Part shown: positions 1 through 64,000 of the stretch, one piece after another
Layout of the letters: each line of letters starts with the position of its first letter
How positions within the stretch are numbered: the first letter of the stretch is position 1
The notes under the pieces: generated by a model
The model's database searches: none
Told to the model about the DNA's origin: nothing
The model's input: only the letters and a program-made list of their open reading frames with translations
Position numbers and translations under genes: made by a program
Origin: Pectinatus cerevisiiphilus
GTDB lineage: Bacteria > Bacillota > Negativicutes > Selenomonadales > Selenomonadaceae
DNA length: 64,000 nt
Direction: 5' to 3'
NCBI RefSeq assembly: GCF_004341685.1
Contig: NZ_SMAA01000001.1
Location: 124,001-188,000 of the forward strand

Positions 1-513
1 GCAGAAGATGTGAGAGAGAAGATAAGGACGGCACTGCAAGAGCAGTATGTTTTTGATACGACGATAAGGAAAAATTTTCAGATGCTTTATCCTCAAATAA
101 GTGATGCAGAAATATATATGGCATTGCAGGCTGCCGGTTTAGGTGAATTTATTGCCCAGGTACCACAAAAATTGGCTACACGTACAGGCCGCGATGGCAG
201 GTATTTGTCAGGTGGACAACGTAGGCGGCTGGTTATTGCTTTGGCACTTGCCCGCAAAACGCCATTACTCATTCTTGATGAACCGACGGCGGGACTTGAT
301 GCCCTATCAGCCGGTGAAATAATAAAAACAATAATGCACGTGTCTACAGATAGGACAGTTTTGGTAATAACGCATGATTTAAGCCGTATTGAAGAATTTG
401 ACAGGGTACTTATTCTTGATGATGGGAAAATAGCTGAAGCGGGAACCCCATCAGAACTGCAAAACCTGAATGGTTTATTCGCACAAATGCTGCGCTGTCG
501 TAATGTTATTTAA
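1..513 (+). CDS. ABC exporter ATP-binding domain, CydC/CydD-like (5' end outside window)
   Basis: The open frame runs in from the window edge, so the gene starts upstream and only about the last 170 residues are seen. They hold the second half of an ABC nucleotide-binding domain: a Q-loop-like EQYVFDTTIRKNF, the signature LSGGQRRRL, Walker B LLILDEPTAG and the switch histidine in LVITHDLSR. The YVFDTTIR pattern is typical of exporter-type ATPases fused to membrane domains, such as the CydDC thiol exporters, rather than of import ATPases. That subfamily is an inference, because the membrane half is not visible. It is followed by a strong promoter and a riboflavin transporter gene, so it probably ends its own operon. 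Confidence 0.75.
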   Translation, partial: AEDVREKIRTALQEQYVFDTTIRKNFQMLYPQISDAEIYMALQAAGLGEFIAQVPQKLATRTGRDGRYLSGGQRRRLVIALALARKTPLLILDEPTAGLDALSAGEIIKTIMHVSTDRTVLVITHDLSRIEEFDRVLILDDGKIAEAGTPSELQNLNGLFAQMLRCRNVI

Positions 514-535
514 TCGAGCTGCTAATGCTGACAGC

Positions 536-564
536 TTGACCAGGTAGTAGTTATCTATTATAAT
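536..564 (+). promoter_or_regulatory. Sigma-70-type promoter for the ribU-like gene
   Basis: TTGACC (536-541), a 17-nt spacer and a perfect TATAAT (559-564). Transcription would start near 571 and leave a leader of about 100 nt before ribU. I looked for the FMN riboswitch core in this leader, since ribU genes often have one, and did not find it. Confidence 0.75.
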
Positions 565-684
565 ATGGGCGGCGCAGACGAATTCCCTTTAAGCGTAAGT
601 ATGGCAGCAAAGATTTATCTATAGGACGAAATTGCTTTTATAAATGATTAGGAAAGCAAATAGAAATTGGAGAACAAAAAGTAT

Positions 685-1227
685 ATGGAATTTAATAAAG
701 TAAAGGTTTTGACCAGTATGGCAATGCTGATTGCGATATCATTGGTATTAGTAGCAGCGGTCACTTTTCCCGTCATTCCGGCAGCACCGTATTTGAAATA
801 TGATCCGGCGGATATCCCTATATTGCTTGGGACATTTTTGTTCGGTACACCGGCGGGGTTATTGCTGACGGCGATAACTGCCGTATTGCAGGGATTGCTA
901 ATAAGCACCGATGGTGGTCCAATTGGTATATTGATGCATTTTCTCGCTACAGGAAGTTTTGTTTTGGTTGCTGGTGTTATCTACCACCGCGGCAGGACGA
1001 AAAGGGCAGCTTGTGTTGCGCTTTTGCTGGGGACGGTGACAATGACAGTAGTCATGGTGGTTTTTAATTTGATTTTTACACCGCTTTTTCTGGGAGCACC
1101 GATGAAGAAAATAGTGGAAATGTTGTTGCCTGTTATAATTCCATTTAATTTATTGAAAGCAGGAATAAATTCTGTATTGACTTGGATAATTTATAAACCT
1201 GTGAGCAGATTTGTACATAAGGTTTAG
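685..1227 (+). CDS. ribU: Riboflavin ECF transporter S component (RibU family)
   Basis: A small polytopic membrane protein of about 180 residues with five or six hydrophobic segments. The sequence matches the RibU pattern: a P-x-x-PYLKYDPADIP stretch after helix 1, LLGTFLFGTPAGLL, and a C-terminal IPFNLLKAGINS. RibU binds riboflavin and docks on the shared EcfAA'T energizing module, which is not in this window. The start is uncertain: ATG at 685 has GGAG at 669-672, while a TTG at 667 follows AGGAAAG at 650-656; I prefer the ATG. The gene has its own promoter and ends at a hairpin terminator. Confidence 0.85.
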   Translation: MEFNKVKVLTSMAMLIAISLVLVAAVTFPVIPAAPYLKYDPADIPILLGTFLFGTPAGLLLTAITAVLQGLLISTDGGPIGILMHFLATGSFVLVAGVIYHRGRTKRAACVALLLGTVTMTVVMVVFNLIFTPLFLGAPMKKIVEMLLPVIIPFNLLKAGINSVLTWIIYKPVSRFVHKV

Positions 1228-1244
1228 TATTTATTTGTGAATAG

Positions 1245-1285
1245 ACAGGGGTGCTGTGGTTGGCAGCAGATATCCCTGTTTTTTT
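1245..1285 (+). terminator. Rho-independent terminator after ribU
   Basis: ACAGGG (1245-1250) pairs with CCCTGT (1274-1279), TGCTG (1252-1256) pairs with CAGCA (1264-1268), and seven T residues follow. Confidence 0.8.
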
Positions 1286-1355
1286 ATGGGCAAGAACAGC
1301 TAGGACAGATATGCTTTTGATTAGGCATAAATTTTATACAGAAAGGGGATATTGC

Positions 1356-2618
1356 TTGAATATAGACAAGTATAAGAAAAATTTAAAGACAGAAATAGTG
1401 GCAGGCGTAACATCTTTTTTTGCAATATCATATATTATTATAATAAATCCATTAATTTTGGCGGATGCAGGTATACCAGTCGATTTTAGTATTTTTGCAA
1501 CGATCATTATATCAGTAATCGGCTGTTTACTGATTGGTTTTTGGGCTGATGCGCCACTTGTAATCACACCGGGAATGGGGGTTAATGCCCTCTTTACATA
1601 TACGGTAGTAGGCAGCATGGGATTTAACTGGCGGGAGGCACTTGCTATATCTATGGCAGCAAGCATCATATTTGCCTTTGTAGCTTGTTCCCGATTGTCG
1701 GTATTTTTTGCGGATAATATACCTAAATCATTAAAATGCGGTATTACAGCAGGGATTGGTTTATTTTTAGTAGAAATAGGATTAGAGAAGGGCGGCCTGA
1801 TCGTACGGGGAACAAATTCACTGGTAGCACTGGCACCCCTACAAAATGCGGCACTCTTGACAATTTTCGGTCTGCTGTTGAGCTTAGCCTTATATTTGCG
1901 GAAGGTAAACGGCTGTTTTTTTATCGCTATAGTTATAACAAGTATTATTGGGATTGTTATGGGGATGGATTCATCGCTGCCGGTAAATGTTGATCTTGGC
2001 AGACTGAGCGCATACGGTAGTGTCGTTTGGCAAATGGATTTTTCCGCCGTATTGAGTTTTCGCTTTTGGCTGGCAGTATTTTCTATGGCGATGCTTTTGA
2101 TTTTTGATACTATGGGAATTTTGGAAGGATTATTACCCAATAAGGATAAATTTAAGAAATCTTTTGCGGGAACATCAATAATTTCAATCCTTTCCAGTAT
2201 TTTTGGAACAAGTCCAGCCATTGCAGCTGCTGAAAGTGCGGCCGGCATCACCAGTGGTGGGCGCGGTGGTATGACTGCCATTACGGCGGGAATAATGTTC
2301 TTCCTTTCTTTATTCTTCGTTCCCTTTTTGGCCTATGTACCACAGGCAGCTGTCGCCCCGGTCATTATTATCACGGGGATGATAATGCTCAATCAGCTTA
2401 AAAATGTTGATTTTGCTGATTTCACAGAATGGTTTCCGGCTTTTATGATGGTGATTATGATACCGCTTTCAGGCAGTGTTTCAGCAGGGATGGCTTTTGG
2501 TTTTGTCCTTTTTCCACTGCTGAAAATTTTTGTTGGCAAAGCACGCCAGGTAAACTCGTTGATATATATATTGGGTTTTTTGTTTTTACTTGACTTGTTT
2601 TTTAATTCGTCTAAATAA
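1356..2618 (+). CDS. Purine (guanine/hypoxanthine/adenine) permease, AzgA-type NCS2 family
   Basis: A 420-residue transporter with 12 or more hydrophobic segments. Family signatures are visible: TEIVAGVTSFFAISY near the N terminus, ITPGMGVNALFTY, and a late TSPAIAAAESAAGITSGGRGG stretch of the nucleobase-binding region. AzgA-type carriers import purine bases with protons. The TTG at 1356 is chosen because GAAAGGGGA (1341-1349) sits 6-7 nt ahead; the frame opens further upstream, but that part overlaps the ribU terminator and has no ribosome site. It heads a salvage cluster with deoB, a nucleoside phosphorylase and cdd. The closest named relatives would be PbuG or PbuO; the exact base is not readable from sequence. 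Confidence 0.88.
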   Translation: MNIDKYKKNLKTEIVAGVTSFFAISYIIIINPLILADAGIPVDFSIFATIIISVIGCLLIGFWADAPLVITPGMGVNALFTYTVVGSMGFNWREALAISMAASIIFAFVACSRLSVFFADNIPKSLKCGITAGIGLFLVEIGLEKGGLIVRGTNSLVALAPLQNAALLTIFGLLLSLALYLRKVNGCFFIAIVITSIIGIVMGMDSSLPVNVDLGRLSAYGSVVWQMDFSAVLSFRFWLAVFSMAMLLIFDTMGILEGLLPNKDKFKKSFAGTSIISILSSIFGTSPAIAAAESAAGITSGGRGGMTAITAGIMFFLSLFFVPFLAYVPQAAVAPVIIITGMIMLNQLKNVDFADFTEWFPAFMMVIMIPLSGSVSAGMAFGFVLFPLLKIFVGKARQVNSLIYILGFLFLLDLFFNSSK

Positions 2619-2675
2619 GCTTTAGTGAATTTTTGGGGGCTAATATATGCCCTCGTATGTTTTGGAGGTATAAAA

Positions 2676-3848
2676 ATGGCTATAAATAGAGTGTTTGTTA
2701 TTGTACTTGACAGTTGTGGAATGGGAGCCGCGCCGGACGCAGGAGAATTCGGCGACCATGATTGCAACACGCTGCGTTCGATTGTTTCCTCAAAGGAATA
2801 TTCCACACCAAATATGAAAAAGATAGGCCTTTTTAATATTGATGGCGTCGACTATGCAGAAAAAGAAGCTTTACCTCTTGGAGCATTTGCCCGTTTGCAG
2901 GAAAAATCGAGGGGAAAAGACACAACGATAGGCCATTGGGAAATAGCGGGAATAGTTTCCCCGGATGCTTTACCGACTTATCCAAATGGTTTTCCGGCAG
3001 ACGTAATTGCAGAACTGGAAAGGGCTTTTGGCAGGAAAATACTTTGTAATAAACCTTATTCGGGAACGAAGGTAATTCACGATTATGGGCAAGAGCATGA
3101 AAAAACAGGAGCGTTGATAGTATATACGTCAGCAGACAGTGTTTTGCAAATCGCTGCACATGAAGATGTTGTGCCGTTGGAAAAATTGTATGAATATTGC
3201 CGTATTGCGCGTAAAATAATGCACGGAAATCATTCGGTAGGCAGAATTATAGCAAGGCCTTTTATCGGCAAATACCCAAACTATGAAAGAACACCGCACC
3301 GTCATGATTTTTCATTGCTGCCGCCAGCGGATACAATGCTTGATGTGTTACAAAAGAAAGGTTTTGCCACAATTTGTGTTGGCAAAATTTCAGATATTTT
3401 TGCAGGCCGTGGTGTAGGACAGTATATTCCAATCGAGGGCAATGAAGATGGAATGAAGAAAACGATAGCGATACTGGGGAAAGATTTTAAGGGATTGTGC
3501 TTTGTTAATTTAGTTGATTTTGATATGAAATATGGTCATCGCCGTGACGTCGACGGCTATGCTCGGGCAGCGACAGTCTTCGACAAACAGTTGGGCGAAT
3601 TCATGGGAAAAATGCGTGCGGGAGATGTATTGATGATAACAGCTGACCATGGCTGTGATCCGAAAGCACCGGGGACAGACCATACAAGAGAATATGTGCC
3701 TTTGCTCATTTTGGGTAAAGCAATAAAAGCAGGTGTGAATCTCGGAACGCGGCCTACTTTTGCTGATATTGCGGCAACCGTAACAGATATATTTGGCGTT
3801 CATTTAAAAACGCAGGGGATGAGTATGGCGGATAAAATCTTGCTATAG
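2676..3848 (+). CDS. deoB: Phosphopentomutase DeoB
   Basis: A cytosolic enzyme of the alkaline-phosphatase superfamily, 390 residues, the normal length. It interconverts ribose-1-phosphate and ribose-5-phosphate (and the deoxy forms), passing the sugar from nucleoside phosphorolysis into the pentose phosphate pathway. Metal-binding motifs are present: VLDSCGMGAAPDA at the N terminus, GKDTTIGHWE, and ITADHGCDP near the C terminus. ATG 2676 follows GGAGG (2664-2668) with 7-nt spacing; the frame extends upstream without support. It lies between the purine permease and a pyrimidine-nucleoside phosphorylase, the usual partners. Confidence 0.95.
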   Translation: MAINRVFVIVLDSCGMGAAPDAGEFGDHDCNTLRSIVSSKEYSTPNMKKIGLFNIDGVDYAEKEALPLGAFARLQEKSRGKDTTIGHWEIAGIVSPDALPTYPNGFPADVIAELERAFGRKILCNKPYSGTKVIHDYGQEHEKTGALIVYTSADSVLQIAAHEDVVPLEKLYEYCRIARKIMHGNHSVGRIIARPFIGKYPNYERTPHRHDFSLLPPADTMLDVLQKKGFATICVGKISDIFAGRGVGQYIPIEGNEDGMKKTIAILGKDFKGLCFVNLVDFDMKYGHRRDVDGYARAATVFDKQLGEFMGKMRAGDVLMITADHGCDPKAPGTDHTREYVPLLILGKAIKAGVNLGTRPTFADIAATVTDIFGVHLKTQGMSMADKILL

Positions 3849-3898
3849 TGTGGAGAAGGTAGCTGCTGGGAAAAGGCAAACTTTGTGGAGGTATGCTG

Positions 3899-5221
3899 AT
3901 GCGAATATTCGATATCATTACAAAAAAGAAACACGGCTGTGCTTTAACGGATGCAGAAATAGAATATATGGTAGACGGTTTTGTGCAAAATGATATTGCT
4001 GATTATCAGATGGCGGCGATGCTCATGGCTATTTGGTTTAAGGGTATGAATGACCATGAACTTTTTGTTTTGACGCAAGCAATGGCAAGATCAGGAGATA
4101 TGATTGATTTATCAGCAATTACAGGTAAAAAAGTGGACAAACACAGTACCGGCGGGGTTGGCGATAAGACTACGCTGGTAATTGCACCTATTGTTGCTGC
4201 CTGTGGTGGCAAGGTCGCTAAAATGTCAGGGCGTGGACTCGGACATACTGGCGGAACTATTGATAAATTGGAATCGATACCTAAAATGCGTACCTCCTTG
4301 CAACAGGCAGAGTTCTTTTCTATTGTAAATAAGATTGGCTTGGCAGTTATCGGCCAAACGGGAAATCTTGCTCCGGCTGATAAGAAAATATATGCACTGC
4401 GTGATGTAACCGCAACGGTTGATAGTATTCCTTTGATTGCGTCATCAATTATGAGTAAAAAACTTGCGGCTGGCAGCGATTGCATTTTGCTTGATGTCAA
4501 GACAGGCAGTGGTGCTTTTATGAAAACCTTGGATGAATCAATCCAGTTGGCACAGAAAATGGTGGCTATCGGTGAACAGGCGGGACGAAAGACATTGGCT
4601 TTGATTACGGATATGGATATTCCGCTCGGTGCAGCTGTAGGTAATTCACTGGAAGTTATTGAAGCAATTAATACTTTGCAGGGGAATGGGCCAAAAGATT
4701 TGACTAACATTTGTTTACAGCTGGCAGCTAATATGCTTTATTTATTAGATAAGGGCAGTATGCCGGAATGCTTGGCGATGGCGCAGAAAACAATAGAAGA
4801 CGGCAGCGCTTTCACTAAGTTTGCCGCAATGGTTGAAGCCCAAGGCGGAGATACAGCTTTTGTTTATGATACCAGTAAGTTTGCCCGGGCACGCTACTGT
4901 AAAAGAATTTTGGCGGATGCAGATGGTTTTATCAGTAAGATGAATGCTGAAAAATGTGGCATTGCATCAGTTATGCTGGGAGCAGGACGTGAGGTCAAAG
5001 ACGCGTCAATTGATTTTTCGGCAGGTATCATGATTCGTAAAAAATATGGTGAAGCTGTGAGAAAAGGGGATATACTGGCGGAGCTATTTACCTCTGAGGA
5101 AAAACGACTGGAGGAAGCGGCACTTGTATATAAAACAGCGATCATTATAAGTAAAACAAAACCCGTGCAAATCCCTTTGGTTTTTGCACGGGTAGAAAAG
5201 GATAAAGTAGAAAAATTTTAG
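3899..5221 (+). CDS. pdp: Pyrimidine-nucleoside (thymidine) phosphorylase
   Basis: About 440 residues. It splits uridine, thymidine or deoxyuridine with phosphate to give the base and (deoxy)ribose-1-phosphate, the DeoB substrate. The family signature SGRGLGHTGGTIDKLE is intact, as are KHSTGGVGDKTT (phosphate loop) and KTGSGAFMK. Two in-frame ATGs lie at 3893 and 3899; GGAGG at 3887-3891 leaves only one base before the first and seven before the second, so 3899 is preferred. The gene is followed 12 nt later by cdd. Pdp (broad) and DeoA (thymidine) are hard to separate by eye; the Firmicute context favours Pdp. Confidence 0.92.
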   Translation: MRIFDIITKKKHGCALTDAEIEYMVDGFVQNDIADYQMAAMLMAIWFKGMNDHELFVLTQAMARSGDMIDLSAITGKKVDKHSTGGVGDKTTLVIAPIVAACGGKVAKMSGRGLGHTGGTIDKLESIPKMRTSLQQAEFFSIVNKIGLAVIGQTGNLAPADKKIYALRDVTATVDSIPLIASSIMSKKLAAGSDCILLDVKTGSGAFMKTLDESIQLAQKMVAIGEQAGRKTLALITDMDIPLGAAVGNSLEVIEAINTLQGNGPKDLTNICLQLAANMLYLLDKGSMPECLAMAQKTIEDGSAFTKFAAMVEAQGGDTAFVYDTSKFARARYCKRILADADGFISKMNAEKCGIASVMLGAGREVKDASIDFSAGIMIRKKYGEAVRKGDILAELFTSEEKRLEEAALVYKTAIIISKTKPVQIPLVFARVEKDKVEKF

Positions 5222-5233
5222 GGGGGCTGCTGT

Positions 5234-5641
5234 ATGGCGATGGCTGATACACTGCTGGAGGCTGCCAAAAAAGCTAGAGAATTTGCCTATAGTCCGTATT
5301 CAAAATTTAAGGTAGGCGCTGCCGTCTTGGCAAAAAGCGGCAGTATATATACGGGGTGTAATATTGAGAATGCATCTTACGGACTTACTAATTGTGCTGA
5401 GCGAACAGCTATATTTAAAGCCATTGCAGCGGGAGAAGTGAATCTCACAGCGCTGGCAGTGGTTGCTGATACAAAAGAACCAGTTTCGCCTTGTGGTGCT
5501 TGCCGGCAAGTAATGGCAGAATTTAAGATAAATAAGATTATTATGGGTAACTTGCAGGGAAAAATGAGAGAGGTAACATTGGCAGAGTTATTGCCATTTT
5601 CTTTTACTGATACTGATTTCACAGATAAACATAATGGATGA
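5234..5641 (+). CDS. cdd: Cytidine deaminase
   Basis: A 135-residue homotetramer-type cytidine deaminase that converts cytidine or deoxycytidine to uridine or deoxyuridine, feeding the phosphorylase encoded just upstream. The zinc site is complete: CAERTAIFKA (zinc Cys and catalytic Glu) and SPCGACRQVM (two zinc Cys). The start ATG 5234 follows a G-rich AGGGGGG site; a second in-frame ATG at 5240 is possible. It is the last gene of the salvage cluster. Confidence 0.95.
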   Translation: MAMADTLLEAAKKAREFAYSPYSKFKVGAAVLAKSGSIYTGCNIENASYGLTNCAERTAIFKAIAAGEVNLTALAVVADTKEPVSPCGACRQVMAEFKINKIIMGNLQGKMREVTLAELLPFSFTDTDFTDKHNG

Positions 5642-5683
5642 TAAGACGGCTGACCGTGCAGTCAGCTAAAAAGGAGGGGTTTT

Positions 5684-6442
5684 GTGATTATAAAGCTTGA
5701 ACAATATATCCTGGATAGATTGACTGCTACGGAGAAAAAAATTATTGATTATATCAATGCTAGTGATACGGAATTGAGTAAGATGTCGATTGTCGATATT
5801 GCTTTTGAAACATTTACTTCACCTTCTACAGTGTCGAGGGCAATTAGAAAATGTGGTATAAACGGATTCAATGAATTGCGATATTTGCTTATGAAACCGA
5901 ATGATAATAAGAACATAGCCAGTGTCAACGAAATTATGAATAAATCTCTAGTAGAGGCAGCGCAGACGATTGAACGGGTATCTATTAATAAGCTACTGGA
6001 GATAATAAACACGATTATTAGTTATAAAAATAAGAAAATTTATGTATTTTCACGTGGCCCGACAGCAATGGTAGCAGCGGAATTTTGTTTTAAAATGGAA
6101 TTACTTGATTATAATATAACGCATACAGATGATCCGAAAATAATTGAGCAGATAGCGAAAAATGCCGTTAAAAATAATCTATTTATAATGTTTTCGTTAA
6201 ATGGACAGACTAGAGAATTGATAACTGCTGCAAAACTGATCAATAAAGTGGATGCTAAGCTGATAATATGCTGTTGTTATGATAAAAGCACTTTACTGCA
6301 ATATGCTGACTATTATCTAATTGCATATAAGAGTAAGAATGTTTCAATTAAAGAATTTGAAGTTACATCGAGAATACCGTTATTTATATTATCGCGTATA
6401 ATAATTGATTATTTGGTGGAACAAAAAAATACTTTGCTTTAA
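5684..6442 (+). CDS. MurR/RpiR-family transcriptional regulator (HTH plus SIS domain)
   Basis: A 252-residue regulator with an N-terminal RpiR helix-turn-helix (about residues 1-77, including the recognition segment SPSTVSRAIRKCG) and a C-terminal SIS phosphosugar-binding domain (about 105-240, with VFSRGPTAMVA and MFSLNGQTRE). Such proteins sense sugar phosphates and usually control the adjacent catabolic genes. GTG 5684 follows AAGGAGGGG. It precedes a GatY aldolase, a PfkB kinase and a fructose-family PTS, which are its likely targets. Two matching palindromes lie between it and the aldolase gene. The effector is probably a ketose phosphate from that pathway, by inference. Confidence 0.88.
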   Translation: MIIKLEQYILDRLTATEKKIIDYINASDTELSKMSIVDIAFETFTSPSTVSRAIRKCGINGFNELRYLLMKPNDNKNIASVNEIMNKSLVEAAQTIERVSINKLLEIINTIISYKNKKIYVFSRGPTAMVAAEFCFKMELLDYNITHTDDPKIIEQIAKNAVKNNLFIMFSLNGQTRELITAAKLINKVDAKLIICCCYDKSTLLQYADYYLIAYKSKNVSIKEFEVTSRIPLFILSRIIIDYLVEQKNTLL

Positions 6443-6450
6443 CAAATATA

Positions 6451-6466
6451 TTTATAAATGTATAAA
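6451..6466. promoter_or_regulatory. Candidate RpiR operator, copy 1
   Basis: TTTATA-AATG-TATAAA, perfect 6-bp arms around a 4-nt spacer, immediately downstream of the regulator stop codon. A near-identical copy lies at 6523-6538 on the other side of a terminator. Binding by the adjacent RpiR protein is inference. Confidence 0.45.
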
Positions 6467-6473
6467 CCTTCCT

Positions 6474-6515
6474 GAAAATCTTTTCATGTAAACTTGGAAA
6501 GATTTTCTTTTTATT
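6474..6515 (+). terminator. Terminator after the RpiR gene
   Basis: GAAAATCTTTTC (6474-6485) pairs with GGAAAGATTTTC (6496-6507) with one G-T wobble, followed by a T-rich tract. Confidence 0.75.
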
Positions 6516-6522
6516 TTGTGCG

Positions 6523-6538
6523 ATTATAAACGTATAAA
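6523..6538. promoter_or_regulatory. Candidate RpiR operator, copy 2
   Basis: TTATA-AACG-TATAA palindrome. Positions 6524-6538 match 6452-6466 at 14 of 15 bases. It lies about 35 nt upstream of the aldolase start, where a repressor would act. Confidence 0.45.
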
Positions 6539-6552
6539 AATAAATAATCTGA

Positions 6553-7425
<873 letters not shown>

Positions 7426-7441
7426 TTTGGGAGAGCAGCGG

Positions 7442-8368
7442 ATGATTTATACTTTGACGATGAACCCTGCTATTGATTTTAATATTACGGGGAAAGATAT
7501 TAAAAAAAATTTTGTTAATAGAACATGGAATCCAGTGTATACGCCAAACGGTAAAGGTGTAAATGTTTCTCTGGTGTTAAAGCATTTTGGTTATAAGTCT
7601 GTTGTGATGGGTTTCTTCGGGGGTTTTAGTGGTAAATATATCGTAGATGAATTAGAGCGTGCCAATATTGACGTACAGCCTGTATGGGTCGATGATGTGA
7701 CCAGAATAAATATATTTTTGAATGATGGTAGTGATGAATATAAATTTGTCAATAAAGGGGCTTTTGTGTCATACCAAAATCAACAAGAATTATTGCAAAG
7801 GATACAAGCTCTTACTGACTGTGAATATTTATCCATAAGTGGCAGTCTGCCACCAGGAATAGATGAAGATTATTATGATGAAATTGCGCAGATCTGTCGA
7901 GAAAAAAATATAAAATTGATTTTAGATATAAGTTCGCCTCATTTAAAGGAATTACTTAAATATAAACCTTTTTTAATAAAACCTAATGATGACGAAGTCA
8001 AACAGATCTTTGGCTATGATGTAATTTCCGATGACACTGCGGTGGTGGCGCTGAAAGCTCTCACAAAACAAGGCGCTAGAAACGTTTTGCTGACGATGGG
8101 GAGTAAGGGTGCGTATTTTACAAATGGAAGAGATGTATATTTTTCTACTGCTCAGAAAATAAAATTGCTCAGTTCAGCATGTGCTGGAGATTCAGCTTTA
8201 GCAGCTTTTTTAAGCGAGTTTTTATATGAAGGGAGTATTGAAGAGGCCTTAAAAAAATCGGCAGCGACAGGAGCTAATGTTGCTGAGAGCAATGCGCTGG
8301 GAGAGATGGAGAAGGTAGAAGAGTATATGAATCATATACAAATTATAAAGAAAGGAAAAATAAAATGA
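7442..8368 (+). CDS. PfkB-family phosphosugar kinase (1-phosphofructokinase / tagatose-phosphate kinase type)
   Basis: A 308-residue ribokinase-superfamily kinase of the 1-phosphofructokinase/LacC group: MIYTLTMNPAIDF at the N terminus, NGKGVNVSLVL, SGSLPPGI, and a C-terminal SACAGDSALAAF in which the catalytic Asp of the usual GAGD motif is present but the first Gly is Cys-Ala. It would phosphorylate a ketose monophosphate to the bisphosphate cleaved by the aldolase just upstream. ATG 7442 follows GGGAGAG, 16 nt after the aldolase stop. Its stop overlaps the EIIBC start (ATGA at 8365-8368), so the two are translationally coupled. Fructose-1-phosphate and tagatose-1-phosphate are both reasonable substrates. 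Confidence 0.85.
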   Translation: MIYTLTMNPAIDFNITGKDIKKNFVNRTWNPVYTPNGKGVNVSLVLKHFGYKSVVMGFFGGFSGKYIVDELERANIDVQPVWVDDVTRINIFLNDGSDEYKFVNKGAFVSYQNQQELLQRIQALTDCEYLSISGSLPPGIDEDYYDEIAQICREKNIKLILDISSPHLKELLKYKPFLIKPNDDEVKQIFGYDVISDDTAVVALKALTKQGARNVLLTMGSKGAYFTNGRDVYFSTAQKIKLLSSACAGDSALAAFLSEFLYEGSIEEALKKSAATGANVAESNALGEMEKVEEYMNHIQIIKKGKIK

Positions 8369-9672
8369 AAAAATTATTAGCAGTTACAGGCTGCCCTACG
8401 GGAATTGCCCATACTTTTATGGCAGCAGAAGCCTTGCAAAGGGCAGCAGAAGCTAATGGCGTTCAAATGAAAGTAGAGACGAATGGCGCTGTAGGGGTTG
8501 AGAATGAATTAACAGCAAAAGAAATAGCAGAAGCAGACTGTATCATAATAGCGTGCGATAAAAATGTTGAAATGGAAAGATTTAATGGGAAGCCAATAAT
8601 AGAGGTATCTGTGACAGACGGTATAGCCAAGGCGGACGCTTTAATAAAGAAAGCCATATCAGGAGGAGTTGCTGTCCGTGGTGAAGAAAAGAAAAAAAAT
8701 TCTGAGATAACAGAGGAATTTTCTGGAGCACCATCTGTGGGACACGAAATATATAAACACCTAATGGCCGGTGTTTCCAATATGATTCCTTTCGTTGTTG
8801 CAGGTGGTATTTTAGTTGCTATATCTTTTTTATGGGGAATTTATTCTTTTGATCCTAATTCGGATCAATACAATGCTACTGCTGCTTTGCTTAAATCAGT
8901 CGGTGGAGCATCTATGGGATTAATGGTACCTATTTTGACGGCCTATATAGCAAATTCTATTGCTAATAGACCAGGACTTGTCGCTGGATTTGTTGCAGGG
9001 ACTATTGCTCTGACAACTGGGTCAGGATTTATTGGTGGTATTATTGGCGGCTTTATGGCTGGCTATTTTGCCAAATGGATGGTTAAAATACTTTCAGGAT
9101 TACCTAAAGAATTTGAGGGATTAAAATCAATTTTTCTCATACCATTGGTCACTGTAGCGGTTATTGGAACTATTATGGCTTTATTGGGCGACCCTGTTTC
9201 AGCGGTTAACAAATTTATGATGGATTTTTTGTCTAACCTGCAAAATTCGAATCCAATATTTCTCGGTATTGTAATTGGGTGTATGAGTGCGTTTGATATG
9301 GGGGGACCAGTTAACAAAGCAGCATATGTAACAGGAACGCTTTTGCTTGGACAAGGTAATTTTTATTTTATGGCTGGTGTTTCAGCAGCGTGTATTACAC
9401 CACCTTTGGTCATTGCAATTGCAGTTACTATTTTTCCGAAAAAATTTACTAAGGATGAAAGAGCAGCAGGCTTTGTAAATTATATACTGGGATGCACACA
9501 TATTACTGAAGGGGCGATACCATTTGCAGCAAAATCACCATTTAGAGTATTGCCAATATTGATGATGAGTTCATCCATATCGGCTGTGCTTACATATATG
9601 ATGAAGGTACAAGTACCGGCACCTCACGGTGGTTTTTTGATATTGGCATTAGTAGATAAACCTTTGGTATGA
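8365..9672 (+). CDS. Fructose-family PTS EIIBC, cut by an in-frame TGA
   Basis: The EIIB domain (residues 1-100, phospho-Cys10 in TGCPTGIAHTFMAAEAL) is joined to an EIIC domain (about 135 onward, polytopic, with SAFDMGGPVNKAAY and HITEGAIPFAAKSP). It imports and phosphorylates a ketose at C1. After PLV the frame meets TGA (9670-9672), but the same frame continues for 23 sense codons (VACILVGSVIGALVYG and so on) to a TAG at 9742-9744, 9 nt before the EIIA gene. One base change from TGG would restore a 459-residue protein ending in the expected last transmembrane helix. As written the protein lacks that helix. Given a neighbouring tagatose-type aldolase, D-tagatose is a candidate substrate; fructose is the other. 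Confidence 0.85.
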   Translation: MKKLLAVTGCPTGIAHTFMAAEALQRAAEANGVQMKVETNGAVGVENELTAKEIAEADCIIIACDKNVEMERFNGKPIIEVSVTDGIAKADALIKKAISGGVAVRGEEKKKNSEITEEFSGAPSVGHEIYKHLMAGVSNMIPFVVAGGILVAISFLWGIYSFDPNSDQYNATAALLKSVGGASMGLMVPILTAYIANSIANRPGLVAGFVAGTIALTTGSGFIGGIIGGFMAGYFAKWMVKILSGLPKEFEGLKSIFLIPLVTVAVIGTIMALLGDPVSAVNKFMMDFLSNLQNSNPIFLGIVIGCMSAFDMGGPVNKAAYVTGTLLLGQGNFYFMAGVSAACITPPLVIAIAVTIFPKKFTKDERAAGFVNYILGCTHITEGAIPFAAKSPFRVLPILMMSSSISAVLTYMMKVQVPAPHGGFLILALVDKPLV

Positions 9673-9753
9673 GTGGCATGTATACTAGTAGGGTCAGTCA
9701 TAGGTGCGTTAGTATACGGAATAACGAGAGGAAAACCGGAATAGGAGAATAAA

Positions 9754-10194
9754 ATGAATTTATTTGACGAAAAAACAATAAATCTTACACTAAAGGCAAG
9801 AAACAAAGAAGAAGCTATAGATGAAATTATAAATATGTTGTTTGCAGATAATATAATTAATGATAAGGATAAATATAAAGAAGCTATTTTAAAAAGAGAA
9901 AAAGATGCCACAACAGGGATTGGTTTTGGTATAGCTATTCCACACGCTAAAACAGATGCTGTTAATAAATCCCGTGTTGCAGTGGCAATTTCTCGTGATG
10001 GGGTAGATTTCGATAGTGCAGATAATAATTTGGCAAATTTGATTTTTATGATAGCAGTTCCAGAAGATGCTAATGATGAACATTTGCGGATATTGGCAAA
10101 ATTATCAAGAAAACTTATTAATCCAGTTTTTCGTGAACAGTTAATTACGGCAAAGGATAAACAGAGTATTTTGCAATATTTAGCCCAGATATAA
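9754..10194 (+). CDS. PTS EIIA component, fructose/mannitol family
   Basis: A 146-residue EIIA domain protein. The phosphorylated histidine is His64 in TGIGFGIAIPHAKTDAV, the standard type-2 EIIA signature. It receives phosphate from HPr and passes it to the EIIB domain encoded upstream. ATG 9754 follows AGGAGAAT. It closes the first PTS operon and is followed by a hairpin terminator. Confidence 0.93.
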   Translation: MNLFDEKTINLTLKARNKEEAIDEIINMLFADNIINDKDKYKEAILKREKDATTGIGFGIAIPHAKTDAVNKSRVAVAISRDGVDFDSADNNLANLIFMIAVPEDANDEHLRILAKLSRKLINPVFREQLITAKDKQSILQYLAQI

Positions 10195-10230
10195 AACCAA
10201 ATATTATTAAATTGTAGCTATAAAATTAAA

Positions 10231-10277
10231 AGAGGCTGTTGAGCATAAATTGTAATATGCGTACAGGCTCTTTTTTT
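10231..10277 (+). terminator. Terminator of the first PTS operon
   Basis: AGAGGCTGT (10231-10239) pairs with ACAGGCTCT (10263-10271) with one G-G mismatch, followed by seven T residues. Confidence 0.8.
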
Positions 10278-10406
10278 AGTGCGGTAATTTTATGTATTGC
10301 AAACAAAAAGTTTCCTAGCTGAGTAGAAATATACGAACTATGTTGATGGTCATATTTTTGGTATAGTAAAAATATAGATAAAGACATAATGCAAGGAGGA
10401 GTAAAA

Positions 10407-11474
10407 TTGTTTCAAGAAAAAATTCCTGCACAAATGAAGGCATTGGTCGTAGAAGGACCACAAAAATTGATATATAAAGATGTACCGGTGCCTCGAATAA
10501 ATGCAGATGAAGTTTTAGTTCGAGTGAAAGCTTGTGGTATATGTGGGTCAGATATTGCAAGAGTTAGAGATGGTGGGGTACATTTTTTCCCGATAATAGT
10601 AGGTCATGAATTTTCCGGCGTAGTGGTCCAAACAGGTAATAACGTAAAAAATGTTTCACTGGGAGATCATGTATCAGCAGCACCGTTACTGCCATGTGGT
10701 AGTTGTGAAAGTTGTTTAAGTGGACATCCGGCGATGTGTAATAGTTATTCTTTTATCGGTTCGCGGCAAAATGGGGCAATGGCTGAATATGTAGCGGTTC
10801 CCAGTAAGAATATTTTGCAATTGCCCAAAGATATGGAATTTGATAAAGCTGCATGTATCGAACCACTGACGGTAGCAATTCATGGAGTCGAAAGAGCTGG
10901 ATTACTGAGGAGTGGAAGTAGTGCGGTGGTTTATGGCTGCGGAACAATTGGTGTGCTTACAGTGCAATGTTTACTGGCGAAAGGAATAAAAAAAATAATT
11001 GCAATAGATATTGATGAGCATAAACTGCAGTTAGTAAAAAATATGGGTGTTAATGATATTATTAATTCTAGCAAGATAGATGTTGAAAAGTATTTCCAAG
11101 AAGAAGGGAAAGCTGATTATGTTTATGAAACTGCCGGAGTTAATTCTTTACAGTCACAAATTTTGAAATTGGTCAAGAAAAATGGAAGAGTAGTATATAT
11201 AGGGACAGCACAAAAAGATGTTACTATACCTGCAAAATCATTTGAGCTCATACTTCGGGGTGAATTAAATGTAACCGGTTCTTGGATGAGTTATTCTTCT
11301 CCGTTTCCAGGTAAGGAGTGGCGTGCTGCAATTGAGTATTTAAATTCAGAAATAGTAGATGTCAGTAAAATTATTACACATCGATTTCCACTCGAAGCAG
11401 GATATGAAGCATTTTTAACTATGCTTGATAAAGATAAAAGACCACTTAAAGTTATGTACTGCCTACCCAATTAA
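10407..11474 (+). CDS. gatD: Galactitol-1-phosphate 5-dehydrogenase
   Basis: A 355-residue zinc medium-chain dehydrogenase that oxidises galactitol-1-phosphate to tagatose-6-phosphate with NAD+. The catalytic zinc residues are seen in CGICGSD and GHEFSG, the structural zinc cysteines in PCGSCESCLSGHPAMC, and the Rossmann glycines in GCGTIG. GSWMSYSSPFPGKEW closely matches the corresponding stretch of E. coli GatD as I remember it. TTG 10407 is chosen because AAGGAGGAG ends 4-5 nt before it; the next Met is nine codons on. It stands apart from gatABC but is followed by their likely regulator and forms the second step of the galactitol route. Confidence 0.88.
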   Translation: MFQEKIPAQMKALVVEGPQKLIYKDVPVPRINADEVLVRVKACGICGSDIARVRDGGVHFFPIIVGHEFSGVVVQTGNNVKNVSLGDHVSAAPLLPCGSCESCLSGHPAMCNSYSFIGSRQNGAMAEYVAVPSKNILQLPKDMEFDKAACIEPLTVAIHGVERAGLLRSGSSAVVYGCGTIGVLTVQCLLAKGIKKIIAIDIDEHKLQLVKNMGVNDIINSSKIDVEKYFQEEGKADYVYETAGVNSLQSQILKLVKKNGRVVYIGTAQKDVTIPAKSFELILRGELNVTGSWMSYSSPFPGKEWRAAIEYLNSEIVDVSKIITHRFPLEAGYEAFLTMLDKDKRPLKVMYCLPN

Positions 11475-11502
11475 TTGATGATAAAAGCTGATTGAGGGAT
11501 AT

Positions 11503-13440
11503 ATGATGTTTACGCAGCGGCAACAAAAAATTTTGAGATTATTGGAAAAATATAAGAATATAACCAGCGACGAATTAGGAAGACTTATTGGCGTTTCTTC
11601 CAAAACGGTACGTATGGATATAAAAAAAATAATACCAACGCTTAAAAAAAATGTGGCACGAGTAAATATATCTACTCGTGTAGGATATAGTTTAGAAATA
11701 ATAAATAGAGAGCTTTTCGTGCGATTATTGGACGAAAATCAAGGAAATGCGTTAGATGCCAGCGGTAGAGCAAAGTATATAATACACAAACTGCTTATTA
11801 ATGCTTTGGAAAATAAAACAATATGCCAACAGGAATTAGCCGATGATCTTTATGTGGGGATATCAACATTAAAAATTAGCTTAAAAGATGTGGTTAAGAA
11901 ATTAGCAAAATATAATTTGGCTATAATAACTTATAAAAATAAAGGTATGCGAATCAAAGGTAATGAGAATCAAATTAGATATTGTATTTCTGAATATGTT
12001 TTTAGAATGGAAGACAAAAATGATAAAACAGATGATCTCTATAAACAGTTGTTTAGTGATATAGATATCGCAATTATTAAAAATATAATTATAAAAGTTA
12101 CTTCTTCTTATGAAATTATGTTTACAGATAGCTCCTTGAAAAATCTACTTGTTCATATTTTAATCACAATAAAGCGCACATTGTCCGGTTATAGTGCCTC
12201 ATATACTTTGCAGGAAAGTACAAAAATAGAAAAATGTAAAGAATTTTTGGTGGCAAGATCAATATTTGTAGAAATATACAGACAACTGCAAATTGATATT
12301 GCGACCGATGAAATTTATTATCTGACACAGCATCTTATTGCTAGTAAAAAATATAATGATGTTAATGGGCAGTCATCTGGATATGCAGGAGAATTGGTAC
12401 GTGCGATGTTGGAACGGGTATGCTTGGTTGCCGGAATGAATTTTACGCAGGATAAAAATTTAATAAGATGGCTTAAAGTACATTTGGAAGCGGTTATCCC
12501 GCGAATGAGATTTCGCATGAATATAAGAAATGAAATATTGGATGTTATAAAAAATGAATATCCATTAGCTTTTCAAATAGCTATAATCGCCAGTAAAGTT
12601 ATAGAAGAACGTGAAAAAATTGTAGTGAATGAAAATGAAATTGGTTATATTGCTATACATTTTGGAGCAGCACTGACTCGCATGGATGCAAGAAACAATA
12701 ACAGGAAAAAGGCATTAATAATTTGTGGTGGAGGAATAGGTACTGCAGTATTATTAAAGGCTAGGATTGAGGAGTATTTTAAAGACCTTATAACGATAGT
12801 AAAAACAGTACCGGGATATAAACTCAAAACAAAAGACTGTAATGATATTGATATAATTTTTACAACGATGCCTTTATCTTATATAAAGAACATAGATGAT
12901 AGTCAAAGAGAAAAATTAATTTATGTACAAAATCTCTTAAATGATAAAGAAAGGACACTCATACAACAAAAATTTTTTAATCCTGCTGAAGTATATAAAA
13001 CTAATATTGAAAAATTTTTTCGTGAGGATTGTTATAACATAGGAGGAAATTTTAAAGGGAAAAATGATGTTTTGGAATATTTAACAACACAATTAAAAAA
13101 TAAAAAATTAATAGATGATTTAACTTGCCAATCAGTATTTGAAAGAGAGAATACATCACCTACAGAGATTAGTAATTTAGTGGCTGTTCCACATCCTATG
13201 GTTAATAATGCTACGGTTTCTTCTATTGCGGTATTGATTCTTGATAAACCTATTCTTTGGGTAGAAGAAAATGTACAGGTAATATTTTTAATAAGTATAG
13301 CCAAGCCTGAGTTTTGCTTGTGGGAACCGATATTTTTGAAATTATTTGAATATCTTGTTAAAGAAAATGGTGTGAAGGAGATGATAAGTGGACAGAGCTA
13401 TACGGAGTTTATAAAAATAATTAAACAAAAATTCGATTAA
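11503..13440 (+). CDS. PRD-domain PTS-responsive regulator (BglG/MtlR type) of the galactitol genes
   Basis: A 645-residue multidomain regulator: a winged HTH (1-60, LGRLIGVSSKTVRMDI), a second HTH-like region (about 85-165), PRD1 and PRD2 (about 185-395, with conserved His in LLVHILITIKR, YLTQHLIA, LKVHLEAVIP and YIAIHFGAAL), an EIIB-like domain (about 405-495, Cys in IICGGGIGTAV) and an EIIA domain (about 500-645, His in LVAVPHPM). Such proteins are phosphorylated by HPr and by the cognate EII and act as DNA-binding activators of the MtlR/LicR kind rather than as antiterminators. It lies directly upstream of gatA. ATG 11503 or 11506 may be used. Confidence 0.88.
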   Translation: MMFTQRQQKILRLLEKYKNITSDELGRLIGVSSKTVRMDIKKIIPTLKKNVARVNISTRVGYSLEIINRELFVRLLDENQGNALDASGRAKYIIHKLLINALENKTICQQELADDLYVGISTLKISLKDVVKKLAKYNLAIITYKNKGMRIKGNENQIRYCISEYVFRMEDKNDKTDDLYKQLFSDIDIAIIKNIIIKVTSSYEIMFTDSSLKNLLVHILITIKRTLSGYSASYTLQESTKIEKCKEFLVARSIFVEIYRQLQIDIATDEIYYLTQHLIASKKYNDVNGQSSGYAGELVRAMLERVCLVAGMNFTQDKNLIRWLKVHLEAVIPRMRFRMNIRNEILDVIKNEYPLAFQIAIIASKVIEEREKIVVNENEIGYIAIHFGAALTRMDARNNNRKKALIICGGGIGTAVLLKARIEEYFKDLITIVKTVPGYKLKTKDCNDIDIIFTTMPLSYIKNIDDSQREKLIYVQNLLNDKERTLIQQKFFNPAEVYKTNIEKFFREDCYNIGGNFKGKNDVLEYLTTQLKNKKLIDDLTCQSVFERENTSPTEISNLVAVPHPMVNNATVSSIAVLILDKPILWVEENVQVIFLISIAKPEFCLWEPIFLKLFEYLVKENGVKEMISGQSYTEFIKIIKQKFD

Positions 13441-13466
13441 AACAATCAGGGGGGCTGGTTTTATAC

Positions 13467-13940
13467 ATGCTCAAAGAAGAGTTTTTTAATGAAAAGATTA
13501 TATGTCTTGATGTTGAAGCCAATAATAATGAAGAAGTTATGAAAAAATTAGGGCAAATGCTTATAAAAAATAAATATATAGATGCATCTTATGTACAAAG
13601 TGTTATTTTACGAGAAAAAAGTTTTCCTACAGGTTTGGCTTTAGCAAATACGGGAATTGCAATACCACACGCTACTCCTGAAAATAATGTATTTAAGAAT
13701 GGGATGGCAGCTGTTCGTCTGAAGACTCCAGTTCAATTTAATTCTATGGAAGATCCTGAAAAAAAAATAGATGCTAATTTGGTATTCATGTTAGCTTTAT
13801 CTGAAGTTGGAGAACATCTTGGTATATTAAAAAGGCTTTTTACTATGTTTCAGAATGAGGAGCTGGTAAAAAAATTACAAAAAAGCAATGATAAAGAAAC
13901 TTTTTTTAAGGTATTAGCAAATAGTTTAATGGATAAGTGA
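13467..13940 (+). CDS. gatA: Galactitol PTS EIIA
   Basis: A 157-residue soluble EIIA of the GatA-like group. His68 in ALANTGIAIPHATPENN is the phosphate acceptor. The length and the split arrangement with separate EIIB and EIIC genes downstream match galactitol-family systems. The start follows a G-rich site at about 13450 with a rather long spacer. It begins the gatABC-gatY-kinase operon, 26 nt after the PRD regulator. Confidence 0.88.
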   Translation: MLKEEFFNEKIICLDVEANNNEEVMKKLGQMLIKNKYIDASYVQSVILREKSFPTGLALANTGIAIPHATPENNVFKNGMAAVRLKTPVQFNSMEDPEKKIDANLVFMLALSEVGEHLGILKRLFTMFQNEELVKKLQKSNDKETFFKVLANSLMDK

Positions 13941-13978
13941 GTTAGGTATTTAATTATAATAAAAGGAGTTAAAGTAAA

Positions 13979-14257
13979 ATGAAAAAGATTATTGTGGCTT
14001 GCGGTGGTGCTGTAGCAACTTCAACTGTGGCAGCAGATGCAATTAAGGAATTATGCGAAAAAAATGGAATATCAGCTGAAGTCATCCAGATGCGTATTAT
14101 TGAGATAGAAAATAATTTGGACGGGATTGATTTAGTAGTTACAACTATGAAGATAGTACCTAATTTTGATATACCATATGTCAATGGTATGCCGTTTTTA
14201 ACTGGTATAAATAAAGAGGAAACGGAAAAAAGGATTTTATCGTATATAAAAGACTAA
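13979..14257 (+). CDS. gatB: Galactitol PTS EIIB
   Basis: A 92-residue EIIB protein. The phospho-cysteine is Cys8 in KKIIVACGGAVATSTVAAD, the P-loop pattern of GatB-type EIIB. It takes phosphate from the GatA-like protein and phosphorylates the incoming sugar alcohol bound to EIIC. AAAGGAG lies ahead of the ATG, and gatC begins 16 nt downstream. Confidence 0.92.
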   Translation: MKKIIVACGGAVATSTVAADAIKELCEKNGISAEVIQMRIIEIENNLDGIDLVVTTMKIVPNFDIPYVNGMPFLTGINKEETEKRILSYIKD

Positions 14258-14273
14258 GAAAGGTGGAGGCGAC

Positions 14274-15629
14274 ATGGATTTCATTTTACAAATAGTTCAG
14301 TATTTTGTGAATTTAGGACCAGCAGTTATGCTACCAATTATTATTTTTATAGTATCCTTGATTTTAGGACAGTCATTTGGAAAGTCTATAAAAAGTGGTA
14401 TTTCTATTGGGATAGGTTTTGTCGGCATTGGTCTTGTAATCGGATTAATGCTTAATAATTTAGCACCAGCTGCTAAAGCGATGTCTCAAAATTTTGGGAT
14501 AAGTATGAGTTTAATTGATATTGGTTGGCCAGGTTCATCGCCGATGACGTGGGCAAGTAGAATAGCATTGGTAGCCATACCGGTGGCAATTATTGTAAAT
14601 ATTATAATGCTGGCGTTGAGGTTTACGCGTGTTGTAAATATTGATATATGGAATATTTGGCATTTCGCGTTTACTGGTGCCATTGTGGATATAGCAACAG
14701 GCAGCTATACTCTGGGAATAATTGCGGTAGCCGTGCATGCGGCATTTGCTTATAAAATTGGTGACTGGTTTGCTCCTGTTGTTGAAAATTACTTTGGTTT
14801 GGAAGGAATTGCAATGCCTCATGGTACGACTGGTTGGTTTGCACCAATTTCGGTTTTTGTAGATGGAATAATGGACAGAATACCAGTTGTTAGAGATATT
14901 GATATAAATCCTAAACATTTGAAAAATAAATTTGGTATTTTATGTGACCCGGCTGTTATGGGCGGAATAATGGGTGTTATTATAGGAATTTTGGCGGGCT
15001 ACGATGTTCAGCAGATTTTGACATTAGGAATACAAATGGCAGCTGTAATCGTCTTAATGCCGGTAGTTGTCAAGTATATTATGGGAGGATTAATTCCCGT
15101 ATCTGAAGTCGCAAGGACAAAATTGCAAAAGAAATTTAAGAACTCTAAATTTTATATTGGTTTAGATTGTGCACTGTTATTAGGAGATCCCGTCGTAGTT
15201 ACAGCATCGCTTTTATTTATACCATTGACGATTCTTATAGCGGCCATTGTTCCAGGGAATCAAATACTGCCATTTGGTGATTTACCGACAATTGGTTTTT
15301 TTATAGCGATGGCAGTAGGGGTACACAAAGGCAATTTGTTTAGAACATTAATTACAGGATCAATTGTTATGTTTATGGCTATATGGATATCTAACCAGAT
15401 GATTGGTTTTCATACAATTCTTGCGGCTAATGCAGGACAATTGACTAATTCGGCAGCTCGAGTAGCTTCTTTGGACCAAGGGGGAAGTCCTGTAACTTAT
15501 ATAATAACTCAAGTATTAGATATGACAAATGTTGCAGGTTTTGCAGCAATAGGGTTGTTTTATCTTATATGTGTAATTTGTACAATAGTTTGGTCTAAAA
15601 AACAGTATAAGATGCTTAATAATAAATGA
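14274..15629 (+). CDS. gatC: Galactitol PTS EIIC (permease)
   Basis: A 451-residue inner-membrane permease with about ten or more hydrophobic segments. Family features include IIFIVSLILGQSFGKSIKSG near the N terminus, DIGWPGSSPMTWASR and EGIAMPHGTTGWFAP. It binds galactitol, which leaves as galactitol-1-phosphate after EIIB transfer, the substrate of GatD. Its placement after gatA and gatB and before gatY supports galactitol rather than another polyol, though a related alditol cannot be excluded. Confidence 0.9.
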   Translation: MDFILQIVQYFVNLGPAVMLPIIIFIVSLILGQSFGKSIKSGISIGIGFVGIGLVIGLMLNNLAPAAKAMSQNFGISMSLIDIGWPGSSPMTWASRIALVAIPVAIIVNIIMLALRFTRVVNIDIWNIWHFAFTGAIVDIATGSYTLGIIAVAVHAAFAYKIGDWFAPVVENYFGLEGIAMPHGTTGWFAPISVFVDGIMDRIPVVRDIDINPKHLKNKFGILCDPAVMGGIMGVIIGILAGYDVQQILTLGIQMAAVIVLMPVVVKYIMGGLIPVSEVARTKLQKKFKNSKFYIGLDCALLLGDPVVVTASLLFIPLTILIAAIVPGNQILPFGDLPTIGFFIAMAVGVHKGNLFRTLITGSIVMFMAIWISNQMIGFHTILAANAGQLTNSAARVASLDQGGSPVTYIITQVLDMTNVAGFAAIGLFYLICVICTIVWSKKQYKMLNNK

Positions 15630-15705
15630 GGCATCTTATAAATTTAAATGTAGTTTTGGAAGTTAAAGGCATGTACCGTAATTGTATATAATTTAGGAGA
15701 AATAA

Positions 15706-16557
15706 ATGATTTTATCAACAAGAGAAATGTTACTGAAAGCACAAAAAGAACATTATGCTGTACCGGCATTCAATATTCATAATATGGAAACATTACAAGT
15801 AGTTGCACAAACAGCAGCAGAAATGAGATCACCTTTGATTATAGCAGCTACACCATCGACAGTGGGATATGCCGGTGCAGACTATATTGTAGCGATGGCA
15901 CAGGTAGCTGCACAAAAAGCAAATATACCAATTGCAGTTCATCTTGATCATTTTGAAGATATAGAGCAAATAAAAAGGGCTATCGACGTTGGTGTTAAAT
16001 CATGCATGATTGATGCATCTAAGTTACCTTTTACAGAAAATATAAATAAAACGGTAGCAACAGTGGCATATGCGCATCGTTATGATGCTGTTGTAGAAGC
16101 TGAATTAGGGAAACTTATTGGCATAGAAGATCAAGTGGTAGTCAGTTCTAAAGAGGCTGTTTATACTGAACCAGATGATGCAGTAGCTTTTGTTGCAGCC
16201 ACGAAAATAGATTCTCTGGCAGTAGCTATTGGGACTGCGCATGGATTGTATAAAGGAGTACCTAAACTTGATTTTGCACGTTTGCAGAAGATTCGTGAGA
16301 AAGTGGATATTCCTTTAGTATTGCATGGTGCCTCCGATGTACCAGATGAAATGGTAGAAAAGGCTATAAGTTTAGGAATTTGCAAAGTTAATATAGCAAC
16401 CGATTTAAAAATTCCTTTTTCCGCCGCCGTTAAAAAATATTTTGTGGAAAATCCGTCAGCAAATGATCCACGAAAATATATGACACCAGGGAAAGAAGCA
16501 ATGAAGGCTGTGGTTAAACATAAAATAAAAGTCTGTGGTAGTGCTGATAGATATTGA
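15706..16557 (+). CDS. gatY: Tagatose-1,6-bisphosphate aldolase GatY, copy 2
   Basis: A 283-residue class II aldolase, by eye roughly three-quarters identical to the copy at 6574-7425, with the same motifs ([43 protein letters not shown]). It has one extra residue in the VVVSSKEAVYT loop. Its zinc-binding histidines are conserved, so both copies look active. AGGAG lies close to the ATG at 15706. Together with the kinase that follows it completes galactitol catabolism to triose phosphates. Confidence 0.9.
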   Translation: MILSTREMLLKAQKEHYAVPAFNIHNMETLQVVAQTAAEMRSPLIIAATPSTVGYAGADYIVAMAQVAAQKANIPIAVHLDHFEDIEQIKRAIDVGVKSCMIDASKLPFTENINKTVATVAYAHRYDAVVEAELGKLIGIEDQVVVSSKEAVYTEPDDAVAFVAATKIDSLAVAIGTAHGLYKGVPKLDFARLQKIREKVDIPLVLHGASDVPDEMVEKAISLGICKVNIATDLKIPFSAAVKKYFVENPSANDPRKYMTPGKEAMKAVVKHKIKVCGSADRY

Positions 16558-16572
16558 AGATGGTGATAAATA

Positions 16573-17502
16573 TTGATTTTAGTAATAAGCTTAAACTCAT
16601 CAATGGACAAAATATATACTGTTAAGAACTTGCTTTACGGTGGTGTAGCACGTGCAGATAGTGTAAATAATACTGCCGGTGGAAAAGGGATACATGTAGC
16701 TAATGTAATAACAAATATAGGTGAAGAGTGTCTTTTAACCGGTTTTGTCGGTGGTAAAACAGGGGAGTTTATACAAAAGCGTCTCAATGAGAGAAAGATA
16801 GAACATGAATTTGTTTGCGTAGAGACTGAAACACGTACTTGTATTAATATAATGACACCTGACGGGAAACAAACAGAAATTTTAGAACCGGGATCTTTTA
16901 TAGAACAGGCACAGCAGCAGCTTTTTTTAAGAAAATATAAGCAGCTTCTTCAAAGGGCAGAAGTAGTAGTTGCCTCAGGGAGTTTACCTGTTAATGTAAG
17001 TAGTGATTTTTACGGAGTGCTGGGAAGTTTTGCTAATGAGGCGGGTAAAAAGTTCTTATTAGATACAAGCGGAGATGCGTTGCAAAAAAGTATTTTTTGT
17101 AAACCGTATTTAGTTAAACCTAATTTAGCTGAAGCAGAAAAATTTACTGGGTGTTCAATAAAAGATGTATATACTGCGGCAAAGGCTGTTCACGCACTTC
17201 AGAGAAATGTCACTGTACCGGTTATATCTATGGGAAAAGACGGGGCTGTTATTAGTTATGAAAATAATGTATATCATGTGCTTCCACCACAGATTCCTTT
17301 GGTAAATGCTGTGGGGTCAGGGGATGCTTTTGTGGCAGGAATGGCGATAGGTTTTTATCGTAAAGATAGTATAGAAAATATAATTAGGCTTGCTTGCGCG
17401 TGTGGCACGGCCAATGCGATGGAGGCCGAAAGCGGGTGTGTAAAAAAAGCAAATGTTGAAAAGTTGTTGGAAAAAATTGTAATAAAAAAATTGAATATAT
17501 AA
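16573..17502 (+). CDS. PfkB-family kinase (tagatose-6-phosphate kinase / 1-phosphofructokinase type), copy 2
   Basis: A 309-residue kinase of the LacC/FruK group with NSSMDKIYTV at the N terminus, GGKGIHVANV, ASGSLPVNV, and the catalytic AVGSGDAFVAGM near the C terminus. It probably converts tagatose-6-phosphate, the GatD product, to tagatose-1,6-bisphosphate for the GatY encoded 15 nt upstream. The start is TTG 16573 after GATGGTGAT. It is only distantly similar to the first PfkB kinase, so the two probably serve different monophosphates. It is followed by a run of hairpins. Confidence 0.87.
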   Translation: MILVISLNSSMDKIYTVKNLLYGGVARADSVNNTAGGKGIHVANVITNIGEECLLTGFVGGKTGEFIQKRLNERKIEHEFVCVETETRTCINIMTPDGKQTEILEPGSFIEQAQQQLFLRKYKQLLQRAEVVVASGSLPVNVSSDFYGVLGSFANEAGKKFLLDTSGDALQKSIFCKPYLVKPNLAEAEKFTGCSIKDVYTAAKAVHALQRNVTVPVISMGKDGAVISYENNVYHVLPPQIPLVNAVGSGDAFVAGMAIGFYRKDSIENIIRLACACGTANAMEAESGCVKKANVEKLLEKIVIKKLNI

Positions 17503-17509
17503 TATAGAG

Positions 17510-17543
17510 AAAATGAACGACTTTTCTAGAAAAATCATTTTTT
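17510..17543 (+). terminator. First hairpin after the galactitol operon
   Basis: AAAATGA (17510-17516) pairs with TCATTTT (17535-17541), with an inner TTTTCTAGAAAA, followed by T residues. It is AT-rich and weaker than the next hairpin. Confidence 0.5.
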
Positions 17544-17548
17544 ATGCA

Positions 17549-17588
17549 AACCGTCAGACTGGTATGATAAATTAGTCTGGCGGTTTTT
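17549..17588 (+). terminator. Second, strong terminator after the galactitol operon
   Basis: AACCGTCAGACT (17549-17560) pairs with AGTCTGGCGGTT (17574-17585) with one wobble, followed by a T run. Confidence 0.85.
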
Positions 17589-17610
17589 GGTGTATGATAA
17601 AACGAGTGAA

Positions 17611-17650
17611 AATAATTTCCAAGCCTATAAAGTTTGGAAATTATTTTTTT
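17611..17650. terminator. Third hairpin, terminator-like
   Basis: AATAATTTCCAA (17611-17622) is the perfect complement of TTGGAAATTATT (17634-17645), followed by further T residues on the plus strand. Confidence 0.6.
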
Positions 17651-17681
17651 ATTATACTTCCACAATATGTGGAAGTATAAT
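17651..17681. promoter_or_regulatory. Perfect 13-bp palindrome upstream of the second PRD regulator
   Basis: ATTATACTTCCAC (17651-17663), a 5-nt loop and GTGGAAGTATAAT (17669-17681). A TATAAT hexamer appears at its outer edge on each strand, so it may be an operator over a -10 element. It lies 62 nt upstream of the regulator start codon. Confidence 0.5.
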
Positions 17682-17742
17682 GTCTAGGTTGTGATGAGTG
17701 ATATAGATTATAATGAATTTAAAGGAAGGGAGGTGATCTATT

Positions 17743-19698
17743 TTGGTAATTGATACACAAAATAAACGTATAATAAAAATTCTAAAAATGTTTACGCATA
17801 ATAATAATAATCAGAGTGTAAGTAGTGCCAATATTGCCGCTTTGTTAGGCGTCAGTTCAAAAACTATAAGAAATGACATTAAAGAATGCAATACTTTTTT
17901 AAAGAAGTATGGTGCTGTTTTTCTTGCAGAGCCAAGTGTCGGTTATGTATTGAAAATTAATGATGAAAAAAAATTCATGTCCTTCAAAAAGAGCCAATGT
18001 TTTAATGAATGTTCTGGTTGGAAAAAACAGAATATTATTCCTTCTGAATATAATGATCGTGTTTCTTTTATAATTAAAGAATTACTCATTAATGCCTTAT
18101 ATAGAAAAAGTATTACCGAAACAGAATTAGCAGATGAATTATACATTAGTTTGTCTACCTTGAAAAAATATATTAAAGATATTAAAAAGAGTCTATATAG
18201 ATTTAATATTGAACTTGTTGCGGATAATACTGGTATTAGTTTGAAAGGGAAGGAAGAACGAATAAGGTATTGTATTTCTGAATATGTTTTTAATAGTAAT
18301 GATTTGGTAGATCTAGAAAAAAATGCATTTTATAAGGAAATGTTTACTTCAATCAAAACAGATGATGTAAAAAAAATACTGTTTGATAATATTCAAAAAT
18401 ATAATATCCATTTGACGGACATTGCTTTTAAAAACTTGCTAGTACATATCATTATTACAATGAAGCGTGTCGGAAGTAAAAATACAACCGATTATGAAAA
18501 AGAAGAAATGGAGCTGTTGGAAAAGTCAATATATTTTGCTGCTGCCTATAATATTGTGACAGATATCTGCACAATATTGAATGTAGATATAAAAAATGAA
18601 GTTTATTACTTAACACAGCATTTTATTTCTAGTAAAAAATTGATGATTAATGATGATACAAATGGTAAAGATATACATAAAATTCTCGTTAAGCAAATAA
18701 TACAAAAAATTAATGCCAAGATGGGAATAGATTTTTCTGAAGATAATGAACTTATTTCTGGATTGATAATTCATTTGGGGGCGGCAATAACACGATTAAG
18801 ATTTAATATGAATATTCGCAATGAAATATTGGCTTCAATAAAAAAAGGGTGTCCCTTAGCGTTTGAAATGGCCATTGTTGCTGGAAACATACTAGAAATA
18901 AATGAAAAATTGCAAATGAATGAAAATGAGTTGGGCTTTTTAGCAATTCATTTTGGGGCAGCTTTAGAACGTAAAAAAATGTTTACGTGCCCACCAATCA
19001 CCGCGATAATTGTTTGTGCTACAGGTCTTTCGACAGCAATGTTTGTAAAAAGTAAATTACAGCGTCGTTTTGGTAAGACTTTAAAAATCATTAAGGTTAT
19101 TCCTTTATATGAACTGACAGAGCAATTGATTGATGGAGTGAATTTCATATTTACTACAGTACCAATAAGCAGTATAAAATCCACCAAGATCATTCAAGTA
19201 GAGCCAATTTTAACGGAAAATGACATGGATAAAATTGAAGAAAAGCTTATTAATGATGACAATGAAAATGCTGAAGATATATTTTTTCATGAAGATCTGT
19301 TCTTTCCAGCTTTACAAGCTGATGATAAATATGAAATCTTAGAAAAATTGACAACAGTCATGTTAAAAAAAGGCTATATTGATGAAAAAGTAAAAGCTTC
19401 TGTGTTCATTCGTGAAAAATTATCTTCTACGGAATTGGGTGGTCTGGTTGCCATACCGCATGCATTGGAAAATTATAGAGATCAGTCGATAGTTGCGGTA
19501 GCCGTATTGGTAAAACCAATTGTTTGGGATAAAGAAAAGGTTCAAGTAGTGTTTTTATTGAGCATACCCAAGAACAAATGTAAAAGCTGGGAGCCAATAT
19601 TTGAACGATTATATAATTATTTCATAAGTGAATTTGGGGTAAATGACTTAATTAAAAATCCTACTTTTAATGTATTGATGGAGAAAATAAAACGGTAA
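17743..19698 (+). CDS. PRD-domain PTS-responsive regulator of the ascorbate-type PTS operon
   Basis: A 651-residue regulator with the same architecture as the protein at 11503: HTH (LGVSSKTIRND), second HTH-like region, two PRDs (His in LLVHIIITMKR, YLTQHFIS, LIIHLGAAIT and LAIHFGAAL), an EIIB-like domain (Cys in IIVCATGLSTAM) and a C-terminal EIIA domain (His in LVAIPHALEN). Its start is a TTG after GGGAGGTGAT, an almost full match to the anti-Shine-Dalgarno sequence. It sits 21 nt upstream of an EIIA gene and so probably activates the module-iii operon. The DNA is very AT-rich compared with the tetrapyrrole genes later in the window. Confidence 0.88.
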   Translation: MVIDTQNKRIIKILKMFTHNNNNQSVSSANIAALLGVSSKTIRNDIKECNTFLKKYGAVFLAEPSVGYVLKINDEKKFMSFKKSQCFNECSGWKKQNIIPSEYNDRVSFIIKELLINALYRKSITETELADELYISLSTLKKYIKDIKKSLYRFNIELVADNTGISLKGKEERIRYCISEYVFNSNDLVDLEKNAFYKEMFTSIKTDDVKKILFDNIQKYNIHLTDIAFKNLLVHIIITMKRVGSKNTTDYEKEEMELLEKSIYFAAAYNIVTDICTILNVDIKNEVYYLTQHFISSKKLMINDDTNGKDIHKILVKQIIQKINAKMGIDFSEDNELISGLIIHLGAAITRLRFNMNIRNEILASIKKGCPLAFEMAIVAGNILEINEKLQMNENELGFLAIHFGAALERKKMFTCPPITAIIVCATGLSTAMFVKSKLQRRFGKTLKIIKVIPLYELTEQLIDGVNFIFTTVPISSIKSTKIIQVEPILTENDMDKIEEKLINDDNENAEDIFFHEDLFFPALQADDKYEILEKLTTVMLKKGYIDEKVKASVFIREKLSSTELGGLVAIPHALENYRDQSIVAVAVLVKPIVWDKEKVQVVFLLSIPKNKCKSWEPIFERLYNYFISEFGVNDLIKNPTFNVLMEKIKR

Positions 19699-19719
19699 AC
19701 AAAAGAGAGGTTAATAATA

Positions 19720-20163
19720 ATGCTGAAGGATCTGACTAATGAAAAATTGGTCTGCTTAAATATTGAGGCGCGTGACTGGAAAGAAGCAATTTATAAATCG
19801 GCAGAGCCTTTATTATTGGCCGGGAAAATAAAGAAGAGTTATATTGAGGCAATTATAAATACTATTGAAGAAACCGGGCCGTATATAGTAATCACAAAAA
19901 ATGTAGCATTACCTCATGCAAGAGCCGAATACGGTGCAATAGAAAGTGCCATTGGTATTGCCACATTAAAAAAACCTGTATGTTTTGGAAGTGAAGAAAA
20001 CGATCCAGTTAAGTATATATTTTGTTTGAGTGCCCATGATAATACAAGTCATTTAATGGCATTGGCTGATTTGACTGCTTTGCTGGAAAGAAAAGATTTT
20101 TATAAAATGTTGGATCAAGCACAATCAGCTAGTGAAATTATTAGTTATATTAATAATCTGTGA
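19720..20163 (+). CDS. PTS EIIA, ascorbate/UlaC-like
   Basis: A 147-residue EIIA with the acceptor His66 in TKNVALPHARAEYG. The ALPHAR pattern and pairing with UlaB- and UlaA-like genes place it in the ascorbate-type (L-ascorbate/SgaT) family. It transfers phosphate from HPr to the EIIB encoded next. Related family members carry substrates other than ascorbate, so the name gives a mechanism and not a substrate. Confidence 0.87.
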   Translation: MLKDLTNEKLVCLNIEARDWKEAIYKSAEPLLLAGKIKKSYIEAIINTIEETGPYIVITKNVALPHARAEYGAIESAIGIATLKKPVCFGSEENDPVKYIFCLSAHDNTSHLMALADLTALLERKDFYKMLDQAQSASEIISYINNL

Positions 20164-20186
20164 TCATAAAAAGAAAGGTGATAAAA

Positions 20187-20474
20187 ATGGAATTCAAAGG
20201 GTTAGTTGCATGTCGCGCAGGGGTCGGGTCAAGTTTAATGCTTAAGATTAAGTTAAATCAAGTGATAAGTGAACAAAAGCTGCCAATCAAAATAGAACAT
20301 GGTTCACTTGATGCTATTGCTGGATTTAATGGTTCTCTAATTATTACATTAAGTGATGTAGCCAAAGAATTAGAGGTAAAGAAACTTCCTCAAGAAATTA
20401 TTGGAATAAATAATATTATGGATAAAAAGGAAATATTAGAAAAATTAAAGACGTTTATAGCGAAAAATGGATAA
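20187..20474 (+). CDS. PTS EIIB, ascorbate/UlaB-like
   Basis: A 95-residue EIIB with phospho-Cys9 in GLVACRAGVGSSLMLK, the C-x2-G-x-GSS pattern of the ascorbate family. ATG 20187 is preferred over an earlier GTG at 20160 because AGAAAGGTGAT (20171-20181) lies just upstream; the earlier start overlaps the EIIA stop codon. Confidence 0.88.
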   Translation: MEFKGLVACRAGVGSSLMLKIKLNQVISEQKLPIKIEHGSLDAIAGFNGSLIITLSDVAKELEVKKLPQEIIGINNIMDKKEILEKLKTFIAKNG

Positions 20475-20505
20475 ATAAAATAATTTATGTTAATGGAGGA
20501 ACAGT

Positions 20506-21768
20506 ATGGATTTTTTAGTCAGTTTGTTGAGTAATCCAGCCATTCTCTTAGGGTTAGTAGCTTTTGTAGGTCTTCTTGCACAAAAGAAATCAGGAACAGA
20601 AGTAATTACGGGGTCAACAAAAACAGCTATAGGCTTTTTAATCTTTGGCATAGGCGCAGGGACTATGACATCGGCCCTACAACAATTTAATACAATGTTT
20701 CAGGCAGGATTTCATATAACAGGGGTTATTGCTTCGCCGGAGGCAGCTACAGCAATGGCTCAAAGTACGTATGGTTTTGTAACATCATCTATTCTCATTT
20801 TGGGCTTTATTATGAACTTAGTTTTTGCACGGTTAACACCTTTTAAAAATGTATTTTTTACTGGTGGACATAGCTTGTTTTTTGCGTGTGTGCTGGGATT
20901 ACTTTTAAAATTTCATGGATTTAGTGATGGAATAGCAATTGCTATTGGTGGGATTCTTTTAGGCTTTTGCTCAGCTTTTTTGCCGCAACTATGTCAACCT
21001 TTTATGCGCAAAATGACAGGGCACGATGAACAAGCTATAGGCCATTTTAATATGCTGGCTTATGCACTATCGGGATATATAGGCAAAATATTTTTTTCGA
21101 AATGGGAAAAATACAGTACTGAAGATATTAAATTTCCTAAATGGTTATCCTTTTTCCGTGATTTCCTTATGGGATGCGCTACTGTAATGACCATATTGTT
21201 TTATGTTTCGGCATTGTTTGCAGGCCCAGCAGTAGTAGGAAAATTAGCAGGTTCTGTGCATTGGTTAGTATTTCCAGGAATATTGGCATTACAATTTACT
21301 GCTGGTATGTCAGTATTAATGACAGGCGTAAGAATGTTTTTAGGGGAAATAACAGCAGCTTTTGTAGCTATTTCTGAAAAATTTATTCCTGGCTCCAGAC
21401 CAGCACTTGATGTTCCGACAGTATTTCCATATGCACCTACAGCCGTTATTGTTGGATTTATTTGTTCATATGCAGCAGGGTTAGTTGCGATTGCAGTCAT
21501 GATAGTTTTTAAATTTTCTGTCGTTATTATTCCTGCCGCCCATATTTGCTTTTTTTCTGGGGGGACAGCTGGTGTTTTTGGTAATTCCTTCGGAGGTTGG
21601 CGGGGAGCAGTAATAGGTTCTTTTGTTGTAGGTTTGTTGTTGGCATTTTTACCGTGCGTTTTATATCCTTTATATGGTGAAATGGGTGTGCTTGGTTCTA
21701 CCTTCCCAAATGTCGATTACAATATTGTAGGTATGATTTTGAATAGTGTCTTAAATATATTTCAATAA
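20506..21768 (+). CDS. PTS EIIC, ascorbate/UlaA-like permease
   Basis: A 420-residue polytopic membrane protein of the UlaA/SgaT family: LLSNPAILLGLVAFVGLLAQ at the N terminus, KSGTEVITGSTKTAIGFL and a C-terminal FFSGGTAGVFGNSFGGWRGA. It transports and, with EIIB, phosphorylates an unidentified sugar or sugar acid. None of the ascorbate-degradation genes (UlaG lactonase, UlaD decarboxylase, UlaE and UlaF epimerases) follows, so ascorbate itself is unlikely. The genes downstream are a SIS isomerase and two aldolase-family proteins. Confidence 0.88.
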   Translation: MDFLVSLLSNPAILLGLVAFVGLLAQKKSGTEVITGSTKTAIGFLIFGIGAGTMTSALQQFNTMFQAGFHITGVIASPEAATAMAQSTYGFVTSSILILGFIMNLVFARLTPFKNVFFTGGHSLFFACVLGLLLKFHGFSDGIAIAIGGILLGFCSAFLPQLCQPFMRKMTGHDEQAIGHFNMLAYALSGYIGKIFFSKWEKYSTEDIKFPKWLSFFRDFLMGCATVMTILFYVSALFAGPAVVGKLAGSVHWLVFPGILALQFTAGMSVLMTGVRMFLGEITAAFVAISEKFIPGSRPALDVPTVFPYAPTAVIVGFICSYAAGLVAIAVMIVFKFSVVIIPAAHICFFSGGTAGVFGNSFGGWRGAVIGSFVVGLLLAFLPCVLYPLYGEMGVLGSTFPNVDYNIVGMILNSVLNIFQ

Positions 21769-21808
21769 TTGAATGGATAGAATTTACATTAATAAAGGAG
21801 TATGTGGT

Positions 21809-22438
21809 ATGCAGTCTAATGAATATGATAATTTAAATATGCTTAATAAATATTTGAATACATCTATGAATGAGTTGCAAAGATTTGTGGACAAGTTAAA
21901 TAAAGATGGGCTCCAAAAGGCATTGCAATTGATTTTGAAGGCAGAGTGCAACCATCATCGGATACATGTTACTGGGATTGGCAAACCGGCACATGTCGCA
22001 GGGTATATTGCTTCACTTTTTTCTTCAATAGGAACGCCAACTTATGAATTGAGTGGCATCGAAGCCGTTCATGGTTCATCCGGGCAGGTAATGCCAGGAG
22101 ATGTTGTTATAGCGATAAGTAACAGTGGAGAAACAAAAGAATTGCAATACACGGTGCAAACATTAAAAAATAATGGGGCACAGATTATTGCGGTCACAGG
22201 AAATCCTTCTTCATGGCTGGCCACTGAATCAGAAATATGCCTTTTTGCTGGAGTGAACTATGAAGGGGATTCTTTGAATAAACCGCCAAGAACATCCATT
22301 TTGGCTGAAATAATTTTATTGCAATGTTTAAGTGTGATGTTGCAACAGGCAAAAAATCTAACGATTGATACGTATGTAAAATGGCATCCAGGTGGTGCAA
22401 TAGGTAAATCTATAAATGAAACTAAGGTGAGAGTATGA
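21809..22438 (+). CDS. SIS-domain sugar-phosphate isomerase (KdsD/GutQ-like, no CBS domains)
   Basis: A 209-residue protein made of a single SIS domain: RIHVTGIGKPAHVAGYIASL, the phosphosugar loop AISNSGETKELQ and a C-terminal WHPGGAIGKS. These motifs match arabinose-5-phosphate isomerases of the KdsD/GutQ type, but the paired CBS domains that follow in those enzymes are absent. By context it may isomerise the sugar phosphate delivered by the PTS encoded upstream. ATG 21809 is used because AAAGGAG (about 21794-21800) sits 8-9 nt ahead. Its stop overlaps the next start by 4 nt (ATGA), showing coupling. 6-Phospho-3-hexuloisomerase is an alternative reading. Confidence 0.8.
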   Translation: MQSNEYDNLNMLNKYLNTSMNELQRFVDKLNKDGLQKALQLILKAECNHHRIHVTGIGKPAHVAGYIASLFSSIGTPTYELSGIEAVHGSSGQVMPGDVVIAISNSGETKELQYTVQTLKNNGAQIIAVTGNPSSWLATESEICLFAGVNYEGDSLNKPPRTSILAEIILLQCLSVMLQQAKNLTIDTYVKWHPGGAIGKSINETKVRV

Positions 22439-23333
22439 AAAGCACGCTTTTAAATGGGATTATTTGTGCGATGGTAACTCCTTTTGATGATCAACAAAAA
22501 ATTAATTTAGAAGCAACGAAAAATTTAATTGAACAATTACTACAAAATAAAATTAATGGTATTTTTATTTTAGGTACAAATGGTGAATTTCATGTTATGA
22601 GTAATGAAGAGAAGCTTTCTTTTGCTGATTTTGTTGTGCAGACGGTAAAGCATAAAGTGCCGGTTTTTGTTGGTACAGGAAGTAACAGCACTCAAGAAAC
22701 TATTGAACTTTCACAAAAGATGGAGAAAATTGGTGTAGATGCGTTATCAATAATTACACCTTTTTTAGTACCTATAACACAGAATGAATTAGTTGAGCAT
22801 TATAAAAGAATTGCCGCTAGTGTTTCTATACCAGTTATTTTATATAATATACCAAAAAATACAGGAATTAGTATAGCAGTGGAAAGTGTAACAAAATTGG
22901 CACAAGTCAAGAACATCATAGGTATAAAAGACAGCAGTGGTAATATAGATAACATTATAAATTATATACAGGTAACAAAGGAATATGATTTCTCAGTTCT
23001 CTCTGGATCGGATTCCTTGATATTAAAAGCATTAAAAGCAGGGGCAACAGGTGCTATCGCTTCAACAAGTAATTTATTGAGTAAGATTGATGTAGGTATA
23101 TATAATGATTTTTGTATTGGTAATATGGAAGAAGCTGAAAAAAACAACAGTCAATTGAACAGTTGAGAGCTGTGCTTAAATTAGGGACAGTACCTTCTGT
23201 TATCAAGAGAGCAGTATCTTTAGCTGGTATTAATGTGGGACCTGCACGTTATCCCGTTGCTGATATAAGTGAAAATATTGATAAAGAAATTGTAAAGATG
23301 CTTGATAGTTATGGCATAAAACATGTCGGATAG
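22435..23333 (+). pseudogene. DHDPS/NAL-family aldolase, frame broken at a slippery A7 tract
   Basis: The first 236 codons encode a TIM-barrel dihydrodipicolinate synthase/N-acetylneuraminate lyase family protein: GIICAMVTPFD, FILGTNGEFHVMS, the catalytic Tyr in ILYNIPKNTG and the Schiff-base Lys in IGIKDSSGN. At A AAA AAC (23139-23145) the zero frame runs on to a TGA at 23164-23166. The -1 frame continues with 62 sense codons (including LRAVLKLGTVPSVIKRAVSL) to a TAG at 23331, giving the normal family length of about 299 residues. Either one A was lost from an A8 run, or the ribosome slips back one base on this canonical heptamer. The likely role is a retro-aldol step on a 2-keto-3-deoxy acid; the substrate is unknown. 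Confidence 0.82.
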
Positions 23334-23405
23334 AGGGTTGGCAATTATGCGATAAATGCAATTACCAACTTAGGTGTATATTCTTTAGAAAGCAGGGGGA
23401 GGACC

Positions 23406-24044
23406 ATGTGGAAAAAAGCGGCAGCTTTGCAAATGATTTCGGACACGGGAATGATGGTTATTATACGTACTGATGAAGAAGAGGAAGCATATTTAATTGC
23501 AAAAGCGGTGATAGAAGGTGGGGCACGCGCGTTAGAGTTTCCTTATGCTGTTCCCGGAGCGTTGCGTATTGTACAGAGGCTAACGCATGAATATAGTAAT
23601 ATATTAATTGGTGTGGGGACTGTCTTAGATAGTGAACACGCTGCTGCCGCACTTCTTGCCGGAGCAAATATGTTGGTCAGTTCAAGTTTTTCTCCTTCAA
23701 TGTTAAAAATGGCACATCAATATCAAGCAGTGACGGTATGTGGTGCTATGTCACCAACTGAAATAGATGCAGCTATGGCAGTGGGTACTGATATGGTAAA
23801 ATTATTTCCGGCCGATTTTTTCGGACCGCAGTATATAAAAACTGTTCACGCACCTATGCCATATGCGCCTATTGTGCCGTTTGGTGGGGTGACAATAGAG
23901 AATGTTGGTGAATGGTTTGCTGCAGGAGCTGTTGCTGTAGGTGTCGGTAGTTATATAACAAAAGCCCACAAAAAAGATGGCAATTACGATCATGTTGTAG
24001 AAGCTACTAGCAAATTTATAAAAAGAATCAAAGATATTAGATGA
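23406..24044 (+). CDS. KDPG/KDPGal aldolase family protein (Eda-like)
   Basis: A 212-residue protein of the 2-keto-3-deoxy-6-phosphogluconate aldolase family: GARALEFPYAV (catalytic Glu), GVGTVLD, SSSFSPSML, the Schiff-base Lys in MVKLFPADFFG, PFGGVTIENV and GVGSYI. Typical Eda enzymes have ALKFFPAE and PTGGI here; these slightly different loops may mean an altered substrate. It would cleave a 2-keto-3-deoxy phosphosugar acid to pyruvate and an aldehyde phosphate. It lies 72 nt after the DHDPS-family gene and is the last gene of module iii. GGGGGAGG lies close before the ATG. Confidence 0.85.
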   Translation: MWKKAAALQMISDTGMMVIIRTDEEEEAYLIAKAVIEGGARALEFPYAVPGALRIVQRLTHEYSNILIGVGTVLDSEHAAAALLAGANMLVSSSFSPSMLKMAHQYQAVTVCGAMSPTEIDAAMAVGTDMVKLFPADFFGPQYIKTVHAPMPYAPIVPFGGVTIENVGEWFAAGAVAVGVGSYITKAHKKDGNYDHVVEATSKFIKRIKDIR

Positions 24045-24082
24045 CTTTGCCCTTTTGCATACAGAAGGATGTAAACATAAAG

Positions 24083-24189
24083 AAATACCCTCTGGATAGA
24101 CTGTAAATGTAGTGCCCCCATAAGTTAAACTAATTCTAGGTCTAACTTATGGGGGCCAGTACAAAATGTCTATTCCATAGGGTATTTTT
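24083..24189 (+). terminator. Terminator of module iii, interrupted in its loop by a 56-bp insert
   Basis: AAATACCCT and GGATAGAC (24083-24101) pair with GTCTATTCC and AGGGTATTT (24168-24187), with a single-T bulge and a 2-nt internal loop, followed by T residues. Removing the inserted element (24108-24163) and one AAA copy leaves a compact hairpin with a 7-nt loop. The rest of 24045-24082 holds nothing I recognise. Confidence 0.65.
24108..24163. mobile_element. 56-bp IS3/IS150-like inverted-repeat remnant (MITE-like)
   Basis: The left end TGTAGTGCCCCCATAAGTTA and the complement of the right end, TGTACTGG followed by CCCCCATAAGTTA, agree apart from one substitution and one indel. The ends are TG and CA with a run of C after TGTAnTG, as I recall for IS150-group IS3 elements. 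AAA flanks both sides (24105-24107, 24164-24166), matching their 3-bp target duplication. The centre has only about 15 nt and no transposase. Confidence 0.6.
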
Positions 24190-24366
24190 CTGACGGAGAT
24201 TTATTAAAGGTCTTATTAGTAAATAAATATATTTGCAAATTTGTTTAGTTGCCAACTTTGCGATCTATTCAAAATGATATAGATACATATTTTAGATAGG
24301 ATAATCTAAACCCATAAGATAAAAATTTGGTGCTGCTTATATTCGGCAGTTAATTATTAAAAGATA
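24190..24366. other. Intergenic tail between convergent genes
   Basis: AT-rich sequence after the terminator and before the convergent DUF362 gene. A short hairpin (TTTAGAT/ATCTAAA at about 24292-24311) is the only structure seen; there is no convincing ORF. Confidence 0.4.
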
Positions 24367-25788
24367 TTACTGCTTTGTCATGTCTATGTATAAAAGTTCA
24401 ATGCCGTTTTTGTTGCTTTGATTACGGGTGTAAGTTTTGTCCCGTGTATTTGTCCAGTGTTCATGGGTGCCGAGATTTTTTACAGCATGGCCTGTTCCAT
24501 CATAATAAGTGACACCGGATGGCGCAGCTGCTATTTGGCCTGCTTCATGCAAATAACTTTCTATTTCTGGGTGATGGCGAATGGCACCATTTTCACTGAG
24601 AATAGTCGGTTCATTCATCAGCAAATCCGCGCCGACGGAGTCGATCGCCACGGGGTCTTGCGAGACAAAGATGCTGGCCGTGTAATTATTATCAAAAGGT
24701 GGTTGCTGCCATTTCGTATTTTCACCAGTGACAGCTGCTTCTTCGCTGGGGGCAGATATTAAAGCGTCCAGCATGTACAGAATAGTTTTGCCACCGAGCT
24801 GTTTGTTAGCCATCAAATCAACTAAAGGAGTATATGTGTCCATCTTTTTATCTGTCATAAAAGGATGAAGATTAGCACCGACAGGAGGGCGGACATAATT
24901 ATCGTTTATAAATGAACCAAAATTATTTTTGGCACAAAGGGATATTCCCCAGCTGTGTCCTTTTAGATTGGCTAAATTGATAATATACGAGGCTTCGGTT
25001 ACAACGGTGGGAAGGTAGCTGACTACATCGCTGCCGTCAAATTGCTGTGACCAGACTATTGGTGCGGTCTTATCAGCTACGGCAGTATCTCTGCCTACAA
25101 AATTTACACCGTTAAGCTTTCCTTCGGTGCACATAGCAACCATGTATTTAGGAAATAAGCGTGAGACATCATAGACTGTGATATCTTCTGGACGGACACC
25201 GGCATCATCAATTAAGGAGGTCAGGACTGTTTTGAGAAGAACCGGATTAGCATAGCTGACTTGAGTTTCTCCTGAACTATCTTCACTGTATTCTGAGGTG
25301 CCGTTAAGATTTACTTTTATGGCTATTTTTTGCCCAGGAATATATCCGGTTTGGTTGCCTTGCGCTTCATTATGTTTGGTAAAAAGCATATTCCAGCCGT
25401 TGGCAGCAGTATCGGTGCCAGTGAGTGACATAATGTTTTGGCGTACCATTTGGCCGATTATTTTTTCGTCAAAATGGTCGGGGTTCCACCAATAGCCCTT
25501 GCCATCCCATGCTACACTGGCCGGATCATGTGTCCAGACTACGCGCCCTGGATATATGCCTACACCTGTACCATATGGCTGGTGGAAAGGAAATTCTGAT
25601 TGCTGGTCATGATAAATGATATCTTGGAAGGCACCGCTGGCTGTGTTGAAGACATCAGCCAATTTTGTTCTTGTCGGTGGTGATATGAGAAAACTTAATT
25701 TTTCTTTTCCTGCGGCCAGATTAACATTGGTTAATATTAAATACAGTAGCAATGTGACAGGTATAAATATTAAAAGTATTTTTAGCAA
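24367..25788 (-). CDS. DUF362 domain protein with N-terminal membrane anchor
   Basis: A 473-residue protein. Residues 1-25 are a hydrophobic segment (LKILLIFIPVTLLLYLIL) that could be a signal anchor, placing the rest outside the cytoplasmic membrane. The remainder matches the DUF362 pattern: KIAIKVNLNG, SYANPVLLKTVLTSLIDDAG, a NLANLKGHSWG stretch and FVSQDPVAIDSVGADLL. I see no ferredoxin-type cysteine clusters, which some DUF362 proteins carry. Its function is not known to me. The start is a TTG preceded by CGAGGCGAT. The next gene upstream on this strand is an exported repeat protein, after a 267-nt gap with a terminator, so the two are probably separate units. Confidence 0.75.
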   Translation of the reverse strand: MLKILLIFIPVTLLLYLILTNVNLAAGKEKLSFLISPPTRTKLADVFNTASGAFQDIIYHDQQSEFPFHQPYGTGVGIYPGRVVWTHDPASVAWDGKGYWWNPDHFDEKIIGQMVRQNIMSLTGTDTAANGWNMLFTKHNEAQGNQTGYIPGQKIAIKVNLNGTSEYSEDSSGETQVSYANPVLLKTVLTSLIDDAGVRPEDITVYDVSRLFPKYMVAMCTEGKLNGVNFVGRDTAVADKTAPIVWSQQFDGSDVVSYLPTVVTEASYIINLANLKGHSWGISLCAKNNFGSFINDNYVRPPVGANLHPFMTDKKMDTYTPLVDLMANKQLGGKTILYMLDALISAPSEEAAVTGENTKWQQPPFDNNYTASIFVSQDPVAIDSVGADLLMNEPTILSENGAIRHHPEIESYLHEAGQIAAAPSGVTYYDGTGHAVKNLGTHEHWTNTRDKTYTRNQSNKNGIELLYIDMTKQ

Positions 25789-25927
25789 AATTATCGCCTC
25801 GAATTTTATACAATAAAATAATAACTAAAATATTACCTTTTCCCTGACAGATTAAGCTAAACAAACGGTAATAGCTGTCCATAGCCAGTCATTCTTCATT
25901 TTCAAATATGGTTTAGTTCAATTAACT

Positions 25928-25971
25928 AAAGGCTTGAGAAAAGCAGAGTACACCTGCTTTTTCAAGCCTTT
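25928..25971 (-). terminator. Terminator of the exported repeat protein gene
   Basis: A long stem between AAAGGCTTGAGAAAAGCAG (25928-25946) and CTGCTTTTTCAAGCCTTT (25954-25971) with one bulge. It is T-rich on either strand and lies 85 nt past the stop of the minus-strand gene. Confidence 0.6.
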
Positions 25972-26055
25972 ATATTTTCAATAAAATTATCGTTGTATTG
26001 TTATAATATGCTACTGGATATTAAGTGTAAATTTTTCTTCAATTTCTAAGGCGAT

Positions 26056-27180
26056 TTATGAGTTGCTGCCTTGGGCAGTTGTCGTATCCGAACCTGCAGG
26101 CGGAACGGAGTTATCAGAAGTATCTTCAGATGAAGAATTTGACTGATTAACTGTCTGGGCGGCAGAAATGAGATTATTGTTTGCCGAAGTGTTATTTGCG
26201 GCTACACCATAAAGGGATACATCTGATTTTGTTTGGATAAACAGTTCAGTTCCTGCTGGTAAATTAATATTTTTCCCTTTAACAAAAATGCCGCCGACAA
26301 TTCCTATCGGCCCGAGTAATGCTATGCCTGCGATACTGGCACCTGCGGCCATGGCTTCTGACTTCATTTCTTCTTTGGCTTTTTCACCTAAGGTAGTATC
26401 TACCATAGTGCCGTCAAATGCCTGCGTCTGACTAAAATCAATGTCGACTTTACCATCGCGGCCAAAATTCCTTGCATCCTGTACGCTTGTTACATGTCCT
26501 TCACCAGCACCGCCGGCAGCAAAGACTAGATTGCCATCATCGACAACATCTTCGGCAACCTGGTATTTTACTGTGTCACCGGCCTTCATTGTTTCAGAAT
26601 TAACTGGTGTGACAAGTTTAATTTTTATCAAGGTATTAGCAGGTACCAAGGTATGCGAAAGCGGAATGGACTGCTGGGAGGTGCCAAAGGCTACACTGCC
26701 GAGCGCCAGCATACGGCTGTAGAAAGTACCTTCTTTTGGTTTGCCATAAAGTGTAGTTTCAAGATCAGACAGGCGCTGGCCGATAGAATGCATTGATACC
26801 TGATGCATCAATGTCCATTCTATGCCATTCATCTGTGCAATGGCTGATGGGGCATAGGTGTTGTCAAATATTTGGCTGTAGATATTATCTACACGTACAG
26901 CAAGGCTGCTGGTTTTATGCGTTCCATAGTAATCGCGTTCCAGTTTATTAATTCTATCGATTATGGCACCAGTCTGCGGTGTGCCATAGACTGCTTTTTC
27001 GGTATTGGCAAGTTTATCTTGCAGTGCGTTGCTGTTTACAGTATCACTTGTAGAGGCAAGCGAAGTTCCTGTCGTTATAGTTGCCGCGTCAGCAAAAGCG
27101 ACGGATGTAGTGGAAACAGTAAGGGCAACGCATAATGAAACGGATAAAGCTTTAAAACCATTCTGGGAAAATTTTTTCAT
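26056..27180 (-). CDS. Exported protein with YG-x-P repeats and a C-terminal beta domain, function unknown
   Basis: A 374-residue protein with a clear signal peptide (KALSVSLCVALTVSTTSVAFADA). Residues 50-175 contain three loose repeats of the form LE...YGxxxxG...R...LE, for example TEKAVYGTPQTGAIIDRI and LETTLYGKPKEGTFYSRM. A domain at about 185-265 (PVNSETMKAGDTVKYQVAED, then GNLVFAAGGAGEGHV) resembles a widespread periplasmic domain in which a tunable value replaces rigid binding residues. A Gly/Ala-rich hydrophobic stretch (about 280-310) could contact a membrane. The last 50 residues are Ser/Asn/Thr-rich and probably disordered. I do not recognise a characterised homologue; a cell-envelope role is inference. 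Confidence 0.7.
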   Translation of the reverse strand: MKKFSQNGFKALSVSLCVALTVSTTSVAFADAATITTGTSLASTSDTVNSNALQDKLANTEKAVYGTPQTGAIIDRINKLERDYYGTHKTSSLAVRVDNIYSQIFDNTYAPSAIAQMNGIEWTLMHQVSMHSIGQRLSDLETTLYGKPKEGTFYSRMLALGSVAFGTSQQSIPLSHTLVPANTLIKIKLVTPVNSETMKAGDTVKYQVAEDVVDDGNLVFAAGGAGEGHVTSVQDARNFGRDGKVDIDFSQTQAFDGTMVDTTLGEKAKEEMKSEAMAAGASIAGIALLGPIGIVGGIFVKGKNINLPAGTELFIQTKSDVSLYGVAANNTSANNNLISAAQTVNQSNSSSEDTSDNSVPPAGSDTTTAQGSNS

Positions 27181-27217
27181 ATTGTATCCCCTTTCCGGAA
27201 TATAGCGAGGTATTTGT

Positions 27218-28000
27218 TTACGACATAGGAACAGGCTGGTGATTTTTAAAATACACAGGTGTTAGACCGCACCTTTTTAAAAATTGTTCAGCTTCTGCGA
27301 GTTTATAACCAATAGCATCAATAGTATGCGCATCTGAACCTATTGTTGCATAGCGGCCGCCCATTTCATGATAGCGCTTGTAAATGGGAGCGAGCGCAGT
27401 AATATTTTCTTTGTTAGTAAATCGTCTAGTGTTGATTTCAGGAACGACATTGTTGGTTAATGCAGTTTGCCATATCTTATCTATATACGGAGCAAATTCA
27501 TCATAACGAAGCTGTGTGTCTTCATATGGTGCTTTGCGGCAGATGTAGTCAATATGGCCTAAAACATCACCAAAAGGATGTATTGCCAACATATCGGCTA
27601 TATTTTGTAAATATATACGGTATGCCTCATTTTTGCATTTGCTTTGATAGTATTCGGGATAATAGATGTCGAAACCTTCTATAATATGTTGCGACACGAT
27701 GACCATATCAAAAGGTGCCTTTTGGGTAAAATGCTCACTGCGTGAAGCTGTCTGCTGCTGCATACCGACTTCAACGCCGAGTAAAAGGTTGTCGGAATCA
27801 CGGTATTGCTGGTAGCGGGCAAAATATTCATCAGTGTCAAATTCATACAGATCATCGCCCGGAAAATCAAAATCGATATGTTCAGTCGTGATAAGGCCGA
27901 TGCCCATTGCCTGGGTTATTTTTAGGGCATCTTCAAGTTTCATAACAGAGTCAGCCGAAAATTCTGTGTGAGAATGGCAGTCAAATAAAATAATGCTCAC
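27218..28000 (-). CDS. hisK: PHP-domain histidinol-phosphatase (HisK/HisJ-like)
   Basis: A 260-residue PHP-superfamily phosphoesterase with metal-binding residues in FDCHSHTEFSADS, TTEHIDFDF, GVEVGMQ, GHIDYICR and GSDAHTIDAIGYKL. Enzymes of this type hydrolyse histidinol phosphate to histidinol in histidine synthesis. No other his genes are in the window, so a different small phosphate ester cannot be ruled out. The start is a GTG directly after AGAAGGAA, which is tight spacing. Confidence 0.8.
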   Translation of the reverse strand: MSIILFDCHSHTEFSADSVMKLEDALKITQAMGIGLITTEHIDFDFPGDDLYEFDTDEYFARYQQYRDSDNLLLGVEVGMQQQTASRSEHFTQKAPFDMVIVSQHIIEGFDIYYPEYYQSKCKNEAYRIYLQNIADMLAIHPFGDVLGHIDYICRKAPYEDTQLRYDEFAPYIDKIWQTALTNNVVPEINTRRFTNKENITALAPIYKRYHEMGGRYATIGSDAHTIDAIGYKLAEAEQFLKRCGLTPVYFKNHQPVPMS

Positions 28001-28031
28001 TTCCTTCTAAAAAATATGGAGGCAACAGTGA

Positions 28032-28289
28032 TTAATGTTTAGCCGCTAAGGCTTCTTTAAGTGCTTTGGAAAGCTGGTCAGGACATGAAGTAGCGCGCGG
28101 GCCACATTTTATGCCGCTGAAACGGGTGATTACATCGTTGGCATCCATACCACGGGTAATATTAGCAATACCCTGTAGATTACCATTGCAGCCACCGGTA
28201 AAGGCAATATTTTTGATGATAGTACCGTCCAATTCTATATTTATTTGGCTGGAACAGGTACCAGTCGTTTTATAAGTATAGCTGCTCAT
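28032..28289 (-). CDS. TSCPD domain protein (TIGR03905-like)
   Basis: A small 85-residue protein matching the TSCPD domain, which also occurs at the C terminus of some ribonucleotide reductases: YKTTGTCSSQINIELDG, AFTGGCNGNLQGI, and the name-giving CGPRATSCPDQLSKAL. Its conserved cysteines (four) suggest metal or thiol chemistry. ATG 28289 is chosen for GGAGAGAGA just upstream; the frame extends further without support. Function unknown. It lies 31 nt upstream of the PHP phosphatase gene on the same strand and may be co-transcribed with it. Confidence 0.82.
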   Translation of the reverse strand: MSSYTYKTTGTCSSQINIELDGTIIKNIAFTGGCNGNLQGIANITRGMDANDVITRFSGIKCGPRATSCPDQLSKALKEALAAKH

Positions 28290-28700
28290 AGTTCTCTCTC
28301 CAATTGTCATAAAATTATTTAATGCTATTTTATGCAAATAAGCATATATATTTTCTCTCTTTCTAGCATTATACATGTCATTATAGCAAAATTTGTCAGC
28401 TTTTTGTAGAGTGGTAGAGAAAAACGTTGTGCAGACACGATACTTGGATTGTAGAAAGCCATATATTGGTGATGGTTTAGGATGAGCACATATAGTATAA
28501 TAATATAAATATGTTATTTTGTAATAAGGAATGGTTTCGTTTAAGCTCTTGTAAATTTCTTATAAATATAGGACAATATAGGTTAAATGAATTATATAAT
28601 GCGGTTTTTATGTTGTAACTGCCGAAATAAAAAAGTTATTGGGTAAGATTATGAGAGCCGCAGTTAAAATATAAAATAACCGTTTGAGGAGAAGAGTATT
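28290..28700. other. Divergent intergenic region between the TSCPD gene and ugd
   Basis: A 411-nt non-coding stretch. On the minus strand an extended -10 (TTGCTATAAT) lies about 100 nt before the TSCPD gene. On the plus strand TATAAT at 28496-28501 has no good -35. The ugd leader contains CGGTTTTTATG (28602-28612), TAACTGCCGAAA (28617-28628) and GTTAAAATATAAAA just before the ribosome site; the same blocks recur upstream of rfbB. No credible ORF was seen. Confidence 0.5.
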
Positions 28701-30032
28701 TTGAAAATAGCGATGATTGGCACGGGTTATGTAGGACTTGTTACAGGAACCTGTTTTGCAGAAACTGGCAATGATGTTATTTGCGTTGATGTCAATGAAA
28801 AGAAAATAAGTGAATTGACTGCGGGTCATATTCCGATATATGAGCCAAATCTTTCTGATATGGTAAAAAATAATTATGCGCGGGGAAATCTGGCCTTTAC
28901 TACTGACATCAAGGAAGCTCTCAACAAAGCAAATATTTGTTTTATTGCTGTGGGAACACCTATGGGAGAGGATGGCAGTGCTGATCTGCAATATGTATTG
29001 GCTGCCGCGCACGAAATAGGCAGATATATGTCACATGATATGTATGTAGTAGATAAGTCTACGGTACCAGTAGGAACGGGAGAAAGAGTCAGGGCTGCTA
29101 TTGCGGAAGAACTTAAAAAACGGGGCAGCACGCTTAAATTTGATATTATATCAAATCCAGAATTTTTGAAGGAAGGAAATGCCTGCGCTGATTTTATGAC
29201 ACCGGATAGAGTTATAATCGGTTCAGAAAATCCCGCTTCTATCGATGTAATGAAGGAACTGTACGAACCTTTTATACGTTCTCGGGAAGTCTTTATAATT
29301 ATGGATGTAAAAAGTGCTGAACTGGCTAAATATGCGGCTAATGCCATGCTGGCAACGAAGATATCTTTTATCAATGAATTGGCTAATATTGCTGAACGCG
29401 TTGGTGCTGACATAAATAAAGTACGCCATGGCATAGGCAGTGATAGACGGATTGGCTACAGCTTTATTAATCCGGGCTGCGGCTATGGCGGCAGCTGTTT
29501 CCCTAAAGATGTACAGGCGCTGATCAAAACGAGTAGTGATTACGGTTATGAAGCAAGACTTTTGCAGGCTGTGGAAGCAGTTAATGCCAGGCAGAAAAAA
29601 ATTCTTGGCAAAAAAATCGTAAACGTCTTTGGCGACGATTTAACAGGAAAGGTTTTTGCTGTATGGGGACTAGCTTTTAAACCGGGGACAGATGATATGC
29701 GTGAAGCTCCTTCTATATCGCTTATACGGGAACTGACTTCCCGTGGAGCGAAAATAAAGGCATATGATCCGAAAGCGGTTGGTACGGCACGTGGATTTTA
29801 TTTGAAAGATATTGATGCTATTACGTACACGGAAAACAAATATGCTGCACTTGAACAGGCCGATGCGCTTATTTTGGTGACAGAATGGAAAGAGTTCCAA
29901 AGTCCTGATTTTATGGAAATCCAAAAAAGACTACGGGGCAAATATATTTTTGATGGGCGCAACCAATATAAAGTAAAAACTCTCGAAAAATTTGGTTTGT
30001 CTTATATACAGATGGGTGTCAGGGTAGAATAA
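28701..30032 (+). CDS. ugd: UDP-glucose 6-dehydrogenase
   Basis: A 443-residue cytosolic enzyme that oxidises UDP-glucose to UDP-glucuronate with two NAD+. It shows the N-terminal Rossmann MIGTGYVGLVTGTCFAE, the catalytic Cys in GCGYGGSCFPKD, and the C-terminal NAD-binding FAVWGLAFKPGTDDMREAPS. Its product feeds acidic surface polysaccharide or lipid A decoration. The start is a TTG after GAGGAGAAG. The next gene is rfbC, 66 nt on. Confidence 0.95.
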   Translation: MKIAMIGTGYVGLVTGTCFAETGNDVICVDVNEKKISELTAGHIPIYEPNLSDMVKNNYARGNLAFTTDIKEALNKANICFIAVGTPMGEDGSADLQYVLAAAHEIGRYMSHDMYVVDKSTVPVGTGERVRAAIAEELKKRGSTLKFDIISNPEFLKEGNACADFMTPDRVIIGSENPASIDVMKELYEPFIRSREVFIIMDVKSAELAKYAANAMLATKISFINELANIAERVGADINKVRHGIGSDRRIGYSFINPGCGYGGSCFPKDVQALIKTSSDYGYEARLLQAVEAVNARQKKILGKKIVNVFGDDLTGKVFAVWGLAFKPGTDDMREAPSISLIRELTSRGAKIKAYDPKAVGTARGFYLKDIDAITYTENKYAALEQADALILVTEWKEFQSPDFMEIQKRLRGKYIFDGRNQYKVKTLEKFGLSYIQMGVRVE

Positions 30033-30098
30033 GGCACAAACGGAAAAATACACTACTGTTTATAGGTCAAAATTTACTGTAGGGAGATTTTAGAAAAT

Positions 30099-30668
30099 AT
30101 GGATGTAAAAGAAACAAAGTTAAAAGATGTTTATCTAATTGAACCTAAGGTTTTTGGTGATAATCGCGGTTGGTTTATGGAAACTTATTCTTATAGAGTG
30201 CTGGCAAAATATGGTATAAATGCCCAGTTTGTGCAGGACAACCAATCCTATTCAGCACCTAAAGGCACATTGCGCGGCCTGCATTTTCAGAATCCACCGA
30301 TGACGCAGGCTAAATTGGTGCGTTGTACACGTGGAGCAATGATGGATATTGCGGTTGATATACGGAAGGGTTCGCCTACTTATAAAAAGTGGATTGCCGT
30401 AGAATTGTCTGGAGAAAATAAACGGCAGCTTTATGTACCGCGGGGATTTGCACATGGTTTTATAACCATAAGTGACGATGTAGAGGTACAGTATAAGGCA
30501 GATAATTATTATGCACCTGAGACCGAGGGCAGTATTATCTACGATGATCCAGATATTGGCATTACATGGGAAGATTGGCACCATGGGAAATATACCTTTT
30601 CTGCCAAAGATAGGAAGGCACCGTATTTTAAGGATTTTGAAACACCGTTTGTTTATGGAGAGTATTGA
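30099..30668 (+). CDS. rfbC: dTDP-4-dehydrorhamnose 3,5-epimerase
   Basis: A 189-residue cupin-type epimerase of dTDP-L-rhamnose synthesis. It shows DNRGWFMETY, FVQDNQSYSAPKGTLRGLHF (with the catalytic His), VRCTRGAMMDIAVDIRKGSP and YVPRGFAHGF. The RfbB dehydratase that makes its substrate is encoded separately at 38111, while rfbA and rfbD are not in the window. Its stop overlaps the frame that leads into pduX. Confidence 0.95.
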   Translation: MDVKETKLKDVYLIEPKVFGDNRGWFMETYSYRVLAKYGINAQFVQDNQSYSAPKGTLRGLHFQNPPMTQAKLVRCTRGAMMDIAVDIRKGSPTYKKWIAVELSGENKRQLYVPRGFAHGFITISDDVEVQYKADNYYAPETEGSIIYDDPDIGITWEDWHHGKYTFSAKDRKAPYFKDFETPFVYGEY

Positions 30669-30700
30669 AGACCGATAAAAAATGGACAGGAGGAAATGCG

Positions 30701-31588
30701 TTGTCAGTAGCGGTAAAAGTGCCAGGAGCATGCGGTGAGTTGGTACAAGGCGTCATCGATGGCACGCCCTTTCTCGTTACCTGTCCCATCAATATGTGGT
30801 CGACAGCGACTGCGTTTATTAAACCAAATGAAGCTGGAACTGTTTTGCAGGAAAAGGCGGCATATGCTCTGCAAAAATTATGTGCCCAGTTGTCGATTGA
30901 CAAGAAAAATATTACGATCGGGCTGTCTACACAGTTATTGAAAAGTAAGGGAATGTCTTCCAGCAGTGCAGATATAGCAGCTGTTTGCAAGGCAGCGGCA
31001 CTTTCCCAGAAAAAAATATTGACTGAAGCGCAGACAGCTAGGCTGGCAGCAGGCATAGAACCGACTGATGGTGTCTTTTGCAGAGGTATAGTGAAATTTA
31101 ACCATATCACAGGAGAAATATTGGCCTATTTGGGAGATCCGCCTCCCTTAAAAATTTTAGTGTTCGATTGTGGCGGAAAAGTCGACACTGTCGTTTTCAA
31201 CCAACGTGGTGAGCTGCCACACCTTAATGAGCAAAAGCAGTGCCAGGTGAAAAAGGCGCTTGCCTTAGTTGAGTATGGCATCAAAAATAAAGATGTAGAA
31301 GCTATTGGCGAAGGGGCTACAATAAGCGCTGTAGCCAACCAGTCTATTTTATATAAAGAAGATTTGGCTGATATTATCGAAATTGTAAAGGCATATAAAG
31401 GACAAGGTGTAAATGTAGCACATAGCGGCACATTGATTGGGGCCATCTTTACTGCGCAGGAAAACATAGAAGTATTGTATGGTTGTATTAAGGCAATCAA
31501 AGAGCGTTGTCCATATACAAAATATTTATTTGCTACGGAACTGGTGTCCGGCGGTTTTTTCGATAATATGGGCAAAAGGATAAATTAG
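30701..31588 (+). CDS. pduX: L-threonine kinase, PduX-like GHMP kinase (cobalamin synthesis)
   Basis: A 295-residue GHMP-superfamily kinase that starts AVKVPGACGELVQG and has the ATP loop KGMSSSSADIAAV. The GACGELVQG and TPFLVTCPIN stretches match PduX, which phosphorylates L-threonine to threonine-3-phosphate, the substrate of CobD encoded next. TTG 30701 is selected because AGGAGG (30688-30693) is 7 nt ahead; an upstream TTG at 30665 has no ribosome site. Pairing with cobD gives the two steps that make the aminopropanol linker of cobalamin. Confidence 0.88.
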   Translation: MSVAVKVPGACGELVQGVIDGTPFLVTCPINMWSTATAFIKPNEAGTVLQEKAAYALQKLCAQLSIDKKNITIGLSTQLLKSKGMSSSSADIAAVCKAAALSQKKILTEAQTARLAAGIEPTDGVFCRGIVKFNHITGEILAYLGDPPPLKILVFDCGGKVDTVVFNQRGELPHLNEQKQCQVKKALALVEYGIKNKDVEAIGEGATISAVANQSILYKEDLADIIEIVKAYKGQGVNVAHSGTLIGAIFTAQENIEVLYGCIKAIKERCPYTKYLFATELVSGGFFDNMGKRIN

Positions 31589-31610
31589 GGAAAGGGGAAC
31601 CTGTTACATA

Positions 31611-32690
31611 ATGGATAAGTTTGAGCATGGCGGCGCCGTCAATGAAATAAGTACGGCGGTCGGGGGAAAGAAGCTAGTCGATTTTAGTGCAAATATCAAT
31701 CCCATGGGACTCGGTAAAATGGCAAGACAAGCCATAGAAGAAAACATTGAAAATATAATACATTATCCTGATGTCGATATGATAACCCTTAAAACAGAAA
31801 TAGCACAGCTATATGGTATAGATGCTGATAGTATAATAGTTGGAAATGGAGCGGTGGAACTATTATATATTTTATGCCGTGTACTTGAGCCGAAAAATGT
31901 ATTATTGCTTGCACCAACTTTTAGTGAATATGAAAGGGCGGCAAAAAGTGTCAACGCCAAGATAAATTATTTCTTTTTGCGGGAACGCAACGATTTTGAA
32001 CCGCAGTTGCAGCAATTGATTATTTCAATAAAAAATAATAATCTTTTATTTCTTTGTAACCCTAATAATCCGACAGGGACACTGTTTTCCGTACAGGATT
32101 TAACACTTATCATCGAACATGCCGAAGCAAATGGTTGCTTTGTAGTTGTTGACGAATCCTTCATGGACTTCATCAGTGATAATGAGAAGTTTTCGGTCAA
32201 TCCGTTGTTGAAAACATGTCATAATTTACTTATTGTGCATTCGTTGACAAAATTCTTTGCTTTGCCGGGATTGCGCTTAGGTTTTGCGGCGTGCCCTGAT
32301 AAAGAAGTGATAAAAAGAATGTACTTGAGTAAAGATCCTTGGAATGTCAATTGTCTGGCGCAGAGCGCAGGGGTAGCAGCTTTGGCCGATAAGACATATC
32401 AGCGGCGGAGCCGTAGCTATATGCATAGCGAAATAAATTACCTGTATGATGAACTCAGTCAGATAAAAGCGATAAAAGTTTATAAACCGATTGTTAATTA
32501 TATGCTTATCAACATCCATAATACTAAAATGACTTCAACGCAATTTTGCGCGAAAATGCTGGAGCACAATATTCTGGTGCGGGATTGTGCGAACTATCCT
32601 GGTTTGTCCAACGATTTTATACGCATTGCCGTAAAAAAAAGAGAAGAAAATGATCTTTTGCTGGATGCCTTTGAGCAGATTATAAAGTGA
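31611..32690 (+). CDS. cobD: Threonine-phosphate decarboxylase CobD
   Basis: A 359-residue PLP-dependent fold-type I enzyme. The N-terminal FEHGGAVNEI and VDFSANINPMGLG are hallmarks of CobD as against HisC, its closest relative. The PLP lysine is in HSLTKFFALPGLRLGF, and the aspartate/asparagine pocket includes CNPNNPTG and VVDESFMDF. It decarboxylates threonine phosphate to aminopropanol phosphate for the nucleotide loop of cobalamin. It begins 22 nt after pduX. Confidence 0.9.
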   Translation: MDKFEHGGAVNEISTAVGGKKLVDFSANINPMGLGKMARQAIEENIENIIHYPDVDMITLKTEIAQLYGIDADSIIVGNGAVELLYILCRVLEPKNVLLLAPTFSEYERAAKSVNAKINYFFLRERNDFEPQLQQLIISIKNNNLLFLCNPNNPTGTLFSVQDLTLIIEHAEANGCFVVVDESFMDFISDNEKFSVNPLLKTCHNLLIVHSLTKFFALPGLRLGFAACPDKEVIKRMYLSKDPWNVNCLAQSAGVAALADKTYQRRSRSYMHSEINYLYDELSQIKAIKVYKPIVNYMLINIHNTKMTSTQFCAKMLEHNILVRDCANYPGLSNDFIRIAVKKREENDLLLDAFEQIIK

Positions 32691-32822
32691 ATTATGTTGG
32701 AATGGCAGTATTAGTTTTCGCCTTTTTTCTTTGCAAAGTTATTATTTAAAGATAAAAGGTGGAGCCTGCCTATAGCACATAAAATTTACTATGGATAGTC
32801 GGTTTTTATTAAAAATATTGAA

Positions 32823-32852
32823 TTGACATAATTTAGCAAAAAGTGATATGCT
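32823..32852 (+). promoter_or_regulatory. Promoter of galM
   Basis: TTGACA (32823-32828), an 18-nt spacer and TATGCT (32847-32852), 46 nt before the galM start. Just downstream is AAAGGTTTACAATAT (32867-32881), which recurs upstream of rfbB. Confidence 0.6.
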
Positions 32853-32897
32853 GTATGTAACAAAGAAAAGGTTTACAATATATGGCATGGAGGTATA

Positions 32898-33947
32898 ATG
32901 ATGGCTATTGAAAAATGTTCATTTGGTCGTACCACGGACGGCAGGGCAGCAGAACTGTATACGATGAAAAATAAAAATGGTATGGAAGTGTCTATATCTA
33001 CGTTTGGTGGTGCTGTACAAAAAATACTTATACCGACAAAAAAAGGAAATATAGACGTAGTTTTGGGGTATGATGATGTTTCCGGTTATGAAAAACAGGA
33101 TACATATATAGGATCACTGATAGGCAGAGTGGGCAACCGCATTGCAAAAGGTCGCTTTATTTTAAACGGAAAAGAATACAAGCTGTATATAAATAATGGT
33201 AACAACCATTTGCACGGTGGCAAGGTCGGTTTTGATAAAAAGATTTGGACTACCCAGGCGGAAAATGATAATGAAATAAAACTTTCATACATAAGCCAGG
33301 ATGGAGAAGAAGGTTATCCGGGTGAATTGTCTGTCTGCGTAAGTTATAAATTAGTAGGCTGCAATACACTGATAATCGATTATAGGGCACATACAACGAA
33401 GGATACACTTTGCAATCTTACAAACCACAGCTATTTCAATTTGTCTGGATATGCAAGTGGTAACGTAGGTGAACAAACTGTGCAGTTGTTTGCGGAAGAA
33501 TATACTAGCGCAGATAGAGAATCTATACCACATGGGGAAATTTTACCAGTCAAGGGCACACCATTGGATTTGCGTGAAGCAAAGCCTATGAAGGCAGGCT
33601 GGGATGCTGATTTTGAAACAATTAAGGATGCAGGCGGTTATGACCACAATTTCGTAGTGCCTGAATATAATGGCAATCTGAAAAAAATTGCCAAGGCACA
33701 TAGCGATAAAACAGGCATAAACATGACAGTATTTACCACTTTACCGGGTTTCCAATTTTATACAGGGAATTATCTTGATCCAAAAGTAAAAGGGAAAAAT
33801 AATACACCGCTGGAAAGACGTTCGGGCTATTGTTTTGAAAGCCAGTATTTCCCTAATGCGATAAACGTATCGTCCTTTGTTACACCAATACTTAGAGCGG
33901 GAAATGTATATAGAGCTACCACCGCCTATCATTTTGATGTAGAGTAA
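32898..33947 (+). CDS. galM: Aldose 1-epimerase (galactose mutarotase)
   Basis: A 349-residue cytosolic mutarotase interconverting alpha and beta aldoses such as galactose. Key residues are in GNNHLHGGKVGFD, NLTNHSYFNLSG and CFESQYFPNAIN (catalytic His and Glu). The start may be ATG 32898 or 32901, after GGAGG. No other Leloir genes are nearby. It is flanked by its own promoter and a strong bidirectional terminator, so it is a single-gene unit. Confidence 0.93.
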   Translation: MMAIEKCSFGRTTDGRAAELYTMKNKNGMEVSISTFGGAVQKILIPTKKGNIDVVLGYDDVSGYEKQDTYIGSLIGRVGNRIAKGRFILNGKEYKLYINNGNNHLHGGKVGFDKKIWTTQAENDNEIKLSYISQDGEEGYPGELSVCVSYKLVGCNTLIIDYRAHTTKDTLCNLTNHSYFNLSGYASGNVGEQTVQLFAEEYTSADRESIPHGEILPVKGTPLDLREAKPMKAGWDADFETIKDAGGYDHNFVVPEYNGNLKKIAKAHSDKTGINMTVFTTLPGFQFYTGNYLDPKVKGKNNTPLERRSGYCFESQYFPNAINVSSFVTPILRAGNVYRATTAYHFDVE

Positions 33948-33962
33948 AGTTAAAGTATAAAT

Positions 33963-34008
33963 AATAAAGCTAAGAGCCAGCTGTTTTGAGCTGGCTCTTA
34001 GCTTTATT
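33963..34008. terminator. Bidirectional terminator between galM and the convergent hydrolase gene
   Basis: Twenty-base perfect arms at 33963-33982 and 33989-34008 around a GTTTTG loop, with A/T-rich outer ends giving a T tract on both strands. Confidence 0.92.
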
Positions 34009-34043
34009 TATTTTAATGGAAAAGCAAGAAATTATTTTATGGA

Positions 34044-34961
34044 CTATGCAGAGAATGAATGAGCTTGTAAAAAATCTTTTAAAGCTTTTAAGACAATTTC
34101 GGGTTGTTCTTCAGGAACGAAATGGCCGCACTCAGGTACACCGAAGCCAGTAACATTTTTAGCGTGTTTTTGCCAGTTTGCCAAAACGTCCCAAATCTTG
34201 CCGACAACGCCGTCTTTCCCCCAAAGTACTAACAAAGGCGTTTGGATGATGGTGTCTTTATCAACCAGATCATATTTTAGATCAATAGTAGCTGATGCCC
34301 GATAATCTTCACTGATACCATGCACAGTCATGGGATTGGAAAAACAGTTGATGTATTCCTGCAATACATCTTCAGAGAAATTATTTCTAGCCTTGGGGCC
34401 AATTTTTAATTGTAGATTGAAACGGATAAAAAAGTCTGCATTTCCGGCCAACAATTTTTCAGGCAAGCCGTTATTTTGGATATAAAAAAACCAATGCCAG
34501 TATTTGGTGGCAAATTCTTGGTTTGTATCATGGTACATATCATATGTGGGAAGAATATCCATTAAGGTGCAGCTGGTTACCTTTTCCGGATGGTCTAAAA
34601 TTAACCGGTGACAGACGCGTGCCCCTCTGTCATGACCAACTAAATGAAATTTGTTAAAACCAAGTTTTGCCATAACTAGGATGGCATCATTGGCCATTGT
34701 CCGCTTGGAATAATTGGAATGATCAGCTAATCCTCGCGGTTTTGTGCTGAAACCGTAACCGCGGAGGTCTATTAACACCACCGTGTATTGAGTTGTAAGT
34801 TTGGGGGCAACAAAGCGCCATGTCAGATAATTTTCGGGATGTCCGTGCAGAAATAAAATCGCTTCTTTGCCACAGCCACCAATGAGTGTGTTAATTTTTA
34901 CATTTTCACCAACATCAATTAATTTATTGCTAAAGCCAGGAAAATATTTTTGGGCTAACAT
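34044..34961 (-). CDS. Alpha/beta hydrolase, fluoroacetate/haloacetate dehalogenase-like
   Basis: A 305-residue alpha/beta hydrolase. The nucleophile and halide or carboxylate-binding residues of fluoroacetate dehalogenases appear in order: LRGYGFSTKP, HSNYSKRTMANDA, LVGHDRGARVCHR (Asp111, Arg112, Arg115), the YWHWFF His-Trp pair and the catalytic His in GHFVPEEQP. These are the residues that bind and attack 2-haloacetates in that family, so the catalytic apparatus looks complete. ATG 34961 is chosen for AGGAGAGG just upstream. It lies 49 nt after leuD on the same strand, suggesting co-transcription with the LeuCD pair. An epoxide hydrolase-like role is the alternative. Confidence 0.8.
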   Translation of the reverse strand: MLAQKYFPGFSNKLIDVGENVKINTLIGGCGKEAILFLHGHPENYLTWRFVAPKLTTQYTVVLIDLRGYGFSTKPRGLADHSNYSKRTMANDAILVMAKLGFNKFHLVGHDRGARVCHRLILDHPEKVTSCTLMDILPTYDMYHDTNQEFATKYWHWFFYIQNNGLPEKLLAGNADFFIRFNLQLKIGPKARNNFSEDVLQEYINCFSNPMTVHGISEDYRASATIDLKYDLVDKDTIIQTPLLVLWGKDGVVGKIWDVLANWQKHAKNVTGFGVPECGHFVPEEQPEIVLKALKDFLQAHSFSA

Positions 34962-35009
34962 AAGATCCTCTCCTACATAATATGAATATGAAAATAGAAA
35001 GCACACAAT

Positions 35010-35540
35010 TTATTTTGTTTGTAAAGTCTTTTTTTCTTTTTGCATTTTTAAGATCATTGCTTTAATGCCGCCGCTTTGTAAAATGTTCATTATATAATCA
35101 TTCATTGGTTCAGCATAGGCTATTTTTCCAGTGTTCAAATTTTTGATTTCACCAGAGGTAAAATTGATGCTTATTTGGTCACCACTATTAATCAGCGCAT
35201 GTATTCCTTTACAAGTAATTGCCGGTAAACCTAAATTTATGGCATTACGGAAAAATATACGGGCAAATGATTCGGCTAAAATAGCACTGGTACCAATTCC
35301 CTTTAAAGTTATGGCCGCATGTTCACGTGAGGAACCGCAGCCAAAATTTTTACCGCCGACAATTATATCACCGGGTTTAAATTTATCTACTAGGTCAGGA
35401 ATTTCACTACCGCTCATAGCATGCTTTTTGATATCGGCTATTTCGGTAAGTTCAACGAATTTACCGGGGTAAATTTGGTCAGTATCTATATTGTTTCCGA
35501 AAACAAAAGCAGTTCCCTGTACAATTTTTTTCATGAACAT
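35010..35540 (-). CDS. leuD: 3-isopropylmalate dehydratase small subunit-like (LeuD family)
   Basis: A 176-residue aconitase-superfamily swivel domain: NNIDTDQIYPGKFVEL, GGKNFGCGSSREHAA and ESFARIFFRNAINLGL. It pairs with the large subunit encoded upstream to isomerise or dehydrate a 2-hydroxy dicarboxylate. Its start overlaps the end of the leuC-like gene by about 10 nt, so the pair is coupled. The short form with YLRRNG-like loops missing is typical of the archaeal/clostridial LeuD2 group, whose members act on isopropylmalate, homoaconitate, citramalate or dimethylmalate. Confidence 0.85.
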   Translation of the reverse strand: MFMKKIVQGTAFVFGNNIDTDQIYPGKFVELTEIADIKKHAMSGSEIPDLVDKFKPGDIIVGGKNFGCGSSREHAAITLKGIGTSAILAESFARIFFRNAINLGLPAITCKGIHALINSGDQISINFTSGEIKNLNTGKIAYAEPMNDYIMNILQSGGIKAMILKMQKEKKTLQTK

Positions 35541-36799
35541 AGCCCTCTTTCAAAGAATTTTTGGGGTGATGTGATTTCACCGTAAAGCGCAGCAGTTGCT
35601 ACTGAGGCTGGTGAAGCAAGATAAATCCGCCCTTTAAGGTTTCCCATGCGTCCGGGAAAGTTGCGGTTTGTTGAAGAAATACAGACTTCATCAGCAGCGA
35701 TAAGCCCCTGGTGGATACCGAGACAGGCTGCGCATCCTGGCGTTGCAAGGGTTGCGCCTGCAGCAATTAATGTTTGGATGTATTTTTTTTCTATGCATTT
35801 TTCTAATACGGAACGTGAAGCTGGTACTAAGATCATACGTGTACCGTTGTGCACCTTTTTGCCTTCCAGTATTTTAGCAGCAATGGCAAAATCTTCTACA
35901 CGGCCGCCAGTACAAGAACCAAGGTATGCCTGATCTACATGCAGACCTGCGAACTTATTAATATTATCTACGTTGTCGACACTGAATGGTGCAGCGATTT
36001 GCGGGCCGATGTTGGTTACATCATATGTAAGGTCTGCGGTATATTTATAATCTTCGTCAGTATGGTAAATCGTATAGTTATGAACGCCATGTTTTTGGAG
36101 AAAATCAGTAGTAATTTTATCTGGCTGGATATAGCTCGTTTTTGCACCTAGTTCAGTAGTCATATTGCACAATGCCATGCGTTCGGATATGTTGAAATCC
36201 TTGAGTATAGGGCCGCAAAACTCAATCGCTTTATAAACACCATAATCTGCTTTGAGATCACCAATAATATGCAAAATTACATCCTTGGCGTAAACGCCCT
36301 TTTGCAGTTTACCGATGAGATTGATGCGAATTATTTCAGGAACTTTGAACCAGAGTTTGCCCGTTACAAGGATAGTGGCAAGATCAGTAGCACCGACACC
36401 TGTGCCAAATGCACCAAATGCACCGTGCGTAGTCGTATGCGAGTCCGTAATAACAATAATTTCACCGGGGTGTGAGAAACCATAGTCAGCCATGAGTTGG
36501 TGGCATACCCCTTCATTGATGTCCATGAGTTTTTTTATTCCCTGTGCTTTGGCAAATTCTCTAAATTTTTTGTGGTTATCTGCTTGCTTTTCTGTTGCAC
36601 AGGGGGCGTAATGGTCGAAAAAAAGAATAATTTTTTTGTTATCGAAAACTGTTTCACCACCCATTTCCCCAAATGATTTAACTGTTTGGTAATAAAGGTC
36701 GTTAATTCCGGCGATATCAATAGTACAGTTGATAAATTCACCGGCATGAACAGTTGCTTTACCAGCTTTTTTTGCTAATAATTTTTCAATGGCATGCAT
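35531..36799 (-). CDS. leuC: 3-isopropylmalate dehydratase large subunit-like (LeuC/aconitase family)
   Basis: A 422-residue aconitase-type large subunit. The [4Fe-4S] cysteines are in YLGSCTGGRVEDF and TPGCAACLG, and substrate residues in ITDSHTTTHGAFGAFGTGVG. ATG 36799 is preferred to a GTG at 36808 because GAGTGG is better spaced. There are no leuA or leuB genes nearby; instead it pairs with a dehalogenase-like hydrolase and a divergent LysR regulator, so a catabolic (for example dimethylmalate or citramalate) role is as likely as leucine synthesis. That alternative is inference from context. Confidence 0.85.
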   Translation of the reverse strand: MHAIEKLLAKKAGKATVHAGEFINCTIDIAGINDLYYQTVKSFGEMGGETVFDNKKIILFFDHYAPCATEKQADNHKKFREFAKAQGIKKLMDINEGVCHQLMADYGFSHPGEIIVITDSHTTTHGAFGAFGTGVGATDLATILVTGKLWFKVPEIIRINLIGKLQKGVYAKDVILHIIGDLKADYGVYKAIEFCGPILKDFNISERMALCNMTTELGAKTSYIQPDKITTDFLQKHGVHNYTIYHTDEDYKYTADLTYDVTNIGPQIAAPFSVDNVDNINKFAGLHVDQAYLGSCTGGRVEDFAIAAKILEGKKVHNGTRMILVPASRSVLEKCIEKKYIQTLIAAGATLATPGCAACLGIHQGLIAADEVCISSTNRNFPGRMGNLKGRIYLASPASVATAALYGEITSPQKFFERGLCS

Positions 36800-36862
36800 G
36801 CTGACCACTCTTTTCTTATATTTGAAAATTATCTTACTCTTTTGTCATTGATTTTAGATTAA

Positions 36863-36922
36863 AATAATTATAAAATCAATTTTATATATTATATAAAGGT
36901 ATAAAAACATTTTATAATTATT
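36863..36922. promoter_or_regulatory. 13-bp inverted repeat between leuC and the LysR gene
   Basis: AATAATTATAAAA (36863-36875) and its exact complement TTTTATAATTATT (36910-36922) flank a second palindrome, TATAAAAT-CA-ATTTTATA (36869-36886). This is where a LysR protein controlling a divergent operon would bind; the AT-richness lowers the weight of this evidence. Confidence 0.4.
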
Positions 36923-36938
36923 CAAATAAGGAGTTTCT

Positions 36939-37880
36939 ATGCAACCGGAAATGATTTATATATATGAAGTTTATCGAACAGGTAGTTTTTCTAAAGCAGC
37001 AGCTAATCTTTATCTGTCGCAGCCGGCTTTGAGTATTGCGGTGAAAAAAGTGGAAAAAGAGATCGGTATGCCCCTTTTTGACCGAAGCCATCAACCCTTG
37101 CAGTTAACTGAAGCCGGTAGAATTTATATTAAAAAAATTCTTAAAATAAAATTATTGGAAGGCGATATGGCAAATGAACTGCAAGATATTGCCAATCTTG
37201 CTACGGGTGAATTACATATCGGCGGTACACAATATTTTAACTCTTATGTTATGCCGGCAATTATAAAAAAATATATACATTATTATCCCCATATCAACAT
37301 TTCTTTGTTGGAGGATAATTCCGGATTGCTTGATGATAAGCTGGCGGACGGTTCAGTTGATATTATGTTTCACTGCGGCAAATTTGATGAAAAATCTTTT
37401 GCAGGGGCAAAGATATTTGAAGATCATCTGCTTTTGGCCGTGCATAAGGAATTACTCAAGGATAAGGAGATAGCAATACAAGGATTGACGGCCGGACAAG
37501 TGCAAAAAAATGAGTTTGAGGAAAAAGATTGTCCAATTGTGCCATTAAAAATTTTTGCTGCTATGCCCTTTTTGATTTTGACCAAAAGTAATAATTTGCG
37601 GGAACGAGCACTAAATATTTGTCGATCTGCTGGTTTTACGCCTAAAGTCCGTTTTTATGTTGAGCAGTTGGAAACGTCCTATCATCTCGCCTGCCACGGA
37701 CTCGGTGCGGCATTTGTAAGTGATCGGATGGTTAAGGAACATTCACCGCAGGATATGCTTTATTATAAATTAACAAACGAGGAAGCCGATCGCTGCTTTC
37801 AGGCAATTACCCGAAAAAATGGTTATATGTCACATGCAATGCGGCGTTTTATTGAATTGGCACGTACTATTTGGCTGTAG
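36939..37880 (+). CDS. LysR-family transcriptional regulator
   Basis: A 313-residue regulator with an N-terminal winged HTH (residues 1-62, SFSKAAANLYLSQPALSIAVKK split over the recognition helix) and a C-terminal periplasmic-binding-like effector domain (about 90-300, beginning LHIGGTQYFNSYVMPAI). It is divergent from the leuC-leuD-hydrolase unit with 139 nt between the starts, the standard arrangement for control of that unit by its substrate or an intermediate. AAGGAG lies ahead of the ATG. Confidence 0.9.
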   Translation: MQPEMIYIYEVYRTGSFSKAAANLYLSQPALSIAVKKVEKEIGMPLFDRSHQPLQLTEAGRIYIKKILKIKLLEGDMANELQDIANLATGELHIGGTQYFNSYVMPAIIKKYIHYYPHINISLLEDNSGLLDDKLADGSVDIMFHCGKFDEKSFAGAKIFEDHLLLAVHKELLKDKEIAIQGLTAGQVQKNEFEEKDCPIVPLKIFAAMPFLILTKSNNLRERALNICRSAGFTPKVRFYVEQLETSYHLACHGLGAAFVSDRMVKEHSPQDMLYYKLTNEEADRCFQAITRKNGYMSHAMRRFIELARTIWL

Positions 37881-38110
37881 TAAGTACGAATGCAATTTGA
37901 AAAGGGCAGGTAGGTGTATTAACTTATTATAATAAGTCGTATTAATGGCAGCTAAGAGGATATGTAATTAAAGATATTTACCAGCGTATTTTCAATAAAG
38001 GGGTGCAGGTTTGGTTTTTATGGTACCTGTCTAAGCGATATATAACTGCCGAAAGGTTTACAATATGTTAAAATATAAAAATACACTATAATAATTTTAA
38101 GGAGCAGGTT

Positions 38111-39127
38111 ATGAAAATATTAGTTACCGGTGGAGCTGGCTTTATTGGCAGCAATTTTGTTTATTATCAATTGGCTAAACATAGTGATGAAATAATATGT
38201 CTTGATTTGCTAACTTATGCAGGCAATTTATCAACATTGGCAGAGGCTTTGCAAAATAAAAAATTTAAATTTATCAAGGGCGATATAGCGGATAGAAAAT
38301 TTGTTTATGGGCTTTTTGCGACAGAAAAGCCGGATGTTGTTGTCAACTTTGCGGCGGAAAGCCATGTCGACAGGTCGATTGAATTTCCGGAAGTTTTTTT
38401 GCGCACCAATATAATGGGCACAAACGTTTTATTGGATGCCTGCCGTAAATACGGTATAAAGCGTTACCACCAAGTTTCTACAGATGAAGTTTACGGCGAT
38501 TTGCCGCTTGATGCTGTTGATAATTTTTTTACCGAAACCACACCCCTTCACACCTCAAGTCCGTATTCGGCATCTAAAGCATCTGCTGACCTGCTGGTAC
38601 AAGCTTATTATCGTACCTATGCACTGCCGGTGACTATTTCACGCTGTTCAAATAATTACGGGCCTTATCATTTCCCTGAAAAACTTATTCCTTTGATGAT
38701 TATTAATGCATTAAACAATAAAGCACTGCCTGTTTACGGCAAAGGCGAAAATGTACGTGACTGGCTTTATGTGCAGGATCATTGTGAAGCTATTGACCTC
38801 ATTATCAGAAAAGGGACGGAGGGAGAGGTTTATAACATAGGCGGGCATAATGAAAGAACAAATTTAGAAGTTGTCAAAACTATTCTAAAAGAATTAGGCA
38901 AACCACAAGAGTTGATCAAATTCGTTACAGACCGGCCGGGACATGATAAACGGTATGCCATTGATCCCTCCAAGATAAAAAAGGCATTGGGCTGGCAACC
39001 ACAGACTTCCTTTGATGCGGGTATAAAGAAAACTGTAAAATGGTATTTGCAGCACCGGCAATGGTGGGAAGATATAATAAATGGTTCATATCAGGACTAT
39101 TACAATAAAATGTATGGTAATAGGTAA
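38111..39127 (+). CDS. rfbB: dTDP-glucose 4,6-dehydratase
   Basis: A 338-residue extended short-chain dehydrogenase with [14 protein letters not shown] (NAD binding), [22 protein letters not shown] (catalytic Thr-Asp-Glu), and [14 protein letters not shown] (the Tyr-x3-Lys pair). It makes dTDP-4-keto-6-deoxyglucose, the RfbC substrate, for rhamnose in surface polysaccharide. It stands alone, with a 230-nt leader upstream that shares several blocks with the ugd, rfbC and galM leaders. A 9-bp hairpin (39130-39159) follows the stop. Confidence 0.95.
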
Positions 39128-39327
39128 ACAACTGCATAATATTGATGATATATGCAGTTATATGGGCGGGCTTGTTCACTACTATGGTATGTTATGCATA
39201 GAAAGCAGGAAAAAACACTATTATGTGATTTTTTTTACAAAATTAGAGGAAATACTATTGCTTTTAGAGAAGTAATCCCTACTTATGAATAATAGTTATT
39301 CATTTGTAAAAGTAATGGTTAATTGGA

Positions 39328-40800
39328 ATGTCACCAGAGAAATTTATTTCTTTGGCAGCTGTTACGTTACTATGGAAATTTTTCGTAACCGATTGGATGA
39401 TTTTTATGACAGTAGAAAAATTTAACCTTCCTAAAAAAGTATTAAAAGGTTGGCAGGAAATTTTAAATTTAGTGGTAAGTATGGCACATACCCGGGCCGC
39501 GCTCATTATGCATTTAGAAAATGACTATTTGGAAACGTTTTTAGCCAGCGAGAATAAGGGTAATCCTTATAATGTCGGCGAGGCATCGTATTTCTTTAAT
39601 TCAGGACTTTATTGTGAAAGAGTTATAGAGAAACAATCCATGCTGCTTGTAGCTAATGCAAGAAAATCTGTGGAATGGGAACATAATCCGGATATGAAGC
39701 TTGGAATGGTGTCTTATCTGGGATTTCCAATAAGATTACCTGATGGTAAGCCATTCGGGACAATATGTTTACTGGATGATAAGGAAAATGCTTTTTCTCC
39801 GGATATTATTAATTTTATGAAGCAGATGCGCAATTTAGTTGAAAATAACCTGCTGGTGGAAGAACAGATTTATGTGGAACGTGATTTACTTCGCAAATTG
39901 CGCAATAGTGAGAGAAAGTATAAGCTAATTGCAGAAAATACGCTGGACATTATTTCAACGGTAAATTTGAAGGGTGAACTGACCTATATTAGTCCGTCAA
40001 TACAGAAGCACACTGGGTATACACCGGCGGAATATGTTAAATTACCAGTGACAAAGATGTTTACGCAAGCATCATGCAAGCTATTAGAAAAATATTTTAC
40101 TAAAGTGCGTGAGGATGTCGCCCAAGGAAAGAAAGTAGGTACTTTCCAAGAAGAATTAAGGGGTATCTGTAAGGACGGTTCAGTCGATTGCGTGGAAATG
40201 GTTTTGAGCGGTATACATAATAATGTCGAAGGTGAGCCTATTGAATTGGTTGGGGTTACACGCGATGTGACAGAACGCAGGAAACTGGAAGATAAGGTTT
40301 TTCATTTGGCAATGCACGATGCCCTGACTGATTTACCCAATATGAGATTTGCCAATGAGTTTTTAGGCCAGGCTATCCAAAAGGCAGTAAAGCATGGTAC
40401 GAAAATAGGGATTATGTTCATTGACCTCAACCGTTTTAAACCAATTAATGATACTTACGGGCACCGTACCGGCGATTTACTTTTGGGACATGCGGCTGAA
40501 ATGATAAAGGCTGTTTTGCCCGCAGACGCTATTGCCGCGAGGATAGGTGGGGATGAATTTTTGGTTATCGCCAGTAATATAAACTGTAAGGATGAAGTTG
40601 CGCGGTTGGCTGAAAAGATAATTAAAAATCTCGTGAATCCGTTTTTGTATAAAAAGGAAAAGATAGTTGTTGGCGCAAGTCTGGGTATAGCCATGTATCC
40701 GGATGATGGCAGGCAGGCTGCTGATCTGATAGATTTGGCTGATGATGCAATGTATAATGCCAAGAAATGCGGCGATGATAAATACATGTTTGTTTCATAA
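39328..40800 (+). CDS. GAF-PAS-GGDEF diguanylate cyclase
   Basis: Up to 490 residues: a GAF domain (about 45-185, with GFPIRLPDGKPFGTICLLDD), a PAS domain with PAC tail (about 200-320, TYISPSIQKHTGYTPAEY and GVTRDVTERRKLE) and a C-terminal GGDEF domain (about 325-490). The catalytic RIGGDEFLVIA is intact, so it should make cyclic di-GMP. The position where an inhibitory RxxD site is usually found reads LPAD, so feedback inhibition is probably absent. The start is unclear: neither ATG 39328 nor ATG 39406 has a good ribosome site. No transmembrane segment is evident apart from the doubtful N-terminal 26 residues. Confidence 0.85.
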   Translation: MSPEKFISLAAVTLLWKFFVTDWMIFMTVEKFNLPKKVLKGWQEILNLVVSMAHTRAALIMHLENDYLETFLASENKGNPYNVGEASYFFNSGLYCERVIEKQSMLLVANARKSVEWEHNPDMKLGMVSYLGFPIRLPDGKPFGTICLLDDKENAFSPDIINFMKQMRNLVENNLLVEEQIYVERDLLRKLRNSERKYKLIAENTLDIISTVNLKGELTYISPSIQKHTGYTPAEYVKLPVTKMFTQASCKLLEKYFTKVREDVAQGKKVGTFQEELRGICKDGSVDCVEMVLSGIHNNVEGEPIELVGVTRDVTERRKLEDKVFHLAMHDALTDLPNMRFANEFLGQAIQKAVKHGTKIGIMFIDLNRFKPINDTYGHRTGDLLLGHAAEMIKAVLPADAIAARIGGDEFLVIASNINCKDEVARLAEKIIKNLVNPFLYKKEKIVVGASLGIAMYPDDGRQAADLIDLADDAMYNAKKCGDDKYMFVS

Positions 40801-41261
40801 AATAAATGCTTTTTGTATAGGGGCTTTTTAACGAAAAGCTATGTATTAAAAATGAAAAGATGATTTTTGCGGTGTTTGCAGAAGTCATCTTTTTGTTTTA
40901 TTATATATGGCAACCGTGGGGGGGAATGTATATATTTATCGGAAGAGGAATAAAATGGATAAATTGTTTTATGACACAAATTTGTAACAAATAGATAAGA
41001 GGATGGTAATATAATATAAAACGTATAGCTTAAAATTTAAGTGATTTATTTTACTACATAGGTACAGTGATTAGATTTTTATATGAATAATACGAGCAAA
41101 AATAGAATGGATGCTATGTTTACCATGCCGCTTAATTTTATAACTTGGCATAATATAAGGACAGCTGCGAATATATGAATATGATAAATTCTTTAGTGTA
41201 GTTTCACCGAGGGGGAACCTTAGCGGTTTTTGTTTTAGAATAAAATGACAAAAGGCGGAAA
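40801..41261. other. Intergenic region between the GGDEF gene and the RND operon
   Basis: A 461-nt stretch with no convincing ORF. It contains the GGDEF terminator near 40855-40893, a TATAAT at 41010-41015 without a well-placed -35, and a weak hairpin with a T tract (CCG...CGG, about 41207-41231) 30 nt before the adaptor gene that might attenuate transcription. Confidence 0.45.
40855..40893 (+). terminator. Terminator of the GGDEF gene
   Basis: AAAAGATGA (40855-40863) pairs with TCATCTTTT (40885-40893), followed by more T residues. Confidence 0.6.
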
Positions 41262-42518
41262 ATGGGAATGCAATTGGGAAACACAGTAAATACAAAGAAG
41301 AAACGGCTCTTTTTTATTGGCATAGGTATGGTGGTATGTATAATTCTTATAGGTATATATCATTTGTTCTATCAAAAACAAGCGCAAAGTGAGAAAAAGC
41401 TTGTTACGGCAGTACATAGTGTAGAAGTGGAGAAAAAAGACCTAATTAAAAATATTTCACTTGTAGGCCAGATGGTGCCTAAGGCACAGGTCGATATTGC
41501 AGCAAAATATCAGGGGAAAGTAGTAGCTGTCAATGCGGCGCTCGGCCAAAATGTTTCAGCGGGACAAGTAGTAATTGAAGAAGATGTTGATGATGCGGCG
41601 CTGGCAGTCTCTGCAGACCAGCATGCATATAATCAGGCTGTCGCTGACGCAAAAACAACTGAAGTGCAGTTAAATGCGAATTATGATAAGGCAAAGGCCG
41701 ATTATGATAAAGCGCTGATGACGTATCAGCGGGATAAACGGGTTTATGATGTGGGCGGAATTTCTGCTGATGATATGGATGCAGCACAGCAGCAGATGGA
41801 TGATGCGCAGGCAACTTTGGCGGCCATCGAAAACCAGATGGACGGAGGAACGGCATCATCTGTTATATCCGCACAGGAAAACATGGCTAAGGCGAAGAGT
41901 TCCCTGGCAGCGGCACGAAAACAGGAAAATGATATGTACCTGACTTCATCAACAGACGGGATCATAGGCTATAGACAAGTGGAAGCAGGCGATATGGTAA
42001 CAGCCGGACAGAAGCTAATGAGCGTGTATGATAACAGCATGATGTATGTCGATTATCAAGTTTCAGAACAAGATTTGCCGGCTTTTTCGCTCGGTACACC
42101 ATTGACGGTAGATGTTGAATCGTTGAGTAAAAGCTTTGAAGGAAATATCATTTATATAAGCCCGACAATTGATACAACGACAATGACATATGTGCTGCGG
42201 GTAGCCTTAGATAATTCTGACGGTGTATTGAAAGGCGGGATGTTTGCGCGTGCGGCTGTGCAAAGTGTACTGCGCAGTGACGTAATAACGATACCCCAAA
42301 CAGCATTACTTGCCAAAGATGGCAAGAATTATGTTTTTGTCATCAATGACGATGATACGGTAACGCGTAAAGAAGTTTCAGTTGGGGCATCAGGTGACGA
42401 TGACGTTGAAATTCTCAGCGGTCTTTCGGAGGGAGAAAAAATAGCAACGGACAATTTGTCCCGGCTGAGAGATGGTCTGAAAATAAATCCTTTGGCTGAC
42501 GGGAGCGATGCATCATGA
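41262..42518 (+). CDS. RND efflux periplasmic adaptor (membrane fusion protein, HlyD/AcrA family)
   Basis: A 418-residue adaptor with one N-terminal membrane anchor (RLFFIGIGMVVCIILIGIYHL), a lipoyl-type half motif (VDIAAKYQGKVVAVNAALGQ), a coiled-coil hairpin of about 110 residues rich in Ala, Asp and Gln (about 115-220), the second lipoyl half and a beta-barrel domain (LAKDGKNYVFVIN). It links the inner-membrane RND pump encoded next to an outer-membrane channel, supporting a diderm envelope. Its TGA stop overlaps the pump ATG. No TolC-like gene is in the window. Confidence 0.9.
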   Translation: MGMQLGNTVNTKKKRLFFIGIGMVVCIILIGIYHLFYQKQAQSEKKLVTAVHSVEVEKKDLIKNISLVGQMVPKAQVDIAAKYQGKVVAVNAALGQNVSAGQVVIEEDVDDAALAVSADQHAYNQAVADAKTTEVQLNANYDKAKADYDKALMTYQRDKRVYDVGGISADDMDAAQQQMDDAQATLAAIENQMDGGTASSVISAQENMAKAKSSLAAARKQENDMYLTSSTDGIIGYRQVEAGDMVTAGQKLMSVYDNSMMYVDYQVSEQDLPAFSLGTPLTVDVESLSKSFEGNIIYISPTIDTTTMTYVLRVALDNSDGVLKGGMFARAAVQSVLRSDVITIPQTALLAKDGKNYVFVINDDDTVTRKEVSVGASGDDDVEILSGLSEGEKIATDNLSRLRDGLKINPLADGSDAS

Positions 42519-45500
42519 ACATCACCCGGTATTGTATCAAAAAGCCTATAGGTATATCGATGATCGTGTTGTTCTTTGTTGTACTGGGGCTTTTTAGTTT
42601 TTACCGTATTGGGGTAGAATTGTTGCCGGCAATCAATATCCCTTATGTGACAGTGACGGTTGATTATCCTGGAGCCGATTCGGCAGAAATAGAGCAGGAT
42701 GTCATAAAGCCACTGGAAAATTCATTATCGTCCTTAACCAATTTGAAACACATGACAGCTGTGGCCAGACCGGAAAAGGCACAGATAACCTTGGAATTCC
42801 AGTTTTGGACAAATATTGATGCGGCTGCGATTGATACCAACCAGTATGTTAACGCCGCACTCAATAAACTACCAGACGGTATTCAGACACCGACAGTGCT
42901 GAAAAGAGATGTTGACGCACTGCCAATTTTGGAAATCTCCGTGCTGTCTGATAAACCGCTCGGTGAGGTTTATACTGTTGCCAATGATACTTTTATAGAA
43001 CGGCTGCAACGGGCGGGGGGCGTTTCTGATGTCCAGCTCGGTGGCGGGCGTGATAAAGAAATTGCGGTCAATGTCGATAAGGATAAACTGACATATTTTA
43101 ATTTGTCGCTTTCACAGATTGTTTCCCGCATTAAACAGGAAAATGTTTTGACACCGGCAGGCTCTGTGTTTGGCTCGAACTCGGAAACCAATGTCCGTTT
43201 GACGGCGCAGTTTAAGTCGCCGGCAGAAATTTCCTCCATACATGTGAATAACAGTAAGGGGGTAGCTATCCCGCTGTCGAGTATTGCCGATGTGCAGGAG
43301 CAAGACCAAAGGGTTACAAGGTACGCGAGAACTAATGGGCAGGATACTGTGTCATTGTCTGTGTATAAGAACAGTGATGCGAATCTTGTAGATACTTCTA
43401 AGGCTGTTTTAGAGCAGTTGGACTCACTGCGCAAGGATTATCCTGATTATCAGTTCGTGGTAATTACAAATTCGTCTACTTATGTTGAAGATGCATTGCA
43501 CAACACGTTAGAGGCACTGATCGAAGGACTTTTTACTACGGGTTTGGTACTATTTTTGTTTCTGCGTGGCTGGCGGTCTACTGTTGCGGTACTCATTGCC
43601 ATACCTACATCGCTGATAACGACATTTTTCATGATGTATATAGCCGGATTTACCTTTAATATGTTGTCACTCATGGGGATGTCATTGTGTGTTGGTATAT
43701 TGGTCGATGACTCCATTGTTGTCTTAGAAAATATACACAGGCATTTGGCAAAAGGGAAGAGTGCAGCACAAGCGGCTGAAGACGGAAGAAATGAAATAGG
43801 GACTGCGGCTATAGCAATCACTTTATGTGATGTCGTAGTATTTATGCCGATTGCTTTTATGAACGGTATGACAGGGCAGTTCTTTCGGCAGTTCGGTTTG
43901 ACAATAGTTTTTGCTACGCTTTGTTCATTGGCAGTTTCTTTTACGCTGACACCAATGCTGGCATCACAGTTTTATAAGAATGGATTGGGCACGCCCCATA
44001 AGGGTAAACTCTGGGATTTTTTGGACAACTTGGGCAATAAGGTCATTTTATATTATGATAAAATCCTAAACTGGAGCTTTTTTCACACAAAGAAGATTAC
44101 AGCGTCAGTTGTCGTACTGCTTTTATTGTCGATAAGTCTTTATTATCCATTGGGGATTATCGGCGGGGAATATATGCCAAAAACAGATGAAGGCTCATTC
44201 CGGATTATGATGCAGTTTCCGGTGGGGCAGAATATTGATGCGACAAATGATAAGGTTAGGGAAGTGGAAGAGTATCTGCTGCAACAGCCTGAAGTAAAAA
44301 AATTATTTGTCGAGTGTCGGTAAACCTGCTGGTAACTACGGTGGAATCAGTGTGCAGCTGGTTGATAAAAGTCAGCGAGAGAGCATATGGCAGATTACTG
44401 ACCGTGTCCGTACTTATTTGCGGAAACAATTTCCTGACGCGTCTGTGCAGGTTAATGAAACTGAAAGCTCTATGCCGGGTGTTTCCGGTGGTACGGGGAC
44501 AGGAAACTCCGCAGGCAATACAGCACCTGTGCAGATAGAAATCAGTGGCAATAATTTGGATGACACGGTAGCAGCTTCATATAAAATACAGGATGTCTTA
44601 AACAATACTGCCGGCATTAAGGATGTGCGCAGTTCTTACACTGAAGGGGCTCCAGAACTGCGGCTCATAGTTGACCGTGATAAATTACGGTTTTATAATA
44701 CCACTGCCAATGATATCCAGGATGTATTTTCTGGGGCTATTGCAGGGTCGTTGGCAGGTTATTTAGTAAATGATCCTAATAATGACCATCAGGATACTGA
44801 TATATATGTACGGTTAAAAGACAGTGACGGTTTCAAGGCTTCCGATATACGTTCTATTCCGGTCAGTACAAATTCGGGACTTATCAGGCTGGGTGATGTC
44901 GCGGATGTAAAGCCTGATGTGGGACCGGTAATGCTCAGACGTGTTGATAAGCGTGAAGCGATAAATATATCGGCTAATGTAGATGACAGTCGTTCATTGC
45001 AGGATATACTTTCGCAGATTTCGGAAAATTTGTCAGCACAAGATCTGGGCAACAATGTTTCGTACCGCTTTACGGGGCAGGCTGACAATATGCGGGACAC
45101 CTTTATGGAAATGGGACAGGCAATCCTTCTTTCCTTGCTTTTGGTCTACATCTTATTGGCAGTTCTGTATGAGTCCTTGTCCACACCGTTCATAAGAATG
45201 CTGTCCTTACCATTTGGGTTGATCGGCTCGTTTTTCTTCTTAGCTATGACGAGAAATACGATCAATCTGTATTCATTACTGGGGATTCTTGTTATGGATG
45301 GATTAGTGGCTAAAAATGGGACTTTGCTGCTTGACTATACACTTACCCTCATGCAGAGGGGGATGGGCGCCAAGGAAGCAGTAATAGAAGCTGCCAAGAC
45401 CAGAATAAAGCCAATCTTTATGACCTCCATAACTATGATAACAGGTATGCTGCCTACAGCATTGGCGATAACTCCGGGCTCAGAAAGCAGGGTCAGTATG

Positions 45501-45650
45501 GCCTGGGTCGTAATAGGCGGGCTGTTGTCTTCGACATTTTTCACATTGGTAGCTATTCCGTTGATATTTGTTTATTTTGCGCATTTACATCCTTCCCTGA
45601 AGTTTATTCCCAAACTCTGGCGAAAACTTGCAGGAGATAGGAAACATTGA
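42515..45650 (+). pseudogene. RND-family efflux pump (AcrB/HAE1 type) split by a frameshift
   Basis: Two frames together make one RND transporter of about 1045 residues, the usual length. Part 1 (42515-44323) has SMIVLFFVVLGLFSFYRIG, the porter domain and helices TM2-6 with the GILVDDSIVVLENI charged motif. Part 2 (from about 44303 to 45650) begins LSSVGKPAGNYGG and has the second porter and the remaining helices, with LLGILVMDGLVAKNGTLLLDY. They join at an A7 run (44296-44302); with six A residues the frame would read PEVKNYLSSVGKPAG without a break. As written, part 1 ends at TAA 44321-44323. It is either disrupted, a homopolymer error, or rescued by +1 slippage. Confidence 0.85.
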
Positions 45651-45669
45651 TATAAAGATTACTTTCAAT

Positions 45670-45720
45670 AAAACTCCCCCCATAAATCAGCTTTTAACGC
45701 TAATTTATGGAGGGAGTTTT
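45670..45720. terminator. Bidirectional terminator between the RND and MFS genes
   Basis: AAAACTCCC...CCATAAAT...AGC (45670-45691) pairs with GCT...ATTTATGG.GGGAGTTTT (45699-45720); a T run follows on the plus strand and A residues precede it, giving T residues on the minus strand. Confidence 0.85.
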
Positions 45721-45756
45721 TATTTTCTATGTTTTTTTTATTAATCTAGGTGGCTG

Positions 45757-46974
45757 CTAGGTAGAATGGGAAACCGCATGGGCAAATTTTTTATTAGCCT
45801 TTTTGTAGACATATTCATGTACCCCCAGCACATTGATAAACAACAGGAAGCTAGTGGAAAAGAATAAAGTTCTTATGCCAAAGTGGGCAGCTATCTGCCC
45901 GCCGAAAACGGAACCGCAGAAGACACCGAGAAATTGGGCTGTCTGATTGTAGCTGAACATGCGGCCTGCTATTGCTGAGGGAATATTTTGCTTTAGGATA
46001 GTATTTATTGAAGGCAGCATTGCTCCTGTAGCTATTCCTACGAGAAAGCGCAGGCCCATAAGCTGCCATTCATTTTTGACGAATGCCTGCGGTATGAATA
46101 ATATTGTCGCGCAGATAAGTGCCATGAGAATTACCTTATGCGCGCCGACGTGGTCAGATAGTCTGCCGAGCCAAGGCGCTGCAAGTATGCTGGAGAATCC
46201 GGACGAGGCAAATACCAGGCCGGAGATAAAAGCGAGATGGTCTGTATGTACTGATAGAGTAGACACGTAGACTGTTATGACAGGTTCTATGGAAAAAAGT
46301 GCCATTTGGACGATAAAAGTAGTGACAAACATGCCGACAATTAAGGATTTATCATTTAGGGATTGCCAAATCGCCGAAAAAGACATAAGACTTTTTTCTG
46401 AAGGGGTAAAATTTTCGTGGACGAAGAATAATGTCAGGAAAAAGGCAATCAGCAATAAGAATCCCATTACAAGAAAAATATAGCGTACACCTAATATTTC
46501 AACAAGATAGCCGCCGATCAACGGTCCTAAAAGCATTCCGCTGACGGCACCGGTCGACAGTGTCCCCAATGCCCAGCCTGCTTTATCCTTTGGTGCCTGG
46601 GTGGCGATCAATGTTATAGAACCGGAGTTGTAACCGGAGATGGTGCCCATGATAACACGCAGGGCAATTAGCTGATATACTGAATGGGCTAAGCTGATAC
46701 TGCCCACGACTATGGACATGCCTAAACTTGCCCGCAGCAGCATCGGTTTTCTGCCATATTTATCGGCTAACTTTCCCCAAAATGGAGAAAAGAAGGCCAT
46801 AACAAAGGTTGTGCTGCCAAAGGCGATACCTGACCATACTTCGATGGCGGATAGATCGTTGATACCCAGTTCTTGGATATAAAGGGGCAGTATGGGCGCA
46901 ACCTGGCTTAAGGCTGACGACGTAGCAAAGGAGCCGAGCCAGCAAATTAATAAATTTCGTTTCCAATTTTCCAT
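45757..46974 (-). CDS. MFS drug-efflux transporter
   Basis: A 405-residue, 12-helix major facilitator protein. The loop 2-3 motif is GKLADKYGRKPML, with a second-half copy LGRLSDHVGAHKVI, and the helix 5 motif for antiporters appears as ALGTLSTGAVSGMLLGPLIGG. It probably exports a toxic compound using the proton gradient. It lies 17 nt after a TetR gene on the same strand, whose product is its likely repressor. Confidence 0.88.
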   Translation of the reverse strand: MENWKRNLLICWLGSFATSSALSQVAPILPLYIQELGINDLSAIEVWSGIAFGSTTFVMAFFSPFWGKLADKYGRKPMLLRASLGMSIVVGSISLAHSVYQLIALRVIMGTISGYNSGSITLIATQAPKDKAGWALGTLSTGAVSGMLLGPLIGGYLVEILGVRYIFLVMGFLLLIAFFLTLFFVHENFTPSEKSLMSFSAIWQSLNDKSLIVGMFVTTFIVQMALFSIEPVITVYVSTLSVHTDHLAFISGLVFASSGFSSILAAPWLGRLSDHVGAHKVILMALICATILFIPQAFVKNEWQLMGLRFLVGIATGAMLPSINTILKQNIPSAIAGRMFSYNQTAQFLGVFCGSVFGGQIAAHFGIRTLFFSTSFLLFINVLGVHEYVYKKANKKFAHAVSHST

Positions 46975-46991
46975 GTTAGCACCTGCTTAAA

Positions 46992-47564
46992 TTATTCTTT
47001 TTCGATAGCTTCAATACCATAGATAAATGTCTGCACCAATAAGAGATAGCTGTCCTCTTTGTCTATGGGCTGGCGAAACCATCCCGAGGCTTCTAAAGAT
47101 GCGAAACCATGCATGATACTGCGCAAGCCTCGTACGGCATGGGTAAGATATTCGCCGCGCAGCTGGTATTGGGAGAGAACCTTGAATAAAATATCCATAA
47201 GCTCTCGTGTGGCGGCTCTAAAATTTTCGTTGTCCTTACATTCCCAGGCAAGTGAGATAATGGCCTGATACTGCCCAGGAAATGTGTGGGCAAACTGCCT
47301 ATAAGCTTTAGCCACTTCCAAGACCGCTTCATCACGGGATTTTCCCACAGCCGCGTGCATTAGATATTGTTTTAAATGTGAATTTGCCAAAATGACCAGT
47401 TCACACTTTAGATGAAATAAGTTGTCAATATGATTATAAAGAGATTGTTTTTTTATATTGAGTTTTGTTGCCACATGCGTCAATGTCACAGCGTCAAGGC
47501 CATTTTCGTCGGCTATCTTTGCCGCTGTTTCGATGATCATACTGGTATTGAGCTTTCCGCGCAT
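46992..47564 (-). CDS. TetR-family repressor with WHG-type C-terminal domain
   Basis: A 190-residue regulator with an N-terminal TetR HTH (residues 1-55, AVTLTHVATKLNIKKQSLYNHI) and a C-terminal domain that resembles the WHG group (SIMHGFASLEASGWF). It is the first gene of a two-gene unit with the MFS pump and has a consensus promoter upstream, so autoregulation and control of the pump are likely. AGGAGTGA precedes the start. Confidence 0.88.
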   Translation of the reverse strand: MRGKLNTSMIIETAAKIADENGLDAVTLTHVATKLNIKKQSLYNHIDNLFHLKCELVILANSHLKQYLMHAAVGKSRDEAVLEVAKAYRQFAHTFPGQYQAIISLAWECKDNENFRAATRELMDILFKVLSQYQLRGEYLTHAVRGLRSIMHGFASLEASGWFRQPIDKEDSYLLLVQTFIYGIEAIEKE

Positions 47565-47593
47565 TATAAATCACTCCTAAACTGACCAGATAC

Positions 47594-47622
47594 ATTTTAA
47601 AACTTACACTGTCAGTTGTCAA
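47594..47622 (-). promoter_or_regulatory. Promoter of the TetR-MFS operon
   Basis: On the minus strand TTGACA (complement of 47617-47622), a 17-nt spacer and TAAAAT (complement of 47594-47599). ACTGAC/GTCAGT half-sites (about 47581-47616) overlap the spacer and could form part of the TetR operator. Confidence 0.65.
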
Positions 47623-47641
47623 CAAGACATTACCATGAAAA

Positions 47642-47710
47642 AGAAAAACCCCACTAAGAAGACAGAAAAATTAATACATATAGATACATTTTCTGTTCTT
47701 CTTGTGAGGT
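47642..47710 (-). terminator. Terminator of the pdxK-ridA unit
   Basis: A long interrupted stem: ACC.CAC.AAGAAGA.AGAAAA (47648-47670) pairs with TTTTCT.T.CTTCTT.TG.GGT (47689-47710). On the minus strand it ends in GGGGTTTTT. Confidence 0.7.
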
Positions 47711-47760
47711 TATCGAGTTATATACCTAAAAATTATGTGCTTATGAAAAAGTATAGAAAT

Positions 47761-48138
47761 TTATTTAAGGGCTATGGTTTCTATTTCAATCAACATATCT
47801 TTGGGCAGGCGTGCGACTTCTACACAAGAGCGTGCAGGGCAGACACCTTTGAAATACTGGCCGTAAATTTCGTTGACTTTGGCAAAATCGTTCATGTCTT
47901 TGATAAAGACAGTAGTTTTTATCACTTTAGCCATTGATGAACCGGCTTCTTCCAGTACGGCTTTGAGGTTTTCAAGTACCTGTTTGGTTTGGGCTTCAAT
48001 GCCTTGCGCTGTTTTGCCTGTTTCCGGGATAATTGCTATTTGGCCGGAGGTGAAGATCAGTTTATCACAAATGGCTATGGCCTGTGAATATGGACCTAAA
48101 GCAGCTGGTGCTTTAGCAGTATGGATTTCTTGTTGCAT
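47761..48138 (-). CDS. ridA: RidA family enamine/imine deaminase
   Basis: A 125-residue YjgF/RidA protein that hydrolyses reactive 2-aminoacrylate-type enamines released by PLP enzymes. The family pattern is complete: [30 protein letters not shown], and the substrate Arg in [19 protein letters not shown] split across the C terminus. AAAGGAG precedes the ATG. It lies downstream of a pyridoxine/HMP kinase gene on the same strand, a sensible partner given its link to PLP chemistry. Confidence 0.93.
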
Positions 48139-48186
48139 AGTATAATCTCCTTTTTATTTAGGTAATATATAATTAATGTGCGTTTT

Positions 48187-48990
48187 TTATTGACGTGCAG
48201 CCCAATGGCATAATGCACCCGTATATTGGTTGAGCTTAAAGGATTCAGCCACCGCTTTTTGCATAAAAGTCTGGGTGGTCTTAAAAGCGTCATGGACGGT
48301 AAACCCTTTGGCTAAGCAGGCTGTCATTGCGGCAGAAAAACTGCAACCGGCACCGCTGTTGTAAACACCGGTTAATTTCGGCTTTTCTTCGATCAGGAAA
48401 TCTTTACCATCGAAAAGGACATCTGTCATTTTGTCAGACGTAAACCGGCTGCCTGATTTTATGACGACATTTTTAGCGCCGAGTTTATGTATATTGATAC
48501 ACGCCTGTTTTATATCATCAACGTTTTCTATTTTTTCCATGTCAGCAAGGTAGGCGGCTTCGATAGTATTTGGTGTGATGACGTCAGCGTATTTGACCAA
48601 TTTTGTTTTTATTGCGGCAGCCGCTTCAGGTACCATTATGGCATCAATACCTTTACATACCATAACAGGATCAATAACAATGTTTTTGAATTTGTATTTT
48701 TTAATGGAATCTACTACTAATTCAACAAGTGCCGCTGAGCCGAGCATTCCCGTTTTGATGGCATCAGCACCTATGCTGCCGCCAACAGTGGCTATCTGGC
48801 GTTCAACGGTCGTAATGTCAATCGGAAATATGTCGTGTGCCCAGTTTTTCGGCGACTGTGCTACTATGACAGTGAGTACCGCCATTCCGTAGACGCCTAT
48901 TTCTTCAAAACTTTTCAGATCTGCTTCCATACCGGCACTTCCCGAAGTATCCGAACCAGCAATAGTCAGTGCTTTAAATTTTTCTGCCAT
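48187..48990 (-). CDS. pdxK: Pyridoxine / hydroxymethylpyrimidine kinase (PdxK/ThiD family)
   Basis: A 267-residue ribokinase-fold kinase: TIAGSDTSGSAGMEADLKS, GADAIKTGMLGS, and a C-terminal NSGAGCSFSAAMTA in which the usual GTGD is replaced by GAGC. That replacement is what I recall for the Bacillus PdxK group (ThiD-like proteins active on pyridoxal/pyridoxine). So vitamin B6 salvage is preferred over thiamine synthesis. ATG 48990 has GAGGGTGAT upstream. Its promoter lies back to back with that of tRNA-Pro across a perfect inverted repeat. Confidence 0.85.
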   Translation of the reverse strand: MAEKFKALTIAGSDTSGSAGMEADLKSFEEIGVYGMAVLTVIVAQSPKNWAHDIFPIDITTVERQIATVGGSIGADAIKTGMLGSAALVELVVDSIKKYKFKNIVIDPVMVCKGIDAIMVPEAAAAIKTKLVKYADVITPNTIEAAYLADMEKIENVDDIKQACINIHKLGAKNVVIKSGSRFTSDKMTDVLFDGKDFLIEEKPKLTGVYNSGAGCSFSAAMTACLAKGFTVHDAFKTTQTFMQKAVAESFKLNQYTGALCHWAARQ

Positions 48991-49042
48991 AGAAATCACC
49001 CTCATCAGTCAGTATTATCCGCTCTTATGCGGTATGAATAAA

Positions 49043-49071
49043 ATTATAGAGAGCACAGCATAAAAAGTCAA
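49043..49071 (-). promoter_or_regulatory. Promoter of pdxK-ridA
   Basis: On the minus strand TTGACT (complement of 49066-49071), a 17-nt spacer and TATAAT (complement of 49043-49048), 53 nt ahead of the start codon. Confidence 0.75.
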
Positions 49072-49109
49072 TTCTTTACTATGGTGTAAAACTTGACATA
49101 GTAAAGAAT
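49071..49109. promoter_or_regulatory. Perfect 13-bp inverted repeat between divergent promoters
   Basis: ATTCTTTACTATG (49071-49083) and CATAGTAAAGAAT (49097-49109) with a 13-nt centre. It touches the -35 of the pdxK promoter and covers the -35 and spacer of the tRNA promoter, a classic operator position. The cognate factor is unknown. Confidence 0.6.
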
Positions 49110-49121
49110 AAAATTTATAAT
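49093..49121 (+). promoter_or_regulatory. Consensus promoter of tRNA-Pro
   Basis: TTGACA (49093-49098), a 17-nt spacer and TATAAT (49116-49121); a full consensus match 9 nt before the tRNA. Confidence 0.85.
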
Positions 49122-49130
49122 ATTTATGTT

Positions 49131-49207
49131 CGGGACGTGGCTCAGCTTGGTAGAGCACTACCTTGGGGTGGTAGGGGTCGTGGGTTCAAATCCCGCCGTT
49201 CCGACCA
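49131..49207 (+). tRNA. tRNA-Pro (anticodon GGG)
   Basis: A 77-nt cloverleaf including an encoded CCA. The acceptor CGGGACG pairs with CGTTCCG (one G-T), the anticodon stem is CTACC/GGTAG with loop TTGGGGT (anticodon GGG), and the T arm has GGTTCAAATCC. It reads CCC and CCU codons. It has its own consensus promoter and a downstream terminator. Confidence 0.95.
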
Positions 49208-49280
49208 TAATGGAAAAATAGCGGCAAGGCGCGGTTTTGTATGCACCTTGTGATCATCAGTAGATGATATTTATTGAAAG

Positions 49281-49320
49281 CTGGAAATCAATTTTATGGA
49301 ATTTGGTTTCTGGTTTTTTT
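49281..49320 (+). terminator. Terminator after tRNA-Pro
   Basis: CTGGAAATCAA (49281-49291) pairs with TTGGTTTCTGG (49303-49313) with three wobble pairs, followed by seven T residues. Confidence 0.6.
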
Positions 49321-49341
49321 GTGTATATTATTTCTGGTAAT

Positions 49342-49374
49342 AAACTATAATATCATAGTAATCTCTTATAGTTT
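49342..49374. promoter_or_regulatory. 9-bp inverted repeat upstream of the tetrapyrrole cluster
   Basis: AAACTATAA (49342-49350) and TTATAGTTT (49366-49374), 52 nt before the sirC start and just ahead of a TATAAT at 49379-49384. It is a possible operator for sirC-hemA-hemC. Confidence 0.35.
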
Positions 49375-49425
49375 GTTATATAATAAAATAATGAATGTTA
49401 TTCGTAAATAAAAGAGGTGTGCTAT

Positions 49426-50058
49426 TTGTATCCAGTAAATTTAATTCTTGATGATAAACCTTGTCTCGTCATTGGTGGCGGTGAAGTTGCCTATCGAAAA
49501 ATCCAAGGGTTGCTGGCGGCTTCTGCTAAAATAACCGTTATTGCCCCTGAACTGCTTGAAAAGCTTTCTGCCATGCATGAGAAGGGGCTTTTTTCCTGGC
49601 TTAAAAAACCGTATAAACAAGGCGATATAAAAGGTTTCTTTTTGGCTGTATGCGCAACTGACGATGAAAATATAAACAAGCTGGCTGCGGCAGAAGCAAG
49701 AAAAGAGCATATTTTAATAAATGTTGTGGATAGGCTTTCTTTATGCGATTTTGCCATGCCGGCGGTTATCAGACGGGGCGATTTACTGGTGACATCTTCG
49801 ACAAACGGTAAAAGTCCGGCCATGGCCAGAGAAATACGCCGCGAGTTGGAAAAATTCCTCGACACGGGTTATGCGCCTTTTATTGAAAAGATGGCTGTTT
49901 TACGGCAGGAAGCAATGCAGGTGATACCGACATTTCGTCAAAGAGAGGAATTTTGGCGGAGCACGCTTGATGAGAATATATTGAAGATGGTTCGCGAAGG
50001 TAAGGTAAAAGAAGCGGAGGGTAAGATTCGTAATGCAATTAGCAGTTTTGGGACTTAA
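49426..50058 (+). CDS. sirC: Precorrin-2 dehydrogenase / sirohydrochlorin ferrochelatase (SirC/Met8-like)
   Basis: A 210-residue protein equal to the N-terminal half of CysG. The Rossmann segment LVIGGGEVAYRKIQGLL binds NAD+, followed by ITVIAPELLEKL and TSSTNGKSPAMAREIR, where the catalytic Asp region lies. It oxidises precorrin-2 to sirohydrochlorin, a precursor of siroheme and of anaerobic cobalamin. TTG 49426 is chosen for AGAGGTG 6 nt upstream; a GTG at 49417 falls inside that site. Its 3' end overlaps hemA by 26 nt, showing translational coupling. Confidence 0.88.
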   Translation: MYPVNLILDDKPCLVIGGGEVAYRKIQGLLAASAKITVIAPELLEKLSAMHEKGLFSWLKKPYKQGDIKGFFLAVCATDDENINKLAAAEARKEHILINVVDRLSLCDFAMPAVIRRGDLLVTSSTNGKSPAMAREIRRELEKFLDTGYAPFIEKMAVLRQEAMQVIPTFRQREEFWRSTLDENILKMVREGKVKEAEGKIRNAISSFGT

Positions 50059-51349
50059 TCAGAAAACAGCACCTGTTGATATACGCGAAAAATTTTCTAT
50101 CAGTCAGGAAAGCGTAGTTGACGGGCTTCACCATATAGATGATTATGGGGCTATGCTGGAAGCAGTAATTTTGTCTACGTGTAACCGTAGTGAAATATAT
50201 GCTGTTCTGGATGATGATGACGATGGCAAGGAAGTATTGAAACAGTTCCTCTTTGATTTGACAGGGAACAAGGATGATATAGACCGTTATTTATATTATT
50301 ATCATGATTGTGACTGCATCGAACATTTGTTTCAGGTAGCAGCCAGTCTCGATTCCCTCGTTGTCGGTGAAGGACAAATATTAAGCCAAGTAAAAAAGGC
50401 TTATGCTGTGGCCAGGGAAAATTCAGCGACGAGCACAGTCCTCAACACTCTGTTCCATCATGCGATAACGACTGGGAAAAGAGTGCGTACAGAAACGCAT
50501 ATAGCATATAATGCCGTATCAGTCAGCTATGCTGCCGTCAAGCTTGCCCAAACCGTATTCAATGGAAGCTTGGCCAATTCTTCTGCCCTTATTTACGGCG
50601 CGGGAGAAACAGCGGAACTGACGGCTAAAAATCTATTGGGCAAGGGAATTAAAAAAATATACATAGCTAATAGGCATATTGAAAAGGCACGGCTGCTGGC
50701 AGAAAAGTTTGACGGCAAAGCGGTGCCATTTGATAAGGCCTTTACTAATGCTGAAGGGATAGACATAGTTGTAACCTCCACGGGAGCACCGCATTATGTG
50801 GTAAAGCCATGGGAAACACAGCAGTTTATGGCTCGTCGCCAGGGTAGGCCGTTAGTATTTATTGATATAGCGGTACCGCGTGATGTCGACCCGGATGTTG
50901 CTAATATAAAAGGTGTGCTTCTATATAATATAGATGATTTAAAAGCTGTCGTAGAAGATAATATAAAGCGTCGCGGCGAAGAAGCAAAGGTTGCCGAAAA
51001 AATAATTGCGGAAGAAGTCAATGAACTTGTGGAACGTTTCCGGTATTTATCATTCCGTCCGGTCATGGTTCTTTTGACGGATAAGGCAGATCGTATACGG
51101 CGGCGTGAAGTGAAACGGGCTATGAATAAGTTGGAAAATGTTACCCCGGCACAGGAACGTGTGCTGGAAAATATGTCTAAAATGATAGTGCGCAAGCTTC
51201 TCCGCGAACCGATGACAAAGCTGAACAGCTCGGCTGGAACAGCGCAGGAAGAATTCTATATAGAAGCCATGAAAAAATTATTCAAGCTGGATATGCTGAA
51301 GGAGAATAAGGGTGAAAAACAAAATCATTATCGGTACGCGCAGCAGTAA
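50033..51349 (+). CDS. hemA: Glutamyl-tRNA reductase
   Basis: A 438-residue enzyme that reduces glutamyl-tRNA to glutamate-1-semialdehyde, the first committed step of C5-pathway tetrapyrrole synthesis. The catalytic Cys is in ILSTCNRSEIYAV, followed by LDSLVVGEGQILSQVK, the Rossmann segment IYGAGETAELTAKN and IDIAVPRDVDP. The C-terminal dimerisation helix is present. The gene overlaps both neighbours: 26 nt with sirC and 38 nt with hemC, which is unusually compact. Confidence 0.96.
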   Translation: MQLAVLGLNQKTAPVDIREKFSISQESVVDGLHHIDDYGAMLEAVILSTCNRSEIYAVLDDDDDGKEVLKQFLFDLTGNKDDIDRYLYYYHDCDCIEHLFQVAASLDSLVVGEGQILSQVKKAYAVARENSATSTVLNTLFHHAITTGKRVRTETHIAYNAVSVSYAAVKLAQTVFNGSLANSSALIYGAGETAELTAKNLLGKGIKKIYIANRHIEKARLLAEKFDGKAVPFDKAFTNAEGIDIVVTSTGAPHYVVKPWETQQFMARRQGRPLVFIDIAVPRDVDPDVANIKGVLLYNIDDLKAVVEDNIKRRGEEAKVAEKIIAEEVNELVERFRYLSFRPVMVLLTDKADRIRRREVKRAMNKLENVTPAQERVLENMSKMIVRKLLREPMTKLNSSAGTAQEEFYIEAMKKLFKLDMLKENKGEKQNHYRYAQQ

Positions 51350-52244
51350 ACTGGCCTTATGGCAGGCGGAATACATTGCCGATTGCATTCGCCAGAAGTA
51401 TCCGGAAAAAACCGTGGAGCTTTTGCATGTTACGACAAAAGGGGATAAGGTTCTTGACGTACCGTTGGCAAAAATAGGTGGAAAAGGCCTTTTTACCAAA
51501 GAAATAGAAACGGCTATGCTGGAAAATAAGATTGATATAGCTGTACACAGTCTCAAGGATATGCCGACACAGCTGCCGGACGGGCTTAGTTTAGCTGTTG
51601 TGACAAAACGGGCTGATCCATATGATGCCTTTGTCAGTATTAAATATGATAGTTTTGCTGCCCTGCCCAAAGGAGCAAAGGTCGGCACCTCAAGCCTACG
51701 GCGCAAGGCACAGCTGCTGCATGCGAGACCTGACCTGCAAATACAAAATCTGCGCGGCAATGTCAATACGAGATTGGAAAAGCTGGAACAGGGACAATTT
51801 GATGCGATTATATTGGCGGCAGCAGGACTGAAAAGATTAGGCTTTGGTGCGAGGATAAGAGAAATACTACCGAAAAGTCTTTGCTTGCCGGCAGTAGGAC
51901 AAGGCATTCTAGCTATTGAAGCACGTACTGGTGATAAAGAAATGTTTAGTCTTTTGCAATTTTTGCATGATGAAGGGGCATGGCAGGCAGCGCTTGCAGA
52001 AAGAGCCTTTTTAAGCAGGGTAGAGGGCGGCTGTCAGGTGCCGGTCGGTGTGCATGCTGTTACTGATAAGGATGTACTCACTGTAGAAGCCGTAATTGCT
52101 TCCCTGGACGGAACCCAATTACTTTATGATAAAGAAACAGGACCCGTTTCTTCTGCAACTGAACTCGGCAGGAAGGCAGCAGAAAAGCTGCTGGATGAAG
52201 GCGGTTTGGCGATTATGCAGGAAATAGGGCTTTTAAAGGATTGA
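51312..52244 (+). CDS. hemC: Porphobilinogen deaminase (hydroxymethylbilane synthase)
   Basis: A 310-residue enzyme that polymerises four porphobilinogens. It shows IGTRSSKLALWQAE, HSLKDMPT, TSSLRRKAQLL, LRGNVNTRL and the dipyrromethane-cofactor Cys in VEGGCQVPVG. The start is GTG 51312 after GGAGAATAAGG, inside the end of hemA. It ends at a short terminator, which partly separates it from cobA-hemD. Confidence 0.96.
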   Translation: MKNKIIIGTRSSKLALWQAEYIADCIRQKYPEKTVELLHVTTKGDKVLDVPLAKIGGKGLFTKEIETAMLENKIDIAVHSLKDMPTQLPDGLSLAVVTKRADPYDAFVSIKYDSFAALPKGAKVGTSSLRRKAQLLHARPDLQIQNLRGNVNTRLEKLEQGQFDAIILAAAGLKRLGFGARIREILPKSLCLPAVGQGILAIEARTGDKEMFSLLQFLHDEGAWQAALAERAFLSRVEGGCQVPVGVHAVTDKDVLTVEAVIASLDGTQLLYDKETGPVSSATELGRKAAEKLLDEGGLAIMQEIGLLKD

Positions 52245-52271
52245 CAAGGCTTTTTTATAAGTCTTGTTTTT
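52244..52271 (+). terminator. Terminator-like hairpin between hemC and cobA-hemD
   Basis: ACAAGGCTT (52244-52252) pairs with AAGTCTTGT (52259-52267) with one wobble, followed by T residues. It overlaps the hemC stop codon region and may only attenuate. Confidence 0.6.
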
Positions 52272-52317
52272 ACATATTTTTTGAAATAATAATATTGATA
52301 GCACTGCGGAGGGAAAA

Positions 52318-53838
52318 ATGGCAGGAATCGTTTATCTTATAGGCGCCGGACCGGGAGATGCAGGTCTTTTGACAATCAAGGGAGCAGCGTGTATAAAAAA
52401 AGCTGATGTAATAGTTTACGATTATTTAGCGGATAAAAAACTGCTTGCTTATGCGGCGGATAAGGCAGAACTTATTTATGTAGGAAAACAGGCCGATAAG
52501 CACACAATGCGGCAGGAAGAAATAAATCAGCTGTTAGTGGATAAGGCTAAAATGGGCAAGACAGTAGCCAGACTAAAAGGCGGCGATCCTTTCGTATTTG
52601 GCCGGGGCGGGGAAGAAGCCTTAGCACTCAGACAAAATGGACTGCAATTTGAAATTGTGCCTGGTGTTACTTCAGCTATTTCAGCGGCTGCTTATGCGGG
52701 AATACCGGTGACGCACCGCAAGATAGCGGCATCTTTTGCTGTCGTTACCGGGCATGAAGATCCAACGCGGCAGGAGTCCGGGATAAATTGGCAAAATTTA
52801 GCAGTGGGAATAGACACATTAGTCTTCTTGATGGGTGTCGGTAATTTGCCTTATATAACTAAGCAGCTTATCGCAAACGGCAGAGAGCCGAAAACACCAG
52901 CTGCCCTTGTCAGATGGGGAACTAAGCCGCAGCAGGAAGTGCTCGTGACAACTGTGGAAAATGCCGCAGCCGATGTGAAAAAATACGGTCTTAAACCGCC
53001 GGCTGTCTTTGTTGTGGGGAATGTTGTCAAACTGCGAGACTCATTGAGATGGTTTGATAATAAGGAATTATTCGGCAGGCAGATACTTATCACGAGGGCG
53101 AGAAACCAGGCATCAAAACTCACAGCAGGGTTGGAACAGCTTGGCGCGTCCTGCATAGAAGCACCGGTTATCAGTATTGAAAAACCTGATGATGCGTTTG
53201 CGGGATTAGATAATGCCATTGAAAATATCGGTGCATATGAATGGATTATATTTACTAGTGCAAATGGCGTAAGTAAATTTTTTGAACGTCTAGCAAATAA
53301 GAAACTTGATACCCGCGCTTTGGGCAATATGCGTATTGCGGCCATTGGCAGCAGTACGGCAAAGGTTCTTTGCCGGTATGGTGTTAGGGCTGACCTTGTG
53401 CCGCATGAATTTTGTGCGGAAGGCATACTGGCCGAAATGGGAACGCAGGTCAAAAGAGAAACAAAAATTCTTCTGCCCAGAGCAAAAGAAGCAAGGTCTG
53501 TTTTACCGGATGAACTAAAAAAGGCAGGCGCGCAGGTAGATATAGTGCAGTGCTATAAGACAGTAACCGCGGACTTTGACTACGAAGCTGTAGCGGCGAA
53601 GCTGGCAGCCGGGGAAATAAATATTGTCACGTTTACAAGCTCCTCTACCGTAACAAATCTGCTCAAGCTGCTTGGCAATAAAAAAGAATTATTGGCCGGC
53701 ACAGTGGTGGCCTGCATTGGCCCGATTACAGCAGAAACGTGTCGGAAAAACGGGATAAATCCTACGATTATTGCCAAAAAGTATACTATTGTGGGGCTTA
53801 TAAGCGCTATCCGTGATTTTTATAAGCAAGTTAATTAA
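52318..53838 (+). CDS. cobA-hemD: Uroporphyrinogen-III C-methyltransferase / uroporphyrinogen-III synthase fusion (CobA-HemD)
   Basis: A 506-residue bifunctional enzyme. Residues 1-245 are the SAM-dependent methyltransferase (LIGAGPGDAGLLTIKG, RLKGGDPFVFGRGGEEA, VVTGHEDP) that makes precorrin-2. Residues 255-506 are uroporphyrinogen-III synthase (ILITRARNQASKL, IFTSANGVSKFFERL, TFTSSSTVTNLLKLL), which cyclises the HemC product. The fusion is common in Firmicutes that make siroheme or cobalamin. Together with SirC this sends flux to sirohydrochlorin; no hemE, hemN or hemH is present here. Confidence 0.95.
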   Translation: MAGIVYLIGAGPGDAGLLTIKGAACIKKADVIVYDYLADKKLLAYAADKAELIYVGKQADKHTMRQEEINQLLVDKAKMGKTVARLKGGDPFVFGRGGEEALALRQNGLQFEIVPGVTSAISAAAYAGIPVTHRKIAASFAVVTGHEDPTRQESGINWQNLAVGIDTLVFLMGVGNLPYITKQLIANGREPKTPAALVRWGTKPQQEVLVTTVENAAADVKKYGLKPPAVFVVGNVVKLRDSLRWFDNKELFGRQILITRARNQASKLTAGLEQLGASCIEAPVISIEKPDDAFAGLDNAIENIGAYEWIIFTSANGVSKFFERLANKKLDTRALGNMRIAAIGSSTAKVLCRYGVRADLVPHEFCAEGILAEMGTQVKRETKILLPRAKEARSVLPDELKKAGAQVDIVQCYKTVTADFDYEAVAAKLAAGEINIVTFTSSSTVTNLLKLLGNKKELLAGTVVACIGPITAETCRKNGINPTIIAKKYTIVGLISAIRDFYKQVN

Positions 53839-53839
53839 A

Positions 53840-53868
53840 TTGACAAGCAAACTGTGCGTTGCTATAAT
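53840..53868 (+). promoter_or_regulatory. Consensus promoter for the amino-acid binding protein gene
   Basis: TTGACA (53840-53845), a 17-nt spacer and TATAAT (53863-53868), beginning 2 nt after the cobA-hemD stop. It shows that the transporter gene has its own transcript within the tetrapyrrole cluster. Confidence 0.85.
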
Positions 53869-53919
53869 GGAAAAATATTATATTATTGTAATAATCTGGT
53901 AAATTATTTAAGGGGATGG

Positions 53920-54774
53920 ATGCAGTTTATGAGAGTGACAAAAAAGATTGCAGCTATAATCACTGTGTGTATACTGACTGTTGGTACCGCTTTGATAGCA
54001 GGCTGTGGCGCTTCCTCAGGGAATTCGGATAAGAAGGTTTTGCGTGTGGGTATGGAATGCGCATATGCACCGTTTAACTGGGCGCAAAATGATGATTCTA
54101 ATGGGGCAGTGAAAATAACTGATGCTGACCAGTATGCTATGGGCTATGATGTTTTGATGGCAAAGAAGATTGCAGAAGGTATGGGCTACACGCTGGAAAT
54201 CCACAAAATGGAATGGGATGGGCTTATCCCAGCTGTCAATACAGGTAAAATTGATGTTGTGCTAGCTGGTATGAGTATAACCGACAAGCGCAAGCAGACA
54301 GTGGACTTTTCCGATGTTTATTATAATGCGTCAATTGTCGCTCTCGTGAAAAAGGACGGTAAATATGCTGACGCCAAGAGCGTAACAGATTTAAATGGAG
54401 CTGTCGCAACATCCCAGCTCAATACAGTATGGTATGACTTAATCGACCAGATTCCAAATGCGAATAAACAACCGGCAATTGATAATGTGCCGGGAATGGT
54501 AGTGGCTCTGACTTCCGGTAAAGTGGAAGTACTGGTATTGGATAAACCTACCGCTATGGCGGCAGCGTATGCCAATCCTGACCTCAAGATGCTTGACTTC
54601 CAAGGTGACGGAGCCTTTAAGGCATCACCGGAAGATGTCCAAATGGGCATAGCCGTAAAGAAGGGCAACAGTGACTTGTTAAAGAAAATCAATGAACAGC
54701 TTGCTAACATCAGTGAAGACGATCGTTCTAAAATGATGGAAGAAGCGATCAAAGATCAGCCTTTGTCAAAATAA
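53920..54774 (+). CDS. Amino-acid ABC transporter substrate-binding lipoprotein
   Basis: A protein of about 284 residues with a lipoprotein signal (VCILTVGTALIAGC, lipobox LIAGC) followed by a family 3 solute-binding fold: LRVGMECAYAPFNW, YDVLMAKKIAEGMGY, EWDGLIPAVNTGKIDVVLAGMS-type core and VEVLVLDKPTA. It captures a polar amino acid outside the membrane. The start is ATG 53920, close after AAGGGG, or ATG 53929; the same signal peptide results. A terminator separates it from the permease gene, so the binding protein is probably made in excess. Confidence 0.9.
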   Translation: MQFMRVTKKIAAIITVCILTVGTALIAGCGASSGNSDKKVLRVGMECAYAPFNWAQNDDSNGAVKITDADQYAMGYDVLMAKKIAEGMGYTLEIHKMEWDGLIPAVNTGKIDVVLAGMSITDKRKQTVDFSDVYYNASIVALVKKDGKYADAKSVTDLNGAVATSQLNTVWYDLIDQIPNANKQPAIDNVPGMVVALTSGKVEVLVLDKPTAMAAAYANPDLKMLDFQGDGAFKASPEDVQMGIAVKKGNSDLLKKINEQLANISEDDRSKMMEEAIKDQPLSK

Positions 54775-54793
54775 ATATTTCAGTTTTAAATAG

Positions 54794-54835
54794 AAAATCT
54801 GGGGAGATGGTTTGCTTATCTCCTCAGATTTTTTT
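54794..54835 (+). terminator. Terminator between the binding protein and permease genes
   Basis: AAATCTGGGGAGAT pairs with ATCTCCTCAGATTT with one mismatch (arms 54796-54808 and 54818-54830), followed by a long T run. Confidence 0.85.
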
Positions 54836-54917
54836 ATGGTTTAATTGTTGTAAACATAGTATAATATGTTTAGTTTTTTTATAGACAAATGTAATATTTA
54901 TTTAAAGGAGTGGTTTG

Positions 54918-55715
54918 ATGGCAGCAGATATGCCGACAACTTTTTTCGGCTGGGTTGTATTCATCATTAATCAGTACGGTAGCGCTTTGTTGCAAGGCGC
55001 AGGCGTCACTTTAATGCTTGCTATAGTGGGCACGCTCATTGGGTGCATTATTGGTCTTTTAGTGGGCATTGTGCAGACCGTTCCAGTGACGGAAAGGACA
55101 AATACCGGGCTTAAGATATTAAATAAAATTGTTCAGTTTATTTTTGCGGCTTATGTGGAAATTTTCCGCGGCACACCTATGATCGTACAGGCAATGGTTG
55201 TTTATTATGGCTCTATGGCTGTTTTTGACATTGACATGTCAGCGATGTTGGCTGGTTTTCTGGTGGTTTCTGTAAATACGGGAGCATATATGGCAGAAAC
55301 AGTGCGCGGTGGTATTATTTCCATTGATAAAGGGCAGACAGAGGCCGCTATGGCCATAGGCATGAATCATTTTCAGACGATGTACACTGTAGTTTTACCG
55401 CAGGCGCTTAAAAATATAATGCCTCAGATCGGCAATAATCTTATAATCAATATAAAAGATACATCTGTTCTGAATGTTATTTCTGTTACCGAACTTTATT
55501 TTGCTTCAAAATCTGCGGCTGGTGTATATTATCGTTATTTTGAAGTCTTTTTTGTTACGTGCGTGATCTATTTTATTATGACTTTTGCTGCTTCCCGGCT
55601 TTTGCGTTACTTTGAAAAAAGAATGGCGGGTTCGGCAGATTATCAGCTGGTTGGCGACCCTATGGCTGATCCGACGGGCATATTCCCCAACAATACGAAA
55701 ATGGGAGGGAAATAA
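54918..55715 (+). CDS. Amino-acid ABC transporter permease (HisM/GlnP family)
   Basis: A 265-residue inner-membrane permease with five or six hydrophobic segments. It has the family loop [18 protein letters not shown] and the ATPase-coupling [20 protein letters not shown] (EAA motif). It forms the channel for the amino acid captured by the upstream lipoprotein. ATG 54918 follows AAAGGAG. The ATPase gene begins 2 nt after its stop. Confidence 0.93.
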
Positions 55716-55717
55716 GA

Positions 55718-56473
55718 TTGGCTACGGCAAAGAAACAGCCTATTTTAGAAGTAAAACATTTGGTGAAATATTTCGGTGAACGTGAGATATTAAAAGACAT
55801 AGACTTTACAGTGGAACAGGGAAATGTAATCAGCGTAATCGGGGCATCTGGTTCGGGAAAATCGACAATGCTGCGCTGTATTAATCTTCTGGAGATGCCT
55901 ACGTCCGGTGAGATCGTTTTCGAGGGGAAAAACATCCTTGACTTGAGCAATAATATTGCGCTATACAGGACAAAAGTGGGAATGGTTTTCCAATCGTTTA
56001 ATTTATTCAGCAATATGACAGTATTGCAAAATTGTATGGCGAGTCCTGTTACCGTTTTGAAGCGGAAAAAAGAAGAAGCCAGACAGATAGCCATGAAATA
56101 TCTGGAAAAAGTCGGGATGGAACAATATATAAACGCGCGGCCTGACCAATTGTCAGGTGGACAAAAACAGCGTGTGGCTATAGCTCGGGCATTGGCTATC
56201 AAGCCGCAGATACTCTTGTTTGATGAACCTACGTCGGCACTTGACCCGCAGATGGTAGGTGAAGTTTTAGGTGTAATGCGTGAGCTTGCTGAAGAAGGGC
56301 TTACCATGATAATTGTGACGCATGAAATGGCTTTTGCCAGAGACGTATCAACACGTGTCATTTACATGGCTGACGGAGTTATTGTCGAAGATGGCACTCC
56401 GCAAGAAGTTTTTGGCAATCCGAAAAATGAAAAGACGAAGGATTTTTTGGCGCGTTTTACACAGAATGCATAA
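55718..56473 (+). CDS. Amino-acid ABC transporter ATP-binding protein (GlnQ family)
   Basis: A 251-residue import ATPase: Walker [17 protein letters not shown]-loop MVFQSFNLF, signature [14 protein letters not shown], Walker [14 protein letters not shown] and H-loop [13 protein letters not shown]. It energises the permease encoded just upstream. The start is TTG 55718 after GGGAGGG. The family includes glutamine, histidine, cystine and arginine importers; the substrate cannot be read from the ATPase. Confidence 0.94.
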
Positions 56474-56541
56474 ATAGCTGCAAAATGACCGCTTTATCCG
56501 TTGATGTGGCCTTATTTTTATTAGAGAAAGTAATAAAATAA

Positions 56542-56572
56542 TTGTTAAATAAATAACATTATATGCTATAAT
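56542..56572 (+). promoter_or_regulatory. Extended -10 promoter of hemB
   Basis: TGC-TATAAT (56564-56572) is an extended -10; the best -35 is TTGTTA (56542-56547) with a 19-nt spacer. Confidence 0.6.
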
Positions 56573-56600
56573 ATGAATCAGGTTCAACATTTGGGAAGAA

Positions 56601-56638
56601 GAGGTGACAAAGAGAGCTGTGCTCTCTCTATACTTATG
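56601..56638 (+). promoter_or_regulatory. hemB ribosome site separated from its ATG by a hairpin
   Basis: GAGGTGA (56601-56607) lies 28 nt before the ATG at 56636, too far for normal initiation. Between them AGAGAGC (56611-56617) and GCTCTCT (56621-56627) form a perfect 7-bp stem with a TGT loop. Folding it reduces the effective spacing to about 11 nt. No in-frame start codon lies at normal distance from the GAGGTGA. Confidence 0.5.
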
Positions 56639-57628
56639 AATGAAAGTAAATTTCCGCAGAAATTGCGGCCGCGTCGTATGCGTATATCTCCCGCTGTCCG
56701 TTCTATGGTCAGGGAAACAGAAATTACCGCTAAGGATTTTATTTATCCTATATTTGTTGTCGCAGGTAAAAACGTCAGTGAAGAAATACCAAGTATGCCG
56801 AATTGTTATCGTATCTCTGTAGATAATGCCGTAAAGCTGGCAAAAGAATTGTGGGCACTGGGCATTCCGGCAGTAGAGGTTTTTGGCCTACCGGAATATA
56901 AAGATGAAATAGGTTCGTCAGCATGGGATATGAAGAGCCCTGTACAATGTGCAATGGCTGCTATAAAGCAGGCTGTTCCGGAAATGGTAATCGTGGGCGA
57001 CGTATGCCTTTGTCAATATACTTCACATGGCCATTGTGGTAAGCTTTGCGGTCATTATGTAGATAATGATGCTACGCTGGAACTTTTGCAGAAGGTGGCT
57101 GTAAGCCAGGCAAAAGCAGGCGCTGATATTATAGCTCCGTCTGATATGATGGATGGCAGAGTGGCTGCAATTCGCCAGGCACTTGATGATGAAGGATATA
57201 TTAACACGTCCATTATGTCATATGCGGTCAAATATGCTTCGGCTTATTATGGTCCCTTTAGGGATGCAGCTGATTCGGCACCATCTTTTGGCGACCGGCG
57301 TTCTTACCAGATGGATCCCGCAAATGCGCGTGAAGCCATAAAAGAAGTTGATCTGGATTTAGATGAAGGCGCGGATATGATCATAGTTAAACCGGCCTTA
57401 TCATACCTTGATATAGTAAGACGTGTCAGGGAACATATTAATTTACCGCTTATTACATATAACGTAAGCGGAGAATACGCAATGGTAAAAGCAGCTGCTA
57501 AAAACGGCTGGATCGATGAAAAGCGCATTGTGCTCGAAACATTGACAAGTATGAAACGTGCTGGTGCAGACAGCATTATTACATATCATGCCATCGATGC
57601 GGTAAAATGGTTAAGAGAAAGTAAATAA
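56636..57628 (+). CDS. hemB: Delta-aminolevulinic acid dehydratase (porphobilinogen synthase)
   Basis: A 330-residue enzyme that condenses two aminolevulinates to porphobilinogen. The zinc cysteines are in DVCLCQYTSHGHCG; the Schiff-base lysines are in YAVKYASAYYGPFRDAA and IIVKPALSYLDI. ATG 56636 gives the usual N terminus (RPRRMRISPAVRSMVRET after 12 residues); the frame continues upstream through the hairpin but has no start at proper distance from the ribosome site. It has its own promoter and terminator. Confidence 0.95.
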   Translation: MNESKFPQKLRPRRMRISPAVRSMVRETEITAKDFIYPIFVVAGKNVSEEIPSMPNCYRISVDNAVKLAKELWALGIPAVEVFGLPEYKDEIGSSAWDMKSPVQCAMAAIKQAVPEMVIVGDVCLCQYTSHGHCGKLCGHYVDNDATLELLQKVAVSQAKAGADIIAPSDMMDGRVAAIRQALDDEGYINTSIMSYAVKYASAYYGPFRDAADSAPSFGDRRSYQMDPANAREAIKEVDLDLDEGADMIIVKPALSYLDIVRRVREHINLPLITYNVSGEYAMVKAAAKNGWIDEKRIVLETLTSMKRAGADSIITYHAIDAVKWLRESK

Positions 57629-57648
57629 GAATATTTTTCTATAAGAAG

Positions 57649-57696
57649 ATGCACAAATCAAAGCAGCAGTTAGTAGAATTGATTTGTGCATTTTTT
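57649..57696 (+). terminator. Terminator of hemB
   Basis: ATGCACAAATCAA (57649-57661) is the exact complement of TTGATTTGTGCAT (57679-57691), followed by T residues. Confidence 0.88.
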
Positions 57697-57764
57697 ATAT
57701 ATAAAATGGTAGTTGTAATAGTTGTTCCAAGCGGGATGAGTAAAATATTTTAGGGGAGAAGATT

Positions 57765-58550
57765 ATGAGCAAAAAAAATATAAAGATGATTGCCCTCGAT
57801 ATGGATGGAACCTTGTTAAATGATGCTGGCTCCGTACCGCAAGCAAATGTTCAGGCATTGGGGCAAGCACTTGCTAAGGGGATTAAGATCATCTTGGTGT
57901 CGGCAAGGCCTGCCTGTGCAATGCTACCGTATTATCAACAGCTGCATCTTGCCGATATGCCTATGGCGGCTTTATGTGGAGCATATATTGTACACCACGG
58001 CATGGCAATACAGGAAAAAACGATTCCTGCGGTTGTCTGTGGCAAAATCTTAAGTCTTTTTGATATGGAACGGGATTATATTAAAGCATATGGGAAGAAC
58101 AGCCTGTACGTAAATCGAATTACCGACGAAACGATAAAATACGCGGAAAATTTTAATGTCCCTTATAAAAAAGTTGACTTCTTAGCAGCTTCCCCTGATA
58201 AAATATGCAGAATATATATACCGGGGATTTTACAGAAACAGGCCAAGCTGGCAGCTATACAGGCTGTGGGAATGAATCATGCCAACTTGTTGGAAAGCGG
58301 CATTGAAATAATGCCGGAGGGGATAAACAAGGGCAGTGCGGTTGAGTTCTTGTGCAAAAGGTATGGCTTTTCGGCGGAAAATGTTATGGCGGCCGGTAAT
58401 GAAGGCAGTGATGTTTCTATGGTTTCGGCTGCGGGAGTGGGTGTTGCTGTCGGTAACGCAATAGCATCACTGCAAAAAATAGCTGATGTAGTTGTCGCCT
58501 CAAATAATGAGGCCGGTGTGGCAGAAGCAGTACAGCGGTATTGTTTGTGA
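57765..58550 (+). CDS. Cof-type HAD-IIB phosphatase
   Basis: A 261-residue HAD hydrolase. Motif I is ALDMDGTLLND, motif II lies in LVSARPACAM, motif III Lys in EGINKGSAVEFL and motif IV GNEGSDVSMVSAAG (Asn-Glu replaces the usual Asn-Asp in the GDN loop). The cap insert between about residues 85 and 185 is of the IIB type. Such enzymes dephosphorylate sugar phosphates or flavin/PLP-type cofactors with broad specificity; no particular substrate can be assigned. It has no clear link to the tetrapyrrole genes on either side. Confidence 0.88.
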   Translation: MSKKNIKMIALDMDGTLLNDAGSVPQANVQALGQALAKGIKIILVSARPACAMLPYYQQLHLADMPMAALCGAYIVHHGMAIQEKTIPAVVCGKILSLFDMERDYIKAYGKNSLYVNRITDETIKYAENFNVPYKKVDFLAASPDKICRIYIPGILQKQAKLAAIQAVGMNHANLLESGIEIMPEGINKGSAVEFLCKRYGFSAENVMAAGNEGSDVSMVSAAGVGVAVGNAIASLQKIADVVVASNNEAGVAEAVQRYCL

Positions 58551-58655
58551 GGATAAGGCTTTTCCGGTAAATGTTTGATGGCTGTATTGGCGGTTTAATT
58601 AATGCGAGAATATCCCAATTATTATTGTAATTTATATATATCTTTGCTAAAAACA

Positions 58656-58687
58656 TTGACTATTACATCAATGTCATACTTTATAAT
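58656..58687 (+). promoter_or_regulatory. MerR-type promoter with a long spacer and embedded palindrome
   Basis: TTGACT (58656-58661) and TATAAT (58682-58687) are 20 nt apart, too far for unaided RNA polymerase but typical of MerR-activated promoters. The imperfect palindrome TGAC.ATT-acatc-AAT.GTCA (58657-58677) fills the spacer. Confidence 0.6.
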
Positions 58688-58708
58688 GTATTTGAGGAGG
58701 AAGTAATC

Positions 58709-59083
58709 TTGTTGATCAAAGAATTGTCCCGCCAGACAGGTGCGAGTGTTCGCTCGTTGCGCTATTATGAGCAAAAAAAGTTGCTTTCGTCACGGCGTCT
58801 TCCTAACGGTTATCGCGATTATGATGATACAGCGGTAACAATAGTGAAAACTATACAATTCTATTTATCTTTAGGATTAAATACGGATGAAATCGCGGAC
58901 ATTTCTGATTGCCCGGCATTTTTGCAGAATAAACCGCTTTGCCCGATGGCCTATAAAATTTATAAAGATAAACTGAAAAAGATTGATGGACAGCTTCTGT
59001 TGATGAATAAGATTAGGACACGCCTCCGCAAAAAGATTAAATCGTTTGAAAAAAGCGAAGGGGATAAGATAGATGATTATTGA
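58709..59083 (+). CDS. MerR-family transcriptional regulator
   Basis: A 124-residue regulator with the MerR winged HTH at the N terminus (ELSRQTGASVRSLRYYEQK, then LPNGYRDYDDTAV), a dimerisation helix and a short effector region with two cysteines (SDCPAFLQNKPLCPMA). The NGYRDYDD type usually senses small organic molecules or oxidants rather than metals. It starts at TTG 58709 after GAGGAGG. Its end overlaps the next gene by 11 nt, and its promoter has a MerR-type long spacer, so it probably activates its own operon. Confidence 0.88.
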   Translation: MLIKELSRQTGASVRSLRYYEQKKLLSSRRLPNGYRDYDDTAVTIVKTIQFYLSLGLNTDEIADISDCPAFLQNKPLCPMAYKIYKDKLKKIDGQLLLMNKIRTRLRKKIKSFEKSEGDKIDDY

Positions 59084-59858
59084 CAGCCACGAGCACCTTA
59101 TCGTGCCAGAAAAGAAACAGTTGGCATTAATGGAAGAAGCAGGGGTGGATTTTACAATTTTGTTTTCGACAATTATCCATCCTGAAACAGCACAAGATTT
59201 GACGACGCTTACACAGGAATTGCAACCGTTATACGATATTTTTACGGGTAAAAGGAATCCTGTTGAGGCAAGAAAACATTCCCTGGAGGAATTGAAACAG
59301 GTTGTCGACAAATATCCACAAAAATATAAAGCTTTTGGCTGTATACCACTTGGTTTATCCGTAGAAGAAAACAATGAATGGATAGAAAAGTATATTATAA
59401 AAAATAAATTTATTGGCTTAGGGGAAATAGTTCCTAAGACAGGAGAAGTAAAACAACTAAGAACAATTTTTTCCTCCGCAGAAGAATTTGGGCGGTTGCC
59501 GTTATGGGTGCATACTTTTGAACCGGTAAAATTCACAGATATAAAGGAATTGCTGGAATTGGCGGTAGAATACACAAAAATACCTGTTATCATCGGCCAT
59601 CTGGGTGGAGTGCATTGGCTGGATACGATAAAAGCAGTGCGGGATATTCCTAATGTATATCTTGATCTATCGGCATCATTTACGACAATGGCACCTTATT
59701 ACGCAGTTAAAGAATATCCGCTTAGAACGGTTTTCGCTTCTGATGCACCATATATGACGCCACGGGCAGCGCGGCTGATATTAGAAGAAGCAATACAGGA
59801 CAGCGGTATACGCCGGCGTGTTATGGGCGAAAATATTGCGGAACTTTTGCAATTATAG
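59073..59858 (+). CDS. Amidohydrolase-superfamily metal-dependent hydrolase
   Basis: A 261-residue TIM-barrel amidohydrolase of the Amidohydro_2 type. The metal HxH-like site is IIDSHEHLIVP, later metal ligands are in LWVHTFEP and VIIGHLGGVHWLD, and the catalytic Asp is in VFASDAPYMTPR. This group includes hydrolases, lactonases and decarboxylases. It is translationally coupled to the MerR regulator (11-nt overlap), so its expression should respond to whatever that protein senses. The substrate is unknown. Confidence 0.82.
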   Translation: MIIDSHEHLIVPEKKQLALMEEAGVDFTILFSTIIHPETAQDLTTLTQELQPLYDIFTGKRNPVEARKHSLEELKQVVDKYPQKYKAFGCIPLGLSVEENNEWIEKYIIKNKFIGLGEIVPKTGEVKQLRTIFSSAEEFGRLPLWVHTFEPVKFTDIKELLELAVEYTKIPVIIGHLGGVHWLDTIKAVRDIPNVYLDLSASFTTMAPYYAVKEYPLRTVFASDAPYMTPRAARLILEEAIQDSGIRRRVMGENIAELLQL

Positions 59859-59909
59859 ATTAACATTGGTTTCACGGCTGATTTTTGAATGGTGCGGGCA
59901 ATCTTTATT

Positions 59910-59938
59910 TTGAATTAATACGGGCGGAATGTTATAAT
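59910..59938 (+). promoter_or_regulatory. Promoter of hemL
   Basis: TTGAAT (59910-59915), a 17-nt spacer and TATAAT (59933-59938), 48 nt before the hemL ATG. Confidence 0.75.
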
Positions 59939-59986
59939 ATTGGCAGTGTTTGGTATAGTAATAAAGCAAAGAAAGTTGGGGAATAT

Positions 59987-61309
59987 ATGCTTCATTTAGA
60001 TAAATCACAAGCTGCTTTTAGAGAAGCGAAAACGCTGATGCCGGGCGGCGTAAACAGTCCCGTACGTTCCTATAAAAATGTGGATTGTGATCCACCATTT
60101 ATTGATCATGCTAAAGGCAGTAAAATATATGATATAGACGGAAATGAATATATTGATTATGTAGGCTCATGGGGACCAATGGTAGTAGGTCATGCACATC
60201 CTCAGGTGGTAATTGCACTGCAAAAAGCTGTAGAAAAGGGTACGAGTTACGGTGCACCGACTGTATTAGAAAGTGATCTGGCTAAGCTTGTCATGAGTGT
60301 ATATCCCTCAATAGAAAAAATACGTATGGTAAATTCGGGCACTGAAGCGACAATGAGTGCTCTTCGTGTAGCCAGAGGTTATACAGGACGGGATAAAATT
60401 GTTAAATTTATAGGCTGCTACCATGGGCATGGAGATAGTCTTTTGGTAAAAGCGGGTTCTGGTGCAGCCACGTTTGGCGTGCCAGACAGCCCGGGAGTGA
60501 CGAAGGGAACAGCGCAAGATACAATTACAGTGCCGTATAACGATAGTGCGGCAGTAACAAAGGTGCTGGAAGAACAAGGCGATGAGATTGCCGCAGTGAT
60601 AGTGGAACCAGTAGCTGGCAATATGGGGTTGGTGCTGCCAAAACAAGGATATCTGCGTACACTGCGTGAGTTGACACAGAAACATGGCATTGTTTTGATC
60701 TTCGATGAAGTTATGTGTGGATTCCGTGCTTCCTTGGGTGGTGCCCAAGCCGCTTATGGAATAGTTCCCGATATGACCTGCCTTGGTAAAATAATCGGCG
60801 GCGGGCTGCCGGTTGCAGCATATGGCGGGAAAAGAGAAATAATGGATATGGTCGCACCAGAAGGCCCTGTGTATCAAGCAGGAACTTTGAGTGGCAATCC
60901 ATTGGCCATGACAGCAGGGATTGTCACTTTATCACTGCTTACCGCTGATCCTGAGGACGGACAGCCGGATTATAGCCGGGTGCTCACGCTGAAGACAAAA
61001 AAATTATTGCTCAGTATGCAGGCCTCAGCAAAAGAAGCTGGTGTGAAGATACAGGCTCACCAGGCTGGTTCAATGTTTGGCATATTCTTTAATGATAAGG
61101 ATGTTTATGATTATGAAACATCGGCAGCTTCTGATCAGGAAGCATTTAAAGTGTATTTTAAGTCTATGCTGGAACAAGGAATATATATAGCACCATCACA
61201 ATTTGAAACATTGTTCATGAGTGGTGCACACAGTGATGAGGATATAGAGAAAACAGAAGCTGCTGCCCGCAACGCATTTAAGGCCGTAGCACAGTTTAAA
61301 AATAAATAA
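59987..61309 (+). CDS. hemL: Glutamate-1-semialdehyde 2,1-aminomutase
   Basis: A 440-residue PLP enzyme that turns the HemA product into 5-aminolevulinate. It shows [15 protein letters not shown] near the N terminus, [29 protein letters not shown], the PLP lysine in [19 protein letters not shown] and [16 protein letters not shown] 59987 gives the family N terminus ([14 protein letters not shown]); the frame runs upstream through the promoter and is not used there. It has its own promoter and ends at a terminator. Confidence 0.95.
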
Positions 61310-61322
61310 GTAAATATAAAAT

Positions 61323-61371
61323 ATACACTTCAGTTCAGGCGTGAGGAAAAGCGAGGCTGGAGTGTATTTTT
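61323..61371 (+). terminator. Terminator of hemL
   Basis: ATACACTTCAG (61323-61333) pairs with CTGGAGTGTAT (61357-61367) with one wobble, followed by T residues. Confidence 0.75.
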
Positions 61372-61440
61372 GTGCCTTGGTTACTGCTGGCGTTGAAAGC
61401 AGTAAAAAGCAATGTTGCTTGTAAAAACATTTTGATTGAC

Positions 61441-61476
61441 AAAAAACCGCCCTTATATTTATAAGGACGGCTTTTT
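61441..61476. terminator. Bidirectional terminator before the convergent GltD-like gene
   Basis: CCGCCCTTATA (61447-61457) pairs with TATAAGGACGG (61460-61470) with one mismatch; A residues lead in and T residues follow, so it can work on both strands. Confidence 0.8.
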
Positions 61477-61537
61477 GATATGAAATGAGAACTGTAAACA
61501 ATAGCTCATGTCGCTTGCAGTGTTTATTATTTTAAAT

Positions 61538-63880
61538 TTATTCGGCTTTGTTGCCAGTACGGTACATTTTTATCGGTTCAGGATTGGCAGTGAGTTCCCA
61601 AATTCCGCACGGGCAAACACCAGCACAGATACCGCAGCCGATACATTTATTACCATCGGATTTATATTCGATGATTCCCATACCGTGATCTATGCGGTCA
61701 ATGGCTTTTTCCGGACAAGAGTCAAGACAGGTCTTGCAGTCACGGCAAGTACCGCAGCTCACGCAGCGATCTACATCACCGATTGGTTCGGGCAGGTCAG
61801 TGTGATGGTATTTTTCAAAATATTCCTTGTCGAGGGTGTCTGCACTGACTTCTTTCTTTTCAGGGAAGGTAGGAACATCTTTGTGCAATACATACGCATC
61901 AGCATAATAGGCGGCCTTATTGCCGGAGCCAATAGCATCTACTAGTCGACCGGGTTTTATTACGTCACCGGCGGCAAATACACCATCGAGAATAGCATTG
62001 TCTTTTCCGGGGACAAGCCAATCACGGAATTTCTTTATACTGTCATTTTGCGGCAGATAATCTAAGATAGGGGCTTCACCGATAGAAACAATAACCATAT
62101 CTCCTTCGATGAACCGTCCGTTATTATCATAGATGCCATCATCGGTTATCTTTGCTGTCATGAACGGCCATACAAGCTTACCACCCATTTGTTCGATGTG
62201 GTCGATTTCGTTTTGGAACGCGGCAGGTTTTTGGACATCTATACAGGTTACTTTTTCAGCACCCATGTCATAAGCACCACGGGCAGTATCCATACCGGAG
62301 TTACCACAACCGATGACGATGACGTTTTTACCGACATGTGGATGTTCACCACGATTTATGGCTTTGAGAAAAGTCAGGCCCATGGTTAATTTTTCGGCAC
62401 CTTCCCAAGGGAAGAATCTTGATTTGTGTCCACCAGTAGCTACGATTACCGCATCATTTTCTTTTTTGATAGAAGCAAATTTAGCGGTATCTACTTTGTA
62501 TTTAGGAACAAATTTTACACCGGCATCTTCAATGCGTTTTAATTCTGCCTGCAATAATTCATGGGGCAGACGTGCACGTGGAATAACTTGTTCGAGTTTA
62601 CCGCCGATATGGTCATCGTCGTCATAAACCGTTACATCGTGGCCACGCTGTATAAGCTGCCATGCTGCGGCCAATCCGGCTACACCACCGCCGAGGACAG
62701 CTATTTTTTTACCCGTTTTTGTTGCTGGCATGTCGAGCTTGGCATATACAGATTGAAAGCCCAAAGGCCCTATTTGTACAGCTTGGTCAATTTTAGCGCG
62801 GGTACATGCATCCATACATGGATTAGGACAGACAGAAGCGCATACAGAACCAGGAAACGGAGTATATTCCAGAATAAGCTTAACGGCTTCTTCCTGTTTA
62901 TCAGTACGCAGCAGTTTATATCTGAGCTGGGTGGGAATATGTGCCGGACAGGCAAATTCACACGGAGCCGCGTATTTAGCATTGTTCCATACGGGTACGC
63001 GTTGCCGGTAAAGCCCTTTTTCCACCAGATTTTTAACTGCAAAATCATCTACGGCTACATCGCTGAACAGGCCGCCTTTTATCCATTCCTTCTGACGGAA
63101 GGAGCGCATGTCAACGTGTTTTATATTTGTATGTTGTTTTTCTTCAAAGGACAGGGGGCGTAGTTTATGCCATTGGCTCCAATCAGAAAGTTCGTCGTGC
63201 AGTTCTTCTTTTTCTACAGCTTTTAGGAATTCATCCATTCCACCGGAGAGAAAGGCGATATCGCTGGCATCGAGGTCTTCAAGCAGGATATCTGCGGGAT
63301 GGTTGTGGGCACGGCCGCGGAAGTATACTGTACCGCCAACCATGCCAACGCACGGACGTTCACCGAGCACAGAATCAAATTCTTCGCTATCGAAGCCACA
63401 AACGACAGCACGTCCACCGCCCATAAATTCAAAAGCGAAACTGCCGACGTTTTTCAATATCCAGAGCTGAGGTTCTTCATAAAGCGGATCATGTTTCATC
63501 AAAGAACCAGTACGTGTACCGCCGCGGCCGCCAATGTATATTTTACCGCCGGCAGAACAATGGCCGGCAGTGTCACCAGCGTCACCTTTTACGATTATTT
63601 TGCCGCCGGCATTAAGCCAGCCTACGTCTGCTGCCACTGAACCGTCAGCAACGATTTCTGTATTATTGAGGCACATTGAACCCAGGCGCTGACCTGCATT
63701 AGTAACGTGGAAGTGAAGGGTTTTTCCTTCTGGGTGCCATAACGGGCCGCCAATGTCATGCTGACCGGAAGCCGTTATATCAAACTCGGTTTCACCGTTG
63801 GCTACAGCAGCACTGACGGTGAGCAGTAAATCCTGTGTGGACATGCGGTCATGTCCTTTCAGTGTATCTATCTTAAGCAT
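61538..63880 (-). CDS. GXGXG / GltD-type oxidoreductase / ferredoxin fusion
   Basis: A 780-residue protein with three parts. Residues 1-240 look like the C-terminal GXGXG domain of the glutamate synthase large subunit (repeated glycine turns such as VKGDAGDTAGHCSAGG and IYIGGRGGTRTGSL). Residues 280-690 are a GltD-like NAD(P)H:acceptor oxidoreductase with Fe-S cysteines (CEFACPAHIP, CASVCPNPCMDAC), an FAD site (AVLGGGVAGLAAAW) and an NAD(P) site (VIVIGCGNSGMDTARGAYD). The last 75 residues are a ferredoxin domain (CVSCGTCRDCKTCLDSCP, CIGCGICAGVCPCGIW). ATG 63880 follows AAAGGAA. It may pass electrons for glutamate synthesis with the glutamate-synthase-like gene just upstream, whose stop lies 18 nt before this start. 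Confidence 0.85.
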   Translation of the reverse strand: MLKIDTLKGHDRMSTQDLLLTVSAAVANGETEFDITASGQHDIGGPLWHPEGKTLHFHVTNAGQRLGSMCLNNTEIVADGSVAADVGWLNAGGKIIVKGDAGDTAGHCSAGGKIYIGGRGGTRTGSLMKHDPLYEEPQLWILKNVGSFAFEFMGGGRAVVCGFDSEEFDSVLGERPCVGMVGGTVYFRGRAHNHPADILLEDLDASDIAFLSGGMDEFLKAVEKEELHDELSDWSQWHKLRPLSFEEKQHTNIKHVDMRSFRQKEWIKGGLFSDVAVDDFAVKNLVEKGLYRQRVPVWNNAKYAAPCEFACPAHIPTQLRYKLLRTDKQEEAVKLILEYTPFPGSVCASVCPNPCMDACTRAKIDQAVQIGPLGFQSVYAKLDMPATKTGKKIAVLGGGVAGLAAAWQLIQRGHDVTVYDDDDHIGGKLEQVIPRARLPHELLQAELKRIEDAGVKFVPKYKVDTAKFASIKKENDAVIVATGGHKSRFFPWEGAEKLTMGLTFLKAINRGEHPHVGKNVIVIGCGNSGMDTARGAYDMGAEKVTCIDVQKPAAFQNEIDHIEQMGGKLVWPFMTAKITDDGIYDNNGRFIEGDMVIVSIGEAPILDYLPQNDSIKKFRDWLVPGKDNAILDGVFAAGDVIKPGRLVDAIGSGNKAAYYADAYVLHKDVPTFPEKKEVSADTLDKEYFEKYHHTDLPEPIGDVDRCVSCGTCRDCKTCLDSCPEKAIDRIDHGMGIIEYKSDGNKCIGCGICAGVCPCGIWELTANPEPIKMYRTGNKAE

Positions 63881-63897
63881 ATTAAACGGTTCCTTTC

Positions 63898-64000
63898 TCA
63901 GCATACATATTGAAGACCTAATTGTTCAGCAATGGCTTTGTCAGTGGAGACCAAAGCGTCGCTGCGACCTACCGGTAGAGTGCTGTTACCGATAGGAGCC
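63898..64000 (-). CDS. C-terminal tail of a probable glutamate synthase FMN-domain protein (partial)
   Basis: Only the last 33 codons are inside the window. They read APIGNSTLPVGRSDAL, then a segment ending GLQYVC and a TGA stop at 63898-63900. The tail is not diagnostic by itself. Its position 18 nt before a GXGXG/GltD fusion suggests the central FMN-binding synthase domain of a split glutamate synthase (GltB2). The rest lies beyond the window edge. Confidence 0.5.
   Translation of the reverse strand, partial: APIGNSTLPVGRSDALVSTDKAIAEQLGLQYVC

Follow-up and report, generated by a model that had tools for sequence, protein, structure and literature searches.

A seven-gene operon of Pectinatus cerevisiiphilus, located in a 64-kb stretch of DNA that was analysed as a whole (the window), may direct the catabolism of a 3-deoxy-2-ulosonic acid. 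The best candidate is Kdo (3-deoxy-D-manno-oct-2-ulosonate), an assignment drawn from gene neighbourhoods and given a little under even confidence. Kdo is an eight-carbon acid sugar of Gram-negative lipopolysaccharide (LPS) and of plant cell walls (pectin). The seven genes all lie on the + strand at positions 17743-24044, where an earlier note on this DNA had placed them, and they overlap or are spaced by 4 to 31 bases, with a last gap of about 240 (Table 1). EIIB likely starts at an in-frame ATG near 20187 (MEFKGL). A terminator-like hairpin sits between the operon and an upstream galactitol/tagatose operon, and the LacC/1-PFK kinase of the latter is therefore probably not part of the PTS/SIS operon.

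Table 1 Features of the PTS/SIS/aldolase operon and its upstream boundary (positions in the window)
Feature	Positions	Strand	Remarks
Intrinsic-terminator-like hairpin, 17 pairs	17608..17648	+	consensus scan only
PRD-containing transcriptional regulator	17743..19698	+	HTH_11, Mga, PRD x2, EIIB-like, EIIA_2; TTG start as listed
PTS EIIA (PTS_EIIA_2, ascorbate/mannitol type)	19720..20163	+	family match
PTS EIIB	20160..20474	+	family match
PTS EIIC, ascorbate/galactitol superfamily	20506..21768	+	family match; 31% identity to E. coli UlaA
CBS-less SIS sugar-phosphate isomerase, proposed arabinose-5-phosphate isomerase, own clade	21773..22438	+	
DHDPS/NAL-family aldolase, N-terminal 243 aa, frame 0; proposed ulosonate-phosphate aldolase	22435..23166	+	
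C-terminal part of DHDPS/NAL-family aldolase, -1 frame after A7 run	23141..23333	+	
KDPG/KHG-aldolase (Eda) family protein, accessory pyruvate aldolase	23406..24044	+	

Related loci, 35 with a PTS and 42 without, were collected using the SIS isomerase as the anchor, and the counts carry that anchor bias. The operon is a real unit that has been scattered horizontally. It occurs sporadically in Negativicutes, Clostridia, Bacilli and Coriobacteriia, including certain plasmids of Enterococcus and Clostridioides, and the linkage of PTS, isomerase and aldolase, for which the earlier note had suggested a check of co-occurrence, holds in many genomes. Several carriers came from gut or rumen samples, according to record titles. 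A pyruvate-aldolase family is present in 35/35 of these SIS-anchored PTS loci, as DHDPS in 34 and HpcH/HpaI alone in one, the sets being DHDPS with Eda (24), DHDPS alone (8), DHDPS with Eda and HpaI (2) and HpaI alone (1); G525 has PTS, HpaI and SIS genes only. Because unrelated aldolases adjoin the same PTS and SIS genes, pyruvate cleavage appears to be the shared step, in keeping with the earlier expectation of an uncharacterised PTS operon yielding pyruvate rather than serving ascorbate catabolism. A PfkB kinase is absent within 7 kb on the same strand from 34 of the 35 PTS loci, the window's kinase being that of the upstream operon and 9 of the other 34 loci having less than 5 kb of sequence on one or both sides, and is present in 36 of the 42 non-PTS loci, with neither PTS nor kinase in the other six. 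The genes are thereby identified by family, the unit is conserved, and the choice between PTS and kinase is near-exclusive.

In the proposed pathway, the ascorbate-type PTS would take up Kdo and phosphorylate its terminal carbon to give Kdo-8-phosphate, which the DHDPS/NAL-family lyase (an HpcH/HpaI aldolase instead in two relatives) would cleave to pyruvate and D-arabinose 5-phosphate. The SIS protein would convert D-arabinose 5-phosphate to D-ribulose 5-phosphate for the pentose phosphate pathway, as suggested by gene order in some relatives, where transketolase and transaldolase-family genes come next. PRD regulators are established as sensors of PTS phosphorylation, and the PRD protein here would control the operon in response to it.

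Pyruvate aldolases require a 2-oxo-3-deoxy acid and an aldose/ketose isomerase cannot make one, so cleavage most likely precedes isomerisation and the isomerase most likely acts on the released aldose phosphate. The earlier note had proposed the opposite order, in which the PTS imports an aldose, the isomerase forms a ketose phosphate and the aldolases cut this to pyruvate and an aldehyde phosphate. That order gained no support and is improbable: the isomerase gene does lie directly after that of EIIC in most asc-type loci, and its occurrence with transketolase and no aldolase in L031 and L035 (the L035 PTS being of another type, as read by eye) implies that it can use an imported or phosphorylated sugar, but the gene list of the window's operon contains no dehydrogenase or dehydratase to form the 2-oxo-3-deoxy acid, a 2-hydroxyacid dehydrogenase gene being found near one asc-type locus, L060.

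The nature of the released sugar is suggested by the genes that follow. Transketolase genes come after six PTS operons (L016-L019, L022, L023), and a transaldolase-family gene is present in four of these, which are near-copies; the pentose-phosphate link comes from about three lineages. EIIC relatives of <50% identity occur in other operons, and 10 of 25 such matches accompany transketolase genes. The transketolase and transaldolase-family genes after the PTS operons point to a C5 product, so a C8 substrate (C3+C5) is suggested. The transketolase genes beside asc-type EIIC relatives, and beside the isomerase in L031 and L035, would also suit a PTS for a pentose, e.g. D-arabinose, which the isomerase would pass on to the pentose phosphate pathway, with the aldolases as passengers or parts of another route; this is doubtful given an aldolase, from one or more of three families, in every PTS locus.

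The description of the isomerase in the earlier note, as of the CBS-less arabinose-5-phosphate-isomerase type, is borne out. It has K71, E120, E164 and H205 at the positions of the catalytic residues (K59, E111, E152 and H193 in KdsD), and this Lys/Glu/Glu/His set is kept in 15, 14, 15 and 15 of 15 aligned PTS-locus SIS proteins; the equivalent of Glu120 is Gln in one of them and is more variable in non-PTS relatives. The closest solved folds are KdsD (2xhz, Z 23.4), 3etn (Z 23.4), c3406 (5uqi, Z 22.1) and 3fxa (Z 22.0), and c3406 was crystallised with arabinose 5-phosphate, according to the title of 5uqi. The window protein is 30.5% identical to c3406, scores 115 bits against the KpsF model TIGR00393 (cut-off 203.7) and falls outside the 100/100 clade of KdsD, GutQ and c3406 in a tree whose bootstrap had not settled. 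At L089, which has a kinase and RbsD set, the isomerase is 53% identical to c3406; RbsD/FucU genes occur in 9 of the 42 non-PTS loci. DUF2961 or DUF4185 genes are present in 7/19 aldolase-free non-PTS loci versus 0/58 others, four of the proteins having been verified by Pfam and the remainder called by cluster, and PMC10115798 describes these families as D-arabinan hydrolases. With such genes beside it, arabinose 5-phosphate fits as the isomerase substrate, along a route from D-arabinose through a kinase to arabinose 5-phosphate and ribulose 5-phosphate. Fold, catalytic residues and neighbourhoods agree in suggesting that the protein, though in a clade of its own, isomerises arabinose 5-phosphate.

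The earlier note had called the operon a complete import-and-cleave pathway; the PTS, isomerase and aldolase families are all present, but the DHDPS-family gene is frameshifted in the window copy. Its open reading frame encodes 243 aa, ends at a stop at 23166 and aligns with no more than positions 2-237 of a Pfam model that has 289 (244.5 bits), while the remainder of the protein (KKQQSIEQLRAVLKLGTVPSVIKRAV...HVG) follows seven A's and is encoded in the -1 frame, which closes with a stop at 23331-23333. The frameshift may represent a pseudogene, an assembly error or slippage. The heptamer A AAA AAC at this place would permit -1 slippage; the RNA downstream of it is no more stably folded than shuffled sequence (z -0.28), and slippage is not needed in the five relatives compared (L006, L007, L011, L013, L029), in which the frame is open across the site. 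The Schiff-base Lys165 and catalytic Tyr137 (NanA numbering) are found in 33/33 PTS-locus DHDPS-family proteins, and in the window both lie in the frame-0 part.

The public records treat this gene as dapA of lysine biosynthesis, as in the annotated plasmids, and its product does pass TIGR00674 (212.3 bits, cut-off 206.15) and has DHDPS as its closest solved folds. Such a role is nevertheless very improbable: the gene is in fixed linkage with the PTS and isomerase, the genome has a second DapA-like gene with 44% identity to E. coli DapA versus 33% for that of the operon, and the equivalent of Arg138 of E. coli DapA, a residue for the substrate carboxylate, is Arg in 0/33 PTS-locus proteins. PMC13220900 reports the cleavage of Kdo by the NAL-family enzymes NanA and human NPL. 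The DHDPS proteins of PTS, TRAP/Tct and kinase-fusion loci are of different subfamilies, one kinase-fusion-locus protein being barely above the Pfam threshold (23.9 versus 22.1 bits), and so may differ in substrate.

In the operon the Eda-like aldolase has an accessory place and, as a guess, might act on a second phosphorylated 2-oxo-3-deoxy acid or a stereoisomer. The altered loops to which the earlier note had drawn attention are weak evidence, as 27/27 Eda-like proteins of the loci have Lys133, Glu45, Thr73, Phe135, Gly162 and Gly163 (E. coli numbering) and the loss of Arg49 is general (Arg in 0/27). Thr at the Arg49 position is also found in two aligned solved chains, parts of a designed nanocage presumably derived from Thermotoga KDPG aldolase, and Phe at the Thr161 position (PFGGVT) is found in 2/27. 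The protein is under the NCBIfam cut-offs of TIGR01182 (150.9 versus 156.05) and NF005119 (205.6 versus 238). Kdo alone explains neither this second aldolase nor the 2-hydroxyacid dehydrogenase gene of mannose-type PTS relatives, which counts against the Kdo reading. A different 2-oxo-3-deoxy sugar acid (KDG, Kdn, Kdo epimerised at C4, or Ko with a hydroxypyruvate product), likewise cut first to leave an aldose phosphate for the isomerase, is an unlikely but appreciable alternative. The presence of two or three aldolase families in 26/35 PTS loci speaks for multiple substrates or stereoisomers, the dehydrogenase would suit hydroxypyruvate, and the kept Lys133, the Schiff-base residue, with Gly162 and Gly163 fits KDPG-like acids. 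Against this, KDG would require no isomerase, and the transketolase genes and the D-arabinan genes near the isomerase favour a pentose phosphate and hence a C8 acid.

The name of the EIIC, which plasmid records give as 'PTS ascorbate transporter subunit IIC' and which exceeds the cut-off of the NCBIfam ascorbate-IIC model NF006919 (445 versus 380 bits), would imply the use of L-ascorbate. This was already disfavoured and has a very small probability, as the EIIC is just 31% identical to UlaA and the absence of ascorbate catabolic genes stated in the earlier note held: profiles of E. coli UlaG, UlaD, UlaE and UlaF had no match in 83 loci including the window, UlaA matching 26, and a genome search run without a positive control gave no match to UlaD and only 20.5 bits for UlaG.

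If the Kdo assignment is true, scattered bacteria and plasmids carry a dedicated catabolic PTS for Kdo, and this role is obscured by the public names of the genes, namely dapA of lysine synthesis, ascorbate IIC and ketohydroxyglutarate aldolase; neither three annotated plasmid records nor the literature searched assign the operon a substrate. The proposal offers a concrete substrate and a three-step pathway, and would give a broad, so far uncharacterised clade of SIS proteins a function. Tentatively, scattered Bacillota and Coriobacteriia might possess an undescribed PTS route that reverses the logic of Kdo biosynthesis, an aldolase taking the part of the synthase and being followed by a new-clade arabinose-5-phosphate isomerase, and with pentose-phosphate genes attached, by which bacteria that lack LPS would feed on pectin RG-II or on LPS from other bacteria. 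Counting against the Kdo reading, none of the genes next to a PTS locus was recognised as a Kdo hydrolase.

Among known systems, the sialic acid (nan) operon of E. coli (nanA-nanT-nanE-nanK-nanQ) likewise uses a DHDPS/NAL-family lyase to cut a 2-ulosonic acid to pyruvate and an aldose, which enters central metabolism as a phosphate. Further likenesses are YhcH/NanQ-like genes in L013, L054 and L071 and the non-PTS DHDPS loci with TRAP or Tct acid transporters (6/23 with a DHDPS-family gene versus 0/19 without); a BNR_2 sialidase-like gene occurs in L071 and L057. In contrast to nan, the present operon would import by PTS and cleave a phosphorylated acid, has no kinase and has an SIS isomerase in place of the epimerase. 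D-arabinan utilisation loci (GH172/GH183; PMC10115798, PMC10509167) resemble it in that a SIS isomerase related to the present one accompanies a PfkB kinase and DUF2961/DUF4185 genes, and PMC10509167 mentions an isomerase and a kinase in such a locus, but they have no aldolase and no PTS. The Ula L-ascorbate PTS has its EIIA, EIIB and EIIC in the same superfamily, and differs in its UlaG, D, E and F. The c3406 operon on an island of E. coli CFT073 (c3405-c3410) also joins a PRD regulator, a PTS and a CBS-less SIS isomerase; it has a larger EIIC, a MalY/PatB gene, no pyruvate aldolase, an isomerase of the other clade and, like the mannose-type relatives, a 2-hydroxyacid dehydrogenase. MalY/PatB and 2-hydroxyacid dehydrogenase genes are absent from the gene list of the window's operon. 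Operons that use sugar acids by PTS and Eda, e.g. the Dga system for D-glucosaminate, combine a PTS, a phosphorylated sugar acid and a KDPG-type aldolase, whereas the operon described here has, instead of an ammonia-lyase or dehydratase, an isomerase and a DHDPS-family aldolase.

The seven genes that the earlier note had described, a PRD regulator, EIIA, EIIB, EIIC, a SIS isomerase, a DHDPS-family aldolase and an Eda-like aldolase, are all present where it had placed them. The PRD protein consists of HTH, Mga, two PRD, EIIB-like and EIIA domains, and EIIC belongs to the ascorbate/galactitol superfamily, passes the NCBIfam ascorbate-IIC cut-off and shares just 31 % identity with E. coli UlaA. 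The isomerase carries no CBS domains, in agreement with its description as CBS-less. The DHDPS-family gene is present as claimed but is broken in this assembly, with frame 0 reaching a stop at 23166 (243 aa) and the last part lying in the -1 frame, up to 23333. A programmed frameshift is unsupported, since the site is open in five relatives; in Enterococcus raffinosus (L034), too, the DHDPS ORF is short (105 aa). Folding between the two aldolase genes was no better than that of shuffles, and a tRNA-Pro was the only RNA element across the window at Rfam's own cut-offs. The two tandem PTS gene sets upstream comprise, in order, fructose-type EIIBC and EIIA, an alcohol-dehydrogenase-like gene, a second PRD regulator, galactitol-type EIIA/B/C, GatY and LacC/1-PFK; names upstream of 14274 were assigned by eye.

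Features of the operon and its upstream border in the window
Feature	Position	Strand	Remark
Two further PTS gene sets	8365-17502		in tandem, upstream
LacC/1-PFK kinase	16573-17502		part of upstream operon
Terminator-like hairpin	17608-17648		upstream border of operon
DHDPS-family gene	22435-23333	+	frameshifted after A7 run
Eda-like gene	starts 23406	+	downstream of DHDPS gene

Related loci were obtained by a SIS-anchored scan of named genomes, of which the best 80 loci were kept. Together with L006, L007 and the window these made 83 loci (together called the best-80 set), whose neighbours were scored by profile models, and 77 were scorable; L048, L068, L076 and L077 had no isomerase match and L089 and L090 carry classical isomerases. 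Near-identical loci (L016/L017/L022/L023 and L006/L007) stay in the counts and Fisher values are therefore nominal. L035 was counted as non-PTS because its PTS type is absent from the profiles used, and the isomerase tree was built without the duplicates L078, L016 and L007.

PTS genes lie near the isomerase in 35 of the 77 loci of the best-80 set (26 of ascorbate type, nine of mannose type). The linkage of PTS, isomerase and aldolase proposed in the earlier note was borne out, a pyruvate-aldolase family being found in 35/35 of these PTS loci: DHDPS plus Eda in 24, DHDPS alone in eight, DHDPS, Eda and HpaI in two, and HpaI alone in one. G525, a genome of the phylum draw found separately, has only regulator, EIIB, EIIC, HpaI and SIS genes. 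A D-2-hydroxyacid dehydrogenase occurs in the mannose-type loci L019, L021, L024, L025, L028, L029, L056, L062 and L064, and a PucR-type HTH regulator in seven of them, not L028 and L029; one member of each was confirmed by Pfam.

Within the window's family, the isomerase was found at 60 % identity or more in 4/151 genomes, the window's own included, and DHDPS and Eda genes adjoin it in all four. It occurs in 1/37 genomes of the class draw and 2/398 of the phylum draw (the window's and G525), and from the family and phylum counts the operon is sporadic. With EIIC as the anchor, 25 matches were obtained in 24 of the 398 genomes, and within 1.5 kb flanks a clear isomerase gene was found only beside the two most alike (window and G525), L112 giving a doubtful 25-bit match. 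In L099, L101, L103-L105, L107-L109 and L112 an ascorbate-type PTS is followed by a split transketolase, and there the PTS product should be a ketose phosphate.

The isomerase is also found on eight plasmid records, seven from Enterococcus and one from Clostridioides difficile. The C. difficile and E. gilvus plasmids (with the E. faecium plasmid, the L131-L133 group) carry the whole gene set, with EIIA of the former, if anywhere, inside the regulator. The E. faecium plasmid, typed conjugative, has only about 520 bases between EIIB and SIS, so EIIC is missing there or lies elsewhere; another EIIB/EIIC pair is located about 6 kb on, on the opposite strand. These three plasmids are annotated with dapA, ketohydroxyglutarate or KHG/KDPG aldolase and PTS subunits, and assign no substrate beyond 'ascorbate', consistent with the earlier note's view of the operon as uncharacterised. 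Among the open-licence PMC papers listed for the breakdown of Kdo, for a Kdo aldolase and for this gene set, none was recognisable by its title and the start of its abstract as describing such an operon.

The neighbourhoods strongly indicate a phosphorylated ulosonate, a pyruvate aldolase and an aldose-phosphate isomerase. Within 7 kb, no PfkB kinase shares the strand of the isomerase in any of the 34 PTS loci of the best-80 set outside the window, nine of which have less than 5 kb of sequence on one or both sides; two of the 34, L006 and L007, also lacked one when re-examined with longer flanks. Among the 42 non-PTS loci of that set, whose isomerases are of the same clade, a PfkB kinase adjoins or is fused to the isomerase in 36, and six have neither kinase nor PTS; RbsD/FucU occurs in nine, and a DHDPS-family gene, of subfamilies differing from that of the PTS loci, in 23. 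TRAP or Tct acid transporters accompany 6/23 of the non-PTS loci with a DHDPS-family gene vs 0/19 of those without an aldolase, and ABC permeases 1/23 vs 5/19. This pattern of kinase or PTS and transporter is expected of an isomerase whose substrate is an aldose phosphate, which would be supplied either by a kinase acting once cleavage or import has taken place or by the PTS ahead of cleavage. PfkB~SIS fusions (L070, L072-L075, L078-L080, L082-L088; mostly deltaproteobacterial records) are adjoined by a divergent DHDPS-like gene with a weak Pfam match (23.9 bits), and none of the transporter profiles used matched near them.

Kdo-8-phosphate is composed of pyruvate and arabinose 5-phosphate. 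A split transketolase continues six PTS operons of the best-80 set (L016-L019, L022, L023), and in four of the six a transaldolase-family gene is present as well, as a pentose-phosphate product would require. This link represents about three lineages, because the four transaldolase-bearing loci are near-copies; the lone, distant transketolase gene of L037 is outside the six. NAL-family enzymes, E. coli NanA and human NPL, split Kdo in vitro (PMC13220900). Genes of the YhcH/NanQ type are found close to the isomerase in L013 and L071; that of L054 is more distant and on the opposite strand. Beside the PTS loci of the best-80 set no Kdo hydrolase was recognised, and the BNR_2 protein of L071 was dropped as a candidate, its only, weak solved relative being an exo-sialidase. 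For the aldolase fold the L013 protein was used, the window's being broken; DHDPS and its relatives were nearest and almost tied, and the substrate was not discriminated. The neighbourhoods point less firmly to Kdo by name, and Kdn, KDG, Ko or a Kdo epimer are possible substrates; the Kdo reading does not account for the Eda-like (and HpaI) aldolases, nor for the 2-hydroxyacid dehydrogenase of the mannose-type loci.

DUF2961 or DUF4185 genes, two proteins of each checked by Pfam, occur in 7/19 aldolase-free non-PTS loci vs 0/58 others of the best-80 set, and both families comprise D-arabinan hydrolases, GH172 and GH183 (PMC10115798). The E. coli CFT073 operon c3405-c3410 was ruled out as the same operon, its gene set being different, and a DNA search of E. 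coli genomes gave no match. L089 has a kinase and RbsD set, and its isomerase is 53 % identical to c3406, the CBS-less isomerase of CFT073, whose crystal structure (5uqi) is with arabinose 5-phosphate according to the entry title. The window's SIS protein retains the catalytic Lys, Glu, Glu and His, and its best solved sequence relatives are phosphosugar isomerases, including KdsD and c3406. The closest folds to its structure model (mean pLDDT 83.1) were 2xhz (Z 23.4, 1.6 A/168) and 3etn (Z 23.4, 2.9 A/191), followed by 5uqi (Z 22.1, 1.9 A/184) and 3fxa (Z 22.0, 2.2 A/187). Against arabinose 5-phosphate as the aldose stand the protein's identity of 30.5 % to c3406, its place in a clade separate from KdsD, GutQ and c3406 (100/100; bootstrap not settled), and its distinctive motif (GKPxHVA, EGDxLNKPPRxSI).
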